The notes under the pieces: generated by a model
Database searches by the model: none
Seen by the model: only the letters and a program-made list of their open reading frames with translations
Told to the model about the DNA's origin: nothing
Translations under genes and position numbers: made by a program
Shown: one piece after another, positions 1-64,000 of the stretch
Layout of the letters: every line of letters begins with the position of its first letter
Numbering within the stretch: the first letter of the stretch is position 1
NCBI RefSeq assembly: GCF_002847345.1
Contig: NZ_LXFV01000015.1
Span: forward strand, 1 to 64,000
Length of the DNA: 64,000 bases
Origin: Pectobacterium peruviense
GTDB lineage: Bacteria > Pseudomonadota > Gammaproteobacteria > Enterobacterales > Enterobacteriaceae
Direction: 5' to 3'

Positions 1-214
1 AACAAAAATATAAGTTTCCTGAGTATACCTGCGCGATACGGCAATTACAGCCAGTAAGCCAATATAGCGTATCGAATCTGCGGCACGCTTTCCATTTATC
101 TATTATTGACACGCATAGACGCGTGCCTTTGTGCCATGCTTGTCACGTCTGGAAATAGAAATCAGACAAGAGACAACTGGTAAGCCGCTGTTCATCGTGG
201 AATAATTTATCGAT

Positions 215-1516
215 ATGAGTAAAAACGCGTTATTTGTACAGAGTCGAGTGGTATGTAGCGCCGATCGCCAGTTATCTGCATTACAAAGGCTGCTCACCCG
301 CTGCGCCAGCGCGCTCTGCGTTGGCGTTTTGCTGTTGCCCGCGCTCAGCCAGGCGGAAGATAATCAGGCACAGCTAAAGACCCTGCAACAAGATATCGCC
401 GCGAAAGAAAAAAGCGTTCAAGCGCAACAAAAGCAGCGCAGTACATTAGTTCAGCAGTTGAAGAAGCAGGAGCAGTCCATCTCTCAGGCCAGTCGCCAAC
501 TGCATGAAACGCGCAATACGCTGTCCACGCTAAATAAAGAATTAACCAGCCTCAGCGCCTCTATCGCAAAACTGCAATCTCAGCAGCATAAGCAACAAAC
601 GCTCCTTTCTCGTCAGCTTGATGCCGCTTTCAGACAAGGACAGCACAGCGCACTGCAACTCATGCTCAGCGGAGAGGAAAGCCAGCGCAACGAGCGTATC
701 CTCGCCTACTTTGGTTACCTGAATGAAGCACGACAGAAATCCATCAACGACTTGCAGCAAACCCGCGTAGAGCTGGCGGATCAACGACGTCAGTTAGAAC
801 AAAAACAGACGCAGCAAAAAACGCTGTTAAGTGACCAACAACAGCAACAGCAAACGCTGGAACAGGCGCAGTCCGATCGGAAGAAAACGCTGTCGACGCT
901 GGAAAGTTCGCTGGAAAAAGATCAGCAGCAGTTGACGGAACTGCGCCAGAATGAAACCCGATTGCGCGATCAGATCGCCCGTGCAGAACGAGAAGCGAAA
1001 GCTCGCGCTGAACGAGAAGCGCGCGAGGCTGCCAAGGTTCGCGCCAAAGAAGAGCAGGCCAAACGCAGTGGCAGTAGCTACAAACCGACTGAAGGTGAAC
1101 GCTCATTGATGGCACGCACTGGCGGTTTAGGGCGGCCTTCAGGTCAAGCTATATGGCCGGTTAACGGCCGCATCGAGCACCGTTTCGGCGAGCCACTACA
1201 GGGTGAGCTACGTTGGAAAGGCTTGGTGATTACTGCACCGGAAGGGACTGAAGTGAAAGCTATCGCCGACGGTACCGTACTGATGGCCGACTGGCTACAG
1301 GGCTACGGGCTGGTCGTTGTTGTGCAGCATGGTAAAGGGGACATGAGCCTGTACGGTTACAACCAAAGCGCATTGGTATCCGTTGGCGCTCAGGTCAAAG
1401 CAGGCCAACCTATCGCACTGGTCGGCACCAGCGGCGGGCAAAGTCAGGCCGGGCTATATTTTGAAATCCGTCGTCAGGGTCAGGCGGTCAATCCACAACC
1501 TTGGCTGGGAAGATAG
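215..1516 (+). CDS. envC: Murein hydrolase activator EnvC
   Basis: EnvC is a periplasmic LytM-domain factor that activates the amidases AmiA and AmiB during septum splitting. The 433-residue product has an N-terminal hydrophobic export segment ending near the ALSQA site at about residue 47. A long Gln/Lys-rich coiled coil follows (about residues 50-275) with a KARAEREAREA stretch. The C-terminal LytM-like domain (about 310-433) contains EGTEVKAIADG, GYGLVVVVQHG and ends FEIRRQGQAVNPQPWLGR, the classical EnvC end. As in the family, the LytM zinc ligands look degenerate, which fits an activator rather than an enzyme. It overlaps the translation region of yibQ and is probably co-transcribed with it. 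The N-terminus is somewhat longer than in E. coli (419 aa), so a later start is possible. Confidence 0.95.
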   Translation: MSKNALFVQSRVVCSADRQLSALQRLLTRCASALCVGVLLLPALSQAEDNQAQLKTLQQDIAAKEKSVQAQQKQRSTLVQQLKKQEQSISQASRQLHETRNTLSTLNKELTSLSASIAKLQSQQHKQQTLLSRQLDAAFRQGQHSALQLMLSGEESQRNERILAYFGYLNEARQKSINDLQQTRVELADQRRQLEQKQTQQKTLLSDQQQQQQTLEQAQSDRKKTLSTLESSLEKDQQQLTELRQNETRLRDQIARAEREAKARAEREAREAAKVRAKEEQAKRSGSSYKPTEGERSLMARTGGLGRPSGQAIWPVNGRIEHRFGEPLQGELRWKGLVITAPEGTEVKAIADGTVLMADWLQGYGLVVVVQHGKGDMSLYGYNQSALVSVGAQVKAGQPIALVGTSGGQSQAGLYFEIRRQGQAVNPQPWLGR

Positions 1517-1518
1517 TC

Positions 1519-2466
1519 TTGTCTTATTTAACCAAAACACCGTTATTGGCATTGAGTCTATTCGCACTTTCTCCGTTGGCTCTGGCCGGAAAACTCGCCA
1601 TCGTCATCGATGATTTCGGCTATCGTCCACATAATGAGAACCAGATTCTGGCGATGCCTACGGCAATTTCCGTCGCAGTATTACCTAACGCACCGTACGC
1701 CCGTGAAATGGCGACTAAAGCCCACCAGCAAGGGCGAGAAGTGCTGATCCACTTGCCGATGGCACCGATGAGCAAGCAGCCGCTGGAGCGCGACACGTTA
1801 CGCCCAGACATGAGCAGCGATGAAATTCAGCGCATTATTCGCCAATCGGTCAGTAACGTGCCTTATGCCGTAGGGTTGAATAACCATATGGGCAGCGCGA
1901 TGACCGCCAGCCTGCCTGGTATGCAAAAAGTCATGCAGGCGCTGAGCGCCTACCAGCTCTATTTCCTCGATAGTATGACCATTGGCAGCAGCCAATCGAG
2001 TCAGGCCGCAGCAGGAACGGGCGTCAAAGTTATCAAACGCAAAGTCTTTCTGGACGATTCGCAGAACGAAGCCGAGATTCGTAAACAGTTTACCCGCGCG
2101 GTGCAAATTGCCCGCCGCAGCGGTTCCGCTATCGCTATTGGGCACCCACATCCTTCAACTATCCGCGTCTTGCAGCAGATGCTACCTACACTGGATGCCG
2201 ATATCGTCTTAGTGCGCCCCAGCCAGTTGCTGAATGAGCCTACGCAGCATTATGAGCCTCAGCCACAGAAACCGCCCAAGTCGCGTAATCCGTTCCGCGG
2301 CATACCGCAATGCCAGGTCAAACAGCTGCCGGAACCGGTGAAAAACGATGTGTTCTTCAGGCTGGTGAGCAGCAGTATTCGGGACAGCGCACCCATGCTG
2401 TTTATCAAGCACCGCTGGCAAACTTGGATTGCCCCTGCCGACACCGAAACGCACAAGCAGCCGTAA
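1519..2466 (+). CDS. yibQ: Divergent polysaccharide deacetylase family protein YibQ
   Basis: This is a periplasmic protein of the divergent polysaccharide deacetylase (NodB-fold) family, function unknown. A signal peptide (about residues 1-23, ending SPLALA) precedes the family signature GKLAIVIDDFGYRPHNENQ. Further conserved blocks are LIHLPMAPM, GLNNHMGSAMT and AIGHPHPSTI. The TTG at 1519 is preferred because GGGAAG lies about 8 bases upstream; an in-frame TTG at 1501 would overlap the envC stop. It sits directly behind envC, as in E. coli. The C-terminal roughly 80 residues are Pro/Gln-rich and variable. An ERIC fragment begins just after the stop. Confidence 0.9.
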   Translation: MSYLTKTPLLALSLFALSPLALAGKLAIVIDDFGYRPHNENQILAMPTAISVAVLPNAPYAREMATKAHQQGREVLIHLPMAPMSKQPLERDTLRPDMSSDEIQRIIRQSVSNVPYAVGLNNHMGSAMTASLPGMQKVMQALSAYQLYFLDSMTIGSSQSSQAAAGTGVKVIKRKVFLDDSQNEAEIRKQFTRAVQIARRSGSAIAIGHPHPSTIRVLQQMLPTLDADIVLVRPSQLLNEPTQHYEPQPQKPPKSRNPFRGIPQCQVKQLPEPVKNDVFFRLVSSSIRDSAPMLFIKHRWQTWIAPADTETHKQP

Positions 2467-2481
2467 TGTCAGGCGCATGCT

Positions 2482-2627
2482 CCTCAGGTAAGTGATTCGG
2501 GTGAGTGACAAATCTGCTAAAGGCTGATTTGAACGCGGCTTGCAGCGGCCCCTGAGGGGCGAAGTACACGTTAAGTATGCCGAGTAGCGCAGTCAACGCA
2601 CATGCAACTCGAAGTATGACGAGTATA
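2482..2627. repeat. ERIC element copy A (left part missing)
   Basis: This is an ERIC (enterobacterial repetitive intergenic consensus) element lacking its usual TATACCC left terminus. It contains the core AGGTAAGTGATTCGGGTGAG and inserted palindromic modules (CAAATCTG..., GCGGCTTGCAGCGGC, CCCCTGAGGGG), and ends with CAACTCGAAGTATGACGAGTATA. The right 57 bases lie inside the tdh reading frame on the minus strand and encode the tail of Tdh. Confidence 0.85.
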
Positions 2628-3656
2628 TGCCTCATCCCAATCGAGAATAACCTTGCCCGACTGACCGGAGCGCATAGCATCGAACCCTTTTTGAAACTCA
2701 TCAATGTGAAAGCGGTGGGTGATAATCGGGGACAAATCCAGTCCGGACTGAATCAGCGCAGACATTTTGTACCAGGTTTCGAACATTTCCCGTCCGTAGA
2801 TGCCTTTAATAAACAATCCCTTAAAAATCACTTCGCCCCAGTCAATCGACATCGGTTCGTGCGGAATGCCCAGCATAGCGATTCGCCCACCGTGATTCAT
2901 CGCTTTCAGCATCGCGCGAAAGGCCGATGGTGCGCCCGACATTTCTAACCCAATATCAAACCCCTCGGTCATACCCAGTTCTATCATCACGTCAGTCAGC
3001 TTTTCCTCTGCCACATTGACGGCACGCGTTGCCCCCATTTTACTAGCCAGCTCCAGACGGTATGCATTCACATCGGTAATCACGACATTCCTTGCACCAA
3101 CGTGACGGCACACCGCCGCGGCCATCATGCCTATCGGCCCTGCCCCTGCAATCAACACATCTTCCCCCACTAAATCGAAGGAAAGTGCGGTATGCACGGC
3201 GTTACCGAAAGGGTCGAAAATAGCGGCCAATTCGTCAGAAATATTGTCGGGAATGCGAAATGCATTGTAGGCAGGAATCACCAGATATTCCGCGAACGAG
3301 CCGGGACGGTTTACCCCGACACCGATGGCATTGCGGCATAAGTGACGTCTCCCAGCGCGACAGTTACGGCAGTAGCCACAGGTAATATGCCCCTCACCAG
3401 AAACCCGGTCGCCAATATGAAAACCGTTAACTTCCTGACCAATCGCGACAATTTCACCCACGTACTCATGCCCGACGACCATCGGCACGGGAATGGTCTT
3501 CTGCGACCATTCGTCCCAGTTATAGATATGCACATCCGTTCCGCAAATCGCACTTTTGCGGATTTTAATCATGATGTCGTTATGCCCGAGTTCTGGCATG
3601 GGGGCATCCATCATCCAGATACCTTCTTCCGGTCGCAATTTTGCCAATGCTTTCAT
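2571..3656 (-). CDS. tdh: L-threonine 3-dehydrogenase, with ERIC-encoded C-terminal tail
   Basis: This zinc-dependent medium-chain dehydrogenase oxidises L-threonine to 2-amino-3-oxobutyrate with NAD+. The GroES-like part carries the catalytic-zinc region [13 protein letters not shown] and GHEYVGEI, followed by the structural-zinc cysteines [15 protein letters not shown]. The nucleotide-binding [10 protein letters not shown] motif lies near residue 170. E. coli Tdh has 341 residues and ends KVILSWD; here the equivalent KVILDWD is followed by about 20 extra residues (DEAYTRHT...CMCVDC...) that are a direct translation of the ERIC right end. It is translated just downstream of kbl (10-base gap), a two-gene threonine-degradation operon. 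Core assignment is firm; whether the tail affects activity is unknown. Confidence 0.96.
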
Positions 3657-3666
3657 GACAGTTTCC

Positions 3667-4863
3667 TCAGATGATCACACCCAGACGCTTGCCCACGCGG
3701 ATAAAAGCCTCGACAGCGAATTCGATTTGCTGCGACGTATGGGCAGCCGACATTTGGGTACGAATACGCGCCTGACCAAGGGGAACAACAGGATAGAAAA
3801 AGCCCGCGACGTAAACGCCTTCCCGCTGTAGCGCCTGAGCAAAATCCTGTGCCAGTTGCGCCTCGCCCAGCATCACGGGAATAATGGCGTGATCGGCACC
3901 TGCCAGCGTGAACCCTGCGGCAGTCATCTTTTCACGAAACAGGCGGGCATTTTTCCACAGGCGATCACGTCGTTCTCCGCCATATTCCAGCAAATCCAGC
4001 ACCTTGAGCGATGCGGTGACAATGGCAGGCGCGAGCGAGTTGGAAAACAGATAGGGACGAGAACGCTGGCGCAGCCAGTCGATAACCTCCCGCTTGCCCG
4101 CCGTATAACCGCCCGATGCGCCACCCAGCGCCTTGCCTAACGTGCCGGTGATGATATCGACGCGATCCATCACCCCGCAGTGTTCATGCGTTCCGCGCCC
4201 TTGTTCGCCCACAAATCCCACTGCATGGGAATCATCAACCATCACGAGCGCATCATAGCGGTCCGCCAGGTCGCAAATTCCCTGCAAGTCTGCAATCACA
4301 CCATCCATCGAGAAAACGCCGTCGGTGGCAATCATGATGTGCCTTGCCCCTTCGGCTCTGGCCAGTTGCAGTTGTGCTTCCAACTGGCTCATATCGTTAT
4401 TGGCATAACGATAGCGCCGAGCCTTCGATAGCCGGATACCGTCAATGATCGAGGCGTGGTTAAGCGCATCGGAAATAATCGCATCCTCCGGCCCCATCAG
4501 CGTTTCAAACAGCCCGCCGTTGGCATCAAAACAAGAGGAATAGAGAATTACGTCCTCCATTCCTAGAAAATCCGCCAGCTTACGCTCCAGCTGTTTGTGG
4601 ATATCCTGCGTTCCACAAATGAAGCGCACCGATGCCATGCCGAAACCGTGGCTGTCCAATCCCGCTTTTGCAGCGGCAATCAACTCAGGGCTGTCCGCCA
4701 GACCAAGATAATTATTGGCGCAGAAGTTGAGCAGACGGTCGCTATCCATCACCTCAATTTCGGCCTGCTGCGCAGAGGTAATAATTCGCTCCTCCTTAAA
4801 CACGCCTTCGGTGCGTGCAGCCATGATTTGTGTAGTAAGTTGTTGATAAAAATCGGCAGGCAT
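3667..4863 (-). CDS. kbl: Glycine C-acetyltransferase (2-amino-3-ketobutyrate CoA ligase)
   Basis: This PLP-dependent alpha-oxoamine synthase cleaves 2-amino-3-oxobutyrate with CoA to glycine and acetyl-CoA, the step after Tdh. Visible features are the N-terminal [18 protein letters not shown] block, [17 protein letters not shown], the [13 protein letters not shown] segment binding the PLP ring, and the lysine motif [15 protein letters not shown]. Starting at MPADFYQQL (4863) gives 398 aa, the E. coli length, and places GGAG 9 bases upstream; the longer start at 4872 would leave no spacing. kbl precedes tdh on the minus strand and is divergent from hldD. Confidence 0.96.
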
Positions 4864-5104
4864 AGCGACCATCTCCCATAAAAAGATTGCTTTATGGTTT
4901 TTAAGCTAGCGGATGTGGGCAGAAATGCGGGGGAAACAGTCTGAAAATGCAGGTTTCGTCACGACCTGAATCATCTTAAAAGGTTGGGACAACACGGGAT
5001 AAATTAACCTCTGGCTGCTTGCAGTAAAATGAAATGCTATTATAGCGGTCATAAACAGTGTGGGGCGCGGTGCCTCACCGGCATGATTAACAAAGGTCGC
5101 ACCC

Positions 5105-6037
5105 ATGATTATCGTTACTGGCGGTGCCGGTTTTATCGGCAGCAATATCGTAAAATCTCTGAATGACATCGGCTACCGGGACATTCTGGTTGTCGATAAC
5201 CTGAAAGACGGCACCAAGTTCGTCAATCTGGTCGATCTGGACATAGCAGATTACGTGGATAAGGAAGATTTCGTCGCCAGCATCGTTGCGGGTGACGATC
5301 TGGGCGATATCGAGGCCGTATTCCATGAAGGTGCCTGCTCCTCCACCACCGAGTGGGATGGCAAATACATGATGGATAACAACTATCAGTATTCCAAAGA
5401 TGTGCTGCACTACTGCCTCGATCGCAGTATTCCGTTCCTGTATGCCTCTTCGGCCGCGACCTACGGCGGTCGTAACGATAACTTCATCGAAGACCGCCAA
5501 TACGAGCAGCCTCTGAACGTCTATGGCTACTCCAAGTTCCTGTTCGATCAGTACGTGCGTGAGATTCTGCCGGAAGCGGAATCGCAGATCTGCGGCTTCC
5601 GCTATTTCAACGTCTATGGACCGCGCGAAGGGCACAAAGGCAGCATGGCAAGCGTCGCGTTCCACCTGAACAACCAGATTAATCAGGGTGAAAATCCGAA
5701 GCTGTTCTCTGGTAGCGAAAACTTCAAACGTGACTTCATTTACGTCGGTGATGTCGCGGCCGTCAATCTGTGGTTCTGGCAAAATGGTGTTTCGGGCATC
5801 TTCAACTGCGGTACCGGTCGTGCCGAATCCTTCCAGGCCGTTGCCGACGCCACACTCGCCTTCCATAACAAAGGCGGCGTGGAGTACATCGAATTCCCTG
5901 AAAAACTGAAAGGCCGCTATCAGGCCTATACGCAGGCCGACCTCACCAACTTGCGGGCCGCGGGCTACGATAAGCCGTTCAAAACCGTCGCCGAAGGCGT
6001 AGCGGAATATATGACCTGGCTGAACCGTACCGTTTAA
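5105..6037 (+). CDS. hldD: ADP-L-glycero-D-manno-heptose 6-epimerase
   Basis: HldD converts ADP-D-glycero- to ADP-L-glycero-D-manno-heptose, the donor for inner-core LPS. It is an extended short-chain dehydrogenase. The nucleotide-binding motif [10 protein letters not shown] is at residues 4-13, the active-site YGYSKF near residue 140, and GTGRAESF lies in the C-terminal half. The length of 310 aa matches the family. The gene begins a plus-strand run with waaF (23-base gap) and waaC. The 241 bases between it and the kbl start form a divergent promoter region; no specific operator was recognised. Confidence 0.97.
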
Positions 6038-6060
6038 TCGGATAAGGATTCATAAGCGGT

Positions 6061-7124
6061 ATGAAAATTTTGGTCATCGGCCCTTCCTGGGTCGGCGATA
6101 TGATGATGTCGCACAGCCTTTATCGCACATTGAAGGCTGAACACCCGGAAGCGGTCATTGACGTGATGGCGCCAGCGTGGTGCCGTCCGCTGCTGGCACG
6201 AATGCCGGAAGTCAATCAGGCGTTAGCCATGCCGCTAGGCCACGGCGCACTTGAGCTGGGCGAACGCCGTCGTCTTGGCGTATCCCTGCGCGATGCAGGT
6301 TATAACCGAGCATACGTGCTGCCCAACTCCTTCAAATCTGCGCTGGTGCCGTTCTTTGCCAACATTCCGCAACGCACAGGCTGGCGCGGCGAGATGCGTT
6401 ACGGGCTGTTGAACGACCTACGCGTGCTAGATAAAGCCGCATTTCCACTGATGGTTCAGCGCTACGCAGCATTAGCCTATGACCGTAGCCGTATCCATCG
6501 TGCCGAGGACTTGCCGCAGCCGTTACTTTGGCCACAGTTACAGGTTAATCATGCCGAAATTGCGGACATAACGCAGGCCTTTGACCTCAGCGATAAACGC
6601 CCCATCATCGGTTTTTGCCCCGGTGCCGAATTTGGCCCTGCCAAACGCTGGCCGCATTATCACTACGCTGCGTTGGCGCAATCACTGATTGAGCGCGGCT
6701 ACCAGATTGCTCTGTTCGGTTCCGCCAATGATAGTTCAGCCTGTGACGATATTCTTCAGGGGTTGACTGAGGATGCCCGACAGCACTGCGCCAATCTAGC
6801 GGGGAAAACCTCGCTGGAACAGGCTGTTGTCTTGATTGCGGCCTGTCATGCCGTTGTCAGCAATGACTCTGGGCTCATGCACGTCGCCGCGGCGCTTCAT
6901 CGCCCGCTTGTCGCGCTTTATGGCCCGAGTAGCCCCGATTTTACCCCGCCGTTGTCCCATCAGGCTGAAGTGATTCGCCTGATTACCGGTTATCACCGGG
7001 TGCGTAAAGGGGATGCCGAGCAAGGTTATCACCAGAGCTTGATCGATATTCAGCCCGAACGCGTGCTCAGCGCGCTGGATAAGCATCTCATTCTGGGAGT
7101 AAATCGGGCGCCGGGAGCAGACGC

Positions 7125-7128
<4 letters not shown>
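6061..7128 (+). CDS. waaF: ADP-heptose:LPS heptosyltransferase II
   Basis: WaaF is a GT9 enzyme of the cytoplasmic membrane face that adds the second L,D-heptose to the first heptose of the LPS inner core. The start MKILVIGPSWVGDMMMSHSLY is typical. Donor-site motifs are GFCPGAEFGPAKRWP (about residues 180-194) and SNDSGLMHVAAAL, followed by LYGPSSPDFTPPLS. The 355-residue length is normal. It overlaps waaC by 4 bases (ATGA), which suggests translational coupling. Confidence 0.97.
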
Positions 7129-8209
<1,081 letters not shown>

Positions 8210-8260
8210 GAATTACCTGCAATCAGGCGAGTAATATCGCTCCCGACTGTGAACAAATAC

Positions 8261-9514
8261 ATGCTCAATGAATTAAGGTACGAACTGGGAAAAGCGCCCA
8301 GTATAAGTGCGACTATCGCACTGAAAGCGATTTTCCCAGGCTGTTTACTCACATTAGCTATTATGCCATTTAGTAGCATTATTGCCGGGTGGCTTTTTTA
8401 TCTCACGGGTTCACTATCTGTTTTCTATGTGGTGACACACTTAAGAACAGTAATAGCCGCTAAGCGGTTATTACTGATTCCGCTTTGCCTGCTGGCTATC
8501 GGCTTAACCAATCTCATTTGGTATCACCACTATTATCAACCCGATAGCCTTTTACCTTATGTATATAACGCCTACAGGACATCCGCCCATGCCGGTATTC
8601 TGGGTGCATTCATCCTGCTGACAGTCCTGCATATCTCGCAAAAAAATCAGCGACAGCCACTCTTCTACATCATCGCAATCTGTGTTTTCGCGCTGAGCTA
8701 CGCGTTCTATCAGTCATTATTCAGTGGAATGCACCGTATTGGATTAGTATTTGGTACCGCAACGAGCGCGGCCTATTTTCTTACCTTCATCGGTGCTTTA
8801 AGTGCACAGGCACTGCTTAAGCTCAATTCTGCTTATAAATATTACCTCTATCTGGGGCATTTTCTGCTAGTGACTGTCGCTATTTTACTAACAGAAACAC
8901 GGGCAGCCATACTCGTCTATCCTATTGTTGGTGCGACCATTTTATTGTCAGAAGTCAGGCACAGTAAGTCGCTATTTATAAAAGCATTAGTCGGATCATC
9001 GGCCACGCTTCTCCTGTGCTTATTCCTTTTTCAGGAGACGATTCATCAGCGTATTAACGATCTGATTAATGACGTACACAGCTATAGTATGAATAACAGC
9101 AGAACCTCGGTTGGTGCACGAATCGCGATGTATCAATCAGGTATCGAAGCCGGGGAAGACGCGTTATTGGGGCAGTCCGCCGAACAGCGCGCAGAGCGAA
9201 TCGTTGCACAAGCAGAACAAAAACCGAGCTTAGCGGGTGCCGTTGAATTTTTGAATGTTCATCTGCATAACGAAGTGATTGATGCCTTCTCCCTTAAGGG
9301 ATTACCGGGAGCAATATTGCTTGTGTTGCTCTATGCCTCTTTATTTTATTTTTCATTTTTTGTTCTACGCAGCCACCTCTCTGCTGCGCTGCTTTTTGCT
9401 CTGCTGATGTATGGACTTAGCGATGTCATTCTCTATTCACGAGACATGCTTATCGCGTGGCTTATGGCATTTTGCCTCGGCACAACGCTGACTGGAAAAT
9501 GGCTAAAGAATTAG
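8261..9514 (+). CDS. waaL: O-antigen ligase family protein (WaaL)
   Basis: WaaL joins undecaprenyl-linked O-antigen to the lipid A-core at the periplasmic face of the inner membrane. The protein is very hydrophobic, with about 10-12 predicted membrane segments. It has the Wzy_C-type periplasmic loop between the later segments: [16 protein letters not shown] (Arg-rich) and [14 protein letters not shown] with the conserved His. The frame stays open upstream to 8198, but that ATG lies in the ERIC right end (MTGIEL...). ATG 8261 or GTG 8249 seem more natural starts, although no strong ribosome site is visible at either. It lies between waaC and the waaQ operon. The specific acceptor is inferred from the context. 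Confidence 0.85.
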
Positions 9515-9647
9515 CCCTGTTATAATTAGCGTATGGCAGTAGCATTTACCTCTGTGAGAGGGATGTGGGTTTTAGTACCATACTGGGTTTGAATACGTGC
9601 GCAATAAATTTGCGCACCGCAAATCGCCGAAACATTTCGGATCATCT

Positions 9648-9688
9648 CAGTTAACTGGTAGCTGTCGAGCCAGGGGCGGTAGCGTGCC
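9648..9688 (+). promoter_or_regulatory. JUMPstart / ops element for RfaH
   Basis: The segment CTGGTAGCTG..GAGCCAGGGGCGGTAGCGTGCC matches the JUMPstart consensus found upstream of LPS core, O-antigen and capsule operons. The embedded ops core GGCGGTAGCGTG is at 9675-9686. RfaH recruited here lets RNA polymerase read through long polysaccharide operons. Its place in the 215-base leader before waaQ implies that the long downstream core run is RfaH dependent. A TATAAT at 9521-9526 could be a -10 box, but no good -35 is visible. Confidence 0.9.
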
Positions 9689-9729
9689 TGTAAAAAATAA
9701 TAACCTTTTGATTATATGAAGGAAAACGA

Positions 9730-10803
9730 GTGAGTCAACGCATCATCCCTTATCACCGGATTCTCGTGGTAAAGCTCAGATATCATGGCGATATGCTGCT
9801 GACCACTCCGCTCATCAGCACGCTGAAAGCCAATTATCCTGACGCTAAAATCGACGTATTACTGTACCAAGATACGATGCCCATTCTCTCTGCAAACCCG
9901 GAGATAAATGCGCTTTATGGTCTCAAAAGAAAGACCCGTACTTTTTTGGAAAAAGTCCGTAATTTCAAAGAAATCAGGCAACAGCTTAAGCAAAACAATT
10001 ACGACCTTATCGTCAATCTGGCTGATCAGTGGCCGATTGCCTTATTAGTAAAATCATTGGGGTGTCGCAGTCTTGCTCTCGATCGGGGCAATAACCTGAA
10101 AGGAAAGATGTGGCGCTCATTTTTCAGCGCCTGCGTTTCAGCAAGGGGAACGCATATTGTTGAGCAAAACCGCTCCGTGCTTTCTCCTCTCAACTTACAG
10201 CCGACCACTCAAAAAGATCGGATGTCGCTGTATTACAGAGAGGAGGATGCCAATCGTATGTTCAGTATCTCTCCACAGCTACGTGAGCAAGATTATATTG
10301 TCATCCAGCCTACGGCGAGACAGTCTTTTAAATGCTGGGACAATGATAAATTTGCGACTGTCATCGACGACCTGAAAGTAAGAGGCCTCGAAGTGGTACT
10401 GACCTGCGGACCGTCCCCGGACGATCTCCATGTTATTCAAGATATCCATGCTCTATGCAAACACAAGCCGGATATAGCCTTTGCAGGTAAAACCAGTTTT
10501 CTGGAACTCGCCGCATTAATCGATAGAGCCAAACTTTATCTCGGCGTCGATTCCGCACCAATGCACATGGCAGCAGCGCTCGATACACCGTTAGTCTGCT
10601 TGTTTGGACCGACAGATCATAAAAAATGGCGACCCTGGTCTGACAACAGTATCGTTATTTGGGCTGGGGACTATCAACCGATGCCGGAAAGAAAAAATCT
10701 CGATAGGAACCAAAAATACCTTTCCTGCATCCCTGCACAAGAGGTCATTCAAGCAGTAAATAGCCTATTGGCAGATCGTTCGACAAACGAGGAAGTGCAA
10801 TGA
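9730..10803 (+). CDS. waaQ: LPS core heptosyltransferase III (WaaQ)
   Basis: WaaQ (GT9) adds the branch heptose HepIII to HepII of the inner core. The start region RILVVKLRYHGDMLLTTPLIS and YQDTMPILSANPEINALYG are near-signature sequences of enterobacterial WaaQ. Further GT9 donor-site motifs are QPTARQSFKCWDNDKFA and LGVDSAPMHMAAALDTP. The start is GTG with AAGGA about 7 bases upstream. It is the first gene of the JUMPstart-led core operon and overlaps waaG by 4 bases. Confidence 0.94.
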   Translation: MSQRIIPYHRILVVKLRYHGDMLLTTPLISTLKANYPDAKIDVLLYQDTMPILSANPEINALYGLKRKTRTFLEKVRNFKEIRQQLKQNNYDLIVNLADQWPIALLVKSLGCRSLALDRGNNLKGKMWRSFFSACVSARGTHIVEQNRSVLSPLNLQPTTQKDRMSLYYREEDANRMFSISPQLREQDYIVIQPTARQSFKCWDNDKFATVIDDLKVRGLEVVLTCGPSPDDLHVIQDIHALCKHKPDIAFAGKTSFLELAALIDRAKLYLGVDSAPMHMAAALDTPLVCLFGPTDHKKWRPWSDNSIVIWAGDYQPMPERKNLDRNQKYLSCIPAQEVIQAVNSLLADRSTNEEVQ

Positions 10804-11921
10804 ATATTGCCATCTGCCTGTATAAATATTTCCCTTTCGGCGGACTGCAACGTGACTTTTATAGTATTGCTCAAGCTTGCGTAAAGCTGGGGAATCAGGT
10901 CCGCGTCTATGTTTTATCATGGCAAGGTGAACAGCCAGATAACCTTGAGATTATTTTCGTTCCCGTGTCGGGCATGAGTAATAACCGACGAAATCAGCGT
11001 TATAGTGAATGGGTTCAACGCCATCTCCAACAGTATCCTGTCGATCGGATTGTTGGTTTTAATAAAATGCCAGCGCTAGATTTCTACTATGCCGCCGATG
11101 TTTGTTACGCAGAGAAAGTCGAGCAAGAGAAAGGGGCAATCTACCGCTTAATGCCACGTTACAGACATTATGCCTCCTTTGAAAAGGCAGTCTTTAAACG
11201 CGATAGCCACACAAAAATGCTGATGTTAACGCAGCGACAAATCGCAGATTTCAAGAAGCACTACAACACACAAGATGAACGCTTTTTTATTTTGCCACCA
11301 GGCATCGCTCTCGACAGAAAATACGACCGTCAAGCACCTGACGTTCGACAAACCTTTCGCCGCGCACAAGGTATCGACGACAACGCTATCTTCCTACTTC
11401 AGGTAGGATCTGATTTTAAACGTAAAGGTGTGGAACGCAGTATTCAGGCTATCGCGAGTCTACCTGACGGATTACGTCAGAAAGTCATTTTTTTCGTTGT
11501 CGGGCAAGATAAGCCGGAGCGCTATCTGTCATTGGCCAAGCAGTGTGGCATTGAAGATAACGTACGCTTCTTTTCAGGACGTGATGACATCCCTGATTTC
11601 ATGGCCGCAGCAGACCTGTTGATGCATCCAGCTTATCAGGAAGCTGCGGGAATTGTACTGCTTGAAGCGATAGCCGCTGGACTACCAGTGATGGTGACTG
11701 ACGTGTGTGGCTACGCGCCCTATATCGACAAGGCGCGGGCAGGGGCTGTTATCCCTTCACCTTATGCACAAACATCGTTGAATATGGCCCTACATGATGC
11801 TCTGAATCAGCCAGAAACATTACTGAAATGGGCTAACAACGCCCGTCATTTCGCCGATAGCGAAGATTTATACAGCCTGCCTGAAAAAGCAGCGATGCTG
11901 ATTTCAGGCAGTGATGAGTGA
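10800..11921 (+). CDS. waaG: LPS core glucosyltransferase I (WaaG)
   Basis: WaaG (GT4) transfers the first outer-core glucose from UDP-Glc to HepII. The N-terminus MNIAICLYKYFPFGGLQRDF and the GFNKMPALDFYYAADVCYAE block are characteristic. The C-terminal GT-B donor site shows QVGSDFKRKGVERSI and the E-x7-E motif within EAAGIVLLEAIAAGLPV. The length of 373 aa is normal. It is coupled to waaQ by a 4-base overlap, and waaP starts 9 bases after it, the standard enterobacterial order. Confidence 0.95.
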   Translation: MNIAICLYKYFPFGGLQRDFYSIAQACVKLGNQVRVYVLSWQGEQPDNLEIIFVPVSGMSNNRRNQRYSEWVQRHLQQYPVDRIVGFNKMPALDFYYAADVCYAEKVEQEKGAIYRLMPRYRHYASFEKAVFKRDSHTKMLMLTQRQIADFKKHYNTQDERFFILPPGIALDRKYDRQAPDVRQTFRRAQGIDDNAIFLLQVGSDFKRKGVERSIQAIASLPDGLRQKVIFFVVGQDKPERYLSLAKQCGIEDNVRFFSGRDDIPDFMAAADLLMHPAYQEAAGIVLLEAIAAGLPVMVTDVCGYAPYIDKARAGAVIPSPYAQTSLNMALHDALNQPETLLKWANNARHFADSEDLYSLPEKAAMLISGSDE

Positions 11922-11930
11922 ATAAACAGC

Positions 11931-12731
11931 ATGATTGAACTAAAAGAGCCGTTTGCATCGGAATGGAAAGATCGCGATCCCTTCGAAGAAGTTGAAAAAT
12001 TAGATGGCGACGTTTTTCGCGCATTGGAAAGTCGCCGGACGCTGCGTTTTGTACTGAAAGAAAAATCCTACTTCATCAAAATACATCGTGGCACCGCGCT
12101 CAAAGAAGCGTTGAAGAATTTGCTATCACTCAGACTGCCCGTACTCGGTGCCGATCGTGAATGGCAAGCCATCCATCGTCTGGCAGATCTGGGTGTAGAT
12201 ACCATGAAGGGTATTGGATTCGGCCAACGTGGGTTAAACCCACTACGACGTCATTCCTTCATCATTACCGAAGATCTTAACCCTTCGATTAGTCTGGAAG
12301 ACTATTGCGCAAACTGGCTGATTAATCCGCCTTCTGTGAAAGAAAAACGTCGCCTTATACGCCGCATTGCAGAAATGGTACGCGGCATGCATTCTAGCGG
12401 GATTAATCACCGTGATTGCTATATCTGCCATTTTTTACTGCATCTACCTTATCAGCCCACAGATACGCAATTTAAAATTTCAGTCATTGATTTACATCGG
12501 GCACAACTTCGCAATCGTGTTCCCCTGCGCTGGCGGAATAAGGACCTTATCGGTCTTTATTTTTCATCGCTTGATATTGGTTTAACCAAAAACGATTTAC
12601 TGTGGTTTTTAACGATCTATTTTGATCGGCAAACGTTGCGTACCACGCTGCAACACGAACAGCCTTTATTTCAACAAGCACGTGTAAAGGCAGAAAAGAT
12701 ACGCGTGCGAACGGAGCGTAAGGCATTGTAA
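11931..12731 (+). CDS. waaP: LPS core heptose(I) kinase (WaaP)
   Basis: WaaP phosphorylates HepI of the inner core, a modification important for outer membrane stability. The protein-kinase-like fold shows [15 protein letters not shown] with the ATP-binding lysine and the catalytic motif [13 protein letters not shown] with Asp162. [13 protein letters not shown] is the metal-binding Asp segment. At 266 aa it matches the family length. It is the third gene of the waaQ operon. Confidence 0.95.
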
Positions 12732-12750
12732 TTCCTGCCTGATAACACTT

Positions 12751-13845
12751 ATGAACATATTATTTGTTGGTGAAGCCACTTCTGGGTTCGGCGGTATAGA
12801 AACCGTGCTGAAAAAAGTAACCGGCTTTCTTGAAAATGACGTCGAGACAAAAAACGACTACACACTATATTTTTTGTGTCGCGATGACCGCATGGACAAA
12901 GTATGGCTAGAAGGGAAAAAATTCGTTTGCCACCGTTCAAACATCAAGATTTCATTTCTACGTCGCCTGAGTCATTCCTGTGCGCTGGCACAGCATATTA
13001 AACAGAGCCAACCGGATGTCGTTATTGCCTTTGATTCACCTTCATGCCGTGTAGCCGCACAAGCCATTCGCGCAAGCAAGACCACCCCTCCGCTGGTCTC
13101 TTGGATACACTATTCGCTTGACCATAAAAAGCATTCAGAGCACGTGTTGGCTGCCAATTACCACCTAGCAATCAGTTCTGGCATCAAACAACAGTTGGTC
13201 GATCGGGGAGTTCCTGCCGATCGTGTTGCGGTCATTTTCAATCCAGTGACGCCACAAACCACAGTGATACCCCGTCCCGCCGAGGCAGAAAAAGCCGTGT
13301 TTATCTATGTCGGACGGCTTAAATTTGAAGGGCAAAAACGCCTCAAAGATATGTTGGATGCTTTTTCTGGGCTGACAGGCGATTGGGAATGCCATTTTAT
13401 TGGCGATGGCTCAGACGCCCAGGCGTGTCAGGAGTATGCTAAAAAATTGGGCATTGCCGCACACGTCCACTGGCACGGCTGGCAGGCAGCACCATGGGAA
13501 TATGTACAACATAATATTAAAAATGTTTCCGCGTTCGTCATGAGCTCTGCCTTTGAGGGGCTACCCATGACGTTACTTGAGGCCATGTCTTACGGCATCT
13601 ATTGTGTTAGCAGTGATTGCCCTTCTGGGCCGAGAGATATCATCAGGAATAGCGTCAATGGGCAACTTTATCAACCTGGTGATACGACCACACTGCGGAG
13701 TAGTTTGCAGGGCGTGGTCAATAGACAGCCTTTACTGGATGCGAAACAAATCTCAGTGTCCATTCACCGTTTCTATGATGAAACCTATTACAAAGAAATG
13801 AAAGCAGTTATCAATGCCGCCATTCACCACCAAGTGATGGAATAA
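12751..13845 (+). CDS. Outer-core GT4 glycosyltransferase, WaaB-like
   Basis: This is a GT4 glycosyltransferase resembling WaaB, which adds a 1,6-linked galactose branch to the first core glucose in E. coli. Similarities include the GEATSGFGGIETVLKKV start, DRMDKVWLEGKKF and FLRRLSHSCALAQHI. The donor site shows YVGRLKFEGQKRLKDML and the acidic motif SSAFEGLPMTLLEAMSYG. The 364-residue length fits. The acceptor and the sugar (galactose or glucose) cannot be fixed from sequence, so no symbol is given. It lies 19 bases after waaP and before two GT8 genes. Confidence 0.85.
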   Translation: MNILFVGEATSGFGGIETVLKKVTGFLENDVETKNDYTLYFLCRDDRMDKVWLEGKKFVCHRSNIKISFLRRLSHSCALAQHIKQSQPDVVIAFDSPSCRVAAQAIRASKTTPPLVSWIHYSLDHKKHSEHVLAANYHLAISSGIKQQLVDRGVPADRVAVIFNPVTPQTTVIPRPAEAEKAVFIYVGRLKFEGQKRLKDMLDAFSGLTGDWECHFIGDGSDAQACQEYAKKLGIAAHVHWHGWQAAPWEYVQHNIKNVSAFVMSSAFEGLPMTLLEAMSYGIYCVSSDCPSGPRDIIRNSVNGQLYQPGDTTTLRSSLQGVVNRQPLLDAKQISVSIHRFYDETYYKEMKAVINAAIHHQVME

Positions 13846-13863
13846 TCACCTACTGGATTTCTT

Positions 13864-14886
13864 ATGTATTTCAAAAAAGAAGATGTCATAACAGAAACGC
13901 TCTGTTTCTCATATATTCCGGTGGACCCCGAAAAAAATCCATTGAATATTGCATTTGGCACCGATAAAAATTTTCTATTTGGCTGTGCGATTGCGATTAC
14001 TTCAATACTGATTAAAAACCCTGAGCAGCGGCTGGCGTTTCACATATTTACCGACACATTAAACGAAGATAGCAGAAAACGTTTTCAAGCACTCGCCGAG
14101 CAATACCACACCACCATTACCTTATATAACGTTAACTGTGAGTGGCTTAAACGTCTACCTAGCACCAAGAATTGGTCGTACGCTATTTATTTTCGCTTTC
14201 TCGTTACTGACTATTTTTATCAACAACTCGATAAGATTATCTATCTTGATTCAGACATTGTGTGCAACGGTTCCCTACAAGAACTCGCTACGCTTGATAT
14301 CGGCGAAAATATTGTTGCTGCCGTCGCCGAAGGAGAAAGTCAGTGGTGGGGAAAATGTGCACAGCGTCTGGAAACACCAGGTATTAGAAATGGCTATTTT
14401 AACTCTGGTTTCCTACTCATTAATCTGGCTAGCTGGCATAAGCATGATGTTACAACCAAAACAATGACCATGTTATCAGATCCCCAAATCGCAAATAGGA
14501 TCTCTTATCCGGATCAAGACATCCTAAATATGCTTTTACCGGGTTATATTCAGTTTCTGGATAAAAAATATAACATACAGTTTAGCCTTAATTATGAGTT
14601 AAAGTGCAAAACGGGCGAAACCTATCCGCACCCCATAACGGACTCGACAGTTTTTATCCATTATATTGGGCCAACTAAACCTTGGCATGAATGGGCACAG
14701 TATCCTAGCTCACGTTATTTTTATAGTGCTAAGGAGTCTTCGCCATGGAAAGATGTTCCACTGGAAAAAGCCACGTCGACTAATCAACTCCGTTACAGTG
14801 CAAAGCATGAAATGCATAAAATAAATATACTAAAAAGTATAAAGCATTACATGCTATATTTTATAAAAAAAACAAACAGAGAATAA
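13864..14886 (+). CDS. GT8 LPS core glycosyltransferase (WaaO/RfaI-like)
   Basis: This retaining GT8 glycosyltransferase is of the LPS 1,3-glucosyl/galactosyltransferase type. The GT8 fold is shown by NIAFGTDKNFLFGCAIAITS, FHIFTDTLNEDS, the DXD metal site YLDSDIVCNGSL and GYFNSGFLLINLASW. The C-terminal HYIGPTKPWHEW is the HxGxxKPW signature. By position after the WaaB-like gene it probably adds the second outer-core hexose, as WaaO/WaaI does. The next gene is a divergent paralogue starting only 1 base after the stop, so the pair probably arose by duplication. GC content starts to fall within this gene. Confidence 0.9.
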   Translation: MYFKKEDVITETLCFSYIPVDPEKNPLNIAFGTDKNFLFGCAIAITSILIKNPEQRLAFHIFTDTLNEDSRKRFQALAEQYHTTITLYNVNCEWLKRLPSTKNWSYAIYFRFLVTDYFYQQLDKIIYLDSDIVCNGSLQELATLDIGENIVAAVAEGESQWWGKCAQRLETPGIRNGYFNSGFLLINLASWHKHDVTTKTMTMLSDPQIANRISYPDQDILNMLLPGYIQFLDKKYNIQFSLNYELKCKTGETYPHPITDSTVFIHYIGPTKPWHEWAQYPSSRYFYSAKESSPWKDVPLEKATSTNQLRYSAKHEMHKINILKSIKHYMLYFIKKTNRE

Positions 14887-14887
14887 C

Positions 14888-15889
14888 ATGAAATTTAAAA
14901 TCGAAAACATTATTTTAAATAAAATATCCATTAACGAGAAAAATATTTACTCAGACTGTTTTTTCGACGTTTCATATGGCGTAGATAGGAATTTTTTATT
15001 TGGCGCAGCCATTTCAATTACATCATTGATTATTAACAATAAAAAAATTAACTTCAGATTTCATATATTTACGGATTACATCGATGATGATTATATTGAA
15101 AGAGCAAGGGAGTTAAGTAAGAAATTTAATACTATAATAGAAATTTACCTAATTGATGCGAGCTATCTTAAAGAGTTACCAAGTAAAAAATGGCCACTTG
15201 CAACATATTTTAGATTTATAATTTTTAAATTACTTAGCAGTACGATATCTAAACTTCTTTATCTCGATGCAGATATTATTTGCAAAGGTTCTGTTAATGA
15301 ACTTTTAAAAATAAACCTAGATAATAAATTTGCATGCGTCGTTCCAGACATTGAGCCAATGCAAGCTCTAGCGGCAGAGAGACTTGGGGTGGAAGAAATA
15401 AATGGATTATATTTCAATGCTGGTTTTATATATATAAACCTAGCAGAATGGGAAACACATAGACTTACAGAAAAAGCGATATCGCTGTTATCTGACCCTA
15501 TAAAAGGGAAAAATTTAAAATATCAAGATCAAGACGTATTGAATCTATTTTTCTTAAAAAGAACAATTATCTTACCACGCAAATTTAATTGTATTTATTC
15601 AATTAAAAGTGAGCTAAAAGATAGAACACATCAAAAATATAAGGAAATAATCACAGAGAAAAGTATATTCATTCATTATGTAGGTGCCACTAAACCTTGG
15701 CATAGTTGGAGTACATATCCTTCAACATACTTTTTTCAAAAAGCACATATAGAGTCCACATGGGACAATGTGCCGTTACTTGAACCAACAACAGCATTAC
15801 AATGGAAGAAAAAATCAAAGCATGAGTTTAAAAAATTCAACTTTTTAAAAGGGATATTGAGTAGAGTAAATTATTATCTTTTTAAATAA
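14888..15889 (+). CDS. GT8 LPS core glycosyltransferase (WaaJ/R-like paralogue)
   Basis: This second GT8 enzyme has the same layout as its upstream neighbour: VSYGVDRNFLFGAAISIT, FHIFTDYIDDDYI, the DXD site YLDADIICKGSVNEL, FNAGFIYINLAEW and HYVGATKPWHSW. It probably extends the outer core by one more hexose (WaaJ/WaaR role). The gene is much more AT-rich than waaQ-waaP, with many Ile/Asn/Lys codons ending in A or T. That suggests the distal core genes were acquired separately. Substrate specificity cannot be read from sequence. Confidence 0.88.
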   Translation: MKFKIENIILNKISINEKNIYSDCFFDVSYGVDRNFLFGAAISITSLIINNKKINFRFHIFTDYIDDDYIERARELSKKFNTIIEIYLIDASYLKELPSKKWPLATYFRFIIFKLLSSTISKLLYLDADIICKGSVNELLKINLDNKFACVVPDIEPMQALAAERLGVEEINGLYFNAGFIYINLAEWETHRLTEKAISLLSDPIKGKNLKYQDQDVLNLFFLKRTIILPRKFNCIYSIKSELKDRTHQKYKEIITEKSIFIHYVGATKPWHSWSTYPSTYFFQKAHIESTWDNVPLLEPTTALQWKKKSKHEFKKFNFLKGILSRVNYYLFK

Positions 15890-15900
15890 AAGGAAAATAT

Positions 15901-16884
15901 ATGAAAGTATTTTTTATAGAATGGAATGCAAGCTATGAAAAATTGATGATTAAAAATTTAAAAAATGAACATGCCGTTATAGAAATCAATAATGCTATGA
16001 AGCATTTCACAAAAAAAAATATAAAATTAAAAAAAATTGGCATTAACTCTTGGTTTGTTAAAATCCATGTTTTTCTAAAATTAAGAAAAATAAAAAAAGA
16101 CGATCTTTTAATTTGCAATGGATACAGTATTTTAGGTTTTTTAGATTTAATAAAAGAAATAAAATGTAAGAAAGCACTAGTTATTCGAGATACAATGATT
16201 CATCTTGAAAATGAAATGATATATAGAAAAAAATGGCTTATGTTGGGGAATGGATTTATAAATGAGGTCAAAGCGCATTTTGATAAAATTTATAGCTTTG
16301 ATCCGAGTGATTGTCAAAAATATAACTTAATCTATTTGAATCAGTTCTTACCATTTACATACTCCAATATAATAAACATAAGGAACAACCCTTCGTTATT
16401 GATTGAGAAAAAAAATAGAAATTGTTTCTTTGTCGGTGAGTACAGAACGGATAGAGAACAACATTTAAAATCAATAGCTTTATTGTTGAAAAAAAACGAA
16501 TACATCCCAGACTTTTATCTTATTGATAGAAAAAATGAGGGGGGGAATTATTTCAATGGGAAACAGTTAAGCTATGAAGAAAATATAAACAAGGTTATTT
16601 CTTCGGAAATAATAGTAGAAATCAATCACAAAGGGCAAGATGGATTGACATTAAGAACTATAGAAGCTATTGCGTTTAATAAAAAAATAATAACAAATAA
16701 TATTAAAGTAATGGACTATGATTTTTACACGCCAAATAGATTTTTTATATTAGACTATGATACCGAAGATAATTTCTATACTTTTATTTCTTGTAAAATA
16801 GAAGAGGAAGAAATTGAGATAATAAAAAAATACACAGCAGAGTATATGCTCCAGAATATTAAAAGAGATTTCAACTTATTTTAA
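15901..16884 (+). CDS. Putative late LPS core glycosyltransferase, family not recognised
   Basis: I do not recognise this 327-residue Lys/Ile/Asn-rich protein by name. It has no signal peptide or membrane segment. The N-terminal half has short hydrophobic strands ([32 protein letters not shown]). The C-terminal half has [16 protein letters not shown], then [29 protein letters not shown]. This last pattern, a conserved acidic residue next to a Gly-Leu-(T/S)-Leu-Arg-(T/S)-xEA block, recurs in uncharacterised GT-B-like proteins of surface polysaccharide loci. Its position between GT8 genes and an acyltransferase supports a cytoplasmic sugar-transfer role in the outer core. Very low GC suggests recent acquisition. 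Confidence 0.6.
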
Positions 16885-16924
16885 CATCCTATTAATAACA
16901 TTCAGATACATTGAGATAAAAAAG

Positions 16925-17698
16925 ATGAGTTATCCATTTACATTTAGATGGACAAAAAAACACGAGAGATTTTGTATATCTGAAAACATATTCCTTGATT
17001 CTATATTTAGAATAAAAAATGTTTACAAGAAAAGAAACTTTCTATTACTAAGACCCGGTAAAAAAATAACATTAACTTGTGATATCTTCGCTGAGGCATA
17101 CGCAACTATGCCACATAAAAGTTTTTGCTCAATAGGTGCTTATTCATATAGCAGCAGCGCTTTTCCGAATGAAATGTCGATTGGTAGATTTTGTAGCATT
17201 GCTTCAAAAGTGACTATCATGGGAACCATGCATCCAACCGACAGATTCACAACAAGCCCATTAACATACAATAAAGAATTTTCAAAAATACTGAAACTAG
17301 AAAATGAAAATGATATACATAAATTTAATGAAAATTTACCGCTTCCAACTATCGGACATGATGTTTGGATTGGAGAGAATGTCGTTCTAAAAGGAGGTAT
17401 TACAATTGGACACGGTGCTATCGTCGGCGCGAATGCAGTTGTTACAAAAGATGTACCACCTTATGCTGTAGTTATCGGAGTACCCGCTAAAGTTATTAGG
17501 TTCAGATTTAACAATGATATAATAGAAAAATTGTTATCTTTAGCATGGTGGGAATACCAGTATACCGACATTCCATTTAGGCATCTTCATAATATTAACG
17601 ATTTTGTTTTTTCACTAGAGAGCAAAATAGAAAACAAAGAGATACATAAAAAAACCTATACTAGGATAAACTTATCCGAAGAATTTATGAATTTATGA
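16925..17698 (+). CDS. Hexapeptide-repeat (LbH) acetyltransferase, CatB/xenobiotic type
   Basis: This is a left-handed beta-helix acyltransferase. Hexapeptide repeats run through [79 protein letters not shown]. The [11 protein letters not shown] insert carries the likely catalytic His region of the CatB/Vat branch. The C-terminal tail after the helix ([12 protein letters not shown]) is typical. In this LPS locus it probably O- or N-acetylates a core sugar or its precursor. The N-terminal about 60 residues are not recognised. The gene is AT-rich like its neighbours. Confidence 0.85.
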
Positions 17699-17740
17699 AT
17701 TTATTTTTTGAAAATAAAAATCAGCGGTAGATTGGTTCCT

Positions 17741-17766
17741 CTGTAGTCGGCACCTGCAGACTACAG
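17741..17766. terminator. Inverted repeat, possible terminator after the acyltransferase
   Basis: CTGTAGTC and GACTACAG form a perfect 8-base stem around a 10-base loop in the 122-base gap between the acyltransferase and the IMPase-like gene. No run of T follows, so termination is uncertain. It may instead be a boundary feature of the AT-rich cassette that starts next. Confidence 0.35.
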
Positions 17767-17820
17767 GCTTTCCTAATATTCCCCTAACACTTATCATAAG
17801 AAACTTAATAAGGATATAAT

Positions 17821-18513
17821 GTGGAAATTGAAATAAGAAATTTATTAGATGAATGTGCCGATATCGTAACAAATAACTTATCTGAAATTAAAAGATTACG
17901 TTATAAAATAAAATATAAAAAAGATAATAGTCCGGTAACAGAAGCAGATCGATTTATTGAAAATTACATTTCTGAATGGCTGAAAAATAAGTTACCAAAC
18001 CTCACATTTGTAGGTGAAGAAAGTTTTGATTTCAGGACTCAAAAATATGATGGCTACGTTGCACTGCTCGACCCTATTGATGGTACAGAGAATTTTTGTT
18101 CTGGCCTAAAAGAATGGGGGACATCACTAGGAATATGGAGGGATGGCAAACACCTTGGCAGTATGCTGATGATGCCAGAATTAAACGAAAAACTTGTTAC
18201 AGGGGATAAAATCCCTTATTTAAATTCACGAATTACTGGGTTTTCTTCATCATTTCATGAAGACATACCAAAAGGTATGTGCCTAGCAGAAGAATACAGA
18301 GTGACAGGTTGCGCGGTTTATAATTTATACAACGTAGCAAGGGGCGCATTTAAGCGCTTTATTAATCCTAAAGGTGCTTACACTTGGGATTTATTACCTG
18401 GATTGATGATTGCACTTGAACATAACTGTGAGATTAAAGTAAACGATGAGCCATTCCATGGGCAATTTCTTGAGCCAACTAAAAAATATCGCGTCGACAT
18501 ACAGCACCAATAA
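17821..18513 (+). CDS. Inositol-monophosphatase-family sugar phosphatase
   Basis: This Mg2+-dependent phosphatase belongs to the IMPase/SuhB/CysQ family. The metal site is intact: the first Glu in VGEESFDF, the DPIDGTENFCSG motif, and the distal Asp in YTWDLLPG. SPVTEADRFIENYI is the helical region before it. Start is GTG at 17821 with AAGGAT upstream. At 230 aa it is shorter than SuhB (about 267) but carries all catalytic motifs. Its last 68 bases overlap the start of the NeuB-like gene in another frame. Context suggests it dephosphorylates a sugar phosphate made by the neighbouring synthase; that is an inference. Confidence 0.82.
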   Translation: MEIEIRNLLDECADIVTNNLSEIKRLRYKIKYKKDNSPVTEADRFIENYISEWLKNKLPNLTFVGEESFDFRTQKYDGYVALLDPIDGTENFCSGLKEWGTSLGIWRDGKHLGSMLMMPELNEKLVTGDKIPYLNSRITGFSSSFHEDIPKGMCLAEEYRVTGCAVYNLYNVARGAFKRFINPKGAYTWDLLPGLMIALEHNCEIKVNDEPFHGQFLEPTKKYRVDIQHQ

Positions 18514-19972
18514 TATTTTCATTTTGGGTAAAGGCCCTTCTGCAGATCTCGTCCGCCCAGAAATTTATGCTGGATCATTAGTTATTGGCGTAAATGATTC
18601 TGAACGTATTGCGCCAACTGATATTACTATTTTCCATGAGAATTGGGTGGCAGCAGGGCTACAAGAAGGTGGATTCCGCTCTCAACTATACATCACCTCG
18701 ATGCGTGACTTCTCCCCGAAAAACAGGACGATTGTACACGCACCATATATTCCATTGACGCAGGAATCCTCAGAGTTAATTATGCAGCGTCTAATGAGTC
18801 ATGAACTGTATATCGAAGATATGCTGTTTATGACCGCGCTAAAAGTAGCTCGTAATGTAGCAGATATTCGAGGAAAACCTCAAAATGTTTACATGATCGG
18901 GTTTGATTTTGACCCTAATGCTGGATACAGTAAACAACTTGGCCATGATTATTCGCCATATCGCGAAGAAGAAAAAACCATTAGAATATCATTACAAGAG
19001 TTTTATTTTATTAATGCATTATATTTTCTACGCGATACCAATATTTCCGTCAACCATGTTGGAAAACGCGGATTTAGCTCACTAACACCAGATGAAATGA
19101 ACCAAACGGTAGAACGCAAGGTTCAAGGAAAAAATAAGTATGATGTATCGATTGTTGCTGAACTAACAACGAATCATTTCGGTGATCGCCTTCGTTTGGA
19201 GAGAATGATAAGAGCGAGTAAAGCGGCCGGAGCTGACTTTATTAAATTACAAAAAAGGGATGTTAATAGTTTTTATACTAAAGAGCAGTTGAAATCGAAG
19301 TATATTTCACCATTTGGTAAAACATTTTCTGATTATCGACACCACTTAGAACTGAGTAAAGATGATTTTGAATTCGTTAATAATTTGTGTAAAGATCTCA
19401 ATATAAACTGGTTTGCTTCTGTTTTAGATAAAGCATCGTTTCAGTTCATGATGGATATTGGCTTATCAATGGTAAAATTACCATCGACAATTTCAGAGCA
19501 TACTGATTACCTCACTTATGTTGCCAATAATTATAGAGGTTCGGTCGTTTTATCAACGGGAATGACTGACAGTAAATATGAGAGATTTATAACAGAAACA
19601 TTTATTCATTGCGAAAATTTATATCTATTGCAATGCAACTCTGCTTATCCAACCCCACTTGAAGATTGTAATATCGCAGTTGTGAGACATTATCATGAGC
19701 TTTCCAAGGCAGATCCTCGCATCATTCCAGGTTACTCAAGCCATGACTTCGGATGGAAAGCGTCTGCTTTAGCGGTTGCAGCTGGGGCAAAGATGGTAGA
19801 AAAACATGTTAAGCTTGGGAATACGGAATGGGCACACTTTGATGCAGTAGCTATTGATTTAACCACTTCAGCATTCAAAGAATATGTTGATCAAATTCGG
19901 GATGCAGAAACAATATTAGGTTCTAGTGAGAAAAAGGTGAATGAAAGTGAACATCATAAATATAGAAAATAA
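18446..19972 (+). CDS. Two-domain protein: Rossmann-like N-terminal domain fused to NeuB-type nonulosonate synthase
   Basis: This 508-residue protein has two parts. Residues about 230-500 are a NeuB-family synthase: VSIVAELTTNHFGDRLR, AAGADFIKLQKRD, SVLDKASFQFMMDIG, MVKLPSTISEH, LSTGMTDSKYE, LLQCNSAYPTPLEDCN and GYSSHDFGWKASALAVAAGA. These are the PEP-condensing barrel motifs of sialic/legionaminic acid synthases. The usual C-terminal antifreeze-like domain is missing. Residues 1-225 contain NIFILGKGPSADLV, LVIGVNDSERI and VYMIGFDFDPNAGYSKQLGHDY, ending in a VNHVGKRGFSSL strand. This layout resembles DUF115/MptE-like or GT42 sialyltransferase-like Rossmann folds. The fusion is unusual; the N-terminal role is unknown. 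It overlaps the IMPase gene by 68 bases and the cytidylyltransferase by 32. Confidence 0.8.
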   Translation: MSHSMGNFLSQLKNIASTYSTNNIFILGKGPSADLVRPEIYAGSLVIGVNDSERIAPTDITIFHENWVAAGLQEGGFRSQLYITSMRDFSPKNRTIVHAPYIPLTQESSELIMQRLMSHELYIEDMLFMTALKVARNVADIRGKPQNVYMIGFDFDPNAGYSKQLGHDYSPYREEEKTIRISLQEFYFINALYFLRDTNISVNHVGKRGFSSLTPDEMNQTVERKVQGKNKYDVSIVAELTTNHFGDRLRLERMIRASKAAGADFIKLQKRDVNSFYTKEQLKSKYISPFGKTFSDYRHHLELSKDDFEFVNNLCKDLNINWFASVLDKASFQFMMDIGLSMVKLPSTISEHTDYLTYVANNYRGSVVLSTGMTDSKYERFITETFIHCENLYLLQCNSAYPTPLEDCNIAVVRHYHELSKADPRIIPGYSSHDFGWKASALAVAAGAKMVEKHVKLGNTEWAHFDAVAIDLTTSAFKEYVDQIRDAETILGSSEKKVNESEHHKYRK

Positions 19973-20687
19973 TAATTTATGGGCCATAGTACCTGCCAGA
20001 TGTGGCTCTAAAGGTTTTCCTGGGAAGAATATATATCCATTAGATAACACGCCCCTTCTTGCACATTCAATTATGTTTGCGAAGTCATTGCCATTTGTAA
20101 ATAAAGTCATTCTTTCTACTGATAGTGATGAATACTCTGTTATAGGAAAAAAATACGGTGCTGAGATTCCTTTTCTTAGGAGCTCTAATGCAGCAAAAGA
20201 TGACTCTATGGAGGAGGATGTTCTTTTAGATATTTTAAACCAATGTATAGTAAATGAAATCACACCTCCCGACCATATTCTTTGGCTACGCCCAACACAT
20301 CCTTTTAGAGATAAAAAAACATTCTTAGACGCATATGAAAAATATCGCACTGAAGAATTTAGCTCTATTTGCGTTGTTACAAGAGAAGACCCTAGAATAT
20401 TTAAAGAAAACAATCATATATTGACACCATTAATAAAAGAGTTTGAAGACCGTTCTATGGTTAGACGACAGGATTGTGAACCGTCATTTAGGATATTCTC
20501 AGGTGAATTATTTAAGTTTCCAGAAAAATATGAAAAGAAATTTTTAGGAGAAAAAATTGGTTATGTTGTTTCCCCAGACGTTTGCAAATTTGATATAGAC
20601 TACAAAGAAGATATAGATTATATGAATTATTTGCTGTCTACAGAAAATGGAAGGGTAATATATGGTTCATACCTTAACGAGTATTAA
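19941..20687 (+). CDS. CMP-sugar (acylneuraminate-type) cytidylyltransferase, NeuA-like
   Basis: This enzyme activates a nonulosonic acid with CTP to its CMP form. The N-terminus WAIVPARCGSKGFPGKNI is the NeuA/KdsB-type nucleotide-binding motif. LRPTHPFRDKKTFLDA, VVTREDPRIFKENN, and the C-terminal FDIDYKEDIDYMNYLL with metal-binding Asp residues also fit acylneuraminate cytidylyltransferases. The length of 248 aa is slightly above NeuA-like single-domain enzymes. It overlaps the NeuB-like gene by 32 bases; AAGGTG upstream would also suit the GTG at 19947. With the NeuB-like synthase it defines a nonulosonate-type activation pathway. The exact sugar is not readable from sequence. Confidence 0.85.
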   Translation: MKVNIINIENNNLWAIVPARCGSKGFPGKNIYPLDNTPLLAHSIMFAKSLPFVNKVILSTDSDEYSVIGKKYGAEIPFLRSSNAAKDDSMEEDVLLDILNQCIVNEITPPDHILWLRPTHPFRDKKTFLDAYEKYRTEEFSSICVVTREDPRIFKENNHILTPLIKEFEDRSMVRRQDCEPSFRIFSGELFKFPEKYEKKFLGEKIGYVVSPDVCKFDIDYKEDIDYMNYLLSTENGRVIYGSYLNEY

Positions 20688-20698
20688 CACAGCCCCCT

Positions 20699-21183
20699 TG
20701 TCATCCCGCCTAAAAATGAATCCAGAGGGCGCCAAAATGACAAATGAAACGTATTTCCTCAGAACGTAAATTTCTCGTGTGAATAAACTGCCCGTGCCAG
20801 TTGGGCTGGTAGCCTACCGCGATATTGAGCACCTGGCAACACTGGCAAATAAAGGGATTTATCTGGCGAGTAAATCGACCTTTTATCGAGTACTGTGTCA
20901 CCATGGAGAAGTTCACCACAGCAGTCATCACATCAAGTAGAGTCGAGTAAAACCACCAACCACGCTCAGGGTGTGGGCGTGGGACATCACCTTGGTGCGG
21001 GGCTGTTGCAGCGGCATACAAAAGCGTTGTTGGTACACCGAGGTTTATCAAGTGGCGAGAGTAGCAACCCAAATATTGTTCACAGCAGACGCGAAACTGG
21101 CAATGGCAGAAAAGCGTGACGTTAAATCCAAAGCGGGAAAAGCAAGCCTCGCAGGTTAATTTAAGGCTACAACTGCATTGACA
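20699..21183 (+). pseudogene. Remnant of an IS3-family element (orfB fragments)
   Basis: Degenerate transposase pieces occur in shifting frames. From about 20745 the frame reads KRISSERKFLV. From 20788 it gives LATLANKGIYLASKSTFYRVL, the conserved IS3 orfB segment, ending at a stop near 20940. A frame with PPTTLRVWAWDIT holds the W-x-WDIT motif at the start of the DDE core. From about 21090 RNWQWQKSVTLNPKRE matches the usual orfB C-terminus. The catalytic middle and nearly all of orfA are deleted. TGTCA at 20699 and TGACA at 21179-21183 may be what remains of the terminal repeats, but five bases are weak evidence. It separates the cytidylyltransferase from the next transferase gene. Confidence 0.75.
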
Positions 21184-21269
21184 CTTACTGACATAACCTT
21201 CTTGTCATGTAAAATAAAATGTCATCAATAATTAAAATAGCATATAACTAAAAAAGTGATAATGGAATA

Positions 21270-22523
21270 ATGTATAAAAAATACCTAAAAAATAGAAAGG
21301 AAATGTCTCTTATTTATAATGGATATAATTTATCCAACATAATGTCTTTTGATATAGCATGCCTATCTTATGGACAGAAGAAATCATTCCGAAAACATTT
21401 AATCAACATCTTTTTTGCGCAAAAAATATCCATTCCATTATTTAATGATGATATTTTATTTAGCATGGGCCCATATGGAAAAAGAGTGGATTATAATGAA
21501 ATTATACATCATGCAATGTCTGAGGTTGATATTAAAAACACATTCAAGATGGAGGAAAAACCAAAACTTGAATTTTTATTCTCTCTTAAAGGATTTAAAT
21601 TTACGATATTAGAATTCTTTAAAAGGAAGATAGATCTACCAATTAAAAGCAAATTAATATTATTCCTAACCATGCTACACTATATAAATACCATAGAGTT
21701 GTTACAAAAAGAAACAATCTCATGGAAATACAAAAAATATTGTAGTTTTTGTAGCTCATTACCTTTGGAAGCTATTATTGATAATTATTTTAGATTACAT
21801 AACGTCACAACATATACCCTGCAACATGCTATTTACTCATTTCCTAACATACCTCAAATAGACATTATCACTCTCGACAATATGCCTTCTGATTATATAT
21901 TATGTTGGGGGGAATACACAAAGGATGAGTTTTTAAGGTACGGTAGCATCCCCCCAGCGAAGATAAAAATTAGTGGGTATCCGCATCCAATAAAAAAACT
22001 CTCACCATACGAAATAAAAGGTAGATGTAGAATTTTATTCTTATGTTCTAGAAAAACTTATAGCGATGAGAACATTAAAATAATTAGCATCATATCTTCT
22101 TGCCTTAACGAAATAGATATTGACGTCACAATAAAACCGCACCCTGGGTTAGATATAGAAGAATATAGAAAAATATCAGAGTCATTCGGATTAAAATTTT
22201 ATGAGTCTAGCTCTGTGAGTGATGCTCTAAATTCGAAAGAATTTGATATTGTCATTACTTATAATTCGACTGCATATTATGATGCTTATATGAACAATGT
22301 AATTGCATTAAAATACAAAAATGATAGAAATGAAATAAATTTCGACATTATGGAAAATGACAGTTTCTCCTCCAAGGCTGAGTTATTAGCTAAATTAAAA
22401 ATAATAATAGAAGAATCTAATAATGAAAACACATGGATTAATATAAAAAATAAATTACATTATGCCACTGGGTATGGAATAAATAATTATTCTGATTCCT
22501 TTACGCCTTCAGTACCATCATAA
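21270..22523 (+). CDS. Putative GT-B surface-carbohydrate transferase (sialyltransferase/capsule-transferase-like)
   Basis: This 417-residue AT-rich protein is not assigned to a named family. Its C-terminal half reads like a GT-B donor domain: ILFLCSRKTYSDENIKI, then IKPHPGLDIEEY with an HP motif, and DIVITYNSTAYYDAYMNNV with an N-S-T motif. HP and Ser/Thr motifs in this order occur in bacterial sialyltransferases and in CDP-glycerol/capsule transferases. The N-terminal half has TYTLQHAIYSFPNIP and SDYILCWGEYTKDEFLRYG, the usual QHG/W-G pattern before the linker. Its location after NeuB- and NeuA-like genes makes it the natural candidate for transferring the CMP-activated sugar to the core. 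Specificity is inferred. Confidence 0.62.
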   Translation: MYKKYLKNRKEMSLIYNGYNLSNIMSFDIACLSYGQKKSFRKHLINIFFAQKISIPLFNDDILFSMGPYGKRVDYNEIIHHAMSEVDIKNTFKMEEKPKLEFLFSLKGFKFTILEFFKRKIDLPIKSKLILFLTMLHYINTIELLQKETISWKYKKYCSFCSSLPLEAIIDNYFRLHNVTTYTLQHAIYSFPNIPQIDIITLDNMPSDYILCWGEYTKDEFLRYGSIPPAKIKISGYPHPIKKLSPYEIKGRCRILFLCSRKTYSDENIKIISIISSCLNEIDIDVTIKPHPGLDIEEYRKISESFGLKFYESSSVSDALNSKEFDIVITYNSTAYYDAYMNNVIALKYKNDRNEINFDIMENDSFSSKAELLAKLKIIIEESNNENTWINIKNKLHYATGYGINNYSDSFTPSVPS

Positions 22524-22651
22524 GAATCACATAAAAATAGAAATATATTAAATCTTTGAGTCTATGAAGAGATATCATTCTTATAACTCATAGCAATCGC
22601 CTCACGAACCCGATAAAATCCCCCCAGCGATAACCGATAACAGTAGATCTT

Positions 22652-23929
22652 ATGTTACAAACTCTCTACACCATCATCCTGTACCTCATCCAGCCGTTGA
22701 TTTGGCTTCGCCTGTGGCTTCGTGGCCGCAAGGCTCCTGCCTATCGTCGGCGCTGGGGTGAACGCTACGGTTTTTGTGCAGAGAAGGTTAAACCAGACGG
22801 CATCATGCTGCATTCGGTCTCAGTGGGTGAAACGCTGGCTGCCATCCCTCTGGTTAGAGCATTACGCCATCGTTATCCTAATCTGCCGATCACAGTAACA
22901 ACTATGACACCGACCGGTTCCGAGCGCGTGCGTTCCGCTTTTGGCGATACGGTCTATCACGTTTATCTGCCTTATGATTTGCCCTGTGCCCTGAAGCGCT
23001 TCTTTGATCAGGTCCGTCCAAAAATCGTCATCATTATGGAAACCGAACTCTGGCCAAACCTGATCGCGGAGTTGCATAAACGAGAAATTCCACTGGTTAT
23101 TGCAAATGCCCGACTGTCAGAGCGCTCTGCGGCGGGTTATAAAAAGATCGGCAAACTCATGCGCCATATTTTGCAGCGCATTACCCTCGTCGCCGCACAG
23201 AATCAGGAAGACGGTAATCGATTTATCGATCTTGGCCTGAAGCGCTCAAGCCTGAAAGTGACCGGCAGCCTCAAATTTGATATCTCCGTAACGCCAGAGT
23301 TGGCAGCACGAGCGATTACACTGCGTCGACAATGGGCGCCACATCGCCCAGTGTGGATCGCTACCAGCACGCACGAAGGTGAAGAAGCGATCGTTCTGGC
23401 GGCTCACCGACAGCTGCTTGCCACCTACCCCGACTTATTATTGATTCTTGTGCCTCGCCACCCGGAACGTTTCTCCACCACGCAGGCGTTAGCAGAAAAC
23501 CTGGGGTTCACCTACACGCTACGCAGCAGCGGTGAACAGCCTTCTGCAAGCACTCAGGTGGTTATCGGGGATACCATGGGCGAACTGATGCTGTTGTACG
23601 GCATTGCCGATCTGGCGTTTGTGGGTGGAAGTTTGGTTGAACGAGGCGGACATAATCCGTTAGAAGCCGCAGCCCACGCGATTCCGGTATTGATGGGGCC
23701 ACATACTTTCAATTTCAAAGACATCTGCAACAAGCTAGATCAGGCCGACGGGTTGATTACCGTGACCGATGCAGATTCACTTGGAAGAGAAGTGGGAAAA
23801 CTGCTCGCTGACGAAGACTATCGCCTCTACTATGGTCGACACGCCGTAGAAGTATTACACCAAAATCAGGGTGCACTACAGATGCTGCTAACGCTACTGG
23901 AGCCTTATTTACCTCAGCGGACACAGTGA
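22652..23929 (+). CDS. waaA: 3-deoxy-D-manno-octulosonic acid transferase (Kdo transferase)
   Basis: WaaA transfers Kdo residues from CMP-Kdo to lipid IVA and is essential for the LPS inner core. A single N-terminal membrane anchor (about residues 3-22) is followed by the GT30 motif LHSVSVGETLAAIPL with the catalytic Glu. METELWPNLI, ATSTHEGEE, VPRHPERF and the donor site GGSLVERGGHNPLEAAAH are also present. The length of 425 aa is normal. GC content returns to the backbone level here. It is followed by coaD, the conserved enterobacterial pair. Confidence 0.97.
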   Translation: MLQTLYTIILYLIQPLIWLRLWLRGRKAPAYRRRWGERYGFCAEKVKPDGIMLHSVSVGETLAAIPLVRALRHRYPNLPITVTTMTPTGSERVRSAFGDTVYHVYLPYDLPCALKRFFDQVRPKIVIIMETELWPNLIAELHKREIPLVIANARLSERSAAGYKKIGKLMRHILQRITLVAAQNQEDGNRFIDLGLKRSSLKVTGSLKFDISVTPELAARAITLRRQWAPHRPVWIATSTHEGEEAIVLAAHRQLLATYPDLLLILVPRHPERFSTTQALAENLGFTYTLRSSGEQPSASTQVVIGDTMGELMLLYGIADLAFVGGSLVERGGHNPLEAAAHAIPVLMGPHTFNFKDICNKLDQADGLITVTDADSLGREVGKLLADEDYRLYYGRHAVEVLHQNQGALQMLLTLLEPYLPQRTQ

Positions 23930-23954
23930 AACAAGTTACCGAGATTGTGAATAA

Positions 23955-24455
<501 letters not shown>

Positions 24456-24460
24456 GACCG

Positions 24461-25450
24461 TTATTTTTTCTTTGAATATTGGTAAACCGTAAAATAAAAA
24501 CGCAAGGCATACCAAAAATCATTAAATGACGTCATTCCCTTGAATAAATTCCCACCAATACCCGTAGCGATAAATTTTTCAGCTAGCTGTTGCCGGATAA
24601 CAGGCGATGATATTTTTTTACGCAAAAGCCCAAACAAATGACGACTCTCTCGATTGGCATGACGAATTAATGCTTTATTTAAAATAACGTTGTCTTTTTT
24701 CAGGCTAGCAAGATCAATCAGGCCATGCATGATGTCAATATAACTATTTGCTCTGCGTGATATTTTCTCAACCGACACGGATTTTGTGATCGAATTCGTA
24801 TTGCCCATTCGATAGCCATAAGCTACTTTTTCACAGAAACCTACTCGTTTAACTACCAGCGCTAAATTTGCCGTCCATAGAATATCCTCATGCATCATAT
24901 CTGAAATAAAGCTTAAATTGTTCAATGAGATGATATCGCGACGTATTAGCTGCAACCATGCAAAGTGGTACCATTCGTTATGTTTCACACTACGAATAAT
25001 CCACTCATCTCCGCTGATTACCTCACCCCATGGTTGCTTCGTCTGAATTGGTTCTTTTACTTCTTGTTCTGGGTTTTCATTAAACTTGAAACCATTACCT
25101 ATCAATAGATCGAGGCGTTGTTCCTTAGCTTTTTCAAGCCATGTTGATAGCGTATCTTTTTCCAACCAGTCATCGCCATCAACAAATGCAATCCACTCTC
25201 CATTGGCGTGTCGGATACCTGTATTTCTTGCCTCAGACAGCCCTTTATTTTCTTGACTGATAATAATCAGGTTCGTAACCGACTTGCCGATCTCATTCAG
25301 TTTTACAAGACTGTCATCTGTGGAACCATCATTCACCGCAATAATTTCGAAAGAGACATTGGCCTGAGCAAGTAACGACGAAAAAAGAGGCTCTATGTAC
25401 TCTTCACAGTTACAGATAGGAACAATGACGCTGATATCCACACGACTCAT
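24461..25450 (-). CDS. Family 2 glycosyltransferase
   Basis: This inverting GT-A enzyme of family GT2 begins ISVIVPICNCEEYIEPLFSSL, with NDGSTDDSL and the DXD site AFVDGDDWLE. Conserved QENKGLSEARNTGIRHA follows the usual donor-site order. A downstream FISDMMHEDILWTA matches the ED acceptor-site motif. The C-terminal about 100 residues are basic. It lies beside coaD at the end of the LPS locus but on the opposite strand, so it may add a core or surface sugar. It is not the short WaaE-type enzyme found near waaA in other genera. Acceptor unknown. Confidence 0.85.
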   Translation of the reverse strand: MSRVDISVIVPICNCEEYIEPLFSSLLAQANVSFEIIAVNDGSTDDSLVKLNEIGKSVTNLIIISQENKGLSEARNTGIRHANGEWIAFVDGDDWLEKDTLSTWLEKAKEQRLDLLIGNGFKFNENPEQEVKEPIQTKQPWGEVISGDEWIIRSVKHNEWYHFAWLQLIRRDIISLNNLSFISDMMHEDILWTANLALVVKRVGFCEKVAYGYRMGNTNSITKSVSVEKISRRANSYIDIMHGLIDLASLKKDNVILNKALIRHANRESRHLFGLLRKKISSPVIRQQLAEKFIATGIGGNLFKGMTSFNDFWYALRFYFTVYQYSKKK

Positions 25451-25501
25451 AATATCCTCTGAAACACCCTATTTTTGAGATAAAAAACTGAGCAAATAGT
25501 A

Positions 25502-26311
25502 TTAACGCTGACAGCGACGGCAAAAAAATGTACTGCGCTGCCCATGTTTCGCGGTTTCTATCGGCGTGCCACATGTCCGACAAGGTTCACCATTACGACC
25601 ATAGACTCGCAGCTCCTGCGCGAAATAACCGGGTTTGCCATCTGATTGCAAAAAGTCACGCAGCGTCGTGCCACCCTGCTCAATCGAAAGCTGTAATACC
25701 TGTTTAATCACGCGAACCAATACGGCTGCATCGTTTTCATTTAACGATCCGGTAGCTCTGTCAGGGTGGATACCCGCAGCAAACAGCGATTCGCTCGCGT
25801 AAATATTACCTACGCCAACTACTACTTTGTTATCCATAATCCACTGCTTGATTGCTGTTTTTTTACCGCGTGACGCCTGATAAAGGTAATCTGCAGAGAA
25901 TTCCGCCTCTAACGGTTCCGGCCCCAGATGCGCCAATACCGAGCTGGTTTCGAGGTTATCCGTCCACAGCCAGGCACCAAAACGCCGAGGGTCGGTGTAA
26001 CGCAGCACCTTACCGCTGTCCATCACCAAATCGACGTGATCGTGCTTTTCCGGCTCGCTATATTCCGGCAGCACCCGCAAGCTACCAGACATGCCGAGAT
26101 GCACGATAATCCAGCCATGTGTAAGTTCAATTAACAGATACTTCGCCCGCCGGCGCACGCTTAGCACTGGCTCATCGCTCAGTGAAAGAATCTCAGCCGA
26201 TACTGGCCAGCGCAGGCGCGCGTTCCTCACTTCCGCGTAAAGGATGGTATGACCAACGAGATACGGTGAAATACCCCGACGACTGGTTTCAACCTCAGGT
26301 AATTCAGGCAT
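25502..26311 (-). CDS. mutM: Formamidopyrimidine-DNA glycosylase
   Basis: MutM (Fpg) removes 8-oxoguanine and other oxidised purines and cleaves the abasic site. The N-terminal catalytic [13 protein letters not shown] (Pro1 after Met removal), the H2TH region ending [17 protein letters not shown], and the C-terminal zinc finger with CRTCG...FFCRRCQR are all present. At 269 aa it matches E. coli. It is separated from rpmG upstream on the same strand by an intrinsic terminator. Confidence 0.97.
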
Positions 26312-26491
26312 GCGCGTCTCCTGATAAAGGTGGCTACATTAGCATAAACAAAAGGATACCATCAGTGACGACCCGCAAGACAGGGGATGCGAAGGGAAAC
26401 AACGCTATCGCTGACATATTTTACCCACAGCGATTAAAACAAATCAGTTAAGACAAATCGACACGTGCCTGACGGACAAATGCCAAAAAAA

Positions 26492-26511
26492 AACCCAGCC
26501 AAGGCTGGGTT
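26492..26511 (-). terminator. Intrinsic terminator after rpmBG
   Basis: AACCCAGCC-AA-GGCTGGGTT is a perfect 9-base stem flanked by A-runs on the left and T-runs on the right. It can therefore terminate in both directions. It lies 20 bases beyond the rpmG stop. Confidence 0.92.
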
Positions 26512-26530
26512 TTTCATAAAGGAGCAAAAA

Positions 26531-26701
<171 letters not shown>

Positions 26702-26709
26702 TCAGTTCC

Positions 26710-26967
<258 letters not shown>

Positions 26968-27011
26968 TCAGCTCGAGCTTCGTATAGGGTTTGGCCGCCT
27001 CGTCAGGCTTT

Positions 27012-27078
27012 AGAGCCCATCTCAGCAACTTCACTGAAAAGACTCTGTCATCAGGATAAACCTGCTGAGATAGGCTCT
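27012..27078 (-). promoter_or_regulatory. Large stem-loop in the rpmB upstream region
   Basis: AGAGCCCATCTCAGCA (27012-27027) pairs with TGCTGAGATAGGCTCT (27063-27078), with 15 of 16 positions complementary, around a 35-base loop. It lies 66-132 bases upstream of the rpmB start on the minus strand, so it could form in the rpmBG leader RNA if transcription starts beyond it. A role in ribosomal-protein autoregulation is a guess; a terminator of radC would also fit the position. Confidence 0.5.
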
Positions 27079-27183
27079 TAACGCCACACCCAAGATTCTC
27101 AAAGGTGGCGTAGTATACGCTCTGAAGCGTAAGTGCTCAAGTCCCGAACAGCTAAAGATCCCATTGGATCGCGGAAATATCTG

Positions 27184-27849
27184 TCAAATCCAACCGCGCT
27201 CGGCAAAAGAAACGTATTCACCATGCCCAATGACTAAATGATCGAGCACGCGGATCTCCATTAACAGGCACGCTTTGACAATCTGTTCGGTTATCGCACG
27301 GTCAGCCTGACTCGGCTCCGCTTTTCCCGACGGGTGATTATGCGCCAAAATCAGCGCAGCGGCATTCGCCTTTAGCGCTTCACGCACAATTTCACGTGGG
27401 TGCACTTCCACACTGCTAATCGTACCAACAAACATCTCCTGATGGCGAATAACGTGATGCTGATTGTCTAAAAACAGAACTAAGAAGACCTCGCGTTCAC
27501 GTCGCGACAATAGCAACTGCAAATATTGCCCCGTCATTTCCGGGTTCAGCATGGCATCTTCTTTCGCCAGACGAGAGAAAAACAGCCGCCGCGACAGTTC
27601 TGCGATCGCCTTGATTTGCGTATATTTTGATATCCCTACCCCTCTGGCGTTATGGAACGCGGACTGCTCGGCCGTCATCAGTTGATATAACGACCCAAAC
27701 TGTGCCAACAAATTCTCTGCCAACTGCATCACATGCACACCGGGTAACCCTGTGCGTAAAAAAATCGCCAACAGTTCGGCATCCGTCAGTGATTCCGCAC
27801 CTAAACGCACCAGTTTTTCACGCGGTGCCAATCCCTTTTCCCAACCCAT
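27184..27849 (-). CDS. radC: RadC-family JAB domain protein (YicR)
   Basis: The protein has an N-terminal helix-hairpin-helix region ([29 protein letters not shown]). A C-terminal JAMM/MPN domain has the metal motif [16 protein letters not shown] and a conserved upstream Glu. The cellular role is unclear despite the radC name. At 221 aa it matches the E. coli YicR copy. Its place between rpmB and coaBC is the conserved enterobacterial order. It is divergent from coaBC. Confidence 0.95.
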
Positions 27850-28032
27850 CAGTCTCTCCCTGTACCGCTCGACGGCATCATGTCACGCCCGCAAAAACAG
27901 GGCGATATCGGCGATAAAAGGCTGCGAAGCGCTTCGCAATCTTCTTAGAGAAACCACAGCAACGACCTTAAGATTCCTATCTGGCCTCAAGATTATGGTA
28001 AAATGGCGCCTCTTCTGACTTTCAATCGGACC

Positions 28033-29280
28033 ATGATGATGACGGAATTTTCCAGCCTGAATGCACTCTCCGGCAAACGGATCGTGCTCGGTATCAGCGG
28101 CGGTATCGCGGCGTACAAGTGCCCGGAACTGGTGCGGCGCCTGCGCGATGGCGGAGCCGACGTACGAGTTGTCATGACATCTGCCGCTAAAGCTTTCATC
28201 ACTCCACTGACGCTACAAGCCGTCTCTGGCTACCCCGTATCAGACGATCTGCTTGACCCCGCAGCAGAAGCCTCAATGGGTCACATTGAGCTGGGGAAAT
28301 GGGCTGATTTAGTCATTCTTGCCCCGGCCACCGCCGACCTGATCGCTCGAGTCGCCGCTGGCATGGCGAACGACCTGCTGACCACTATTTGCCTGGCAAC
28401 ATCTGCCCCTATCGCCGTTGTCCCTGCGATGAATCAGCAGATGTATCGCGCAGAGCCTACGCAGGACAACTTGCGCACGCTGGCAGCACGAGGTTTACCG
28501 ATCTGGGGGCCAGATAGCGGCAGTCAGGCGTGTGGCGATGTTGGGCCGGGCCGCATGATCGACCCGATGAACATTGTTGGGCTGGCGCAGCGTCATTTTT
28601 CTGCCATCAACGATCTGCAACATCTGAACATTCTGGTCACCGCCGGGCCTACGAGAGAAGCGCTGGATCCGGTTCGCTTCATCACTAACCACAGCTCTGG
28701 GAAAATGGGCTTTGCTATCGCGCAGGCCGCTGCCGCTCGTGGCGCTAACGTCACACTGGTAAGCGGCCCCGTCTCGCTTGCTACACCGCAGGGCGTCACG
28801 CGTATTGATGTCGGCAGCGCGCTGGAGATGGAACACGCGGTGATGGAACACGCGGCGCAGCAGCAGATTGTTATCGGCTGTGCTGCGGTGGCAGACTATC
28901 GCGCCAAACACATCGCTGACGAAAAGATTAAAAAACAGAATCAGCAGGGTGATGAAATGACTCTCACTCTGGTCAAAAATCCAGATATTATCGCTGGTGT
29001 CGCAGCAATGACGAAAAATCGTCCTTATGTTGTCGGGTTTGCTGCCGAAACCCAGAATGTGGAAGAATACGCTCGGCAAAAACTGGCACGTAAAAAGCTG
29101 GACCTGATTTGCGCAAACAACGTCTCTCTTTCCGGGCATGGTTTTAACAGTGAAACCAATGCGTTACACCTTTTTTGGCAAGGTGGAAACACGCCGTTGC
29201 CGCAGTGCGACAAGCGTCTTCTTGGCCAAAAATTAATCGACGAGATTATCAGCCGTTATGATGAAAAAAATCGACGTTAA
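28033..29280 (+). CDS. coaBC: Bifunctional phosphopantothenoylcysteine decarboxylase/phosphopantothenate-cysteine ligase
   Basis: CoaBC couples cysteine to 4'-phosphopantothenate and decarboxylates the product in CoA synthesis. The N-terminal FMN-dependent decarboxylase has [27 protein letters not shown] and the catalytic Cys in [13 protein letters not shown]. The C-terminal ligase has [27 protein letters not shown] and VVGFAAET. Three consecutive ATGs occur at 28033-28041; the first is used, giving about 415 aa. The frame extends upstream without conserved sequence. The 3' end overlaps dut by 23 bases, as in E. coli. Confidence 0.96.
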
Positions 29281-29716
29281 GATTGTTGACCCACGCGTTG
29301 GGCAGCAATTTCCGTTACCAACCTACGCTACACCGGGCTCTGCTGGGCTCGATCTGCGTGCTTGTCTGGATCAGGCAATTGAACTCAAAGCAGGGGAAAC
29401 GACCCTGATTCCAACCGGGCTGGCGATTCACATTGCCGACACCGGACTGGCGGCGGTTATCCTTCCTCGTTCTGGATTGGGTCACAAGCACGGTGTCGTG
29501 CTGGGGAATCTGGTTGGGCTGATTGATTCGGACTACCAGGGACAACTGATGGTTTCCGTTTGGAACCGTGGACAACAAACGTTTACGGTTGAACCGGGTG
29601 AACGCATCGCGCAGATGGTTTTTGTGCCCGTCGTTCAGGCTGAATTCAATCTGGTCGAAGATTTCGTCGGCAGCGAACGTGGAGAAGGCGGCTTCGGCCA
29701 CTCCGGCCGTAGCTAA
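29258..29716 (+). CDS. dut: Deoxyuridine triphosphatase
   Basis: Dut hydrolyses dUTP to dUMP, keeping uracil out of DNA and feeding dTMP synthesis. The conserved dUTPase motifs appear in order: [43 protein letters not shown] and the C-terminal [12 protein letters not shown]. At 152 aa it matches the trimeric family. It overlaps coaBC and precedes slmA. Confidence 0.97.
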
Positions 29717-29841
29717 CGCGCTCCAGCCACCCCATAGTGTAAAGAATTCATATAAGCCGCAGCGCCTATCCAAAAGGGAATGGCGACTGTGGCACTACTG
29801 GGTGCTTGTCAGTCCAATATTTAGCAAGGGTCTTTTCAGAC

Positions 29842-30438
29842 ATGGCAGAAAAAGAAAATACGAAAAGGAATCGCCGCGAGGAAATTTTGCAGGCGCTGGC
29901 GCAGATGCTGGAATCCAGCGACGGTAGCCAACGCATCACTACGGCAAAACTGGCTGCGAACGTCGGCGTGTCCGAAGCGGCGCTCTATCGGCATTTCCCC
30001 AGTAAAACGCGGATGTTTGATAGCCTGATTGAATTTATTGAGGATAGCCTAACCACCCGCATTAACCTGATTCTGCAAGATGAAAAAGAAACGTTTAATC
30101 GTCTTCGTCTGATTTTGCTGCTTATTTTAGGATTTGCGGAACGGAATCCAGGTTTGACTCGTATCATGACAGGGCATGCGCTGATGTTTGAACAGGATCG
30201 CTTGCAGGGGCGTATTAACCAGCTGTTTGAGCGTATTGAATCACAGCTGCGTCAGGTATTGCGCGAGCATAAGCTACGCGACGGGAAAGGTTTCCAGCAT
30301 GATGAAACGCTGCTGGCCAGCCAGCTGTTAGCGTTTTGCGAAGGGATGCTGTCACGCTTTATTCGCTCTGAATTCCGCTATCGTCCGACGCAAGAATTTG
30401 ACACCCGCTGGCCGCTTTTGGCCGCACAACTTAACTAA
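29842..30438 (+). CDS. slmA: Nucleoid occlusion factor SlmA
   Basis: SlmA is a TetR-fold DNA-binding protein that blocks FtsZ ring assembly over the nucleoid. The N-terminal [20 protein letters not shown] and helix-turn-helix [21 protein letters not shown] are near-invariant. The start at 29842 gives 198 aa, exactly the family length; the frame extends further upstream without conserved sequence. It ends ahead of an expanded ERIC and converges on pyrE. Confidence 0.97.
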
Positions 30439-30453
30439 ACGCCCCTATTAGTT

Positions 30454-30798
30454 TATACCCTAAATAATTCGAGTTGCAGGACAAAACGTGTTCGTTTTGA
30501 ATAGCGCGAAGCGTTAACCCTTTAGGGCGATGCTCAGTCATGAGCATCGTAACGCGGCAAGAGAGGGACAAATTCGTCGGGAACGAATTTGCCTAGCCAA
30601 CGGCTGGCCTTCGGTGAGAGACAGGATGTCTCTCATTTCATCCCGATGAGCTTACTCAGGTAAGTGATTCGGGTGAGTGACAAATCTGCCAAAGGCAGAT
30701 TTGAACGCTGCTTGCAGCGGCCCCAGCGGGGCGAGGCACACGCAAGTGTGCCGAGTATCGCAGCCAACACACATGCAGCTTGAAGTATGACGGGGATA
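30454..30798. repeat. Expanded ERIC element copy C (345 bases)
   Basis: ERIC termini (TATACCCTAAATAATTCG at left, CTTGAAGTATGACGGGGATA at right) enclose about 220 extra bases. The insert is a chain of short palindromes: AAAACG..CGTTTT, GATGCTCA..TGAGCATC, CAAATTCGT..ACGAATTTG, GAGAGAC..GTCTCTC, CAAATCTGCC..GGCAGATTTG, CCCCAGCGGGG and GGCACAC..GTGTGCC. It fills the 402-base gap between the convergent genes slmA and pyrE. Its right end directly abuts the pyrE terminator hairpin. Confidence 0.9.
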
Positions 30799-30799
30799 A

Positions 30800-30827
30800 G
30801 ATTCCGCCAGATATTTCTGGCGGAATC
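30800..30827 (-). terminator. Terminator-like hairpin after pyrE
   Basis: GATTCCGCCAGA-TATT-TCTGGCGGAATC is a perfect 12-base stem located 13 bases after the pyrE stop on the minus strand. The following bases (TTATCCCC) are the ERIC end, so only a short U-tract remains. Confidence 0.8.
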
Positions 30828-30840
30828 CTGATTCACAACA

Positions 30841-31482
30841 TTAAATCCCGTACTGCTCACGATAGGCTTTCACCGCATCCAGATGCGCCGCCATCTCTGG
30901 TTTTTCTGCCAGATAAGCGATCAAATCCTTCAGCGTAATAATCGAAATCACCTTGCACTGATAGTCGCGTTCAACTTCCTGAATCGCAGACAGATCGGCA
31001 CGACCGCGCTCCTGACGATCCAATGCAATCATTACACCGGCCAACGTCGCACCGTGCGCACCGATGATCTCCATCGACTCACGAATCGCCGTCCCTGCTG
31101 TAATCACGTCATCCACCAGCATCACGCGGCCCTGCAACGGGCTGCCGACCAAACTGCCGCCTTCGCCGTGGTCTTTGGCTTCTTTGCGGTTAAAGCAGTA
31201 AGGCAGGTCGCGATCGTGGTGTTCTGCCAGCGCTACCGCTGCGGTAGTGGCAATCGGAATCCCTTTGTAAGCAGGTCCGAACAGCAGATCGAATTCCACA
31301 CCGGAATCAACCAACGCTGCCGCATAAAAGCGCCCCAGCAAGGCCAGGTCGCGCCCGGTATTAAACAGCCCGGCGTTAAAGAAATAGGGACTAATACGCC
31401 CGGATTTCAGGGTAAATTCGCCGAACTTCAATACCTGCTTGCTGAGTGCAAACTCAATAAACTGGCGCTGGTAGGCTTTCAT
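30841..31482 (-). CDS. pyrE: Orotate phosphoribosyltransferase
   Basis: PyrE converts orotate and PRPP to OMP in pyrimidine synthesis. The start [21 protein letters not shown] and the PRPP-binding motif [18 protein letters not shown] are diagnostic, and [15 protein letters not shown] is the flexible catalytic loop. At 213 aa it matches E. coli. In E. coli it follows rph and is controlled by UTP-sensitive attenuation; here an ERIC copy lies between the attenuator-like hairpin and pyrE. Confidence 0.97.
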
Positions 31483-31530
31483 TACGGCATCTCCTCGTTT
31501 TACGGGTTAATCACGTTGTTGACCATTATA

Positions 31531-31798
31531 TATACCCTAAATAATTCGAGTTGCAGGACAAAAACGGCAAGGCGTTTTTGAACAGCGCTTGCGCTGACCC
31601 CGAAGGGGTGAGGCCATAAGGCCGCATAACGCGGCGACGCAGGGAGTCCCCAGGAGCTTACACCAGTAAGTGACTGGGGTGAGCGAGGACAAACCGGCTT
31701 AGCCGATTTGAACGCCGCTTGCGGCGGCCTGCTAGGGCGAGGCTCAAGATGGGCCGAGTATCGCCAACGCACATGCAACTTGAAGTATTACGGGTATA
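31531..31798. repeat. Expanded ERIC element copy D (268 bases)
   Basis: The ERIC ends TATACCCTAAATAATTCGAG and CAACTTGAAGTATTACGGGTATA and the core CCAGTAAGTGACTGGGGTGAGCG are intact. Extra palindromic modules are inserted on both sides of the core (AAAAACG..CGTTTTT, CCCCGAAGGGG, GCCGCTTGCGGCGGC). It occupies most of the rph-pyrE intergenic region and its right end joins the T-run of the rph-proximal terminator. Confidence 0.92.
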
Positions 31799-31821
31799 AA
31801 AAAGCGACCATTTGGTCGCTT
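31798..31821 (-). terminator. Attenuator-like terminator between rph and pyrE
   Basis: On the minus strand AAGCGACCA-AA-TGGTCGCTT is a perfect 9-base stem followed by TTTTTT, 8 bases after the rph stop. In enterobacteria the terminator between rph and pyrE is the UTP-sensing attenuator. Here it stands about 315 bases before pyrE because of the inserted ERIC. Confidence 0.85.
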
Positions 31822-31828
31822 ATCAGAA

Positions 31829-32545
31829 TCAATCGGCTAAGGCAGCTTTCTGCGCCTGAACGATGGTATCGATTCCCCCTCGGGCTAGCGCCAGCAGGGT
31901 GAGTAATTCTTCGTGGCTGAACGGCTCACCTTCGGCGGTCCCCTGCACTTCAACCATGCGGCCATCTTCAGTCATGACCACATTCATGTCGGTTTCAGCA
32001 GCGGAATCTTCTACGTATTCCAAATCGCATAGCGCTTCGCCCTTAACGATGCCGACAGAAACCGCCGCGACCATGCCTTTCATCGGGTTCTTTTTCAGCT
32101 TACCGTTGGCAACCATCTGATTCAGCGCATCCGCCAGCGCCACGCAGGCACCGGTGATAGACGCCGTACGCGTACCGCCGTCTGCCTGCAAGACATCGCA
32201 GTCAAGCGTAATGGTGTATTCGCCAAGGACTTTCAGATCAATTGCTGCACGCAGGGAGCGAGCAATCAGGCGCTGAATCTCCAGCGTCCGCCCGCCCTGC
32301 TTGCCTTTGGCGGCTTCACGCGCGTTACGGCTGTGCGTCGCACGTGGCAGCATACCGTATTCGGCAGTGACCCATCCTTGCCCCTGGCCTTTCAGAAAGC
32401 GCGGAACACCCTCTTCTACCGTGGCATTGCATAACACTTTGGTGTCGCCAAACTCGACCAAAACGGAACCTTCGGCGTGTTTCGTGTAATGACGGGTGAA
32501 TGTAAGGGGGCGTACTTGCTGTGCACTTCGGCCTGTTGGGCGCAT
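31829..32545 (-). CDS. rph: Ribonuclease PH
   Basis: Rph is a phosphorolytic 3' exoribonuclease that trims tRNA precursors. The start [39 protein letters not shown] and the phosphate-site blocks [37 protein letters not shown] and [16 protein letters not shown] are family features. It is full length (238 aa), unlike the frameshifted K-12 gene. It leads pyrE and is divergent from the peptide operon. Confidence 0.97.
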
Positions 32546-32687
32546 GGCTCATCTCCGGTGGGTCAATGAAAACTGGCGCGCATTATACGGTTTTCACGGC
32601 GCGCTGCCTAATCTTACCCTGCGCCAGTACCGATAAATTTGCAACGCTAGCGGTTAATTCTTCACCAGCCATACCTTATCCTTATGC

Positions 32688-32704
32688 TATAACCTCAGGT
32701 TATA
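32688..32704. promoter_or_regulatory. Palindromic possible operator upstream of the peptide operon
   Basis: TATAACCT-C-AGGTTATA is a perfect 8+1+8 palindrome. It contains a T-N11-A match, the general shape of LysR-type regulator sites, and lies 84 bases upstream of the epimerase start. A LysR regulator is encoded at the other end of the operon. The link is an inference. Confidence 0.45.
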
Positions 32705-32787
32705 CCCTACTCATAAACAAGTATTCGTCAGTGATGATGCATCATGAAATAGTCCGTTCATCCCTTGAGCGTGAATGAGAAAAAATC

Positions 32788-33756
32788 ATGATGCGGCATA
32801 TGCAAATTGAAACCGTCAATCTGCCACTAGCCCGTCCTATGGCGGCTGAGAACGGTACGCGTCACGCAGTTACCGTTATTCGCGTCGCGTTGGAAGAAAA
32901 AGGATTTATTGGACAAGGCGAGTGTACGCCAGCCGCACATTATGGCGAGTCCGCCGACAGCGTATGCCGCCAGCTCTCGGCGATCCGTGAGGCGATAGAA
33001 AACGGCCTCACCATCGAACAACTCCAACAGAATTTATCGCCGGGTGCAGCCAGAAATGCGCTGGACTGCGCACTGTGGCGGCTCAACACCGCCTTGGAAA
33101 AACAGACGCTGTGGCAGCGCGTTGGCATTCATCCCCCCACGTCTGTGGTCTGTGCGCAAACGTTGGCGCTCGACAGCGTGGAGAAAATGGCCACCGCCGC
33201 ATCCAATGCCGTTTCCCACGGCGCACTGCTGCTGAAAATCAAACTGGATCGCGAACTGATTCTGGAAAAAGTCGCCGCTATTCGTGCCGCCGCGCCCAAT
33301 GCCAGATTGATTATCGATGCAAGAGCAAGCTGGAGCGGGCTGGATTTGCATAGCCTGTCCACCGCACTGCTGCCTTATCAGGTCGCGATGATTGAGCAAC
33401 CGCTTCCTGTCGGTAAGGACGAGGATTTACAGCGTTTCGCCCATCCCATTCCTATCTGTGCGGATGAAAGCTGCCGCCACAGCGGTGATATCGTCGGGCT
33501 GCGCCGTCGTTACGACATGATCAACATCAAGCTAGACAAGTGCGGCGGGTTGACCGAAGCACTGGCAATGGTGCGTGAGGCCCACTTTCACGGCCTGCGC
33601 ATTATGGTTGGCTGCACGCTGGGCTCATCGATGGCAATGGAAGCCGCGCTGCCGGTTGCAGCGGATGCCGAGCATGTCGATCTCGACGGCCCAATCTGGC
33701 TAGCCGCCGATAGCTCGCCTTATCTGACCTATAACCTCGGCCGAATCTGGCTATGA
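32788..33756 (+). CDS. L-Ala-D/L-Glu-type dipeptide epimerase (enolase superfamily)
   Basis: This muconate-lactonising-enzyme-subgroup protein of the enolase superfamily probably epimerises dipeptides such as L-Ala-D-Glu from murein. The catalytic K-x-K is in LLLKIKLD. Metal ligands appear in LIIDARASW, AMIEQPLP and ICADESC, and the second catalytic Lys in MINIKLDKCGG. IMVGCTLGSSMAMEAAL is the terminal substrate-contact segment. At 322 aa it matches YcjG-type epimerases. It is the first gene of a peptide-utilisation operon and overlaps the next gene by 4 bases. Confidence 0.88.
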   Translation: MMRHMQIETVNLPLARPMAAENGTRHAVTVIRVALEEKGFIGQGECTPAAHYGESADSVCRQLSAIREAIENGLTIEQLQQNLSPGAARNALDCALWRLNTALEKQTLWQRVGIHPPTSVVCAQTLALDSVEKMATAASNAVSHGALLLKIKLDRELILEKVAAIRAAAPNARLIIDARASWSGLDLHSLSTALLPYQVAMIEQPLPVGKDEDLQRFAHPIPICADESCRHSGDIVGLRRRYDMINIKLDKCGGLTEALAMVREAHFHGLRIMVGCTLGSSMAMEAALPVAADAEHVDLDGPIWLAADSSPYLTYNLGRIWL

Positions 33757-35672
33757 CGTTATTAACCGAAGCAACCATCAAACCATCAACCGGAGTGACC
33801 ATGACGGATATCATGCACGCGGGTGCCGCCACAGCACCCGGTAACGCCCCCCGACCTGTACTGGAAATCGACGACCTGAGCGTCAGCTTTAGCGGCCGTT
33901 CCGGCACGCATCAGGCGCTAAAAGGCATTTCCTTTACCGTTAATAAAGGGGAAGTGGTCGCCGTGGTCGGCGAAAGTGGTTCAGGCAAGTCAGTAACGTC
34001 ACTCGCCGTGATGGGGCTGCTGGCAGACTCTGCCAACATCGAACGCGGCGCACTCCGTTTCACCGCACGCGACGGCAAGCAGCATGACCTGTTGAGTATG
34101 AAAGCAGAAGCACGTCGTAAGCTGCGCGGACGCGATCTCGCCATGATTTTCCAGGAGCCGATGACGTCACTCAATCCGGTGCTGAAAGTCGGTGATCAGC
34201 TCACGGAAGCCCTGCTTGACCACAAAATCTGTGATGCCGCCAGCGCAGACAAAAAAGCGCGTGAGCTGCTACATAAAGTGCGTATCGCTGACGTCGATCG
34301 CGTGATGAAAAGCTACCCGCACTCACTATCCGGCGGGATGCGCCAGCGTGTAATGATTGCTCAGGCGCTGGCCTGCGATCCGCAGCTATTAATTGCCGAT
34401 GAACCCACCACCGCGCTGGATGTCACCGTGCAGGCTCGCATTCTGCAAATACTGCGTGACCTGCAACAGCAGAGCGACATGTCAGTACTGTTTATCACCC
34501 ACGATATGGGCGTGGTCGCGGAAATCGCCGACCGCGTGGTCGTGATGTATCGCGGCGAGATCGTAGAGCAAGGCACTGTTGAGCAGATTTTCGCTGCACC
34601 GCAACATCCTTATACCCAGTCGCTGCTGGCCGCCGTACCGAAACTGGGCGACATGCGCGATAGCCTGTGGCCGAAGCGCTTCCCGCTGTTGGGACAGGCT
34701 GCCGACCCGCAAGAAAGTGAGCAGGTCACCGCGCGTTATGATGCCGAGCCACTGTTAGATATTCGTGGGCTGAGCGTGTATTACCCCATGCGTAGCGGGA
34801 TTTTCTCCACCATCACCCATCACGTTCATGCGGTAGAACAGATCGATTTCAATGTCTGGCCGGGCGAAACGCTGGCTATCGTTGGCGAAAGCGGCTGCGG
34901 CAAATCCACCACCGGACGCGCCCTGCTGCGTCTGGTACAGAGCGAAGCCGAGAGCATTCATTTTCAGGGCAACGAAATTTCTCAGATGAAAGAGCGTGAT
35001 TTTCAGCCGCTACGTCGGGAAATGCAGATGGTGTTTCAAGACCCCTACGCCTCGCTCAATCCACGTCTGACGGTTGGCTTCACCATCGCCGAACCGCTGC
35101 TGCTGCACGGGCTGGTGAAATCGCTGGAAGAGGCGACGCCGCAAGTGCAGGCGCTGCTCAAAAGCGTTGGGCTGCTGCCTGAACACGCGCGCCGTTATCC
35201 ACACGAATTTTCCGGCGGGCAACGTCAGCGTATCGCGATTGCCCGAGCAATGGCGTTGCAGCCGCAGGTCATTATTGCTGACGAAGCCGTTTCGGCGCTC
35301 GATGTGTCGATTCAGGCGCAGGTCGTGAACCTGATGATGGATCTCCAGAAGAAAACCGGCGTGTCGTGGATTTTCATCTCGCACGATATGGCCGTGGTCG
35401 AACGCATCGCGAACCGCGTCGCGGTGATGTACCTCGGCCAGATTGTGGAGATTGGCCCGCGTCAGTCGGTGTTTAACGACCCACAGCATCCATACACCCG
35501 CCGCCTGTTGGCCTCGGTTCCGATTGCCGATCCAACCCGTCGCGGCGCACGCCAGTTTGACGACAGCGAAATCCCCTCCCCCTTGCGTAAAGCAGGTGAG
35601 GTGGTCGCCAAAACGCGCTACCGAGAGGTTGCGCCGCAGCACTGGGTTGCCGACAACGAATCGGCTGCCTGA
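33753..35672 (+). CDS. gsiA: Peptide/glutathione ABC importer, double ATPase (GsiA-like)
   Basis: This cytoplasmic ATPase subunit carries two ABC domains in one chain. Domain 1 has Walker A VGESGSGKSVTSLA, signature SLSGGMRQRVMIAQ and Walker B LLIADEPTTALD. Domain 2 has VGESGCGKSTTGRA, FSGGQRQRIAIAR and VIIADEAVSALD, with SADE rather than DEPT in Walker B. Each ends with an oligopeptide-type C-terminal extension (QHPYTQSLLAAVP, QHPYTRRLLASVP). The length of 639 aa fits GsiA. The first 16 codons may be skipped for an ATG at 33801. The gsiABCD order and the nearby iaaA follow the E. coli glutathione importer, but the substrate could be other small peptides. Confidence 0.85.
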   Translation: MTLLTEATIKPSTGVTMTDIMHAGAATAPGNAPRPVLEIDDLSVSFSGRSGTHQALKGISFTVNKGEVVAVVGESGSGKSVTSLAVMGLLADSANIERGALRFTARDGKQHDLLSMKAEARRKLRGRDLAMIFQEPMTSLNPVLKVGDQLTEALLDHKICDAASADKKARELLHKVRIADVDRVMKSYPHSLSGGMRQRVMIAQALACDPQLLIADEPTTALDVTVQARILQILRDLQQQSDMSVLFITHDMGVVAEIADRVVVMYRGEIVEQGTVEQIFAAPQHPYTQSLLAAVPKLGDMRDSLWPKRFPLLGQAADPQESEQVTARYDAEPLLDIRGLSVYYPMRSGIFSTITHHVHAVEQIDFNVWPGETLAIVGESGCGKSTTGRALLRLVQSEAESIHFQGNEISQMKERDFQPLRREMQMVFQDPYASLNPRLTVGFTIAEPLLLHGLVKSLEEATPQVQALLKSVGLLPEHARRYPHEFSGGQRQRIAIARAMALQPQVIIADEAVSALDVSIQAQVVNLMMDLQKKTGVSWIFISHDMAVVERIANRVAVMYLGQIVEIGPRQSVFNDPQHPYTRRLLASVPIADPTRRGARQFDDSEIPSPLRKAGEVVAKTRYREVAPQHWVADNESAA

Positions 35673-35774
35673 AGCACGATGTAGTTACAAAAATATAGTT
35701 CCAAAAGAATAGCGACAAAACACGACATATTTATAAACACAACACACGTTCATTGCTGACCAGGAGAGATAACC

Positions 35775-37316
35775 ATGAAGCCATTCGTTCGCCGCTCTGC
35801 CGTTGCCCTCGGGCTCTCACTGTGTCTGGCTGCTGTTGCCCAGGCGCAAGACCTTCGTATTTCCATCTATGCCGATATCACCGGGCTCGACCCGCACGAT
35901 ACGTCGGACACACTGAGCTACTCCATTCAGAGCGGCATCTTCGAGCGTCTGTTCCAGTTCGATAACAAAATGAAGCTGGTGCCGCGTCTGGCGACGGGTT
36001 ACACCAGCAACGACACCGCCACCGAGTTTGTCGTTACGCTACGTGAAGGCATCACCTTCCAGGACGGCACACCATTTAACGCCGATGCCGTTAAAGCCAA
36101 CCTCGACCGTCTGGCGGATCAGAGCAAAGGCTTAAAGCGCAACAGCCTGTTTAACATGGTGCAAACCGTCACCGTGCTGTCGCCAACGCAGGTTAAAATC
36201 GAGCTGAACAAATCCTTCGGTGCCTTTGTGAACACGCTGGCGCACCCGTCGGCCGTGATGCACAGCCCGGAAGCGCTGAAGAAATATCCAGATGAAGCAC
36301 AGCTGCGCGTGCATCCCGTCGGTACTGGCCCGTTCAAATTCACCGAATGGCAGCAGGGTAAAGACGTAAAACTGGTGAAATTCGACAACTACTGGCAGAA
36401 AGGCTGGCCGAAAGTCGATAGCGTGACCTTCTACCCGACGCCGGAAGATTCCACTCGCGTGGCGTCACTGAAATCAGGCCAGGTCGATGCCGTGTATCCG
36501 TTGCCTTCTGACCTGATTGGCACCGTACAAAACGACAGCAAGTTAGCGATTCAGCGCGACCCAAGTATTTATCAGTTCTGGCTGGCAATGAACAACCTAC
36601 GCCCACCACTGAACGATATCCGCGTGCGTCAGGCACTTAACTACGCCATCAACCGCGATATCTGGCTGAAAGTCGGCTTTGCAGGTATGGGCGTTCCTGC
36701 CTCCTCAGCGATGGCACCGGACGTGCAGTTCTTTGCCCGTCAGAGCTCACCGAACTACACCTATAACCCAGAGAAAGCCAAGGCGCTGCTGAAAGAAGCG
36801 GGCTACGCCAACGGCCTGAGCCTGAAACTGTGGACGACGAATCGCACCGACTACATCCGTAGCGCGCAGTTCTTCAAACAACAGTTAGAACAGGTCGGCA
36901 TCAAGGTTACCGTCACCCCGATGGATTCCGGGATGCGCAACGCCAAACTGTTTGGCGTGAAAGATCCAAAAGAAGCCGAATTTGACCTGTTCTATAACGG
37001 CTGGTCGCCATCTACGGGCGATGCTGACTGGGCGCTGCGTCCACTGTTCGCTACAGAATCCTGGGTTCCGGTTGCTTACAACGTTTCCTACTACAGCAAT
37101 CCGGTAACGGATAAAGCGATTACCGCTGGGTTGGCGACTGCCGATACAGACAAACGTGCCGCCGCTTACGCTGATGCACAACGCCAGATTTGGCAGGATG
37201 CGCCTGTAGTCTTCCTGGGTTCGCCGGACAACGTGGTCGGCAAAACCAAGAATCTCGATGGCGTGTACATGCTGGCAGATGGTTCACTGATCTTCGATCA
37301 GGCTGAATTTAAGTAA
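35775..37316 (+). CDS. gsiB: Periplasmic peptide-binding protein (GsiB-like, SBP family 5)
   Basis: This extracellular solute-binding protein of family 5 captures peptide for the importer. It has a Sec signal peptide (MKPFVRRSAVALGLSLCLAA.. cut near AQAQ). SYSIQSGIFERLF, FVVTLREGITFQDGTPFNADAVKANLDR, HPVGTGPFKFTEW and LNYAINRDIWLKVGFAG are family blocks. The Cys residue typical of lipoproteins is absent, so the protein is soluble periplasmic. At 513 aa it has GsiB length. The 102-base gap after gsiA may hold an mRNA processing site, but I see no clear hairpin. Confidence 0.87.
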   Translation: MKPFVRRSAVALGLSLCLAAVAQAQDLRISIYADITGLDPHDTSDTLSYSIQSGIFERLFQFDNKMKLVPRLATGYTSNDTATEFVVTLREGITFQDGTPFNADAVKANLDRLADQSKGLKRNSLFNMVQTVTVLSPTQVKIELNKSFGAFVNTLAHPSAVMHSPEALKKYPDEAQLRVHPVGTGPFKFTEWQQGKDVKLVKFDNYWQKGWPKVDSVTFYPTPEDSTRVASLKSGQVDAVYPLPSDLIGTVQNDSKLAIQRDPSIYQFWLAMNNLRPPLNDIRVRQALNYAINRDIWLKVGFAGMGVPASSAMAPDVQFFARQSSPNYTYNPEKAKALLKEAGYANGLSLKLWTTNRTDYIRSAQFFKQQLEQVGIKVTVTPMDSGMRNAKLFGVKDPKEAEFDLFYNGWSPSTGDADWALRPLFATESWVPVAYNVSYYSNPVTDKAITAGLATADTDKRAAAYADAQRQIWQDAPVVFLGSPDNVVGKTKNLDGVYMLADGSLIFDQAEFK

Positions 37317-37334
37317 TCGGTCAGGGAGAACGCC

Positions 37335-38255
37335 ATGTTTGCTTATATCGTCCGACGTTTGCTGGAAATGATCCCGGTTCTGCTGGTGGTCTCCCTGTTA
37401 GTGTTCGGTTTTATCAAACTGCTGCCGGGTGATCCGGCACGTATTTACGCTGGCGCTGACGCGACTATTGAAGCGGTGGAAACCGCCCGTCAGCAATTAG
37501 GGTTGAACGATCCGCTGCCGCAGCAGTATGTCCACTGGCTCGGCGGACTGTTCAGCGGCGATCTGGGTGTAACGTACCGCACCCAGCAGCCGGTCATCGA
37601 CGTCATCAGCAAGAGTTTCATGCCCACCATGTGGCTGGCGCTGGCGGGTTTTGTCTGGTCAGTTCTGCTTGGTCTGCTGATCGGCGTGGTTTCCGCGCTC
37701 AAACGGGGAAAATGGCAGGACTGGACGCTAATGAGCTTTGCGGTCGGCGGGATTTCCATGCCACCGTTCTGGCTCGGCCTGTTGCTGATTCAGTTTGTCG
37801 CCATGCCGTTCGGCGTCTTTTCCGTCAGCGGCTTTAATCAGCCCAGCGACATTATTCTGCCTGCGCTGACGCTCGGGGCATCGGTAGCCGCCGTCATGGC
37901 ACGCTTTACCCGCTCCGCGTTTCTGGAAGTCGCACAAGAAGATTACGTGCGCACCGCCCGCTCTAAGGGGCTGCGTAATCGGCTAGTCACCTGGAAACAC
38001 GTGATGCGGAACGCGCTGATCCCGGTTATCACCATGCTCGGGCTGCAATTCGGCTTCCTGCTCGGTGGCTCCATTGTGGTCGAAAGCGTGTTTAGCTGGC
38101 CGGGACTAGGTTGGCTGCTGATTGAATCGATCAAGACACAGGATCAGCCGGTCATTCAAGCGCTGGTGATGCTGTTCGTGTTTGAATTTATTGTCATTAA
38201 CCTGTTGGTGGACCTGCTGTACGCGGTGGTCAATCCGGCGATTCGCCTACGTTAG
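37335..38255 (+). CDS. gsiC: Peptide ABC importer permease (GsiC-like)
   Basis: This inner-membrane permease of the DppB/OppB type has about six membrane segments. The start MFAYIVRRLLEMIPVLLVVSLLVFG and the family block LPGDPARIYAGADAT are typical. The EAA loop ARFTRSAFLEVAQEDYVRTARSKGL contacts the ATPase. GGSIVVESVFSWPGLGWLL is the standard C-terminal signature. At 306 aa it equals GsiC length. It lies 18 bases after gsiB and 8 before gsiD. Confidence 0.9.
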   Translation: MFAYIVRRLLEMIPVLLVVSLLVFGFIKLLPGDPARIYAGADATIEAVETARQQLGLNDPLPQQYVHWLGGLFSGDLGVTYRTQQPVIDVISKSFMPTMWLALAGFVWSVLLGLLIGVVSALKRGKWQDWTLMSFAVGGISMPPFWLGLLLIQFVAMPFGVFSVSGFNQPSDIILPALTLGASVAAVMARFTRSAFLEVAQEDYVRTARSKGLRNRLVTWKHVMRNALIPVITMLGLQFGFLLGGSIVVESVFSWPGLGWLLIESIKTQDQPVIQALVMLFVFEFIVINLLVDLLYAVVNPAIRLR

Positions 38256-38263
38256 GAGACACG

Positions 38264-39163
38264 ATGAACCTCCCTTCCGATCCCGTCGTGGCCGTTGCCA
38301 CGCTTGATGAAGAAACGATACGGTCGCCGTGGCGCGATTTCGTTCAGGTCTTTATCCGTAACCCGATGGCGCTGGTTTCCAGCGGCTTCGTCCTGCTGCT
38401 GGTACTGGTCGCGGTTTTCGCCCCGTGGCTAGCCCCGTGGAATCCGATGGAGCCTGACTGGATGGCGCTGGCTTCGCCGCCTTCGGCAGCACACTGGATG
38501 GGCACCGACGATCTCGGGCGTGATGTGATGAGCCGTATCATCTACGGCGCTCGCATCTCGTTATATATCGGTGTTTTCTCCGTCACGCTGGGAATGCTGG
38601 TCGGCATCGTACTCGGCCTGCTGGCGGGTTACTACGGCCGCTGGGTGGATACGCTGATCATGCGCGGTTCCGACGTGCTGTTCGCCTTCCCCGGTATGTT
38701 GCTGGCGATTGCGGTCGTCGCGATCCTCGGCCCTGGCCTGAATAACGTGATTATCGCCGTGGCGGTTTTCAGCGTGCCGGTCTTCGCCCGCATCGTGCGT
38801 GCCTCCACGCTGTCGCTGAAACAGGCGGCCTATGTAGAAGCGGTACGCTGCGCCGGTGCGCCGGATCGTATCGTGCTGATGCGCCACATTCTGCCCGGCA
38901 CGCTGCCTAACGTAATCGTCTATTTCACCATGCGTATCGGCACCAGTATCCTGACCGCCGCGGGACTGAGCTTTATCGGCCTTGGCCCAGAGCCGGACGT
39001 ACCGGAATGGGGCAACATTCTGGCGATGAGCCGTAGCCTGATGATGGCAGGTGCATGGCACGTTAGCGTGTTCCCCGGTCTGGCGATTTTCTTCACCGTG
39101 CTGGCGTTTAACCTGCTCGGGGATGCACTGCGTGATACGCTCGATCCCAAACTGAAAAGCTGA
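38264..39163 (+). CDS. gsiD: Peptide ABC importer permease (GsiD-like)
   Basis: This is the second permease, DppC/OppC type. An N-terminal cytoplasmic stretch and first membrane segment (LVSSGFVLLLVLVAVFAPWLAPW) precede HWMGTDDLGRDVMSRIIYGARIS, the family hallmark. The EAA loop is VRASTLSLKQAAYVEAVRCAGAPD, and the end has AGLSFIGLGPEPDVPEWG. At 299 aa it is normal. With gsiC it forms the membrane channel. Confidence 0.9.
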   Translation: MNLPSDPVVAVATLDEETIRSPWRDFVQVFIRNPMALVSSGFVLLLVLVAVFAPWLAPWNPMEPDWMALASPPSAAHWMGTDDLGRDVMSRIIYGARISLYIGVFSVTLGMLVGIVLGLLAGYYGRWVDTLIMRGSDVLFAFPGMLLAIAVVAILGPGLNNVIIAVAVFSVPVFARIVRASTLSLKQAAYVEAVRCAGAPDRIVLMRHILPGTLPNVIVYFTMRIGTSILTAAGLSFIGLGPEPDVPEWGNILAMSRSLMMAGAWHVSVFPGLAIFFTVLAFNLLGDALRDTLDPKLKS

Positions 39164-39171
39164 GGAAGGCG

Positions 39172-40254
39172 ATGCACGATTATCAACAGCAGCAGCAGAC
39201 GCTGTTGCTAAAACGCTGGAAAACGACGCGGCAACTGGGTACGCCGCGCTCGGCCAGCGGGCCGCATAACAGCATTAGCGATGTGGCAGGCGTACGCATC
39301 GGCCACTGCACGCTGGCGGCGGGAGAAGTGCAAACCGGCGTAACCGCGATTGTGCCGCCCGGTGAAAACCTGTTCACTCAGCCCCGGCCCTGCGGCGCAG
39401 CGGTGCTGAACGGCTTCGCCAAACCCGTTGGACTGGTGCAGATTGAGGAGTTGGGGCTGCTGCAAACGCCCATTCTGCTCAGCAACACTCTGGCAACTGG
39501 CACGTTGTTTACCACGCTGGTGCGCGACGCGATTTCCCGCAATCCTGAACTCGGCCGCACATTACCCACGGTTAACCCGCTGGCGTTGGAGTGCAACGAC
39601 GGCTGGCTGAACGACATTCAGGCGCTGGCGGTGACGGAACACATGGCGCGGCACGCGCTGGAGAGTGCAACGGACAGCTTCGCACGCGGCAGCGTCGGTG
39701 CTGGACGTGGCATGAGCTGCTTTAGTCTGAAAGGCGGCATCGGCACGGCATCACGCCTGATTCCCGAATTAAACGCCACGCTCGGCGTGTTGGTGCTGGC
39801 AAATTTCGGCACGCTTTCCGCGCTGACGCTGGACGGCGTACAGATGGGAGACGCCATCGCGCCCCTTTTGCCGGGGCTCGCACCGCAGCAGGACGCCGGA
39901 TCGATCATCATTATCATGGCGACGGATGCACCGCTCGATGCTCGCCAGCTAAAACGCATCGCCAAGCGTGCGGGTGCAGGTCTGGGACGGCTCGGCAGCT
40001 ACTGGGGACACGGTTCCGGCGACATCGCCGTGGCGTTCTCCACCTGTCCACAACCGCAACCGCCGGAGGATGCACAGCTTGAACCGCTGTTAAGCGCCGC
40101 CGCCGATGCGACCGAACACGCCGTGCTCGACGCCATGCTTCAGGCTGACGCCGTTACCGGCTTTCGCGGCCATCATCGCCCGACGCTGCCACAGGCGTTG
40201 GATAAGCTGGCCGCGGCTCTCTCTTCCGTAGGACATTCTCCCGTAGGAAACTGA
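39172..40254 (+). CDS. P1-family (DmpA-like) N-terminal-nucleophile aminopeptidase
   Basis: This 360-residue DmpA/S58-family protein is a self-processing aminopeptidase related to D-amino acid and beta-peptide aminopeptidases. NSISDVAGVRIGHCTL near the N-terminus, GSVGAGRGMSCFSLKGGIGTAS (split here as GSVGAGRGM and GGIGTAS) and LGVLVLANFGTLSALTLDG are family blocks. The expected autocleavage site would be Gly213-Thr214; the well-studied DmpA has Gly-Ser at this place, so a Thr nucleophile would be a variation. It begins 8 bases after gsiD and overlaps nothing. It probably hydrolyses imported peptides containing D- or beta-residues in the cytoplasm. Confidence 0.85.
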   Translation: MHDYQQQQQTLLLKRWKTTRQLGTPRSASGPHNSISDVAGVRIGHCTLAAGEVQTGVTAIVPPGENLFTQPRPCGAAVLNGFAKPVGLVQIEELGLLQTPILLSNTLATGTLFTTLVRDAISRNPELGRTLPTVNPLALECNDGWLNDIQALAVTEHMARHALESATDSFARGSVGAGRGMSCFSLKGGIGTASRLIPELNATLGVLVLANFGTLSALTLDGVQMGDAIAPLLPGLAPQQDAGSIIIIMATDAPLDARQLKRIAKRAGAGLGRLGSYWGHGSGDIAVAFSTCPQPQPPEDAQLEPLLSAAADATEHAVLDAMLQADAVTGFRGHHRPTLPQALDKLAAALSSVGHSPVGN

Positions 40255-40256
40255 TT

Positions 40257-41078
40257 ATGAAAATTTTTATCTCCGCTGATATTGAAGGGATCGCAGGCGT
40301 GATGCGCCCGGAACAGTGCAGCCCCGGCACCGCTGAATACCAGCTGGCACGCGGCCTGATGGAACAGGAAGTGAATGCCGCCATCGACGGCGCGTTCGCG
40401 GGTGGCGCAACAGAAGTGGTGGTCGCCGACAGCCATGCGGCAATGGTTAACCTACGAGCGGAGAATATCGACGCACGCGCCCGACTGGTGCAAGGTAAAC
40501 CGCGCGGCTATTCGATGGTAGAAGGGTTGGAACAGCAGCAGTTCGACGGCCTGATGTTCATCGGCTACCACAGCGCCGCAGGCGAGTTTGGCGTGCTGTC
40601 GCACACCATCAACGGCCGTGCGTTCTACCGTGTACGCATCAACGGTGAAATCATGGGCGAAAGCGACATCTACGCCGCCGCAGGTGTGGAACAGAAGACG
40701 CCGCTCTGGCTGGTCAGCGGCGACGACACGCTCCAGAATTGGATTGCCCGCTACTATCCCGATACCGATTACGCCTGCGTTAAACGCGCTATCTCACAGC
40801 ACGCAGCAGAATCCCTCAGCACCGAACAGGCTCGCCAGGTGATTCGTGACGCGGCAAAGGCGGCGGTGGAAAAAGCACACCGTTCGTTGAATTCACGGAT
40901 TCAGGCTCCCTACCGTCTTGAGTTGATGGTGGCAAAACCGGTACTCGCCGATCTATTCTGTCTGCTGCCGAACGTTGAACGTTTGGATGCCATAACCGTC
41001 GGTTATACGGCGCAAAGCATGCGCGAAATTACCAGCCTGCTGGGTGCATTTTCCTATCTGGCGACAACGCAAAACTGA
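40257..41078 (+). CDS. M55-family D-aminopeptidase (DppA-like)
   Basis: This zinc-dependent self-compartmentalising aminopeptidase family was first described as Bacillus DppA, active on D-Ala-containing peptides. Metal ligands are visible in ISADIEGIAGV (Asp8, Glu10), VADSHAAMVNL (His) and FIGYHSAAGEFGVLSHTI (His). GEIMGESDIYAA carries the distal Glu. At 273 aa it fits. It starts 2 bases after the DmpA-like gene, so the two peptidases are probably made together. It supports the reading of the operon as a D-peptide scavenging system. Confidence 0.88.
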   Translation: MKIFISADIEGIAGVMRPEQCSPGTAEYQLARGLMEQEVNAAIDGAFAGGATEVVVADSHAAMVNLRAENIDARARLVQGKPRGYSMVEGLEQQQFDGLMFIGYHSAAGEFGVLSHTINGRAFYRVRINGEIMGESDIYAAAGVEQKTPLWLVSGDDTLQNWIARYYPDTDYACVKRAISQHAAESLSTEQARQVIRDAAKAAVEKAHRSLNSRIQAPYRLELMVAKPVLADLFCLLPNVERLDAITVGYTAQSMREITSLLGAFSYLATTQN

Positions 41079-41090
41079 TTCCGGTCTATC

Positions 41091-41109
41091 CGCCCCTTAT
41101 TCTGGGGCG
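41091..41109. other. Short stem-loop between dppA-like gene and iaaA
   Basis: CGCCCC-TTATTCT-GGGGCG lies in the 59-base gap. No T-run follows. It may stabilise upstream mRNA or partly terminate. Confidence 0.35.
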
Positions 41110-41137
41110 TAAACCGACTGAAAAGAGAATTTATCGC

Positions 41138-42085
41138 ATGACGAAACCCGTGATTGTGATCCACGGTGGCGCAGGTGCGCTGACCCGCTCAGCTATGAGT
41201 GCTGAAAAAGAGCAACGTTATCTGGCAGCGCTGTCCGAGATTGTTGCCAGTGGACAACGCATTCTGGCTGAAAACGGCAGCGCGCTGGATGCCGTGACGG
41301 AAGCCGTCCGCCTGCTGGAAGAGTGCCCGTTGTTCAATGCTGGACACGGTTCGGTGTTCACCCACGCGGAAACCCACGAACTGGACGCCAGCATCATGGA
41401 TGGACGGACGTTAGATGCCGGTGCGGTCAGCTGCGTCAGCCACATCCGTAACCCGATTCTGGCAGCGCGCACTGTACTCGAAGCCAGCCAGCATGTGATG
41501 TTTACCGCCGATGGCGCAGAAGCGTTTGCCCAGCAGCATGGGCTGGAAAGGGTTGAGCCTGCATTTTTCTCCACCGACGAACGCCGTCAGCAGTTGCACA
41601 ACGCGCAGGCGGGTTCAGGCCGTGTCATCCTCGATCATGACGGACAGACCGACCCTATCGATCCCGACCGTAAATTCGGCACTGTCGGCGCAGTCGCACT
41701 CGATAGCGCAGGAAATCTCGCAGCGGCAACCTCGACGGGCGGCATGACCAACAAACAGGCCGGTCGCGTGGGCGATAGCCCAATCATCGGCGCAGGCTGC
41801 TATGCCAATAACCAGACGGTCGCAGTTTCCTGCACCGGCACAGGTGAAGTCTTTATGCGCGCCGTCGCTGCCTATGATGTCTCGGCACTGATGGAATACG
41901 CCGGGATGACGCTACAACAGGCCAGCGACCGCGTAGTGATGGAAAAATTACTACGGATGGATGGCAGCGGCGGGATGATTGCCGTCGACAAAGAAGGCAA
42001 CATCGCTCTTCCGTTCAACAGTGAAGGGATGTACCGCGGCTATGGCTACGTGGGGGAAGAACCCGTCGCCGATATCTATCGTTAA
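41138..42085 (+). CDS. iaaA: Isoaspartyl peptidase / L-asparaginase (IaaA)
   Basis: This N-terminal-nucleophile hydrolase cleaves beta-aspartyl peptides and asparagine. The precursor self-cleaves before the Thr of FGTVGAVALD (Thr182 here). PVIVIHGGAGAL, LDASIMDGRTLDAGAVSCV, AATSTGGMTNKQAGRVGDSP and GAGCYANN are family hallmarks. At 315 aa it matches the E. coli proenzyme. In E. coli iaaA heads the gsi operon; here it is the last gene. It adds isopeptide hydrolysis to the operon. Confidence 0.95.
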   Translation: MTKPVIVIHGGAGALTRSAMSAEKEQRYLAALSEIVASGQRILAENGSALDAVTEAVRLLEECPLFNAGHGSVFTHAETHELDASIMDGRTLDAGAVSCVSHIRNPILAARTVLEASQHVMFTADGAEAFAQQHGLERVEPAFFSTDERRQQLHNAQAGSGRVILDHDGQTDPIDPDRKFGTVGAVALDSAGNLAAATSTGGMTNKQAGRVGDSPIIGAGCYANNQTVAVSCTGTGEVFMRAVAAYDVSALMEYAGMTLQQASDRVVMEKLLRMDGSGGMIAVDKEGNIALPFNSEGMYRGYGYVGEEPVADIYR

Positions 42086-42114
42086 GTTGTCAGCAGCCGA
42101 AACAGAACCAGATC

Positions 42115-42148
42115 GCCCAATATCGGTGCAAACGCACCATTATTGGGC
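42115..42148 (+). terminator. Terminator-like hairpin at the end of the peptide operon
   Basis: GCCCAATA..GGTGC-AAAC-GCACC..TATTGGGC forms a 15-base-pair stem with two internal mismatches, 30 bases after iaaA. No long T-run follows, so it may work with Rho or as an mRNA end. Confidence 0.65.
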
Positions 42149-42289
42149 ATCAAAATAGTGCACGAAGTCTCCTCATCGCTTATCTATCGACCATTCATCG
42201 TGGACTTATAATCTGGCGTAATAATTGCAGACCTTTTGGTTATTACTCATACGACGTTCACCAGAAAACGTCAGCCGGAGCCTGCACTC

Positions 42290-43198
42290 ATGCGATTACG
42301 CCATATTGAAATCTTCCAGGCCATTGTTCAGGCAGGCACCATCAGCGGTGCTGCCCGGTTGCTCAACGTCTCACAACCCAACGTCAGCCGGGTACTTAAC
42401 CATGCGGAACAACAGCTTGGTTTCTCCCTGTTTGAACGTCGCACACAGGGAATGATCGCCACCGAAGAAGGGCTGCGTCTGATACCGAAAGTGCAGGAGC
42501 TTTTCAGCCATCTGCAAAGCATCAGCTCACTTACCGAACAAATCAAAACCAGTAAAGCACACTCAGTACGGCTGGGCGCGGCACACGCGTTCGGGCAGAT
42601 GATCGTTGCCCCAACGCTGGTGGAATTCCATAAGCAAGCCGCATCGGTTAACGTCGAACTGGTAACCGAACACTTCAGCACGCTGTGCCAGAACATCCTG
42701 CAAAACCAGCTCGATTTCGCGCTGATTTTTGGGCAGCAGGTGCCGCCTGAGTTGCTGGCAGAACCGCTGTTCCAGTCCACGATGGTTGCCCTGCTGCCGA
42801 AAAATAGCCCAGTAAATGGCCCGGTTTCTCTGGAATGGTTGTGCAACAATAACTTGCTGATGATGCAGCATCAGGATCCGCTCGGTCAGGTGGTACACCG
42901 TGCGCTACGCGACAAGGCACTGCAACCGGCGGCTTCGCTCTACATCAAAACCTACTCGGTGATTGCCGACATGGTACTCGCGGGCGGCGGTGCGGGTATC
43001 GTCGATCTCTTCACCGCTTGCCGCTATGCCGACCAACTAAAAATCGTCCCTATCGACCAGCCACTGCCTTTTGAAGTCACGCTGATCAGCCGCCGCGACA
43101 ATCCACAATCGCAGGCGACACTGCAACTGAAACAGATGATGAAAAACCGATGTCGAGACATTGCCAGACAACACGAGACTCTGCTTTACGCCGCCTGA
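42290..43198 (+). CDS. LysR-family transcriptional regulator
   Basis: The N-terminal winged helix-turn-helix has MRLRHIEIFQAIVQAGTISGAARLLNVSQPNVSRVLNHAE (helix residues about 18-40), and LGFSLFERRTQGM follows. The C-terminal effector domain (about 90-290) has two periplasmic-binding-like subdomains, with VRLGAAHAFGQMIV and GGAGIVDLF. ATG 42290 gives 302 aa, the normal size; the frame opens earlier without conserved sequence. It lies 200 bases after the peptide operon in the same direction and is the natural candidate for its regulator. The effector is unknown. Confidence 0.9.
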   Translation: MRLRHIEIFQAIVQAGTISGAARLLNVSQPNVSRVLNHAEQQLGFSLFERRTQGMIATEEGLRLIPKVQELFSHLQSISSLTEQIKTSKAHSVRLGAAHAFGQMIVAPTLVEFHKQAASVNVELVTEHFSTLCQNILQNQLDFALIFGQQVPPELLAEPLFQSTMVALLPKNSPVNGPVSLEWLCNNNLLMMQHQDPLGQVVHRALRDKALQPAASLYIKTYSVIADMVLAGGGAGIVDLFTACRYADQLKIVPIDQPLPFEVTLISRRDNPQSQATLQLKQMMKNRCRDIARQHETLLYAA

Positions 43199-43296
43199 CT
43201 CGCGACAGACGCCACGCCACGGACGGTTTTTCCTATCCCCTGCGCAATACTCAACGCTATAATCCTTTCCATCATTTGCTTTACAGGTATGCACCA

Positions 43297-44160
43297 ATGA
43301 TTCGCAGCATGACCGCTTACGCCCGCCGAGAAATCAAGGGCAACTGGGGAAGCGCAGCCTGGGAACTGCGTTCCGTTAACCAGCGCTATCTGGAAACCTA
43401 TCTTCGTTTACCGGAACAATTCCGCAGCCTCGAACCCGTAGCACGTGAGCGCATCCGCGCCCGTTTGACCCGCGGCAAAATCGAATGCAACCTGCGCTTT
43501 GAACTCGATCCAAGTGCACAAAGTGCGTTGATCCTGAACGAAAAACTGGCTAAACAGCTGGTTAATGCCGCTAACTGGGTCAAAATGCAGAGCGATGAGG
43601 GTGAAATCAACCCGGTCGATATTCTGCGCTGGCCGGGAGTGATGTTGGCAGAAGAGCAGGATCTGGACACCATCAGCACTGAGCTGCTGAAAGCACTGGA
43701 AGGTGCGCTGGATGACTTCATCGCCGCCCGTGAAAGCGAAGGCAACGCGTTGAAAGCCCTGATCGAACAGCGTCTGGCTGGCGTCAGCGCTGAAGTCGTC
43801 AAAGTGCGTGCCCAGATGCCGAACGTCCTGCTATGGCAGCGCGAACGCCTGCAAAGCAAGCTGGAAGATGCGCAGGTGCAGTTGGAAAATAACCGTCTGG
43901 AGCAGGAGCTGGTGCTGATGGCGCAGCGCGTCGACGTCGCCGAAGAACTCGACCGCCTCGATGCTCACGTCAAAGAAACCTACAAAATCCTGAAAAAAGA
44001 AGAAGCCGTCGGCCGCCGCCTCGACTTCATGATGCAGGAATTCAACCGCGAATCGAACACGCTTGCCTCGAAATCCATCAACGCCGACGTCACCGCATCA
44101 GCCATTGAGTTGAAAGTACTGATCGAGCAAATGCGGGAACAGATTCAAAACATCGAATAA
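43297..44160 (+). CDS. yicC: YicC-family endoribonuclease
   Basis: YicC proteins are RNA-cleaving enzymes linked to sRNA turnover. The start MIRSMTAYARREIKGNWGSAAWELRSVNQRYLE (first part MIRSMTAYARRE) and the C-terminal GRRLDFMMQEFNRESNTL plus NADVTASAIELKVLIEQMREQIQNIE are family-wide. ATG 43297 gives 287 aa, the E. coli length; the frame extends about 49 codons upstream into the LysR 3' end without conserved sequence. In E. coli it stands directly divergent from rph; here the peptide operon separates them. Confidence 0.96.
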   Translation: MIRSMTAYARREIKGNWGSAAWELRSVNQRYLETYLRLPEQFRSLEPVARERIRARLTRGKIECNLRFELDPSAQSALILNEKLAKQLVNAANWVKMQSDEGEINPVDILRWPGVMLAEEQDLDTISTELLKALEGALDDFIAARESEGNALKALIEQRLAGVSAEVVKVRAQMPNVLLWQRERLQSKLEDAQVQLENNRLEQELVLMAQRVDVAEELDRLDAHVKETYKILKKEEAVGRRLDFMMQEFNRESNTLASKSINADVTASAIELKVLIEQMREQIQNIE

Positions 44161-44187
44161 TTTCCACCACAGGCCAAATAATTCCAC

Positions 44188-44212
44188 AAGCCCATGTAAC
44201 ATGGGCTTTTTA
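44188..44212 (+). terminator. Intrinsic terminator after yicC
   Basis: AAGCCCATG-TAA-CATGGGCTT is a perfect 9-base stem followed by TTT, 27 bases after the yicC stop. The next 275 bases to 44487 are AT-rich and hold no gene that I can support. Confidence 0.93.
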
Positions 44213-44487
44213 TGCATTTCAAATTCCAATAATGGGCATTCACATCCATAGAAAACCACAAATTTTCGGGACACTACATAATCACCGCCTTTTCCATCAC
44301 AATCTATAACTACTCATTTTTATTTATATAAGGATATATTATCGTACTTTCTAAAAAAACAATGTTTTTATTCTATAATTAGTAGGATGCAAATTACCAG
44401 ACCGGCAAGAACATTGAAATATTGCCAGTTATTCGGGTAAACTGCCTGGATAAAGGGAGAGAACCAGCCTAATAAAAGGGACGTAAC

Positions 44488-45177
44488 ATGCAGTTATCAG
44501 AATATTTAAAATACAAAATGGAGTCTGACAAGGTTCTCGCAACCCATTTAGGTGACATCACGAAGAAATTAAAGAGCAACTCAATAAGCTTAACAACTGA
44601 TCTATATAGTGGTATGGAAAGAACAAGCTGGTATTCATCATGCTTATTTGAGAAATATAACGATGTCTGTCAAGAATTACAGTATGAAGATTCCAGAATG
44701 GTTAGCGCAATAAAAGAAGTGTTTAAAAGAGATGATGTTATTCTGGATATGGTGAAAACTCACATCGATAATTTAATGAAAGACTTTGATGAAAATAAAC
44801 AAAAAACAATAGCCAAAGCAATTTTAGGTGTAACATCTGAATTCTCCACAAACAGGGCGATAAAAGAATCAATATCATATGCATTAGCTAAATTTATTAG
44901 CACTACTCTTAATTTCAATGCATCCTTACGCAAAACAATTAATCAAACATCTTATTGGGCTATAACAGTAACAGCATTTTATGGCAAAGTTCAGAAAGCG
45001 GCCATGTCAGCTCGCCATTTACGGGATATTAATCCCACACTATATGCTTTATTTTATTCACAAAAATTAGAAATGTTATACTTTTTAATAGAGCCAATCC
45101 TCTCACCATATACTCCAATCAATTCAAAAAGTGAAGAAGAAATAATCAACTTAATTAATGGGATCATAAGGCAATGA
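44488..45177 (+). CDS. Hypothetical protein, AT-rich accessory gene
   Basis: I do not recognise this 229-residue protein. It is mostly helical in appearance, with no signal peptide. A GxxxA-rich amphipathic stretch lies in the middle (KTIAKAILGVTSEFSTN, ISYALAKFISTTL) and TSYWAITVTAFYGKVQKAAM is moderately hydrophobic. The start follows AAAGGGACGTAAC. The gene is clearly lower in GC than yicC, suggesting transfer. It overlaps the next small gene by 4 bases and converges on an orphan hcp. An effector/immunity role is possible from the neighbourhood only. Confidence 0.65.
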   Translation: MQLSEYLKYKMESDKVLATHLGDITKKLKSNSISLTTDLYSGMERTSWYSSCLFEKYNDVCQELQYEDSRMVSAIKEVFKRDDVILDMVKTHIDNLMKDFDENKQKTIAKAILGVTSEFSTNRAIKESISYALAKFISTTLNFNASLRKTINQTSYWAITVTAFYGKVQKAAMSARHLRDINPTLYALFYSQKLEMLYFLIEPILSPYTPINSKSEEEIINLINGIIRQ

Positions 45178-45371
45178 GTTTAAAAAATATGTTAAGATAT
45201 ATGATAAAAAACTTTATAATCACTGAGGTTTTAGTTCTTATAACTATTGCATTATGGTTTTTTTATGTCTCGTTTATTCCGGAGCATTGGATGAAACTGA
45301 TGTTACTTTCAATTGCCATAATCATATTTATTAATATTAAATATGGTTCAAAAAAATCAGGCCGAAAGTAA
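45174..45371 (+). CDS. Small two-helix membrane protein, hypothetical
   Basis: This 65-residue protein has two predicted membrane helices (IITEVLVLITIALWFFYVSF in part, and LMLLSIAIIIFINI) and a basic tail ending KKSGRK. It overlaps the preceding gene by 4 bases (ATGA), so the two are probably co-translated. Its stop codon lies inside the terminator hairpin. No family recognised; an immunity or anchoring role for its partner is a guess. Confidence 0.6.
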   Translation: MSLKNMLRYMIKNFIITEVLVLITIALWFFYVSFIPEHWMKLMLLSIAIIIFINIKYGSKKSGRK

Positions 45372-45379
45372 ATCGGCCT
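45359..45379. terminator. Bidirectional terminator between the small membrane gene and hcp
   Basis: AGGCCGA-AAGTAAA-TCGGCCT forms a 7-base stem. A-run upstream (AAAAAATC) gives a T-run on the minus strand, so it can serve hcp as well as the plus-strand pair. Confidence 0.75.
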
Positions 45380-45388
45380 TTAATATCA

Positions 45389-45868
45389 TCAGTAGGCTAC
45401 ATTCTGCCAAAGCATGTATGCGCTAGTTCTCGCAATAACATGCTCCCATTCAATAGAAGCAAATTTGAATGATACGCTTTCCTGTGGCTGAACTTCATTA
45501 TGTGTCAGTGAGTTAGGATAGAAAAAACGGATATTGCTGATAAGCGCATCCCGAAGTTTCATCTTAAAATAAAGTTCATTTCCACCAGACTGAGCCGTTC
45601 GATAAAAAGAAAAAACGCATTCCAGCTTTTCCTTATCATTGATTGCCTGAGCGAAAAGTGGTGTGGCTTTATCAATTGGCTTTCTGATTTCTACAGGAAG
45701 CATTGAAATATTCTCTTCCCGACTAATGTTGTTCACCAACTCATAAACAAAAATTTCATTCTCATGTGCCGATTGATACTTGTTGCCAATAGAGTCCAGA
45801 GATGAACATCCTGCTGATATCAGTCCCTGTTTTTCCCCGGTAACGCTAAGATAAATAAGATTGGACAT
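45389..45868 (-). CDS. hcp: Hcp-family type VI secretion tube protein (orphan)
   Basis: Hcp hexamers form the inner tube of the type VI secretion system and can carry effectors. The protein starts MSNLIYLSVTGEKQGLISAG and contains FVYELVNNIS and ISMLPVEIRKPIDKATPLFAQ. CVFSFYRTAQSGGNELYFKM and SFKFASIEWEHVIA complete the Hcp1 pattern. The start at 45868 has GGAGGC 3-8 bases upstream and gives 159 aa, the family size. The frame extends 19 codons further without support. No other type VI gene is in the window, so it is an orphan copy. The plus-strand genes on its 3' side are not ordered like a usual hcp-effector pair. Confidence 0.9.
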   Translation of the reverse strand: MSNLIYLSVTGEKQGLISAGCSSLDSIGNKYQSAHENEIFVYELVNNISREENISMLPVEIRKPIDKATPLFAQAINDKEKLECVFSFYRTAQSGGNELYFKMKLRDALISNIRFFYPNSLTHNEVQPQESVSFKFASIEWEHVIARTSAYMLWQNVAY

Positions 45869-46356
45869 TATGCCTCCATACAAAAAATCCCATTCTACGG
45901 TTCGGAGCCGTAGTCTCTGCCGCATGGATATAATACTCTCTCAGGTGAGAGTTTAAAATACAACGCCCTTTATTTTCGTGTAATTTATTTAATTGAAAAA
46001 ACAACACAAGTTATCGTTTAAAGGATACCCTTTAAAACAAATCCTAGTATAACCGACAGCCGTTTTTCTTGGCGATTATTGAGGGTTTTATCATCCTGTT
46101 TTCGTCATGTTCCTTTTTATCATGAACATAAATTCGTTCTTTTTTTCCACCATTATTAATAATAAAACTGATAGTTCGATATTAAGATTCAAACATCGAA
46201 TAACTTCCAGCCTGCTCCACTAACTGCCAAAATGCCCTGTTTTCAGAGCGTTTTTAATTTCTATGACTACCAAGTCAATGGCTACGAAACTCGTAGTATC
46301 TGAACCCGTAAAAAGCATCGACAATTGGTGACACTGACTTTCAAGGAGGATCACCA
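45869..46356. other. AT-rich intergenic region without a supported gene
   Basis: This 488-base gap separates hcp from the next small gene. It holds the presumed hcp promoter and a TTTAAAGG-ATAC-CCTTTAAA inverted repeat at 46017-46036 that could be an operator or small hairpin. AAGGAGGATCACC before 46357 is a strong ribosome site. No other structure or coding frame convinced me. Confidence 0.5.
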
Positions 46357-46680
46357 ATGACCATTATAAATGCTGCCGTAACAGAGAGTTCCATTACTAT
46401 TTTCCGAGACCTAATCGCTTCGCTACCCGTTGAGCACCTTAGTCGTGCCCAATGTGACGATCTCAGCGCAATCGCCGCAGAGTCGGTTGAAGGGTTATGC
46501 CACGGTTTACAATATGTTAGCGAATCACTGACCGAAGAAACCACCACAGAAAATCTTCAAAAACTCAGCGCCTATTTCAACGCATGTGCACACTTGATTC
46601 CGGCATTGCTGGTAATCAACGAAAAAGCCCAAAATCTGTACATTTCACACCAACAAGCTGCGGTATTATCCGTTGAATAA
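46357..46680 (+). CDS. Small hypothetical protein
   Basis: This 107-residue acidic, helix-rich protein starts MTIINAAVTESSITIFRDLI and has no signal peptide or membrane segment. A very good ribosome site (AAGGAGGATCACC) supports it as a real gene. CDDLSAIAAESVEGLCHGLQ and NLQKLSAYFNACAHLI look like paired helices. I do not recognise a family. It stands alone between an AT-rich gap and an inverted repeat. Confidence 0.65.
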   Translation: MTIINAAVTESSITIFRDLIASLPVEHLSRAQCDDLSAIAAESVEGLCHGLQYVSESLTEETTTENLQKLSAYFNACAHLIPALLVINEKAQNLYISHQQAAVLSVE

Positions 46681-46727
46681 CGAAACCATCGAAGCACTAA
46701 ACGACCGATGATGCATGCAACAAAATA

Positions 46728-46770
46728 GGACTATATTCCTACAATCCCATCAAAAATGGGAATATAGTCC
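46728..46770 (+). terminator. Long inverted repeat, possible terminator
   Basis: GGACTATATTCC (46728-46739) and GGAATATAGTCC (46759-46770) are perfect 12-base arms. An alternative inner hairpin CCCAT-CAAAA-ATGGG overlaps the right arm, so two structures compete. It lies 48 bases after the small gene; no T-run follows. Confidence 0.5.
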
Positions 46771-46862
46771 CATCATCGCAGTACAAATCGATCCACCAGA
46801 CCGCCATTAAGTACCATCTTAGGAACATCTTCACCAGAAAAAAACAGGGAAAAACAACCGCC

Positions 46863-47420
46863 ATGCGTTATCTCGTCCTCCCCTTCATGCTTCTTGCCTT
46901 AACAGGCTGCCAGGCAATCACTACCTTCGATAAATACGCCACGATGCGTCTTTACGAAGTGTATGAAACCGACAACCTTTCCGCCTGCGATTACAAACCT
47001 AAATTCCGCGACTGTATGGTGAATAAGCGATCGTTTAACGTCAGAATCTCCGACGATAAGAGCAAAATTGCATTAGTGGTAAGAACCGAATATGCCTATT
47101 TCGGCTTTACGCGCGATGATTTTGCACGGCAGACGCAACCACTGCGTGATTTCCTGATTTGGACGGAAGATCCAGCAGCAAAAGATAAACAGATTACCCA
47201 GCTACGCAAAGCCGGAAACGTTGGCGGCAGTCTGTACGACGACAGAGAAGTGCAATATCAGTTCGATTATCTGCATACCCGTGCCGATATTCCGCTGCTC
47301 GTCGTTAAGCCCGGTGAGAACGCGGATTTCTACGGCCTGACCATTGATGAAGTGAAAAATCTGCTATCGGTGATGGATGCCTGGTATGCCGGTACGTTCT
47401 CAGGAAAACAGCTGACGTAA
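46863..47420 (+). CDS. Putative lipoprotein, function unknown
   Basis: The first 18 residues form a lipoprotein signal peptide (MRYLVLPFMLLALTGC, lipobox LTGC, with Cys16 the lipidation site). The residue after Cys is Gln, not Asp, so sorting to the outer membrane is expected. The mature part has several aromatic-rich strands and an acidic C-terminal helix (TIDEVKNLLSVMDAWYAG). No family is recognised. It converges with a second lipoprotein gene 51 bases away; the two share a bidirectional terminator. Confidence 0.75.
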   Translation: MRYLVLPFMLLALTGCQAITTFDKYATMRLYEVYETDNLSACDYKPKFRDCMVNKRSFNVRISDDKSKIALVVRTEYAYFGFTRDDFARQTQPLRDFLIWTEDPAAKDKQITQLRKAGNVGGSLYDDREVQYQFDYLHTRADIPLLVVKPGENADFYGLTIDEVKNLLSVMDAWYAGTFSGKQLT

Positions 47421-47432
47421 CCACGGTAGAGG

Positions 47433-47460
47433 CGGCCAGATAAGATGGCGTATCTGGCCG
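47433..47460. terminator. Terminator between convergent lipoprotein genes
   Basis: CGGCCAGATA-AGATGGCG-TATCTGGCCG is a perfect 10-base stem between two convergent stop codons. Flanking T-runs are short. Confidence 0.75.
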
Positions 47461-47471
47461 AAACCTAATAA

Positions 47472-48023
47472 TTAAAATTTCTGCATTCTGGACGTGAATT
47501 GGCCGCAGTTTTTCAGCATCAAATCTTTGACAAGTCGGCGGTCGTAGTAGCCTTTTTCAGTCTTGAACACTTCATAAACTTCAAGGTGTCGTGCCGAATA
47601 AGGCCCGGCAAATTCGCCAGTGATATAGTAGTAATTCCCGACCACAGGCTTAAACGTTACGGTTCTAAATCCGCCATTGCCTGCAATCATTCTGACCGCG
47701 ATATTGTTTTTCGCACTGACCCAAAATTCACGAACCATCGTTGGCGTTTCGGGAATTTCAGGGAAGCCGAGCTCTTTATTATTGAGTTTAGTTTGGAACC
47801 CAATCGCGTTATTGGTGTAGCCATTTTCTGGCGCATCGATATTAATGCATCTATCAGTATTCGGATAAACGCGAATATAGTCGAGGTTACGGTTATCGAA
47901 CGTCATACCAACACGATCCGTTCCCTGATAGTCCTCCAGCTTATTGCTGTACGTTGCGACCGAGCACCCGCTGAGTAATGCCGCACTCACCCCAAACAGA
48001 AGAATTTTCCCCAACATAACCAT
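47472..48023 (-). CDS. Putative lipoprotein, function unknown
   Basis: The signal peptide MVMLGKILLFGVSAALLSGC ends in the lipobox LSGC, followed by Ser, so outer-membrane sorting is expected. The mature part is rich in beta-strand-like segments (FKPVVGNYYYITGEFAGPYS) and contains the conserved-looking pairs NTDRCINI and LMLKNCGQF, giving two cysteines that may form a disulphide. No family recognised. An alternative start is the Met at residue 3. It is transcribed away from the ERIC at 48119. Confidence 0.75.
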   Translation of the reverse strand: MVMLGKILLFGVSAALLSGCSVATYSNKLEDYQGTDRVGMTFDNRNLDYIRVYPNTDRCINIDAPENGYTNNAIGFQTKLNNKELGFPEIPETPTMVREFWVSAKNNIAVRMIAGNGGFRTVTFKPVVGNYYYITGEFAGPYSARHLEVYEVFKTEKGYYDRRLVKDLMLKNCGQFTSRMQKF

Positions 48024-48118
48024 CCCTTACCTTTATAAAATCAGAACTTCCTGATTATTTTACGCCGTTTTTTATTTGAGAATTCAAGCCGTATTTTCCT
48101 CACCTTAAACACTATTAA

Positions 48119-48245
48119 TATACCCTAAATAATTCGAGTTGCGTGAAGGCGGCAACTGCGCGAATCCCCAGGAGCTTACACCAGTAAGTGACTGGGGTGA
48201 GTAAGGGCAGCCAACGCACAAGCAGCTTGAAGTATGACGGGTATA
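48119..48245. repeat. ERIC element copy E (standard length)
   Basis: This 127-base ERIC has the ends TATACCCTAAATAATTCG and AGTATGACGGGTATA and the core GAATCCCCAGGAGCTTAC...GTAAGTGACTGGGGTGAG. It is almost the same as copy F at 63132. Its right end contains an ATG that opens a false N-terminal extension of the next gene. Confidence 0.95.
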
Positions 48246-48256
48246 AACGAGGCAAC

Positions 48257-48643
48257 ATGGCAATTTCGCTCTATTACACCGCTCGACGCAAAAAATCCCT
48301 GAGCCAGAAAGAGATATCTGCCGTGAAGGAGATCGTCCAACGCCATTCCGTTAATGACCAAATTGAGAAATATCTGACGACGGGTACAGGCCTGAACTGG
48401 GAATCCTTTGATTTCGCCCTCAATGTGAAAATCGGTAACGTCTTCAGGAAGGGGATTGTGCTCTCCGGTTCAACTAAACTTCCCGACAACGAGGAAGAAG
48501 CAATCTGGGTTGGCGTACAACACTGGTGCCAGTGTTTATCCGAGATTCGCGGCGCCCTTACGCACTGTGAATGGCACGTCTCGGTTGACGATCGCGCGAT
48601 TCCGTGGAGCCATGAGGTCAATGCCTATGACCCTGCGCGGTAG
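48257..48643 (+). CDS. Hypothetical protein
   Basis: This 128-residue protein starts MAISLYYTARRKKSLSQKEI at 48257, just outside the ERIC; the frame opens earlier only through the repeat. It has alternating basic and aromatic segments (YTARRKKSLS, WCQCLSEIRGALTHCEWHV) and two closely placed cysteines, no signal peptide. No family is recognised. The next gene, 31 bases later, may be in the same transcript. Confidence 0.65.
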   Translation: MAISLYYTARRKKSLSQKEISAVKEIVQRHSVNDQIEKYLTTGTGLNWESFDFALNVKIGNVFRKGIVLSGSTKLPDNEEEAIWVGVQHWCQCLSEIRGALTHCEWHVSVDDRAIPWSHEVNAYDPAR

Positions 48644-48674
48644 AAACGTGAGCTTCTGAAAAACAGGGGGGAAG

Positions 48675-49037
48675 ATGAACGACAACGACATTTTTGATGC
48701 AGTCACGACCAGCGCATATGGGCTGTCGATGGGCGCCATATGGCAACATATTGCGGTGGAGTGTCGGGGCAACCCTAGAACGTATGCACAGCGTCAGACG
48801 CTGTTTTTCGATCTACTAGAGCACCTCATCATCGCAGGAAAAATCAGGCTTGCCAGCAAGGGAGAATATCTGCAGGGCGAAACAACGCATCAGGTCGATC
48901 AACTTCGCAACGCCTTTCCACCTGACGTCTCTGATGATGAATTTGATGATGTAGACGAATTTGGCCTGTGGTTCTTCGCCAAATCCCCCGCTGGCGTCGT
49001 GTGGATCACGCCCGAGGGGCAAGAGATTTGGACGTAA
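48675..49037 (+). CDS. Hypothetical protein, possibly DUF596-like
   Basis: This 120-residue acidic protein has FDAVTTSAYGLSMGAIWQHI, QRQTLFFDLLEHLIIAGKI and a very acidic SDDEFDDVDEFGLWFF, ending ITPEGQEIWT. The overall pattern recalls DUF596 proteins, a family of unknown function with members near toxin loci; this is from memory of the pattern only. The start follows GGGGGGAAG. No toxin gene is recognisable next to it. Confidence 0.6.
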   Translation: MNDNDIFDAVTTSAYGLSMGAIWQHIAVECRGNPRTYAQRQTLFFDLLEHLIIAGKIRLASKGEYLQGETTHQVDQLRNAFPPDVSDDEFDDVDEFGLWFFAKSPAGVVWITPEGQEIWT

Positions 49038-49101
49038 GAGGAATCCGCCGACGCCGATCCCTCTTACTCATGACCGAATATCACTAACACAAGCAGCAAA
49101 C

Positions 49102-50301
49102 TTACTCCGTGGTCTTACGCTCAACGCTCTGACCTTCCGCGGCCTGACCTTTCACTACCTGACCCTCTAGCACCTCACTCTCTTCCTGCTTTGCCATACT
49201 CGGGTGCTGACGCCCTTCTTCGATAAAATCTTCGCTGATACCTTCAATATTTTCCTGATTATCGCGCCCAGAGAGGATGTTCCAGCAGGCGATGAACAGC
49301 GCAGCAATCAGCGGACCAATCACAAAACCGTTAATACCGTAGATTTCCATACCGCCCAACGTGGCGATCAGAATCAGGTAATCCGGCATTTTGGTGTCTT
49401 TCCCCACCAGCAGCGGACGCAAAATGTTGTCCACCACCCCAATCACCAGCACAAAGAACGCGACAATGAAGATGGCTTGCCAGAGCATATCCGTCGCGAA
49501 CAGGAAGATAGCGGCAGGCACCCAGATAATCGCCGACCCCACGGCGGGGATCAGCGACAGGAACGCCATCAGCGAGCCCCACAGCAGGCTACCTTCTATC
49601 CCTGCGATGGAGAACGCAATACCGCCCAGTGTCCCCTGCACAATCGCCACAACCACAGTGCCTTTCACCGTCGCCCGCGATACCGCGGCAAACTTCACCA
49701 GCAGGTGATGTTTAACATGGGTGGAAAGCGGCAGCGATTCCAGAATCAGATTCACCAGATAGGAACCGTCCTTCAAAAGGAAGAAGAGCAGGTAAAGCAT
49801 CACCCCGAAACCAATAAAGAAGGTGAACGTTCCTTTGCCAATCAGGAGCACGCTTCCCGCCAGATATTGCCCGCCTTTCAGCGCTACCTGAGAAAGCTCT
49901 TGCTGTATTTTGGCGGCGTTATCAAGATTGTGTTCTGTCAGGAAATGCCGTGCCCACTTCGGCAGATGCTGAAGCAGCTCCGCCAGCACCACAGGGAATT
50001 GTGTATTGCTATCCTGCAATCGGGTGTAAACCCCGTTAATTTCAACCACCAGCGAGGAAACAATGATCCCCAATGGAATGAAAACAATCAGGAAGATGAT
50101 CAGGACGGTCAGCAGCGAGGCCAACCCGTTACGATCGTTTAATTTTTGCCGAATTTTGCTTTTCAGCGGATGGAAGATAATGGCCAACACTGCCGCCCAT
50201 AAAATGGCGGAATAATACGGCGCCAATATGTCAAAAAACGCCAGTGTGACGACAAACAAGATAAGGATGAAGAATCCCTTCGTAAGCCCTTTAATATTCA
50301 C
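49102..50301 (-). CDS. AI-2E-family membrane transporter (YdiK/PerM-like)
   Basis: This 399-residue inner-membrane protein has about seven or eight membrane segments. The start chosen is GTG 50301 (MNIKGLTKGFF...), with GGGGA 6 bases upstream; the frame extends 20 codons upstream. ILAPYYSAILWAAVLAIIFHPL, LIPAVGSAIIWVPAAIFLF and VVDNILRPLLVGKDTKMPD (the family's conserved Gly/Asn/Arg/Pro block) mark AI-2 exporter superfamily members. The C-terminal tail after EDFIEEGRQ is a Glu/Gln/Val repeat-like extension (EVLEGQVVKGQAAEGQSVE). Members include exporters and Na+/H+ antiporters, so the substrate is unknown. Confidence 0.88.
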   Translation of the reverse strand: MNIKGLTKGFFILILFVVTLAFFDILAPYYSAILWAAVLAIIFHPLKSKIRQKLNDRNGLASLLTVLIIFLIVFIPLGIIVSSLVVEINGVYTRLQDSNTQFPVVLAELLQHLPKWARHFLTEHNLDNAAKIQQELSQVALKGGQYLAGSVLLIGKGTFTFFIGFGVMLYLLFFLLKDGSYLVNLILESLPLSTHVKHHLLVKFAAVSRATVKGTVVVAIVQGTLGGIAFSIAGIEGSLLWGSLMAFLSLIPAVGSAIIWVPAAIFLFATDMLWQAIFIVAFFVLVIGVVDNILRPLLVGKDTKMPDYLILIATLGGMEIYGINGFVIGPLIAALFIACWNILSGRDNQENIEGISEDFIEEGRQHPSMAKQEESEVLEGQVVKGQAAEGQSVERKTTE

Positions 50302-50394
50302 AACGATTTCCCCTTCATTCAATCTGCTCTCGAAATATAGAACGAAGTGGGGCATTTGCAATACAGGAAAAAGCGTAGAGTGCCGAGGAAGGAA

Positions 50395-50884
50395 CTATGC
50401 GTTCACATCATGTGTGCCGATAAAGGCATTTTTTAGCTGACTATACACGGCAGAATCGTTATCACATGCCAGTGCGGCGGCGCGCTTTATTGCCGCGTAT
50501 TCCGCACACACGGAAGGATTAGCACGCAGATAATCACGAAAAGCCAGATGCCGCTGAATGTGCGCGTCACCGACTATAAAAGCGTGAAGATGGTGAGTAC
50601 GCTCATCGCCGCCCTTAGTGTAGTACCGACGCCCCGCCATCCCATTTTCGCCGCGTGGACGATAGCCCAAATCGACCATGACCTGATCCAGCCTGTCCAA
50701 ACCGGACAGCGAAACCACTTCCAGCAGCATATCAATCACCGGTTTAGCGGGTAGCCCCGGTACGGGCCGTACTGCCGATGTGATGCACTCTCACTACAAC
50801 CTCGCCTAGCGCCTTCGCTGCCGTTGCGTAATTCGTTGCCCAATGGGGATCGTAATCCACCACGGTTATGGTTCGTCCACCCAT
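50395..50884 (-). pseudogene. GrpB-family protein gene, frameshifted
   Basis: Two frames together give a GrpB (UPF0157) nucleotidyltransferase-like protein. From 50884 the first frame reads MGGRTITVVDYDPHWATNYATA... up to VHHIGSTA. The continuation VIDMLLEVVSLSGLDRLDQ... to the stop at 50395 is in the next frame. A single extra C/G in the run near 50764-50768 (plus strand GGGCC) breaks the expected HIGSTAVPGLPAKPVIDM junction and leads to an early stop. It is either a real pseudogene or a base-calling error. It lies between the AI-2E gene and lldD. Confidence 0.85.
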
Positions 50885-50996
50885 TCACTGATCCCCAATG
50901 CGTTTTTATCCCGTGCAGGTTATCAACGTTCAAGGGAAGGTTCAAAGGCCATTAGGAAACGCGGCGAGAGGATCACTCCCGCCGTCTAATTCGCGC

Positions 50997-52157
50997 TTAC
51001 AGGCCGTCCAATCGCCGCTGCGTAACCTGCACCAGCGAATCAGAGGTAATGTCAGTAATGGATTTGGCACCGGTGAGCGTCATCGCCACACGCATCTCTT
51101 TTTCGATCAGATTCAGCAGATTAACCACACCTGCCTCCCCCGCCGCCGCGAGCGCGTAGACAAACGCGCGTCCGAGCATTACGCCATCCGCGCCCAGTGC
51201 AATCATACGCACCACATCCAGCCCGGTACGAATACCAGAATCTGCCAGAATGGTGATATCACCTTTCACCGCATCGGCGATGGCAGGTAGAGCATGTGCT
51301 GTCGACAGCACACCATCCAGTTGGCGACCGCCGTGATTGGAGACGACGATGCCGTCTGCGCCGAACCTGACCGCTTCTTTGGCATCTTCCGGGTCGAGGA
51401 TACCTTTGATGATCATCGGCCCTTTCCAGAACTCGCGAATCCATGCCAAATCCTGCCAGGAAATGGAGGGATCGAAATTCGCTGCCAGCCAGCCGATGTA
51501 GTCTTCCAGCGTCGTGGGTTTGCCACGATAAGCGGAGACATTCCCCAAATCGTGCGGTTTACCGTTTAGGCCGACATCCCACGCCCATTGTAGATGAGTC
51601 ACGGCCTGTAACATACGGCGCGCCGCTGCATTCGGCCCGCTCATGCCAGAATGCGCATCACGATAGCGCGCACCCGGCGTCGGCATATCCACGGTAAACA
51701 CCAGCGTTTTCACACCCGCGGCCTGCGCACGCTCCAGCGCATTGCGCATAAAACCGCGATCTTTTAATACATAGAGCTGGAACCACATCGGGCGATCGAT
51801 GGCGGGTGCCACTTCCTCAATCGGGCAGACTGAAACCGTGGATAAGGTAAACGGAATCCCTTTCTGTGCCGCCGCACGAGCCGCCTGTACCTCGCCGCGT
51901 CTGGCGTACATACCGGTCAGGCCAACGGGAGCCAGCACCACCGGCATCGCCAGTTTTTCACCGAACAACTGCGTTTCCAGACTCAGGTCGGACATATTTT
52001 TCAGGATGCGCTGACGCAGCGCGATGTCCGCCAAATCGGCGGTATTACGCCTGAGCGTGTGCTCGCCATACGCACCGCCATCAATATAGTGAAAAAGAAA
52101 CGGCGGCAGCCTACGCTGCGCCGCCGCACGATAGTCCGTTGAAGCAGAGATGATCAT
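50997..52157 (-). CDS. lldD: FMN-dependent L-lactate dehydrogenase
   Basis: LldD oxidises L-lactate to pyruvate, passing electrons to the membrane quinone pool. The start [28 protein letters not shown] (first part [16 protein letters not shown]), [19 protein letters not shown], and the FMN-active-site block [12 protein letters not shown] with the catalytic His are family features. [16 protein letters not shown] binds the FMN phosphate. At 386 aa it matches E. coli. It is 73 bases after aldA on the same strand, separated by a strong hairpin, a natural pair: lactaldehyde to lactate to pyruvate. Confidence 0.95.
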
Positions 52158-52190
52158 CGTCCTTTCCCATCCTTCTTCTGGTTTGTGCCA

Positions 52191-52220
52191 CTCTTGCGGT
52201 CAGTGGAATGACCGCAAGAG
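52191..52220 (-). other. Strong stem-loop between aldA and lldD
   Basis: CTCTTGCGGTCA-GTGGAA-TGACCGCAAGAG is a perfect 12-base stem in the 73-base gap. There is no U-tract on the minus strand, so it may be an mRNA stabiliser or partial terminator that lowers lldD output relative to aldA. Confidence 0.7.
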
Positions 52221-52230
52221 GAATGGTCTT

Positions 52231-53670
52231 TTAGTGAAACTGTAAATACGCGACGTGCGTTTGCAGGTATTCCTGCAAGCCGTGCTTACCGTCCGCACCA
52301 CCCACACCGGATTTACGCCAACCCGCATGGAAACCCTGCATCGCCTCGAAGTTCTCACGGTTGATGTAGGTTTCCCCGAACTTCAGCCCTTTTAGTGCTT
52401 TCATCGCGGTGTTGATGTTTTGAGTATAGATCGACGACGTCAGGCCATATTCGCTATCGTTCGCCATCGCAATCGCGTCTTCCAGCGTGTCGAAGGTCGC
52501 CACTGGCAGCACCGGGCCAAACACCTCTTCGTGCATGATTGGCATCTCTTGCATCACGTTTACCAGCAGCGTCGGCGGATAGAAATACCCCGTACCGCCT
52601 TCAGACTTGCCGCCGAGCAGCACTTTCGCGCCCTGCGATACCGCTTTCGCTACCTTGTCTTCCACACGCTGTAGCGCAGCCGCACTGATCAACGGCCCCA
52701 TATCCAGCGCTTTTTTCTCCGCCGTATTGCCGAAGGTCACTTGCTCCATCGCAGTTTTAATACGCGTGATAAAGTCGTCGTAAATGCCTTTCTGCACGTA
52801 AACGCGCTCGGCGCAGTTACACACCTGCCCACTGTTGATAACGCGAGAACTGACAATCGCTTTAACGGCCAGATCGAGATCGGCGTCGTCCATCACGATG
52901 GCTGGCGCTTTACCACCCAGTTCCAGCGACACTTTGGTCACGTTCTGCGCCGCCGCCGTCATAGTGGCAATCCCCGCAGCCACGCTGCCGGTCAGGCTGA
53001 CCATGCCTACTTTCGGGTTACCGGCCAGCTCTTGCCCTACCGTCGGGCCGTAGCCGGTAACAAAATTGATGACGCCTTTCGGCAGGCCAATTTTGTGAAT
53101 GATTTCGGCGAAAATCACCGCATTATTCGGCGTGATCTCGCTCGGTTTGATGACGATGGTATTGCCGGTAATCAGCGCGGGAGCGGCTTTGCGTGCAATC
53201 AGGAAGAAGGGGAAGTTCCACGGCAGAATACCGGTCGTGACGCCAATCGCTTTACGGAAGACGAAGATATTCTCATTCGGTCGGTCGCTCTGAATGATTT
53301 CGCCTTCGTAACGACGCGCCCACTCGGCCATGTAGTCCAGATAGTCGGCGGTGAACAGCACTTCTGTCTGCGCCAGACCGTAGGTTTTACCGCCTTCCGC
53401 AATGATGGTGTCGGTCAGTTCGGCTTCGCGCTCGCGAATACCAGCAGCTATCTTGTGTAGCCAAACGCCACGTTCAACCGCAGGTAGCGCTTCCCAGCTC
53501 GGCTGTGCGGCTTCTGCCGCATCAATTGCTCTTTTTGCATCGTCAGCGGAGCCTTCTGGGATCTGTGAAATGACCTGCTCGGTAGCCGGGTTCACCACGT
53601 CAATCCACTTCCCGCTTCTGTTTTCAACAAACTCACCGTTGATATACATACGTTTCTGGGTGGTGCTCAT
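52231..53670 (-). CDS. aldA: Lactaldehyde/glycolaldehyde dehydrogenase
   Basis: AldA oxidises L-lactaldehyde, the product of fucose and rhamnose breakdown, to lactate with NAD+. The family blocks GVTTGILPWNFPFFLIARK, VSLELGGKAPAIVMDDADLDLAV, the catalytic NSGQVCNCAERVY (two Cys), and the end GGADGKHGLQEYLQTHVAYLQ are nearly as in E. coli. Start at 53670 (MSTTQKRMYINGE) gives 479 aa and has TTGGAGA upstream; the open frame continues 34 codons further without conserved sequence. It is transcribed towards lldD. Confidence 0.95.
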   Translation of the reverse strand: MSTTQKRMYINGEFVENRSGKWIDVVNPATEQVISQIPEGSADDAKRAIDAAEAAQPSWEALPAVERGVWLHKIAAGIREREAELTDTIIAEGGKTYGLAQTEVLFTADYLDYMAEWARRYEGEIIQSDRPNENIFVFRKAIGVTTGILPWNFPFFLIARKAAPALITGNTIVIKPSEITPNNAVIFAEIIHKIGLPKGVINFVTGYGPTVGQELAGNPKVGMVSLTGSVAAGIATMTAAAQNVTKVSLELGGKAPAIVMDDADLDLAVKAIVSSRVINSGQVCNCAERVYVQKGIYDDFITRIKTAMEQVTFGNTAEKKALDMGPLISAAALQRVEDKVAKAVSQGAKVLLGGKSEGGTGYFYPPTLLVNVMQEMPIMHEEVFGPVLPVATFDTLEDAIAMANDSEYGLTSSIYTQNINTAMKALKGLKFGETYINRENFEAMQGFHAGWRKSGVGGADGKHGLQEYLQTHVAYLQFH

Positions 53671-53959
53671 GTCAGGCGTCTCCAAAGTAGGGTAAGGGGA
53701 TACAACGCATAAACGAGTTGTTAAAAAAACACGTCTCTTTTGTGAAGTTTTGCCATGCTGCGCGATCTGCACTGCATTTACCTTTTCATGGCTGCCATCT
53801 CAGTCTAGCAAGTGGCAAAAAAGTCATGATGAGAATGCCTGACGTAACACTTTTGCAAAGTATCGGATAACACAGAGGAATAACGGCAGTGCGGGGATAA
53901 ACGAGGCGGTAGCAGACGCCGTATTCAGCTACGGCATCTGTCTGTAAAGCAGGGAAATA

Positions 53960-54889
53960 CTACTGTTCGTCGATTTTCACTATCTCTTCTTTCACTTTCC
54001 ACTTGCCGCCCACCAGCTCGCGGGTTGTGGCGACCATTGCCTGTTTCTCTTCAGAATAGGCTTCCGTGGTTTCGACAATCAGGACCGGCTTATTATTGGC
54101 CATCTGGTAGGTGGACCACTGGTGCCAGCAGCAGCCGCTTTTGGTAAACGTCGTGAGAGTCTTACTTTTCTCATCGATATCGAACAGACCGAGGTTGGAA
54201 CTGGCTAACTCGGTCAGCGGTGCATTCTGGGTGAACTGCTGCTTTTCCACATCAAACAGATACACATCGTAAGACGGCCCGCCATAAGCCCCGTTATTGC
54301 CATTGCGCAGCATGATGTCCGCGTGGTGATCGAAGTTAGCGTCATCAATCACCAGCCCGCTGTTGTTCTCGCCGTAGACCTCGACCAGATTCGCCGTCAC
54401 TTCGCCCTTATTGTTCAGTTCAATGAACAGGTTTTCCATGGTGATACGCTGGAACAGATCACCACTCCCTTTCTTAAAAATATCCAGCGTGCCGGGGCCT
54501 TCGCAGGTTGAATAAGAGGAATCAAGATTGCACGTTGCGACGCTGAGAATAAAGTCCCACTGGCCTGATGCCTGCGTAATCACGGAGATATTTTCACTAC
54601 CGGACAGCGCCTGAATACGGGAAACCATCTCATTCCCTAGACAAACGTCATCCTTACAGCGGTCACGTTCGGCCAGCCACGTGCGCTGCTCCTGACGCGC
54701 CTGCGCTTTGTCTGCTTTTTTCACGTAACCCTGATAGGCCTTGTTCAATACCGCATCGAGCTGCTGTAAGCGGCTGCTGGCGCAAATCATTTTCTCGGTG
54801 TCTGTGCTGGCCTTGCTGCAATCCATCGCCCAGACGGACGAGGTGAAAAAGAACAGCAGAGATGAAACGGCCAGAGATAAATAACGCAT
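53960..54889 (-). CDS. LprI-like periplasmic protein with C-terminal XAC2610-type domain
   Basis: A Sec signal peptide (about residues 1-21, ending SSVWA) precedes a lysozyme-inhibitor LprI/DUF1311-like domain: MDCSKASTDTEKMICAS, AYQGYVKKADKAQARQEQRTWLAERDRC and CLGNEM, with four cysteines for two disulphides. The C-terminal half (about 110-309) has FDHHADIMLRNGNNGAYGGPSYDVYLFD, resembling XAC2610-type beta-rich domains. At 309 aa it is longer than plain LprI-like proteins. It lies between the lipid operon and aldA; a 66-base gap separates it from the last desaturase. Function not established. Confidence 0.8.
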   Translation of the reverse strand: MRYLSLAVSSLLFFFTSSVWAMDCSKASTDTEKMICASSRLQQLDAVLNKAYQGYVKKADKAQARQEQRTWLAERDRCKDDVCLGNEMVSRIQALSGSENISVITQASGQWDFILSVATCNLDSSYSTCEGPGTLDIFKKGSGDLFQRITMENLFIELNNKGEVTANLVEVYGENNSGLVIDDANFDHHADIMLRNGNNGAYGGPSYDVYLFDVEKQQFTQNAPLTELASSNLGLFDIDEKSKTLTTFTKSGCCWHQWSTYQMANNKPVLIVETTEAYSEEKQAMVATTRELVGGKWKVKEEIVKIDEQ

Positions 54890-54955
54890 GAAGTATCGCT
54901 CCTTGAATACAGATAAAAATATAACATATTGATAAAAATGGATAACTGGCTATTT

Positions 54956-56050
54956 TTAGCGTCCTGTTCCCATTTTTTTAAGAAAGCGCTGCTGCTCAAC
55001 CAAAATATCTTTCAGCGTAATGCACTGATACTCAATGCCATGACGCGGGGCAACGTCCGCAATAATTTTCGATAGCGCGGGATAGTGCCGGTGATTCCAG
55101 TTGGGGAAAAGATGGTGAGTCAGGTGCATATTGAGCTGCCCCAACCAGTAACCCAGCCATTCGGGCTGGGTAGTCCAATCTACCGTGGTGGAAAAGACGT
55201 GCTGGTAGCGACCATGCTTGAATAGGCCGTCTTCCGGTGCCTGATAGAACGTCCCTTTTGCCCAGTGTGACCCCAGAATCAGGACGACAAAAATCAGCGA
55301 CGACAACATCTGGCTCAGCAGATAAACCAACAACAGCGAACCGACGCTGATGGGGGTCGGAGACAAAATCCAGTAGGGAATAACCAGCGCCAGCAGGGCA
55401 TGCAGCACTTTGGATAACAGGAAAACACCCCAGCCCTTTGCACCCTGAAGCGTCATATTGCGCGTCACCTGTGTTTTCCCCGCGCGATCGAGCCAGTCAA
55501 AAAACCAGATGATGCAAGGGAAGGTCAGCGACGCCACCATTGGCCAGTAGTAGCGCTGAGCGCGCATAAAAAAGCGAAATCGATGGTAGGGTGATTGGCG
55601 CAAGACGCCGTTCTCTTCGATATCCAGATCGTAGTGCTGCACATTCACGTGCGCATGATGAAAAATTACATGCCGCACTCGCCAACAGTCGGAATCCATA
55701 CCGAGCGGAATACTCACCACAATATTGAGCAGACGATTCGCCCACGGCCGCCGGAAAAAGACGTTATGGGACGCATCATGCACCACGTTCACCGCCAGAA
55801 ACATGGCGGTAAAAATAAAGGCAAAGTAGCAGCCAGCAAAACCCAACAGCGTCGTTTGCTGGAGGCTGAAACCATAAAATGTCAGGCACAGCGCCACCAG
55901 AAACAGCATCTTGCCGATAAACCCCGCATTGGCAAAACGGTGATCGCCCGTCTCTGCCAGATACGCATTCGCCGCCTTCATCAACGCACGATGCAACGCC
56001 AGATCGCGACCTTGTTCATAACGTAGAGGTTTCAACGGTGCGAGCATCAT
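54956..56050 (-). CDS. Membrane fatty acid desaturase (second copy)
   Basis: This membrane di-iron fatty acid desaturase has the three histidine boxes: HDASHNVFF, HVIFHHAHVNVQHYD and HLTHHLFPNWNHRHYP. Four or more hydrophobic segments lie between them. At 364 aa it is similar to acyl-lipid desaturases with a YQCITLKDILVEQ ending. It is the last gene of the eight-gene minus-strand lipid operon and is a diverged paralogue of the preceding gene, which it overlaps by 4 bases. Its substrate is presumably the operon product. Confidence 0.9.
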   Translation of the reverse strand: MMLAPLKPLRYEQGRDLALHRALMKAANAYLAETGDHRFANAGFIGKMLFLVALCLTFYGFSLQQTTLLGFAGCYFAFIFTAMFLAVNVVHDASHNVFFRRPWANRLLNIVVSIPLGMDSDCWRVRHVIFHHAHVNVQHYDLDIEENGVLRQSPYHRFRFFMRAQRYYWPMVASLTFPCIIWFFDWLDRAGKTQVTRNMTLQGAKGWGVFLLSKVLHALLALVIPYWILSPTPISVGSLLLVYLLSQMLSSLIFVVLILGSHWAKGTFYQAPEDGLFKHGRYQHVFSTTVDWTTQPEWLGYWLGQLNMHLTHHLFPNWNHRHYPALSKIIADVAPRHGIEYQCITLKDILVEQQRFLKKMGTGR

Positions 56051-57186
56051 TCTTCCTCTGATCGGGATTGCTCGGTACGTTGCGCAGTACGCCGATCGTA
56101 ACCTTCACCCATCGATTTTAGAAACCGACGCTGGCTATCCAGCAGTTCACGATAGGTAATGCAGCGGTAATTCATACCATGCTCGGCGGCAATGCGCCGT
56201 AAAATGCCGGCTAGTGCAGGGTAATGGCGATGATGCCATCCTGGGAAAAGATGATGCGTCAGATGTAAATTCAGTCCTCCCGTCCAGTGCCCAAGCCAGC
56301 GCGGCGTCGGTAGCCAGTCACAGGCGGTCGCAAAGTTATGCTGATACCAGCCTTGAGGCATGGCCTCTGCATCCGCAACGGCATAAAACTCAGCCTCAGC
56401 CCAGTGCGTACCCAGCAGTAAAAACACCACCAATAGCGATGCCAACATTTGCCCGAACACGTAGCTTAACAGCACGATACCGGGGCTAATGCCGTGTGCG
56501 CCTCCCACCAAGATGGGAATAACCAGTACCAGCAAGATATGGCCGATTTTACTGCCGATAAAAATCAACCACCCACCTCGGCCTGATTGTGCTACGCGAG
56601 CGTTCACGGGCGTTTTACCCAAGCGATCGGCCCAATCAAAGATCCAGGCGATATAGGGGAGCGAGAACGCGGCCACCAGCGGCCAGTAAAGATGCTGATA
56701 ACGCATGTAAGAGCGGTGGCGCTGAAAAGGCGTTTGTCGGAAAACACCATTCTCTTCCGTATCCAGATCGTAATGCTCCACATTCGGATAAAGATGGTGG
56801 AAGTCCACATGACGCCAACGCCAATAGTCAGGATCGATGCCTAATGGCAGCGTCACTATTCGCCCGACCACGCGGTTCAATGTTCGATTGCGGAAAAAAG
56901 TATTATGGGAGGCGTCATGATTAACGATGATATTCAATAACATCGACAACATGATGAAAGAAAAATAGCTCAGGAAGAATGCCCATGCTGCCTGCTGCAC
57001 TAAGCAAAGCACATAACAGGTAATGCAGCCTAAAAAGAGTAATCCGGCCTTAACGAACTGGCCGGTATCGGCAAAGCGATGATCATGGTTCGCGCGGAGA
57101 TAAGCCGACGTTTCCCGCTGTAGTGCTCGATGAAAAGCTTGTTCACCTTTCGCCGGATACCGCTTCTCAGGAAGCAAACTAGCCAT
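56047..57186 (-). CDS. Membrane fatty acid desaturase (first copy)
   Basis: This is the paralogue of the following gene, with HDASHNTFF, HVDFHHLYPNVEHYD and HLTHHLFPGWHHRHYP histidine boxes. ATG 57186 (MASLLPEKRYPAKGEQAFH) has AAGGA 7 bases upstream and overlaps the hydroxylase stop by 8 bases. Both copies share the RYPAKGEQ/RYEQGRDLALHRAL N-terminus and MNYRCITYRELLDSQRRFL-like end, so they come from one duplication. Likely a step in making an unsaturated lipid. Which double bond each makes is unknown. Confidence 0.9.
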   Translation of the reverse strand: MASLLPEKRYPAKGEQAFHRALQRETSAYLRANHDHRFADTGQFVKAGLLFLGCITCYVLCLVQQAAWAFFLSYFSFIMLSMLLNIIVNHDASHNTFFRNRTLNRVVGRIVTLPLGIDPDYWRWRHVDFHHLYPNVEHYDLDTEENGVFRQTPFQRHRSYMRYQHLYWPLVAAFSLPYIAWIFDWADRLGKTPVNARVAQSGRGGWLIFIGSKIGHILLVLVIPILVGGAHGISPGIVLLSYVFGQMLASLLVVFLLLGTHWAEAEFYAVADAEAMPQGWYQHNFATACDWLPTPRWLGHWTGGLNLHLTHHLFPGWHHRHYPALAGILRRIAAEHGMNYRCITYRELLDSQRRFLKSMGEGYDRRTAQRTEQSRSEEE

Positions 57187-58303
57187 TTTCATATCCTTCA
57201 GCAATCGGGCGCTGACCCCAGCCGACCGCCATCGCCAGCCCGTGCAGCGCCATCATCAGCATAGCTATTTTCCAGTAGAGCGCTTCCCAGCCCAGATAGA
57301 CAAGAAACACGGCAGGAAACAACAGTACCACCAACAGCCAGACGTAAATGCCCCACCGTCGCCCTTCAGAAATACCACCCAGCGCGACCGCACCCGCCAC
57401 CAGCAACAGGAAGAGCGCCGCCTGCGACAGGTTGGCGGAGTCATAGCCGTAGCCATACAGGTAGACATAGCCCACCACCAGCGCAAATAGCAGCATCGCC
57501 CCAGCGATTAACGCCATCGGCGTACAGTGAAACGTCGCCTGACGTGTACGGCGTACCGACAGTTTCAGATACGACAGAAAAGGTAGGTTACTGGCCAAGA
57601 ACGGGTTTTTCGATGGTGCTTCTTTGCCTGCGCCGTAGCGGAAAGGCGTGTCGGGCAGCTGCGGACAAAAGCTGCCAAACAGCTTGTCCCAAAAAATGAA
57701 AGTGCCGCCGAAGTTCTTATCGGCGTAGGCACGGTCGTTCACGTGATGTACGCGATGGTGTGCGGGCGTCACCAGCACCTTTTCAAGCCAGCCCAGTTTG
57801 GGCGTCATCGCATTATGGTTAAAGAGTTGGACGCTGTAATGCAGGATGGAAACGGTGACGAACACGTACAGCGGAACGCCGAGCAGCGCCAGAATCAGGA
57901 AAAACGGAATCGAGGTCAGCGAGGAATACCAGGAATTACGCACGCCCAGCGACAGATTGAAATGCTCGCCCTGATGATGAACCACATGCACCGCCCACAG
58001 TACGCCAAAAGTATGGTGCAGGCGGTGTAGCCAATAAAAACCGAAATCCCAGGCGAGTAGCGCGAACAGCCACATCAGCACCGGCGGCCAGGTTTCCACC
58101 CAGCCAAAACTGAAATGCGCCGCGACATAGCCATAGCAAAAAATTTCCACGCTGCGAAAGAGCCACAGCATGATATGCCCTGAATTCAGGTTGAACACGA
58201 CGTCATGCCAGTTCACCTTCTCTCGCTGCATCCACTGTAGAACCAGCGCTTCGCCAATCACCACAACCAGCATGAAGACTATCGGTAATGCTAAATCAAT
58301 CAT
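57179..58303 (-). CDS. Sterol desaturase / fatty acid hydroxylase family protein
   Basis: This membrane di-iron oxygenase of the ERG3/SUR2 family has the histidine motifs HRLHHTFGVLWAVHVVHHQGE and LVTPAHHRVHHVND (in part) between several membrane segments. An extra C-terminal hydrophobic domain (about 265-365) adds four predicted helices. At 374 aa it is longer than typical single-domain members. In bacteria such proteins hydroxylate or desaturate lipids. It overlaps the first desaturase and lies 4 bases after PAP2, in the same operon. Exact reaction unknown. Confidence 0.88.
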   Translation of the reverse strand: MIDLALPIVFMLVVVIGEALVLQWMQREKVNWHDVVFNLNSGHIMLWLFRSVEIFCYGYVAAHFSFGWVETWPPVLMWLFALLAWDFGFYWLHRLHHTFGVLWAVHVVHHQGEHFNLSLGVRNSWYSSLTSIPFFLILALLGVPLYVFVTVSILHYSVQLFNHNAMTPKLGWLEKVLVTPAHHRVHHVNDRAYADKNFGGTFIFWDKLFGSFCPQLPDTPFRYGAGKEAPSKNPFLASNLPFLSYLKLSVRRTRQATFHCTPMALIAGAMLLFALVVGYVYLYGYGYDSANLSQAALFLLLVAGAVALGGISEGRRWGIYVWLLVVLLFPAVFLVYLGWEALYWKIAMLMMALHGLAMAVGWGQRPIAEGYENG

Positions 58304-58307
58304 GAAT

Positions 58308-58961
58308 TCATTCCTGATGGCGCTTATCGTTGGGCAGCGTCGATGGGGAAATAGCCTTCACCGTCTCTCGGCTACGTAGAAAGACCCATCCGACGATTCC
58401 CGCCAGCATCGCCCCGGTCACCAGATCGATGAACAGGTGTCGGCGCAGTTGCAGGATGGAAAAGGCAATCGCCGCACCCCATAGAAGATACAAGCCAGTT
58501 TTCACTTTCTGCTGACTATCGCTCATCGCCCACACCGCCAGAACCGTTAGCGCAATGTGCAGCGACGGCAGGCAGTTTTGCGGCGAATCGATACGCTGCA
58601 AAAGCTGTAGCAGACGGACGGAGAAATCGTCCCCGACGACTTGCGGATACACCATCGTCGTCGGAAAAGTTAGGTACACTGCGCCCGCAATCAACGCAGT
58701 AAGCTGCGTTGCCCGACGTAATCCAGCCAAACGCGTAATCGGGCAGGATAAGTAAGACAGCGGAATGATGATGAAAAAGGAAAGATACAGCCAGATAGCC
58801 GAGGCGCTAAAGGGAACCGATTCATCAACCATCGAAGGCGGTAACACGGTTCCCTGCCCCTGAAACTGCGCGCTCAGTTGATACACTACCCCGACCGATC
58901 CCCAGCCGAAGAGCAGCGCTTTCAGCCGTAGTAATAGCATCGTTCCTTGAGGAAATCGCAT
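58308..58961 (-). CDS. PAP2-family membrane phosphatase
   Basis: This membrane protein has about five or six hydrophobic segments. PAP2 motifs are recognisable in reduced form: NCLPSLHIALTVLAVW (C2 with Ser-His) and RRHLFIDLVTGAMLAG (C3 with Arg/His/Asp). The C1 KxxxxxxRP motif is not clear. ATG 58961 has GGAGG 7 bases upstream and overlaps the ligase stop by one base; the open frame extends farther without support. It may dephosphorylate a lipid phosphate in the operon pathway, or it may be a transferase of the same fold. Confidence 0.82.
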   Translation of the reverse strand: MRFPQGTMLLLRLKALLFGWGSVGVVYQLSAQFQGQGTVLPPSMVDESVPFSASAIWLYLSFFIIIPLSYLSCPITRLAGLRRATQLTALIAGAVYLTFPTTMVYPQVVGDDFSVRLLQLLQRIDSPQNCLPSLHIALTVLAVWAMSDSQQKVKTGLYLLWGAAIAFSILQLRRHLFIDLVTGAMLAGIVGWVFLRSRETVKAISPSTLPNDKRHQE

Positions 58962-60247
58962 CATGCTTCCTCCTTCAGGCGGGTAATGCGTCTGCGCTTT
59001 TGCGTGAATTCTGGTGCGATCTCTCCAGCGGTTAACTGCCACCGTAGTTGCGGCGTATCAATCCCCTGTAACGCAAACTGCTGCGCCAGACTATCCCGGC
59101 AAGCTTCCAGTTCCGACAGACTACACGCAGCGGATAAATGCAGCGTCACTTCTCCCTGCTGTACCAGCCGGTAGTCGGCATGCAACGGCAGCGCATTGGC
59201 GATCACCCGGCTACAGAGATCCGCAAACACGGTTTGCGGTTCACCGCGGTTGTTCGGCAGCCGCAAGCTGTCATCGCTGCGCCCTTCGATACGGGCTATC
59301 GCCATCGTCACTCGGCCACACGCGCAGGGCGCTTTTTGCTTCACCAACACATCATCCAGCCGATAGCGCACAATCGGCTGCGTACTGCGGGTAAAATCGG
59401 TAATGACGGGCGTAAAGCGTTCGTCATCCAGCCACTGTGGTTCGATGTGAATAAATTCTTCGTTGAGGTGTAACGTGCCGTGCTCGCAGGTCGATGCCAA
59501 AAAGCCTTCCGTCGCCTGATACACTTCTCCAACCTGCCCAAAGACCTGCTGCAACAGCTGCTTATCCTGTGGCTCCAGCACCTCAGCCACGGAAATCACC
59601 TTTTTGACCGACAGGCGCAATTCACCGCGCTGTACAGCCAGCGCCAGCTCGCGCAGCACCTGTGCAGGGGCGACAATAATCGACGGCGACCACGTTTCCA
59701 GACGCGAAAAATGTTCGGCAAATGGCGCGAAGAGATCGTAAAACGATAGACTCAGCCAGCGATTATCGACGCTGTGATAGAGGTTGTTATCTGCCCGCAG
59801 AAATAGCGCCACACGTTCACCGGCGCGTAAACCGTCAGGCAGCATTTTCGCCAGCATGCCTCCGGCCCAAATCTGCTGTTCGCGTGGGCTGACGACAAAC
59901 AGACCGCGCTGACCGGAAGTGCCGGACGACAGCCCGACGCTGAACCCGTTTACATTCGGCGTAAAGTCACGATCGTCCTCGCTACGACGCGCGCAGGCAA
60001 GAAGCTCGTCCCGCTTCAGTCCGGCGGTATTCATCCGATTGAATTCAGCCATCATCACGGCTTTATCCATCATCGGCCAGGATGTAATGGGTAGCTGGCA
60101 ATAAGGACGAAAATAAGGACTACGCGCCAGCACTCGACGTGCAAAACGAGAAAGCTGACGCTGCTGATGGCGTTCAAGCGCCTGACGGGTACGAAAATTC
60201 AGGCGTCTGGCACGCAAATAGTGCCAGATCGTCATCAGCGGAATCAT
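58961..60247 (-). CDS. PaaK-like adenylate-forming enzyme (F390 synthetase-related)
   Basis: This 428-residue protein belongs to the adenylate-forming enzymes near PaaK and coenzyme F390 synthetase. The ATP-binding loop is LSSGTSGQRGLFVVS, the second ATP motif YQATEGFLA, and IVRYRLDDVLV the third. CACGR suggests a zinc-like Cys pair. The N-terminus is basic (RARRLNFRTRQALERHQQR). ATG 60247 overlaps the MBL gene stop (ATGA) and has GAGGG upstream. It presumably activates an acid as acyl-AMP, for CoA ester, ester or lactone formation in the operon product. Substrate unknown. Confidence 0.88.
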   Translation of the reverse strand: MIPLMTIWHYLRARRLNFRTRQALERHQQRQLSRFARRVLARSPYFRPYCQLPITSWPMMDKAVMMAEFNRMNTAGLKRDELLACARRSEDDRDFTPNVNGFSVGLSSGTSGQRGLFVVSPREQQIWAGGMLAKMLPDGLRAGERVALFLRADNNLYHSVDNRWLSLSFYDLFAPFAEHFSRLETWSPSIIVAPAQVLRELALAVQRGELRLSVKKVISVAEVLEPQDKQLLQQVFGQVGEVYQATEGFLASTCEHGTLHLNEEFIHIEPQWLDDERFTPVITDFTRSTQPIVRYRLDDVLVKQKAPCACGRVTMAIARIEGRSDDSLRLPNNRGEPQTVFADLCSRVIANALPLHADYRLVQQGEVTLHLSAACSLSELEACRDSLAQQFALQGIDTPQLRWQLTAGEIAPEFTQKRRRITRLKEEA

Positions 60248-61050
60248 AGGTCGCCCTCGTGACACAGCCGAATCTCAACTTGCCCGTTCAGATGCAACTG
60301 ATGCAGTTGATCCAGCGTGTGGTAATAGGCTTTTGGATCGTCCATCACCAGATTCGCCAAGCGCGACGGCCCGCGGCCTTCGCGATAGCTGTGCGGCGAC
60401 CAGGCCGCATCGCTTGCCAACAGCACCCAGCCGTTTTCGGTCAGCACAAACGCACCGAGGTGCCCGACTGCATGGCCGGGCAACGGCACCAGCACGATCT
60501 CTTTGTCACTCCCCGGCAGCACATAACCTTGCGTAAACGGCGCAAGCGCCGCAGGCAGGTCGGTAAGCGGGAAGTTTTCGACAAACTGGAGTGACTGCTC
60601 AAAATGTTCAGGAATCAGCGCAGGCACAAACGCTCGCTTCAAGGCCGCGAAACCACGCAGATTCCGCGTCTGCTGCCAGCCTAGCGCCGAACAGATAAAC
60701 GGCACAGTGGGGAAATCCCGCAGCCCTGCGATATGGTCGCCGTGAAAATGGGAAATAATCAGGCCGTCGATGTCGGCAGGTTGAATGCCCTGCGCGTTTA
60801 GTTGATGAATCAACGCGTCTTTGGTCTCGAAATGCACCGGCGTCATTCTACGGTACAGTTGAAACAGGCCGGAACGCGTCGCGTCGGTAAAATGCTGCGC
60901 ATAACCGGTGTCCCACAGCCAGCGCTTGCCCTGACTTTCCAGCATCCAGACCCGCGCCGGAAAACGGCACACCTTCCATCCCGCACCGCGCAACGCCATG
61001 CAGCCCGGATGCAGGCAGTACCCTACTTCAAACGTCGAAATATTAGCCAT
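60244..61050 (-). CDS. MBL-fold metallohydrolase
   Basis: This metallo-beta-lactamase-fold hydrolase has the zinc motif ISHFHGDHIAGL (H-x-H-x-D-H), PLPGHAVGHLG (third-zinc His) and LLASDAAW (bridging Asp). The layout and GWVLLASDAAWSPH pattern resemble lactonase-like and esterase-like MBL proteins. ATG 61050 (MANISTFEVGY) overlaps the SDR stop by 8 bases; an upstream in-frame ATG at 61074 is less likely. CLHPGCMALRGAG near the N-terminus holds two cysteines. In the operon it could hydrolyse a thioester, ester or lactone intermediate. Confidence 0.88.
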   Translation of the reverse strand: MANISTFEVGYCLHPGCMALRGAGWKVCRFPARVWMLESQGKRWLWDTGYAQHFTDATRSGLFQLYRRMTPVHFETKDALIHQLNAQGIQPADIDGLIISHFHGDHIAGLRDFPTVPFICSALGWQQTRNLRGFAALKRAFVPALIPEHFEQSLQFVENFPLTDLPAALAPFTQGYVLPGSDKEIVLVPLPGHAVGHLGAFVLTENGWVLLASDAAWSPHSYREGRGPSRLANLVMDDPKAYYHTLDQLHQLHLNGQVEIRLCHEGDL

Positions 61051-62071
61051 GTCCGTTAGCACTCCGCTGTGCAAGGTGGGTATTGAACCAGTTACCGGTT
61101 AATTCGATGCCCTGCTGGAGGGAGAAACGCGGCTGATAGCCCAGCTCTTGCTGCGCTTTTTCCGCGCTGAGCGTCATATCGAAATTCACCGTTCCCGCAC
61201 TGTAGCGTGTCAACAGCGGCTCTTTCCGGCTAAACCGCGATAACAGCTCCATTCCACCCGCCACCGCATGCAACAGCGGATACGGCACCGCTTTGACGCG
61301 ATAATGCATCCCCAGTTGCCCGACCAGAAGTTGCGCAAGCATATCGGCAAGGTGTGCGGGTTCATGATTGGTGATGTTGTACGTCGAGCCAGAAACTAAC
61401 CCCGCTCGCTGGCTGGCAAGCGCCATCGCTTCCACCACGTTGCCGACAAACGTCAGATCCAGCAGCGCCTCGCCGCCGCGCGGGAGCCGTAGCACACCGC
61501 CGCCCACCGCGATCTGCTCCAAAATGCGCGGCAGAATCACGCGGTCATGCGGACCAAACAGGCCACGCGGACGCAGGATCACATAGGTGGTTTGCGGATA
61601 GCGCGACGTCAGTGCATGAAGCCGTTCTTCCGCCAGAAATTTGGTCTGCGCGTAGTGATTGGCAAAGCGCGCTGCGTGGTAGCTTTCATCAATATTCAGG
61701 TGGTGCTGATAATCGAAGTAAATCGCAGGCGTGGAGATATGGACAAAACGTGGGATACCCAACTGTCCGGCAGCCTCAGCCAGTCGCGCCGTCACATCGG
61801 TATTATTCTGATAGAAGTCATCATATTGACCCCACGGCGATGATTTCGCCGCACAGTGCCAGACGACATCGCAGCCTGTCATCAGCGTTCGATACTGCTC
61901 TACCAACGTTTCGACCAAATCAATGCAGATAAACTGCGCACCCAGCATGTCAAGCTGTTGCCCCACCGTGCGATCGCGCCCGCAGGCCAGCACCTGATGT
62001 CCAGCCTGAATCAGCCATTCCACCGCGTTACGCCCCAGCCCGCTGGTTGCGCCAGTGACGAAGACCTTCAT
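61043..62071 (-). CDS. NAD-dependent epimerase/dehydratase family (3-beta-HSD/OleD-like reductase)
   Basis: This extended SDR has the nucleotide motif VTGATSGLGRNAVEWL and the catalytic YAQTKFLAEE (Tyr-x3-Lys). CDVVWHCAAKSSPWG and ILRPRGLFGPHDRVILPRIL resemble the OleD/3-beta-hydroxysteroid dehydrogenase group. Its C-terminus has LTRYSAGTVNFDMTLSAEKA. At 342 aa it is normal. It overlaps the ketosynthase gene by 4 bases (ATGA), and OleD-like reductases reduce beta-keto products of OleA-like enzymes. The substrate is inferred. Confidence 0.87.
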   Translation of the reverse strand: MKVFVTGATSGLGRNAVEWLIQAGHQVLACGRDRTVGQQLDMLGAQFICIDLVETLVEQYRTLMTGCDVVWHCAAKSSPWGQYDDFYQNNTDVTARLAEAAGQLGIPRFVHISTPAIYFDYQHHLNIDESYHAARFANHYAQTKFLAEERLHALTSRYPQTTYVILRPRGLFGPHDRVILPRILEQIAVGGGVLRLPRGGEALLDLTFVGNVVEAMALASQRAGLVSGSTYNITNHEPAHLADMLAQLLVGQLGMHYRVKAVPYPLLHAVAGGMELLSRFSRKEPLLTRYSAGTVNFDMTLSAEKAQQELGYQPRFSLQQGIELTGNWFNTHLAQRSANGHG

Positions 62072-63081
62072 GGAATCAGTACCATCCCGCCCAGCGTCAA
62101 CCCGGCAGCCGTACCGACCAACATCGCGGGTTCACCTTCAGGCAGGCGTTGCGTCACGATGGCATGGTGCAGCGCCGTCGGAATCGAGGCTGCGACCTGA
62201 TTACCGTGATAGCGGTAAATATCAATCAATCTGTCTGTCGGAATCGCCAGCCGCTTACGCATATGCTCCAGCGACAGGTGGCTGGCCTGATGCGGAACCA
62301 CCGCCGCCATCTGCTCTAGCGTGAAGCCACTTGCATCCAGCAGCCGTTGCAGATAGCCCTCAATCAAAGCAGAAGCCTGCCTGAATAGCCGTTTTCCCTG
62401 CATATGGAATAGAAAATCATGCAGTTCCATCCCCGCTCGCGGGTTACGCAACGTACCGCCTGCGCGGATCTGACACAGCTCATTGCCCTTCGGGTAGGTT
62501 TCCAGCAGACACGCAGCAATCCCGCTGCGACCGTCACCACGTTCGACAATGGCACAGGCGGCCCCATCGCCAAAAATCAGCGACGATTCTTCGTCATCCC
62601 AGTCAATGCCGCGTGAGGCCAGTTCGGTAGAGACAATGGCAATGCGCCGATAGGCGCCGGTATTTAACAACCCTGCGGCCACCTGAAGGGCGGAAATAAA
62701 GCTGACGCAGCTGCTGTTAATATCAAAACAGGCCGTCCCTTTTGGCAGGGACGATGCCTTTAATAAATGACTGGCGCTATAAGGCAGCGCCTGAATCGGA
62801 ATCGCGGAAGCAAATAGCAGCAGATCGATTGACGCTGGTGGAATAACGCCTCGCGCCAGCGCGTCATTTAACGCCGCCACACCGAGTTCAGCCTGGCTGG
62901 CATGATTATCAGCATGGTGGCGATAGATAATTCCCGAACGGCTTTCGACATAGCCAGCAGGCTTATTTAATCGCACATCTAATTCAGCCGACGTCACCCG
63001 CTGCGCAGGAAGTGCGCTGCCAGTGGAAATAATCTTGAGAGGAACCAATCCCTTAGTAAATGCATGACTTTGCGTCTTCAA
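62068..63081 (-). CDS. FabH-like ketoacyl synthase III (OleA-like)
   Basis: This beta-ketoacyl-ACP synthase III-fold protein has an intact catalytic triad, numbered from the upstream TTG at 63087: Cys127 in DINSSCVSFISAL, His266 in VVPHQASHL and Asn296 in RYHGNQVAAS. LIFGDGAACAIVE is a conserved core strand. No ATG occurs near the N-terminus; TTG 63081 with AGGA 6 bases upstream is the best start (TTG 63087 is the other). At 337 aa it is longer than housekeeping FabH (about 317). It is the first gene of the eight-gene operon, so it probably starts the pathway by condensing acyl units. An OleA-type head-to-head reaction or simple malonyl extension cannot be told apart. Confidence 0.88.
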   Translation of the reverse strand: MKTQSHAFTKGLVPLKIISTGSALPAQRVTSAELDVRLNKPAGYVESRSGIIYRHHADNHASQAELGVAALNDALARGVIPPASIDLLLFASAIPIQALPYSASHLLKASSLPKGTACFDINSSCVSFISALQVAAGLLNTGAYRRIAIVSTELASRGIDWDDEESSLIFGDGAACAIVERGDGRSGIAACLLETYPKGNELCQIRAGGTLRNPRAGMELHDFLFHMQGKRLFRQASALIEGYLQRLLDASGFTLEQMAAVVPHQASHLSLEHMRKRLAIPTDRLIDIYRYHGNQVAASIPTALHHAIVTQRLPEGEPAMLVGTAAGLTLGGMVLIP

Positions 63082-63131
63082 TATCAATCCTTTTCAGATT
63101 CATTATCGTTTTACCCGTACCTACAGTGCCA

Positions 63132-63258
63132 TATACCCTAAATAATTCGAGTTGCGTGAAGGCGGCAACCACGTGAATCCCCAGGAGCTTACACAAGTAA
63201 GTGACTGGGGTGAGTAAGGGCGGCCAACGCACAAGCAGCTCGAAGTATGACGGGTATC
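63132..63258. repeat. ERIC element copy F (standard length)
   Basis: ERIC of about 127 bases with left end TATACCCTAAATAATTCGAG, core GAATCCCCAGGAGCTTAC...GTAAGTGACTGGGGTGAG and right end CGAAGTATGACGGGTATC. It lies between the start of the lipid operon and the glpM-like gene, and is close to copy E in sequence. It could influence the divergent promoters. Confidence 0.95.
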
Positions 63259-63407
63259 ACGTACAGTATTTATTCATTCTGCTGCTAAGAATAACGAAAT
63301 TGCCACGAATTGAAATCTCAAGCTGTGCGGTCACACTATTCTATACGGGTACTTTTTCGCTATTCTCTGTGCATTCACGATGCTTAATTAAGCCAGAACT
63401 TATACTT

Positions 63408-63749
63408 ATGTCATTGTTTATCAAATCTGTTATCGGCGCACTGATCGTATTGCTCATCAGCGTATTGGCGAAAAGCCGAAATTATTATATTGCTGGGCTG
63501 GTGCCGCTATTTCCCACGTTCGCTCTGATCGCGCATTACATCGTGGGCACCGAGCGCGGGCTGGACGCACTACGTACCACCATCCTATTTGGCATCTGGT
63601 CCGTTATTCCCTATCTGGTTTATCTCATCTCACTTTATTACTTTACCGCGTGGATGAAATTGCCACAGGCGTTGCTCGCGGCGGTCGTGTGCTGGAGTGT
63701 GTCGGCAGCCTTGCTGGTCAAAATCTGGACGTGGTATCAGGGGAATTAG
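63408..63749 (+). CDS. glpM: GlpM-family small membrane protein
   Basis: This 113-residue inner-membrane protein has four predicted helices. MSLFIKSVIGALIVLLISVLAK, NYYIAGLVPLFPTFALIAHYIVG (split as shown) and IWSVIPYLVYLISLYYFTAW match E. coli GlpM closely. Its role is poorly understood; it has been linked to envelope stress and alginate in other bacteria. ATG 63408 is used; the open frame extends back into the ERIC as a false start. Confidence 0.92.
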   Translation: MSLFIKSVIGALIVLLISVLAKSRNYYIAGLVPLFPTFALIAHYIVGTERGLDALRTTILFGIWSVIPYLVYLISLYYFTAWMKLPQALLAAVVCWSVSAALLVKIWTWYQGN

Positions 63750-63778
63750 CGTCTGACTTCTTATCTTAGGATTGTGCA

Positions 63779-64000
63779 ATGACAAAAACGACATATCCCG
63801 GCACGGTTTCTCGCCCTGTGCTCTCTGCGCAGGAAGCGGATCGCTTCACGCTCCCACACTATTTCACGCTGCGTGGGCACGATAACCAGACTGAGGCTGA
63901 CGTCTGGCAACCCATGCCGATTGAGGTCGATCCAGCGACGCCTTGGGTTGTTGGGCCACAGGTCGGGGTCGATGGCGCAACACACGCCCATATCCAACAG
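63779..64000 (+). CDS. CE8 pectinesterase-like protein, N-terminal part only
   Basis: The window ends inside this gene; 74 codons are visible. The start MTKTTYPGTVSRPVLSAQEA and VVGPQVGVDGATHAHIQQ resemble the N-terminus of the pectinesterase/YbhC-type CE8 proteins (RPVLs.EA near the start, VGP....THTxIQ before the beta-helix). No signal peptide is visible in this part. Such enzymes demethylate pectin or oligogalacturonates in soft-rot bacteria. The call rests on a short stretch only. Confidence 0.55.
   Translation, partial: MTKTTYPGTVSRPVLSAQEADRFTLPHYFTLRGHDNQTEADVWQPMPIEVDPATPWVVGPQVGVDGATHAHIQQ

Follow-up and report, generated by a model that had tools for sequence, protein, structure and literature searches.

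A stretch of DNA 64,000 nucleotides long from the plant-rotting bacterium Pectobacterium peruviense (hereafter, the window) carries eight overlapping genes on its minus strand, between positions 54956 and 63087, which raises the question of what these genes make and whether they act as a single unit. The original prediction was that of a tightly packed operon whose products together convert acyl chains to one unusual lipid or lipid-like metabolite. All eight open reading frames (ORFs) were located at the above coordinates, and the families assigned to them (KS, SDR, MBL, adenylate-forming enzyme, PAP2, PF04116 and two desaturases) match the results of profile searches. The expectation that no recognized pathway has exactly this set agrees with our search of open-access papers, in which no account of it was found.

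The first gene, KS (62068–63087), codes for a FabH-like β-ketoacyl synthase III with ACP_syn_III_C (83.8 bits) and ACP_syn_III (72.2 bits) domains. Its score against the FabH model TIGR00747 is 191 bits, under the cut-off of 292.1, and the FabH of the same genome (478 bits) is encoded on another contig; the possibility that KS is a duplicate of housekeeping FabH was therefore rejected. The Cys127-His266-Asn296 triad is retained in all aligned rows that have a letter at these positions (88/88 for Cys, 89/89 for His and Asn). The closest solved structures are 4v2p (156 bits) and CorB (146), followed by FabH (140), with PqsD (3h76) a weaker match at 77. Glu117 of OleA (which is followed by Pro) and E105 of PpyS are described as catalytic in PMC7064751 and PMC4578411. 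KS positions 99–102 read Gln-Ala-(Leu/Ile)-Pro; of the 88 rows with a letter at the position of this glutamate, 82 have Leu, 6 have Ile and none has Glu.

The second gene, SDR (61043–62071), codes for an OleD-like extended short-chain dehydrogenase of the Epimerase (108.6 bits) and 3Beta_HSD families, in which Ser113, Tyr140 and Lys144 are retained in the alignment; its nearest curated models are OleD-type 2-alkyl-3-oxoalkanoate reductases (165 bits versus a cut-off of 580). The third, MBL (60244–61074; likely ATG at 61050), encodes a lactonase-like hydrolase of the metallo-β-lactamase fold (Lactamase_B, 52.3 bits), nearest to 4-pyridoxolactonase (53.4 bits) and AHL lactonase (47.6 bits) but under both cut-offs (325 and 360, respectively). 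Its HxHxDH metal ligands His109, His111, Asp113 and His114 are kept in 96/96 rows, and His201, Asp222 and His272 in 95/95 rows with a letter. The fourth, ANL (58961–60265; likely ATG at 60247), codes for an adenylate-forming enzyme matching TIGR02304, “F390 synthetase-related”, above the cut-off (584.3 versus 251.9 bits); it lies within the wider group of phenylacetate-CoA-ligase-like enzymes and retains the P-loop, Thr-Glu-Gly, Asp305 and Lys423 in the alignment.

The remaining genes code for putative tailoring proteins. The product of PAP2 (58308–59042; likely ATG at 58964) is a membrane protein matching PAP2_3 (PF14378) at 32.8 bits (cut-off 27); PAP2_3 was matched at E up to 0.01 by 51/51 PAP2 homologues and PAP2_C by 3/51, while profile matches to AUR1 (E 0.04) and LpxE (E 0.025) were nearly equal and neither was significant. 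SDO (57179–58303) encodes a member of the PF04116 fatty acid hydroxylase/sterol desaturase family (98.0 bits, cut-off 31), the sole PF04116 match in the genome. DESa (56047–57204; in-frame ATG at 57186) and DESb (54956–56050), the final gene of the set, code for membrane fatty acid desaturases, which at 114.1 and 98.3 bits (cut-off 29.7) are the two FA_desaturase matches above cut-off in the genome.

When ORF starts are used, six of the seven junctions from KS to DESb are overlaps (in order, 4, 32, 22, 82, 26 and 4 nucleotides), and a gap of 4 separates PAP2 from SDO. If the internal ATGs at 61050, 60247, 58964 and 57186, which were chosen by hand from ORF translations, are taken instead, the overlaps become 4, 8, 4, 4, 8 and 4 and the gap stays at 4. 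A scan of positions 53800–64000 for σ70-like promoters returned 4 sites against 7.9 expected, and no such site was located directly upstream of KS. The GC content of the operon (0.52–0.58 in 55000–62999) is close to that of 49000–54999 (0.50–0.58), although 44000–48999 has a lower GC content, 0.35–0.49. The ANL gene is free of stops in 23 of 25 Pectobacterium genomes, that of the window included. A recent foreign island in Pectobacterium is not favored, given this occurrence in the genus and the match in GC to 49000–54999. Values of dN/dS, calculated against five other Pectobacterium loci (four for DESa, which L047 does not have), range from 0.024 to 0.219, as expected of eight genes that are all under purifying selection. 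These values, the intact ANL genes of the genus and the fixed order of the first four genes in other loci (see below) indicate that the arrangement is more than a coincidence.

Comparison of loci led us to reject a single eight-gene unit in favor of a four-gene core with modules attached to it. KS, SDR, MBL and ANL stand next to one another, in unchanged order, in 77 of the 80 named loci (the best 80 of at least 589 confirmed candidates; these are nearest relatives and mutually non-independent), and the pairwise distances among the four core proteins in the named loci are correlated with r of 0.91–0.96. The core is also in order in 15/15 other genome stretches; among plasmid-collection loci it is adjacent and ordered in 5/10, with one inserted gene in two more, and in Fusobacterium it is reordered. 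Thus, the predicted co-occurrence extends far beyond Pectobacterium, but the conserved block comprises the first four genes, not all eight.

The core was found in Pseudomonadota, Bacillota and Fusobacteriota. Among 5426 complete E. coli genomes, 672 carry it, one of them that of the probiotic strain Nissle 1917. At the DNA level, nothing in E. coli genomes closely matches the window, and it was protein comparison that led to the E. coli version. Occurrence is patchy (22/394 genomes of the order above cut-off). On the ANL tree, rows from Pseudomonas sit among those from Serratia, which makes spread between lineages likely. A search of the plasmid collection with the P. cerasi ANL gene gave no close match.

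In Pectobacterium, the core is followed by PAP2_3, the PF04116 oxygenase and two desaturases. Elsewhere, its neighbors are GT21 (nearest curated model HpnI) and GT1 (MGT-like) glycosyltransferases, a BtaA-like DUF3419 gene with a Rieske oxygenase, or else ATP-grasp/GNAT proteins (a label based on genes at some distance in L035 and L037), a sulfotransferase or an NRPS-like protein. Across the 98 rows of the ANL tree, the tailoring set switches at least 18 times. Because the core stands alone, with no searched tailoring gene, in 11 of these rows (Xenorhabdus, Snodgrassella and others), some of which may owe this label to incomplete loci, it does not depend on tailoring. Among the best 80 named loci, PAP2 is nearby in 66, SDO in 59 and a desaturase in 57; SDO never occurs without PAP2, and a desaturase without SDO occurs in L107 alone.

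We propose that the locus is a modular operon whose product is a modified lipid and in which the core would make and activate a β-hydroxy acyl chain and exchangeable modules would vary the headgroup; we regard the case for this model as evenly balanced. KS would condense acyl thioesters, carried by CoA or by a housekeeping ACP (there is no ACP gene within the operon), to a β-keto acyl product, either adding a malonyl unit or joining two chains as CorB and MxnB do. The 3-keto group would be reduced to a hydroxyl by SDR, a thioester or lactone intermediate cleaved by MBL to the free acid, and the acid adenylated by ANL and handed over to CoA or another acceptor. Tailoring enzymes would act on the hydroxylated lipid, with PAP2_3 removing or exchanging a phospho-headgroup, SDO performing hydroxylation and DESa and DESb inserting double bonds. 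Since the occurrence of the genes is nested in this way, the order of action may be core, PAP2, SDO and desaturase. The succession of condensation, reduction, activation and oxidation is one that we infer from protein families. A point against the model is that housekeeping synthesis already supplies FabH-type 3-hydroxyacyl chains, so a dedicated KS and SDR would need an unusual substrate.

A lipid or lipid-like product appears to be the likeliest reading because the co-occurrence is wide, the catalytic residues are kept and the exchanged neighbors include lipid and headgroup enzymes (GT21, BtaA-like DUF3419, sulfotransferase). The original prediction of one unusual lipid thus fares better as to the kind of product than as to the number: the oxygenase and the desaturases, with PAP2, make up one tailoring set among several, so that we expect a family of products more than a single one.

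The ATP-grasp, GNAT and NRPS neighbors would also be compatible with a soluble acyl-amino-acid metabolite, and their presence in several lineages speaks for the possible, if somewhat unlikely, alternative that the product is a secreted fatty-acid-derived signal or antimicrobial (e.g., an acyl amino acid, pyrone or alkyl lactone) and not a membrane lipid. The patchy distribution is as in secondary metabolites, and KS resembles the pyrone-forming CorB, the 4v2p deposit and, more weakly, PqsD. The genes for PQS biosynthesis also combine an ANL-superfamily ligase (PqsA), a FabH-like KS (PqsD) and an MBL hydrolase (PqsE) in a single operon, and ANL, KS and MBL would act somewhat like these three proteins of quinolone signaling. 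Unlike that operon, the one studied here has no PqsBC pair and does have an SDR, lipid-type oxygenases and desaturases, and its KS scores just 77 bits to PqsD. Against a secreted product, PAP2_3, the PF04116 oxygenase, membrane desaturases, GT21 and DUF3419 are all enzymes of membrane-lipid type, and MBL is closer to lactonases than to any thioesterase-named model among its matches.

CorB and MxnB, chain-joining synthases of α-pyrone antibiotics with a T-shaped pocket for two chains, are the best solved-structure matches of KS and share its Gln-Ala-x-Pro gate, with Val94 and not Glu at the critical position. A hydrophobic residue in place of the glutamate (Leu or Ile in 88/88 rows here) is a trait of CorB and MxnB but also general in FabH-like synthases and, therefore, non-diagnostic. 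In contrast to their systems, our operon has no PKS module and its KS is followed by a reductase, a hydrolase and a ligase; a pyrone is not expected once the 3-keto group is reduced.

Within the modular lipid model, since KS does not have the OleA/PpyS glutamate and resembles the chain-joining CorB and MxnB, a two-tailed lipid is possible. A more specific version, which we put forward as tentative and rather improbable, is a two-tailed β-hydroxy lipid made by the CorB/MxnB-like KS that would stand in for ceramide or diacylglycerol without serine palmitoyltransferase, with headgroup and chain changes specific to lineages: phospho-headgroup exchange by PAP2_3, glycosylation by GT21, a betaine-type headgroup from DUF3419, sulfation, hydroxylation and desaturation. 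Sphingolipids are tailored by a desaturase, a PF04116 hydroxylase, an AUR1/SMS-type PAP2 protein and a GT21 glucosyltransferase, and the tailoring genes at our loci belong to the four superfamilies of these enzymes. These superfamilies are broad, however, the operon has no gene of serine palmitoyltransferase type, and among curated models GT21 is nearest to HpnI and SDO to OlsE. The match of SDO to the latter, an ornithine-lipid hydroxylase, is far under cut-off (66.6 versus 475 bits), and the operon has no ornithine-lipid genes.

Decidedly unlikely is a second Ole-like route, assembled separately, in which KS, SDR and ANL, as counterparts of OleA, OleD and OleC, would form a β-lactone and MBL would replace OleB, with hydroxylation and desaturation to follow. 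OleA, OleD and OleC make β-lactones, according to PMC7064751, the MBL is lactonase-like, and SDR is nearest to OleD-type reductases. In the pathways to olefins (OleABCD) and to β-lactones (oleADC), a KS III relative, a 3β-HSD-type SDR and an adenylate-forming enzyme that act on acyl thioesters are likewise encoded together. However, the OleA glutamate is missing from all 88 KS rows and the SDR is far under the OleD cut-off, for which reasons membership of KS and SDR in OleA/OleABCD was rejected; the NCBIfam matches of ANL include no OleC model, and the operon has no oleB-like gene but has MBL in its stead, together with extra membrane tailoring enzymes. Finally, an operon for the uptake and breakdown of foreign lactones or unusual acids, which the lactonase-like MBL and the phenylacetate-CoA-ligase-like affinity of ANL would suit, is highly improbable, given the complete KS triad, the synthetic character of the glycosyltransferase, DUF3419 and NRPS-like neighbors and the absence of genes labeled as β-oxidation beside the core in annotated records, by their existing annotation.

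The recurrence of KS-SDR-MBL-ANL in many unrelated bacteria suggests a lipid pathway that is common among bacteria but has no description in the literature searched. If its product is a lipid, well-studied bacteria contain a lipid class that is still unassigned, and the tailoring variants that occur in nature would offer a ready comparative set for solving the pathway. If the two-tailed reading is true, this would be an unrecognized lipid class spanning three or more phyla and found in roughly one eighth of complete E. coli genomes.

The original prediction had placed eight minus-strand genes at 54956..63087 of the window in one operon for an unusual lipid. Its open reading frames were recovered at the same positions by our reading of the window, and its family assignments agreed with Pfam and curated-model matches: a FabH-like ketosynthase (KS), an OleD-like SDR, a lactonase-like hydrolase (MBL), an adenylate-forming enzyme (ANL, TIGR02304), a PAP2 protein, a PF04116 oxygenase (SDO) and two membrane desaturases (DESa and DESb). 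With internal ATG starts, the genes are joined by 4- or 8-base overlaps and a single 4-base gap. A gene whose product combines an LprI domain with an XAC2610-type stretch (53960..54889, minus strand) lies 66 bases downstream of DESb and could be co-transcribed with the operon. In the source assembly (4.78 Mb in total), SDO is the sole PF04116 protein, and apart from one weak broken match no protein but DESa and DESb matches the desaturase family over cut-off. The closest relatives of the ANL gene among the best 80 of 589 confirmed candidates from named genomes are Pectobacterium loci (89-93% identity), which places the source genome in Pectobacterium; an intact reading frame of the gene occurs in 23 of 25 Pectobacterium genomes, the window's own included. 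Comparison of the window with five other Pectobacterium loci gave dN/dS values of 0.024-0.219 across the eight genes; DESa is missing from one of the five (L047).

In a sample of 394 genomes from the order, 22 had a TIGR02304 match over the cut-off; a phylum sample of 398 had 7, of which 5 were already in the order sample. These low counts indicate patchy occurrence. A scan of named genomes for relatives gave at least 593 stretches, of which 589 were confirmed and the best 80 used as the locus set. A search for the eight genes as a conserved block had been proposed; the conserved unit proved to be the first four (KS-SDR-MBL-ANL), which recur together, unbroken and in order, in 77 of these 80 loci. 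The tailoring genes vary. As for the exceptions, L085 and L102 are without KS in the stretch examined, and L109 starts at a contig end. Core order was kept in all 15 further genomic stretches; in L160 the contig start truncates KS, in L154 the core is interrupted by an ATP-grasp gene, and in L151 SDR is split over two ORFs. Among ten plasmid-collection loci, the core genes were adjacent in five (L032, L033, L038, L039 and L041), an ATP-grasp gene followed KS in L034 and L040, and KS stood last in Fusobacterium L036; amid hypothetical genes of two Pseudomonas megaplasmids, the core was scattered (L035, pBASL58) or represented by ANL alone (L037, pMPPla107). The L032 (NZ_CP141085.1) and L036 (NZ_CP084075.1) records carry a plasmid label yet look chromosomal; the former includes narGHJI, galU, hns and tdk, and the latter is 2.1 Mb of Fusobacterium. 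Broken copies were seen in L050 (Pseudomonas caricapapayae; KS split over two ORFs) and L024 (ANL with five internal stops). Pairwise distances of the four core proteins correlate with r of 0.91-0.96, the pattern of jointly inherited genes; the values are descriptive, since the rows are related. The original observation is real and more general than stated.

The core was found at ≥90% identity in 672 of 5426 complete E. coli genomes (102 at ≥99%, 568 at 95-99% and 2 at 90-95%), in 670 of them on the chromosome; in one ST131 record among those listed, the match contains an IS66-like element. The chromosomes of E. coli Nissle 1917 and N96, as well as L032, carry a seven-gene version with a single desaturase, placed between narI and the tyrT/purU side. 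The same position of narI, directly upstream, was seen in Citrobacter gillenii, Leclercia, one other genome, two more Escherichia loci and seven of Serratia. The core directly follows narGHJI in L032, L042, L043, L049, L051, L054, L057, L058, L061, L063, L069, L070, L073, L077 and L161. Oxygen-dependent oxygenases adjoining a nitrate respiration operon, as in E. coli and Serratia, are an odd pairing.

Of the best 80 of the 589 loci, 66 have PAP2 near the core, 59 have SDO, 57 have a desaturase and 9 have a GT21 glycosyltransferase; SDO always occurred with PAP2, and a desaturase without SDO solely in L107. Nine enterobacterial loci carry a second OleD-like SDR together with two glycosyltransferases, one MGT-like and the other GT21, for which HpnI is the closest curated model (96 of 310 bits). 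All but one of the nine also encode ORF190, a conserved family of ca. 190 residues without a Pfam match (for example, L084:13444-14010). The Fusobacterium core is likewise flanked by GT21 and by a homologue of ORF190 (L036:6217-6864, E 2.7e-19); in both groups ORF190 accompanies GT21 next to the core. Directly behind the core of L155 (5928-8103) are genes for a Rieske oxygenase and a DUF3419 protein (229.7 bits in Pfam) that we take to be BtaA-like. The arrangement in L160 looks alike by eye, and the two loci possibly represent a betaine-type headgroup variant. L151 has a Rieske oxygenase too, by Pfam. ATP-grasp and/or GNAT genes are found in Bacillota, in Paraburkholderia and at several loci from the same class as the window, and a divergent sulfotransferase and TetR pair in two Rhodobacterales (by Pfam in one of the two). 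Directly behind ANL, L118 (11302-14310) and, by similarity, L117 encode an NRPS-like protein that has adenylation and carrier domains and whose first ca. 410 residues have no Pfam match. On a quick ANL tree of 98 rows, whose deep placements are unsure because of several long branches, we counted at least 18 changes of tailoring state and at least 3 in GT21; the searched tailoring genes are absent from 11 rows.

Alignments of homologues showed that the catalytic residue sets of SDR, MBL and ANL are kept. PAP2 belongs to PAP2_3 in 51 of 51 homologues, and its profile gave weak, near-equal matches to LpxE (E 0.025) and AUR1 (E 0.04) at a loose limit. KS retains Cys-His-Asn and has Gln-Ala-(Leu/Ile)-Pro in place of the His-Ala-Phe-Pro of the genome's FabH. 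Its best solved-structure matches are the "ketosynthase" 4v2p (156 bits), presumably MxnB, and CorB (146 bits), which score slightly above FabH 2ebd (140 bits). By an alignment drawn via FabH, the Leu/Ile probably falls in the column of OleA Glu117. The Glu in this column is essential to the Claisen step in OleA (Glu117-Pro; PMC7064751) and, as E105, to product formation by PpyS, while MxnB and CorB, both in the FabH clade, have Val94 there (PMC4578411). CorB and MxnB are described as joining two chains within a T-shaped cavity (PMC4901931).

The gene families are individually known. The original prediction recognised no pathway with exactly this set, and searches of open-access papers found no description of the combination. 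A phenotype hint that may concern this family or cluster comes from a study of Pseudomonas syringae pv. actinidiae, where the 91 reduced-virulence mutants of 3000 include one whose affected gene carries the label "Coenzyme F390 synthetase" (PMC9823363).

Judging from the gene families, we infer that KS would catalyze a condensation (either malonyl extension or the joining of two chains), followed by predicted reduction by SDR, release by MBL and activation by ANL, with the tailoring enzymes acting last. Neighbours of the GT21, DUF3419, PAP2_3 and sulfotransferase kinds suggest a lipid that bears a hydroxyl, and those of the NRPS-like, GNAT and ATP-grasp kinds suggest that an acyl chain is activated. 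Both demands would be met by a product of the beta-hydroxy acyl type. A lipid is a plausible reading of the putative product. If KS joins two chains, the product would be a two-tailed lipid, the novel case. We rate the system as a putative pathway to a lipid or lipid-like product that starts with a ketosynthase III and draws on exchangeable headgroup modules.
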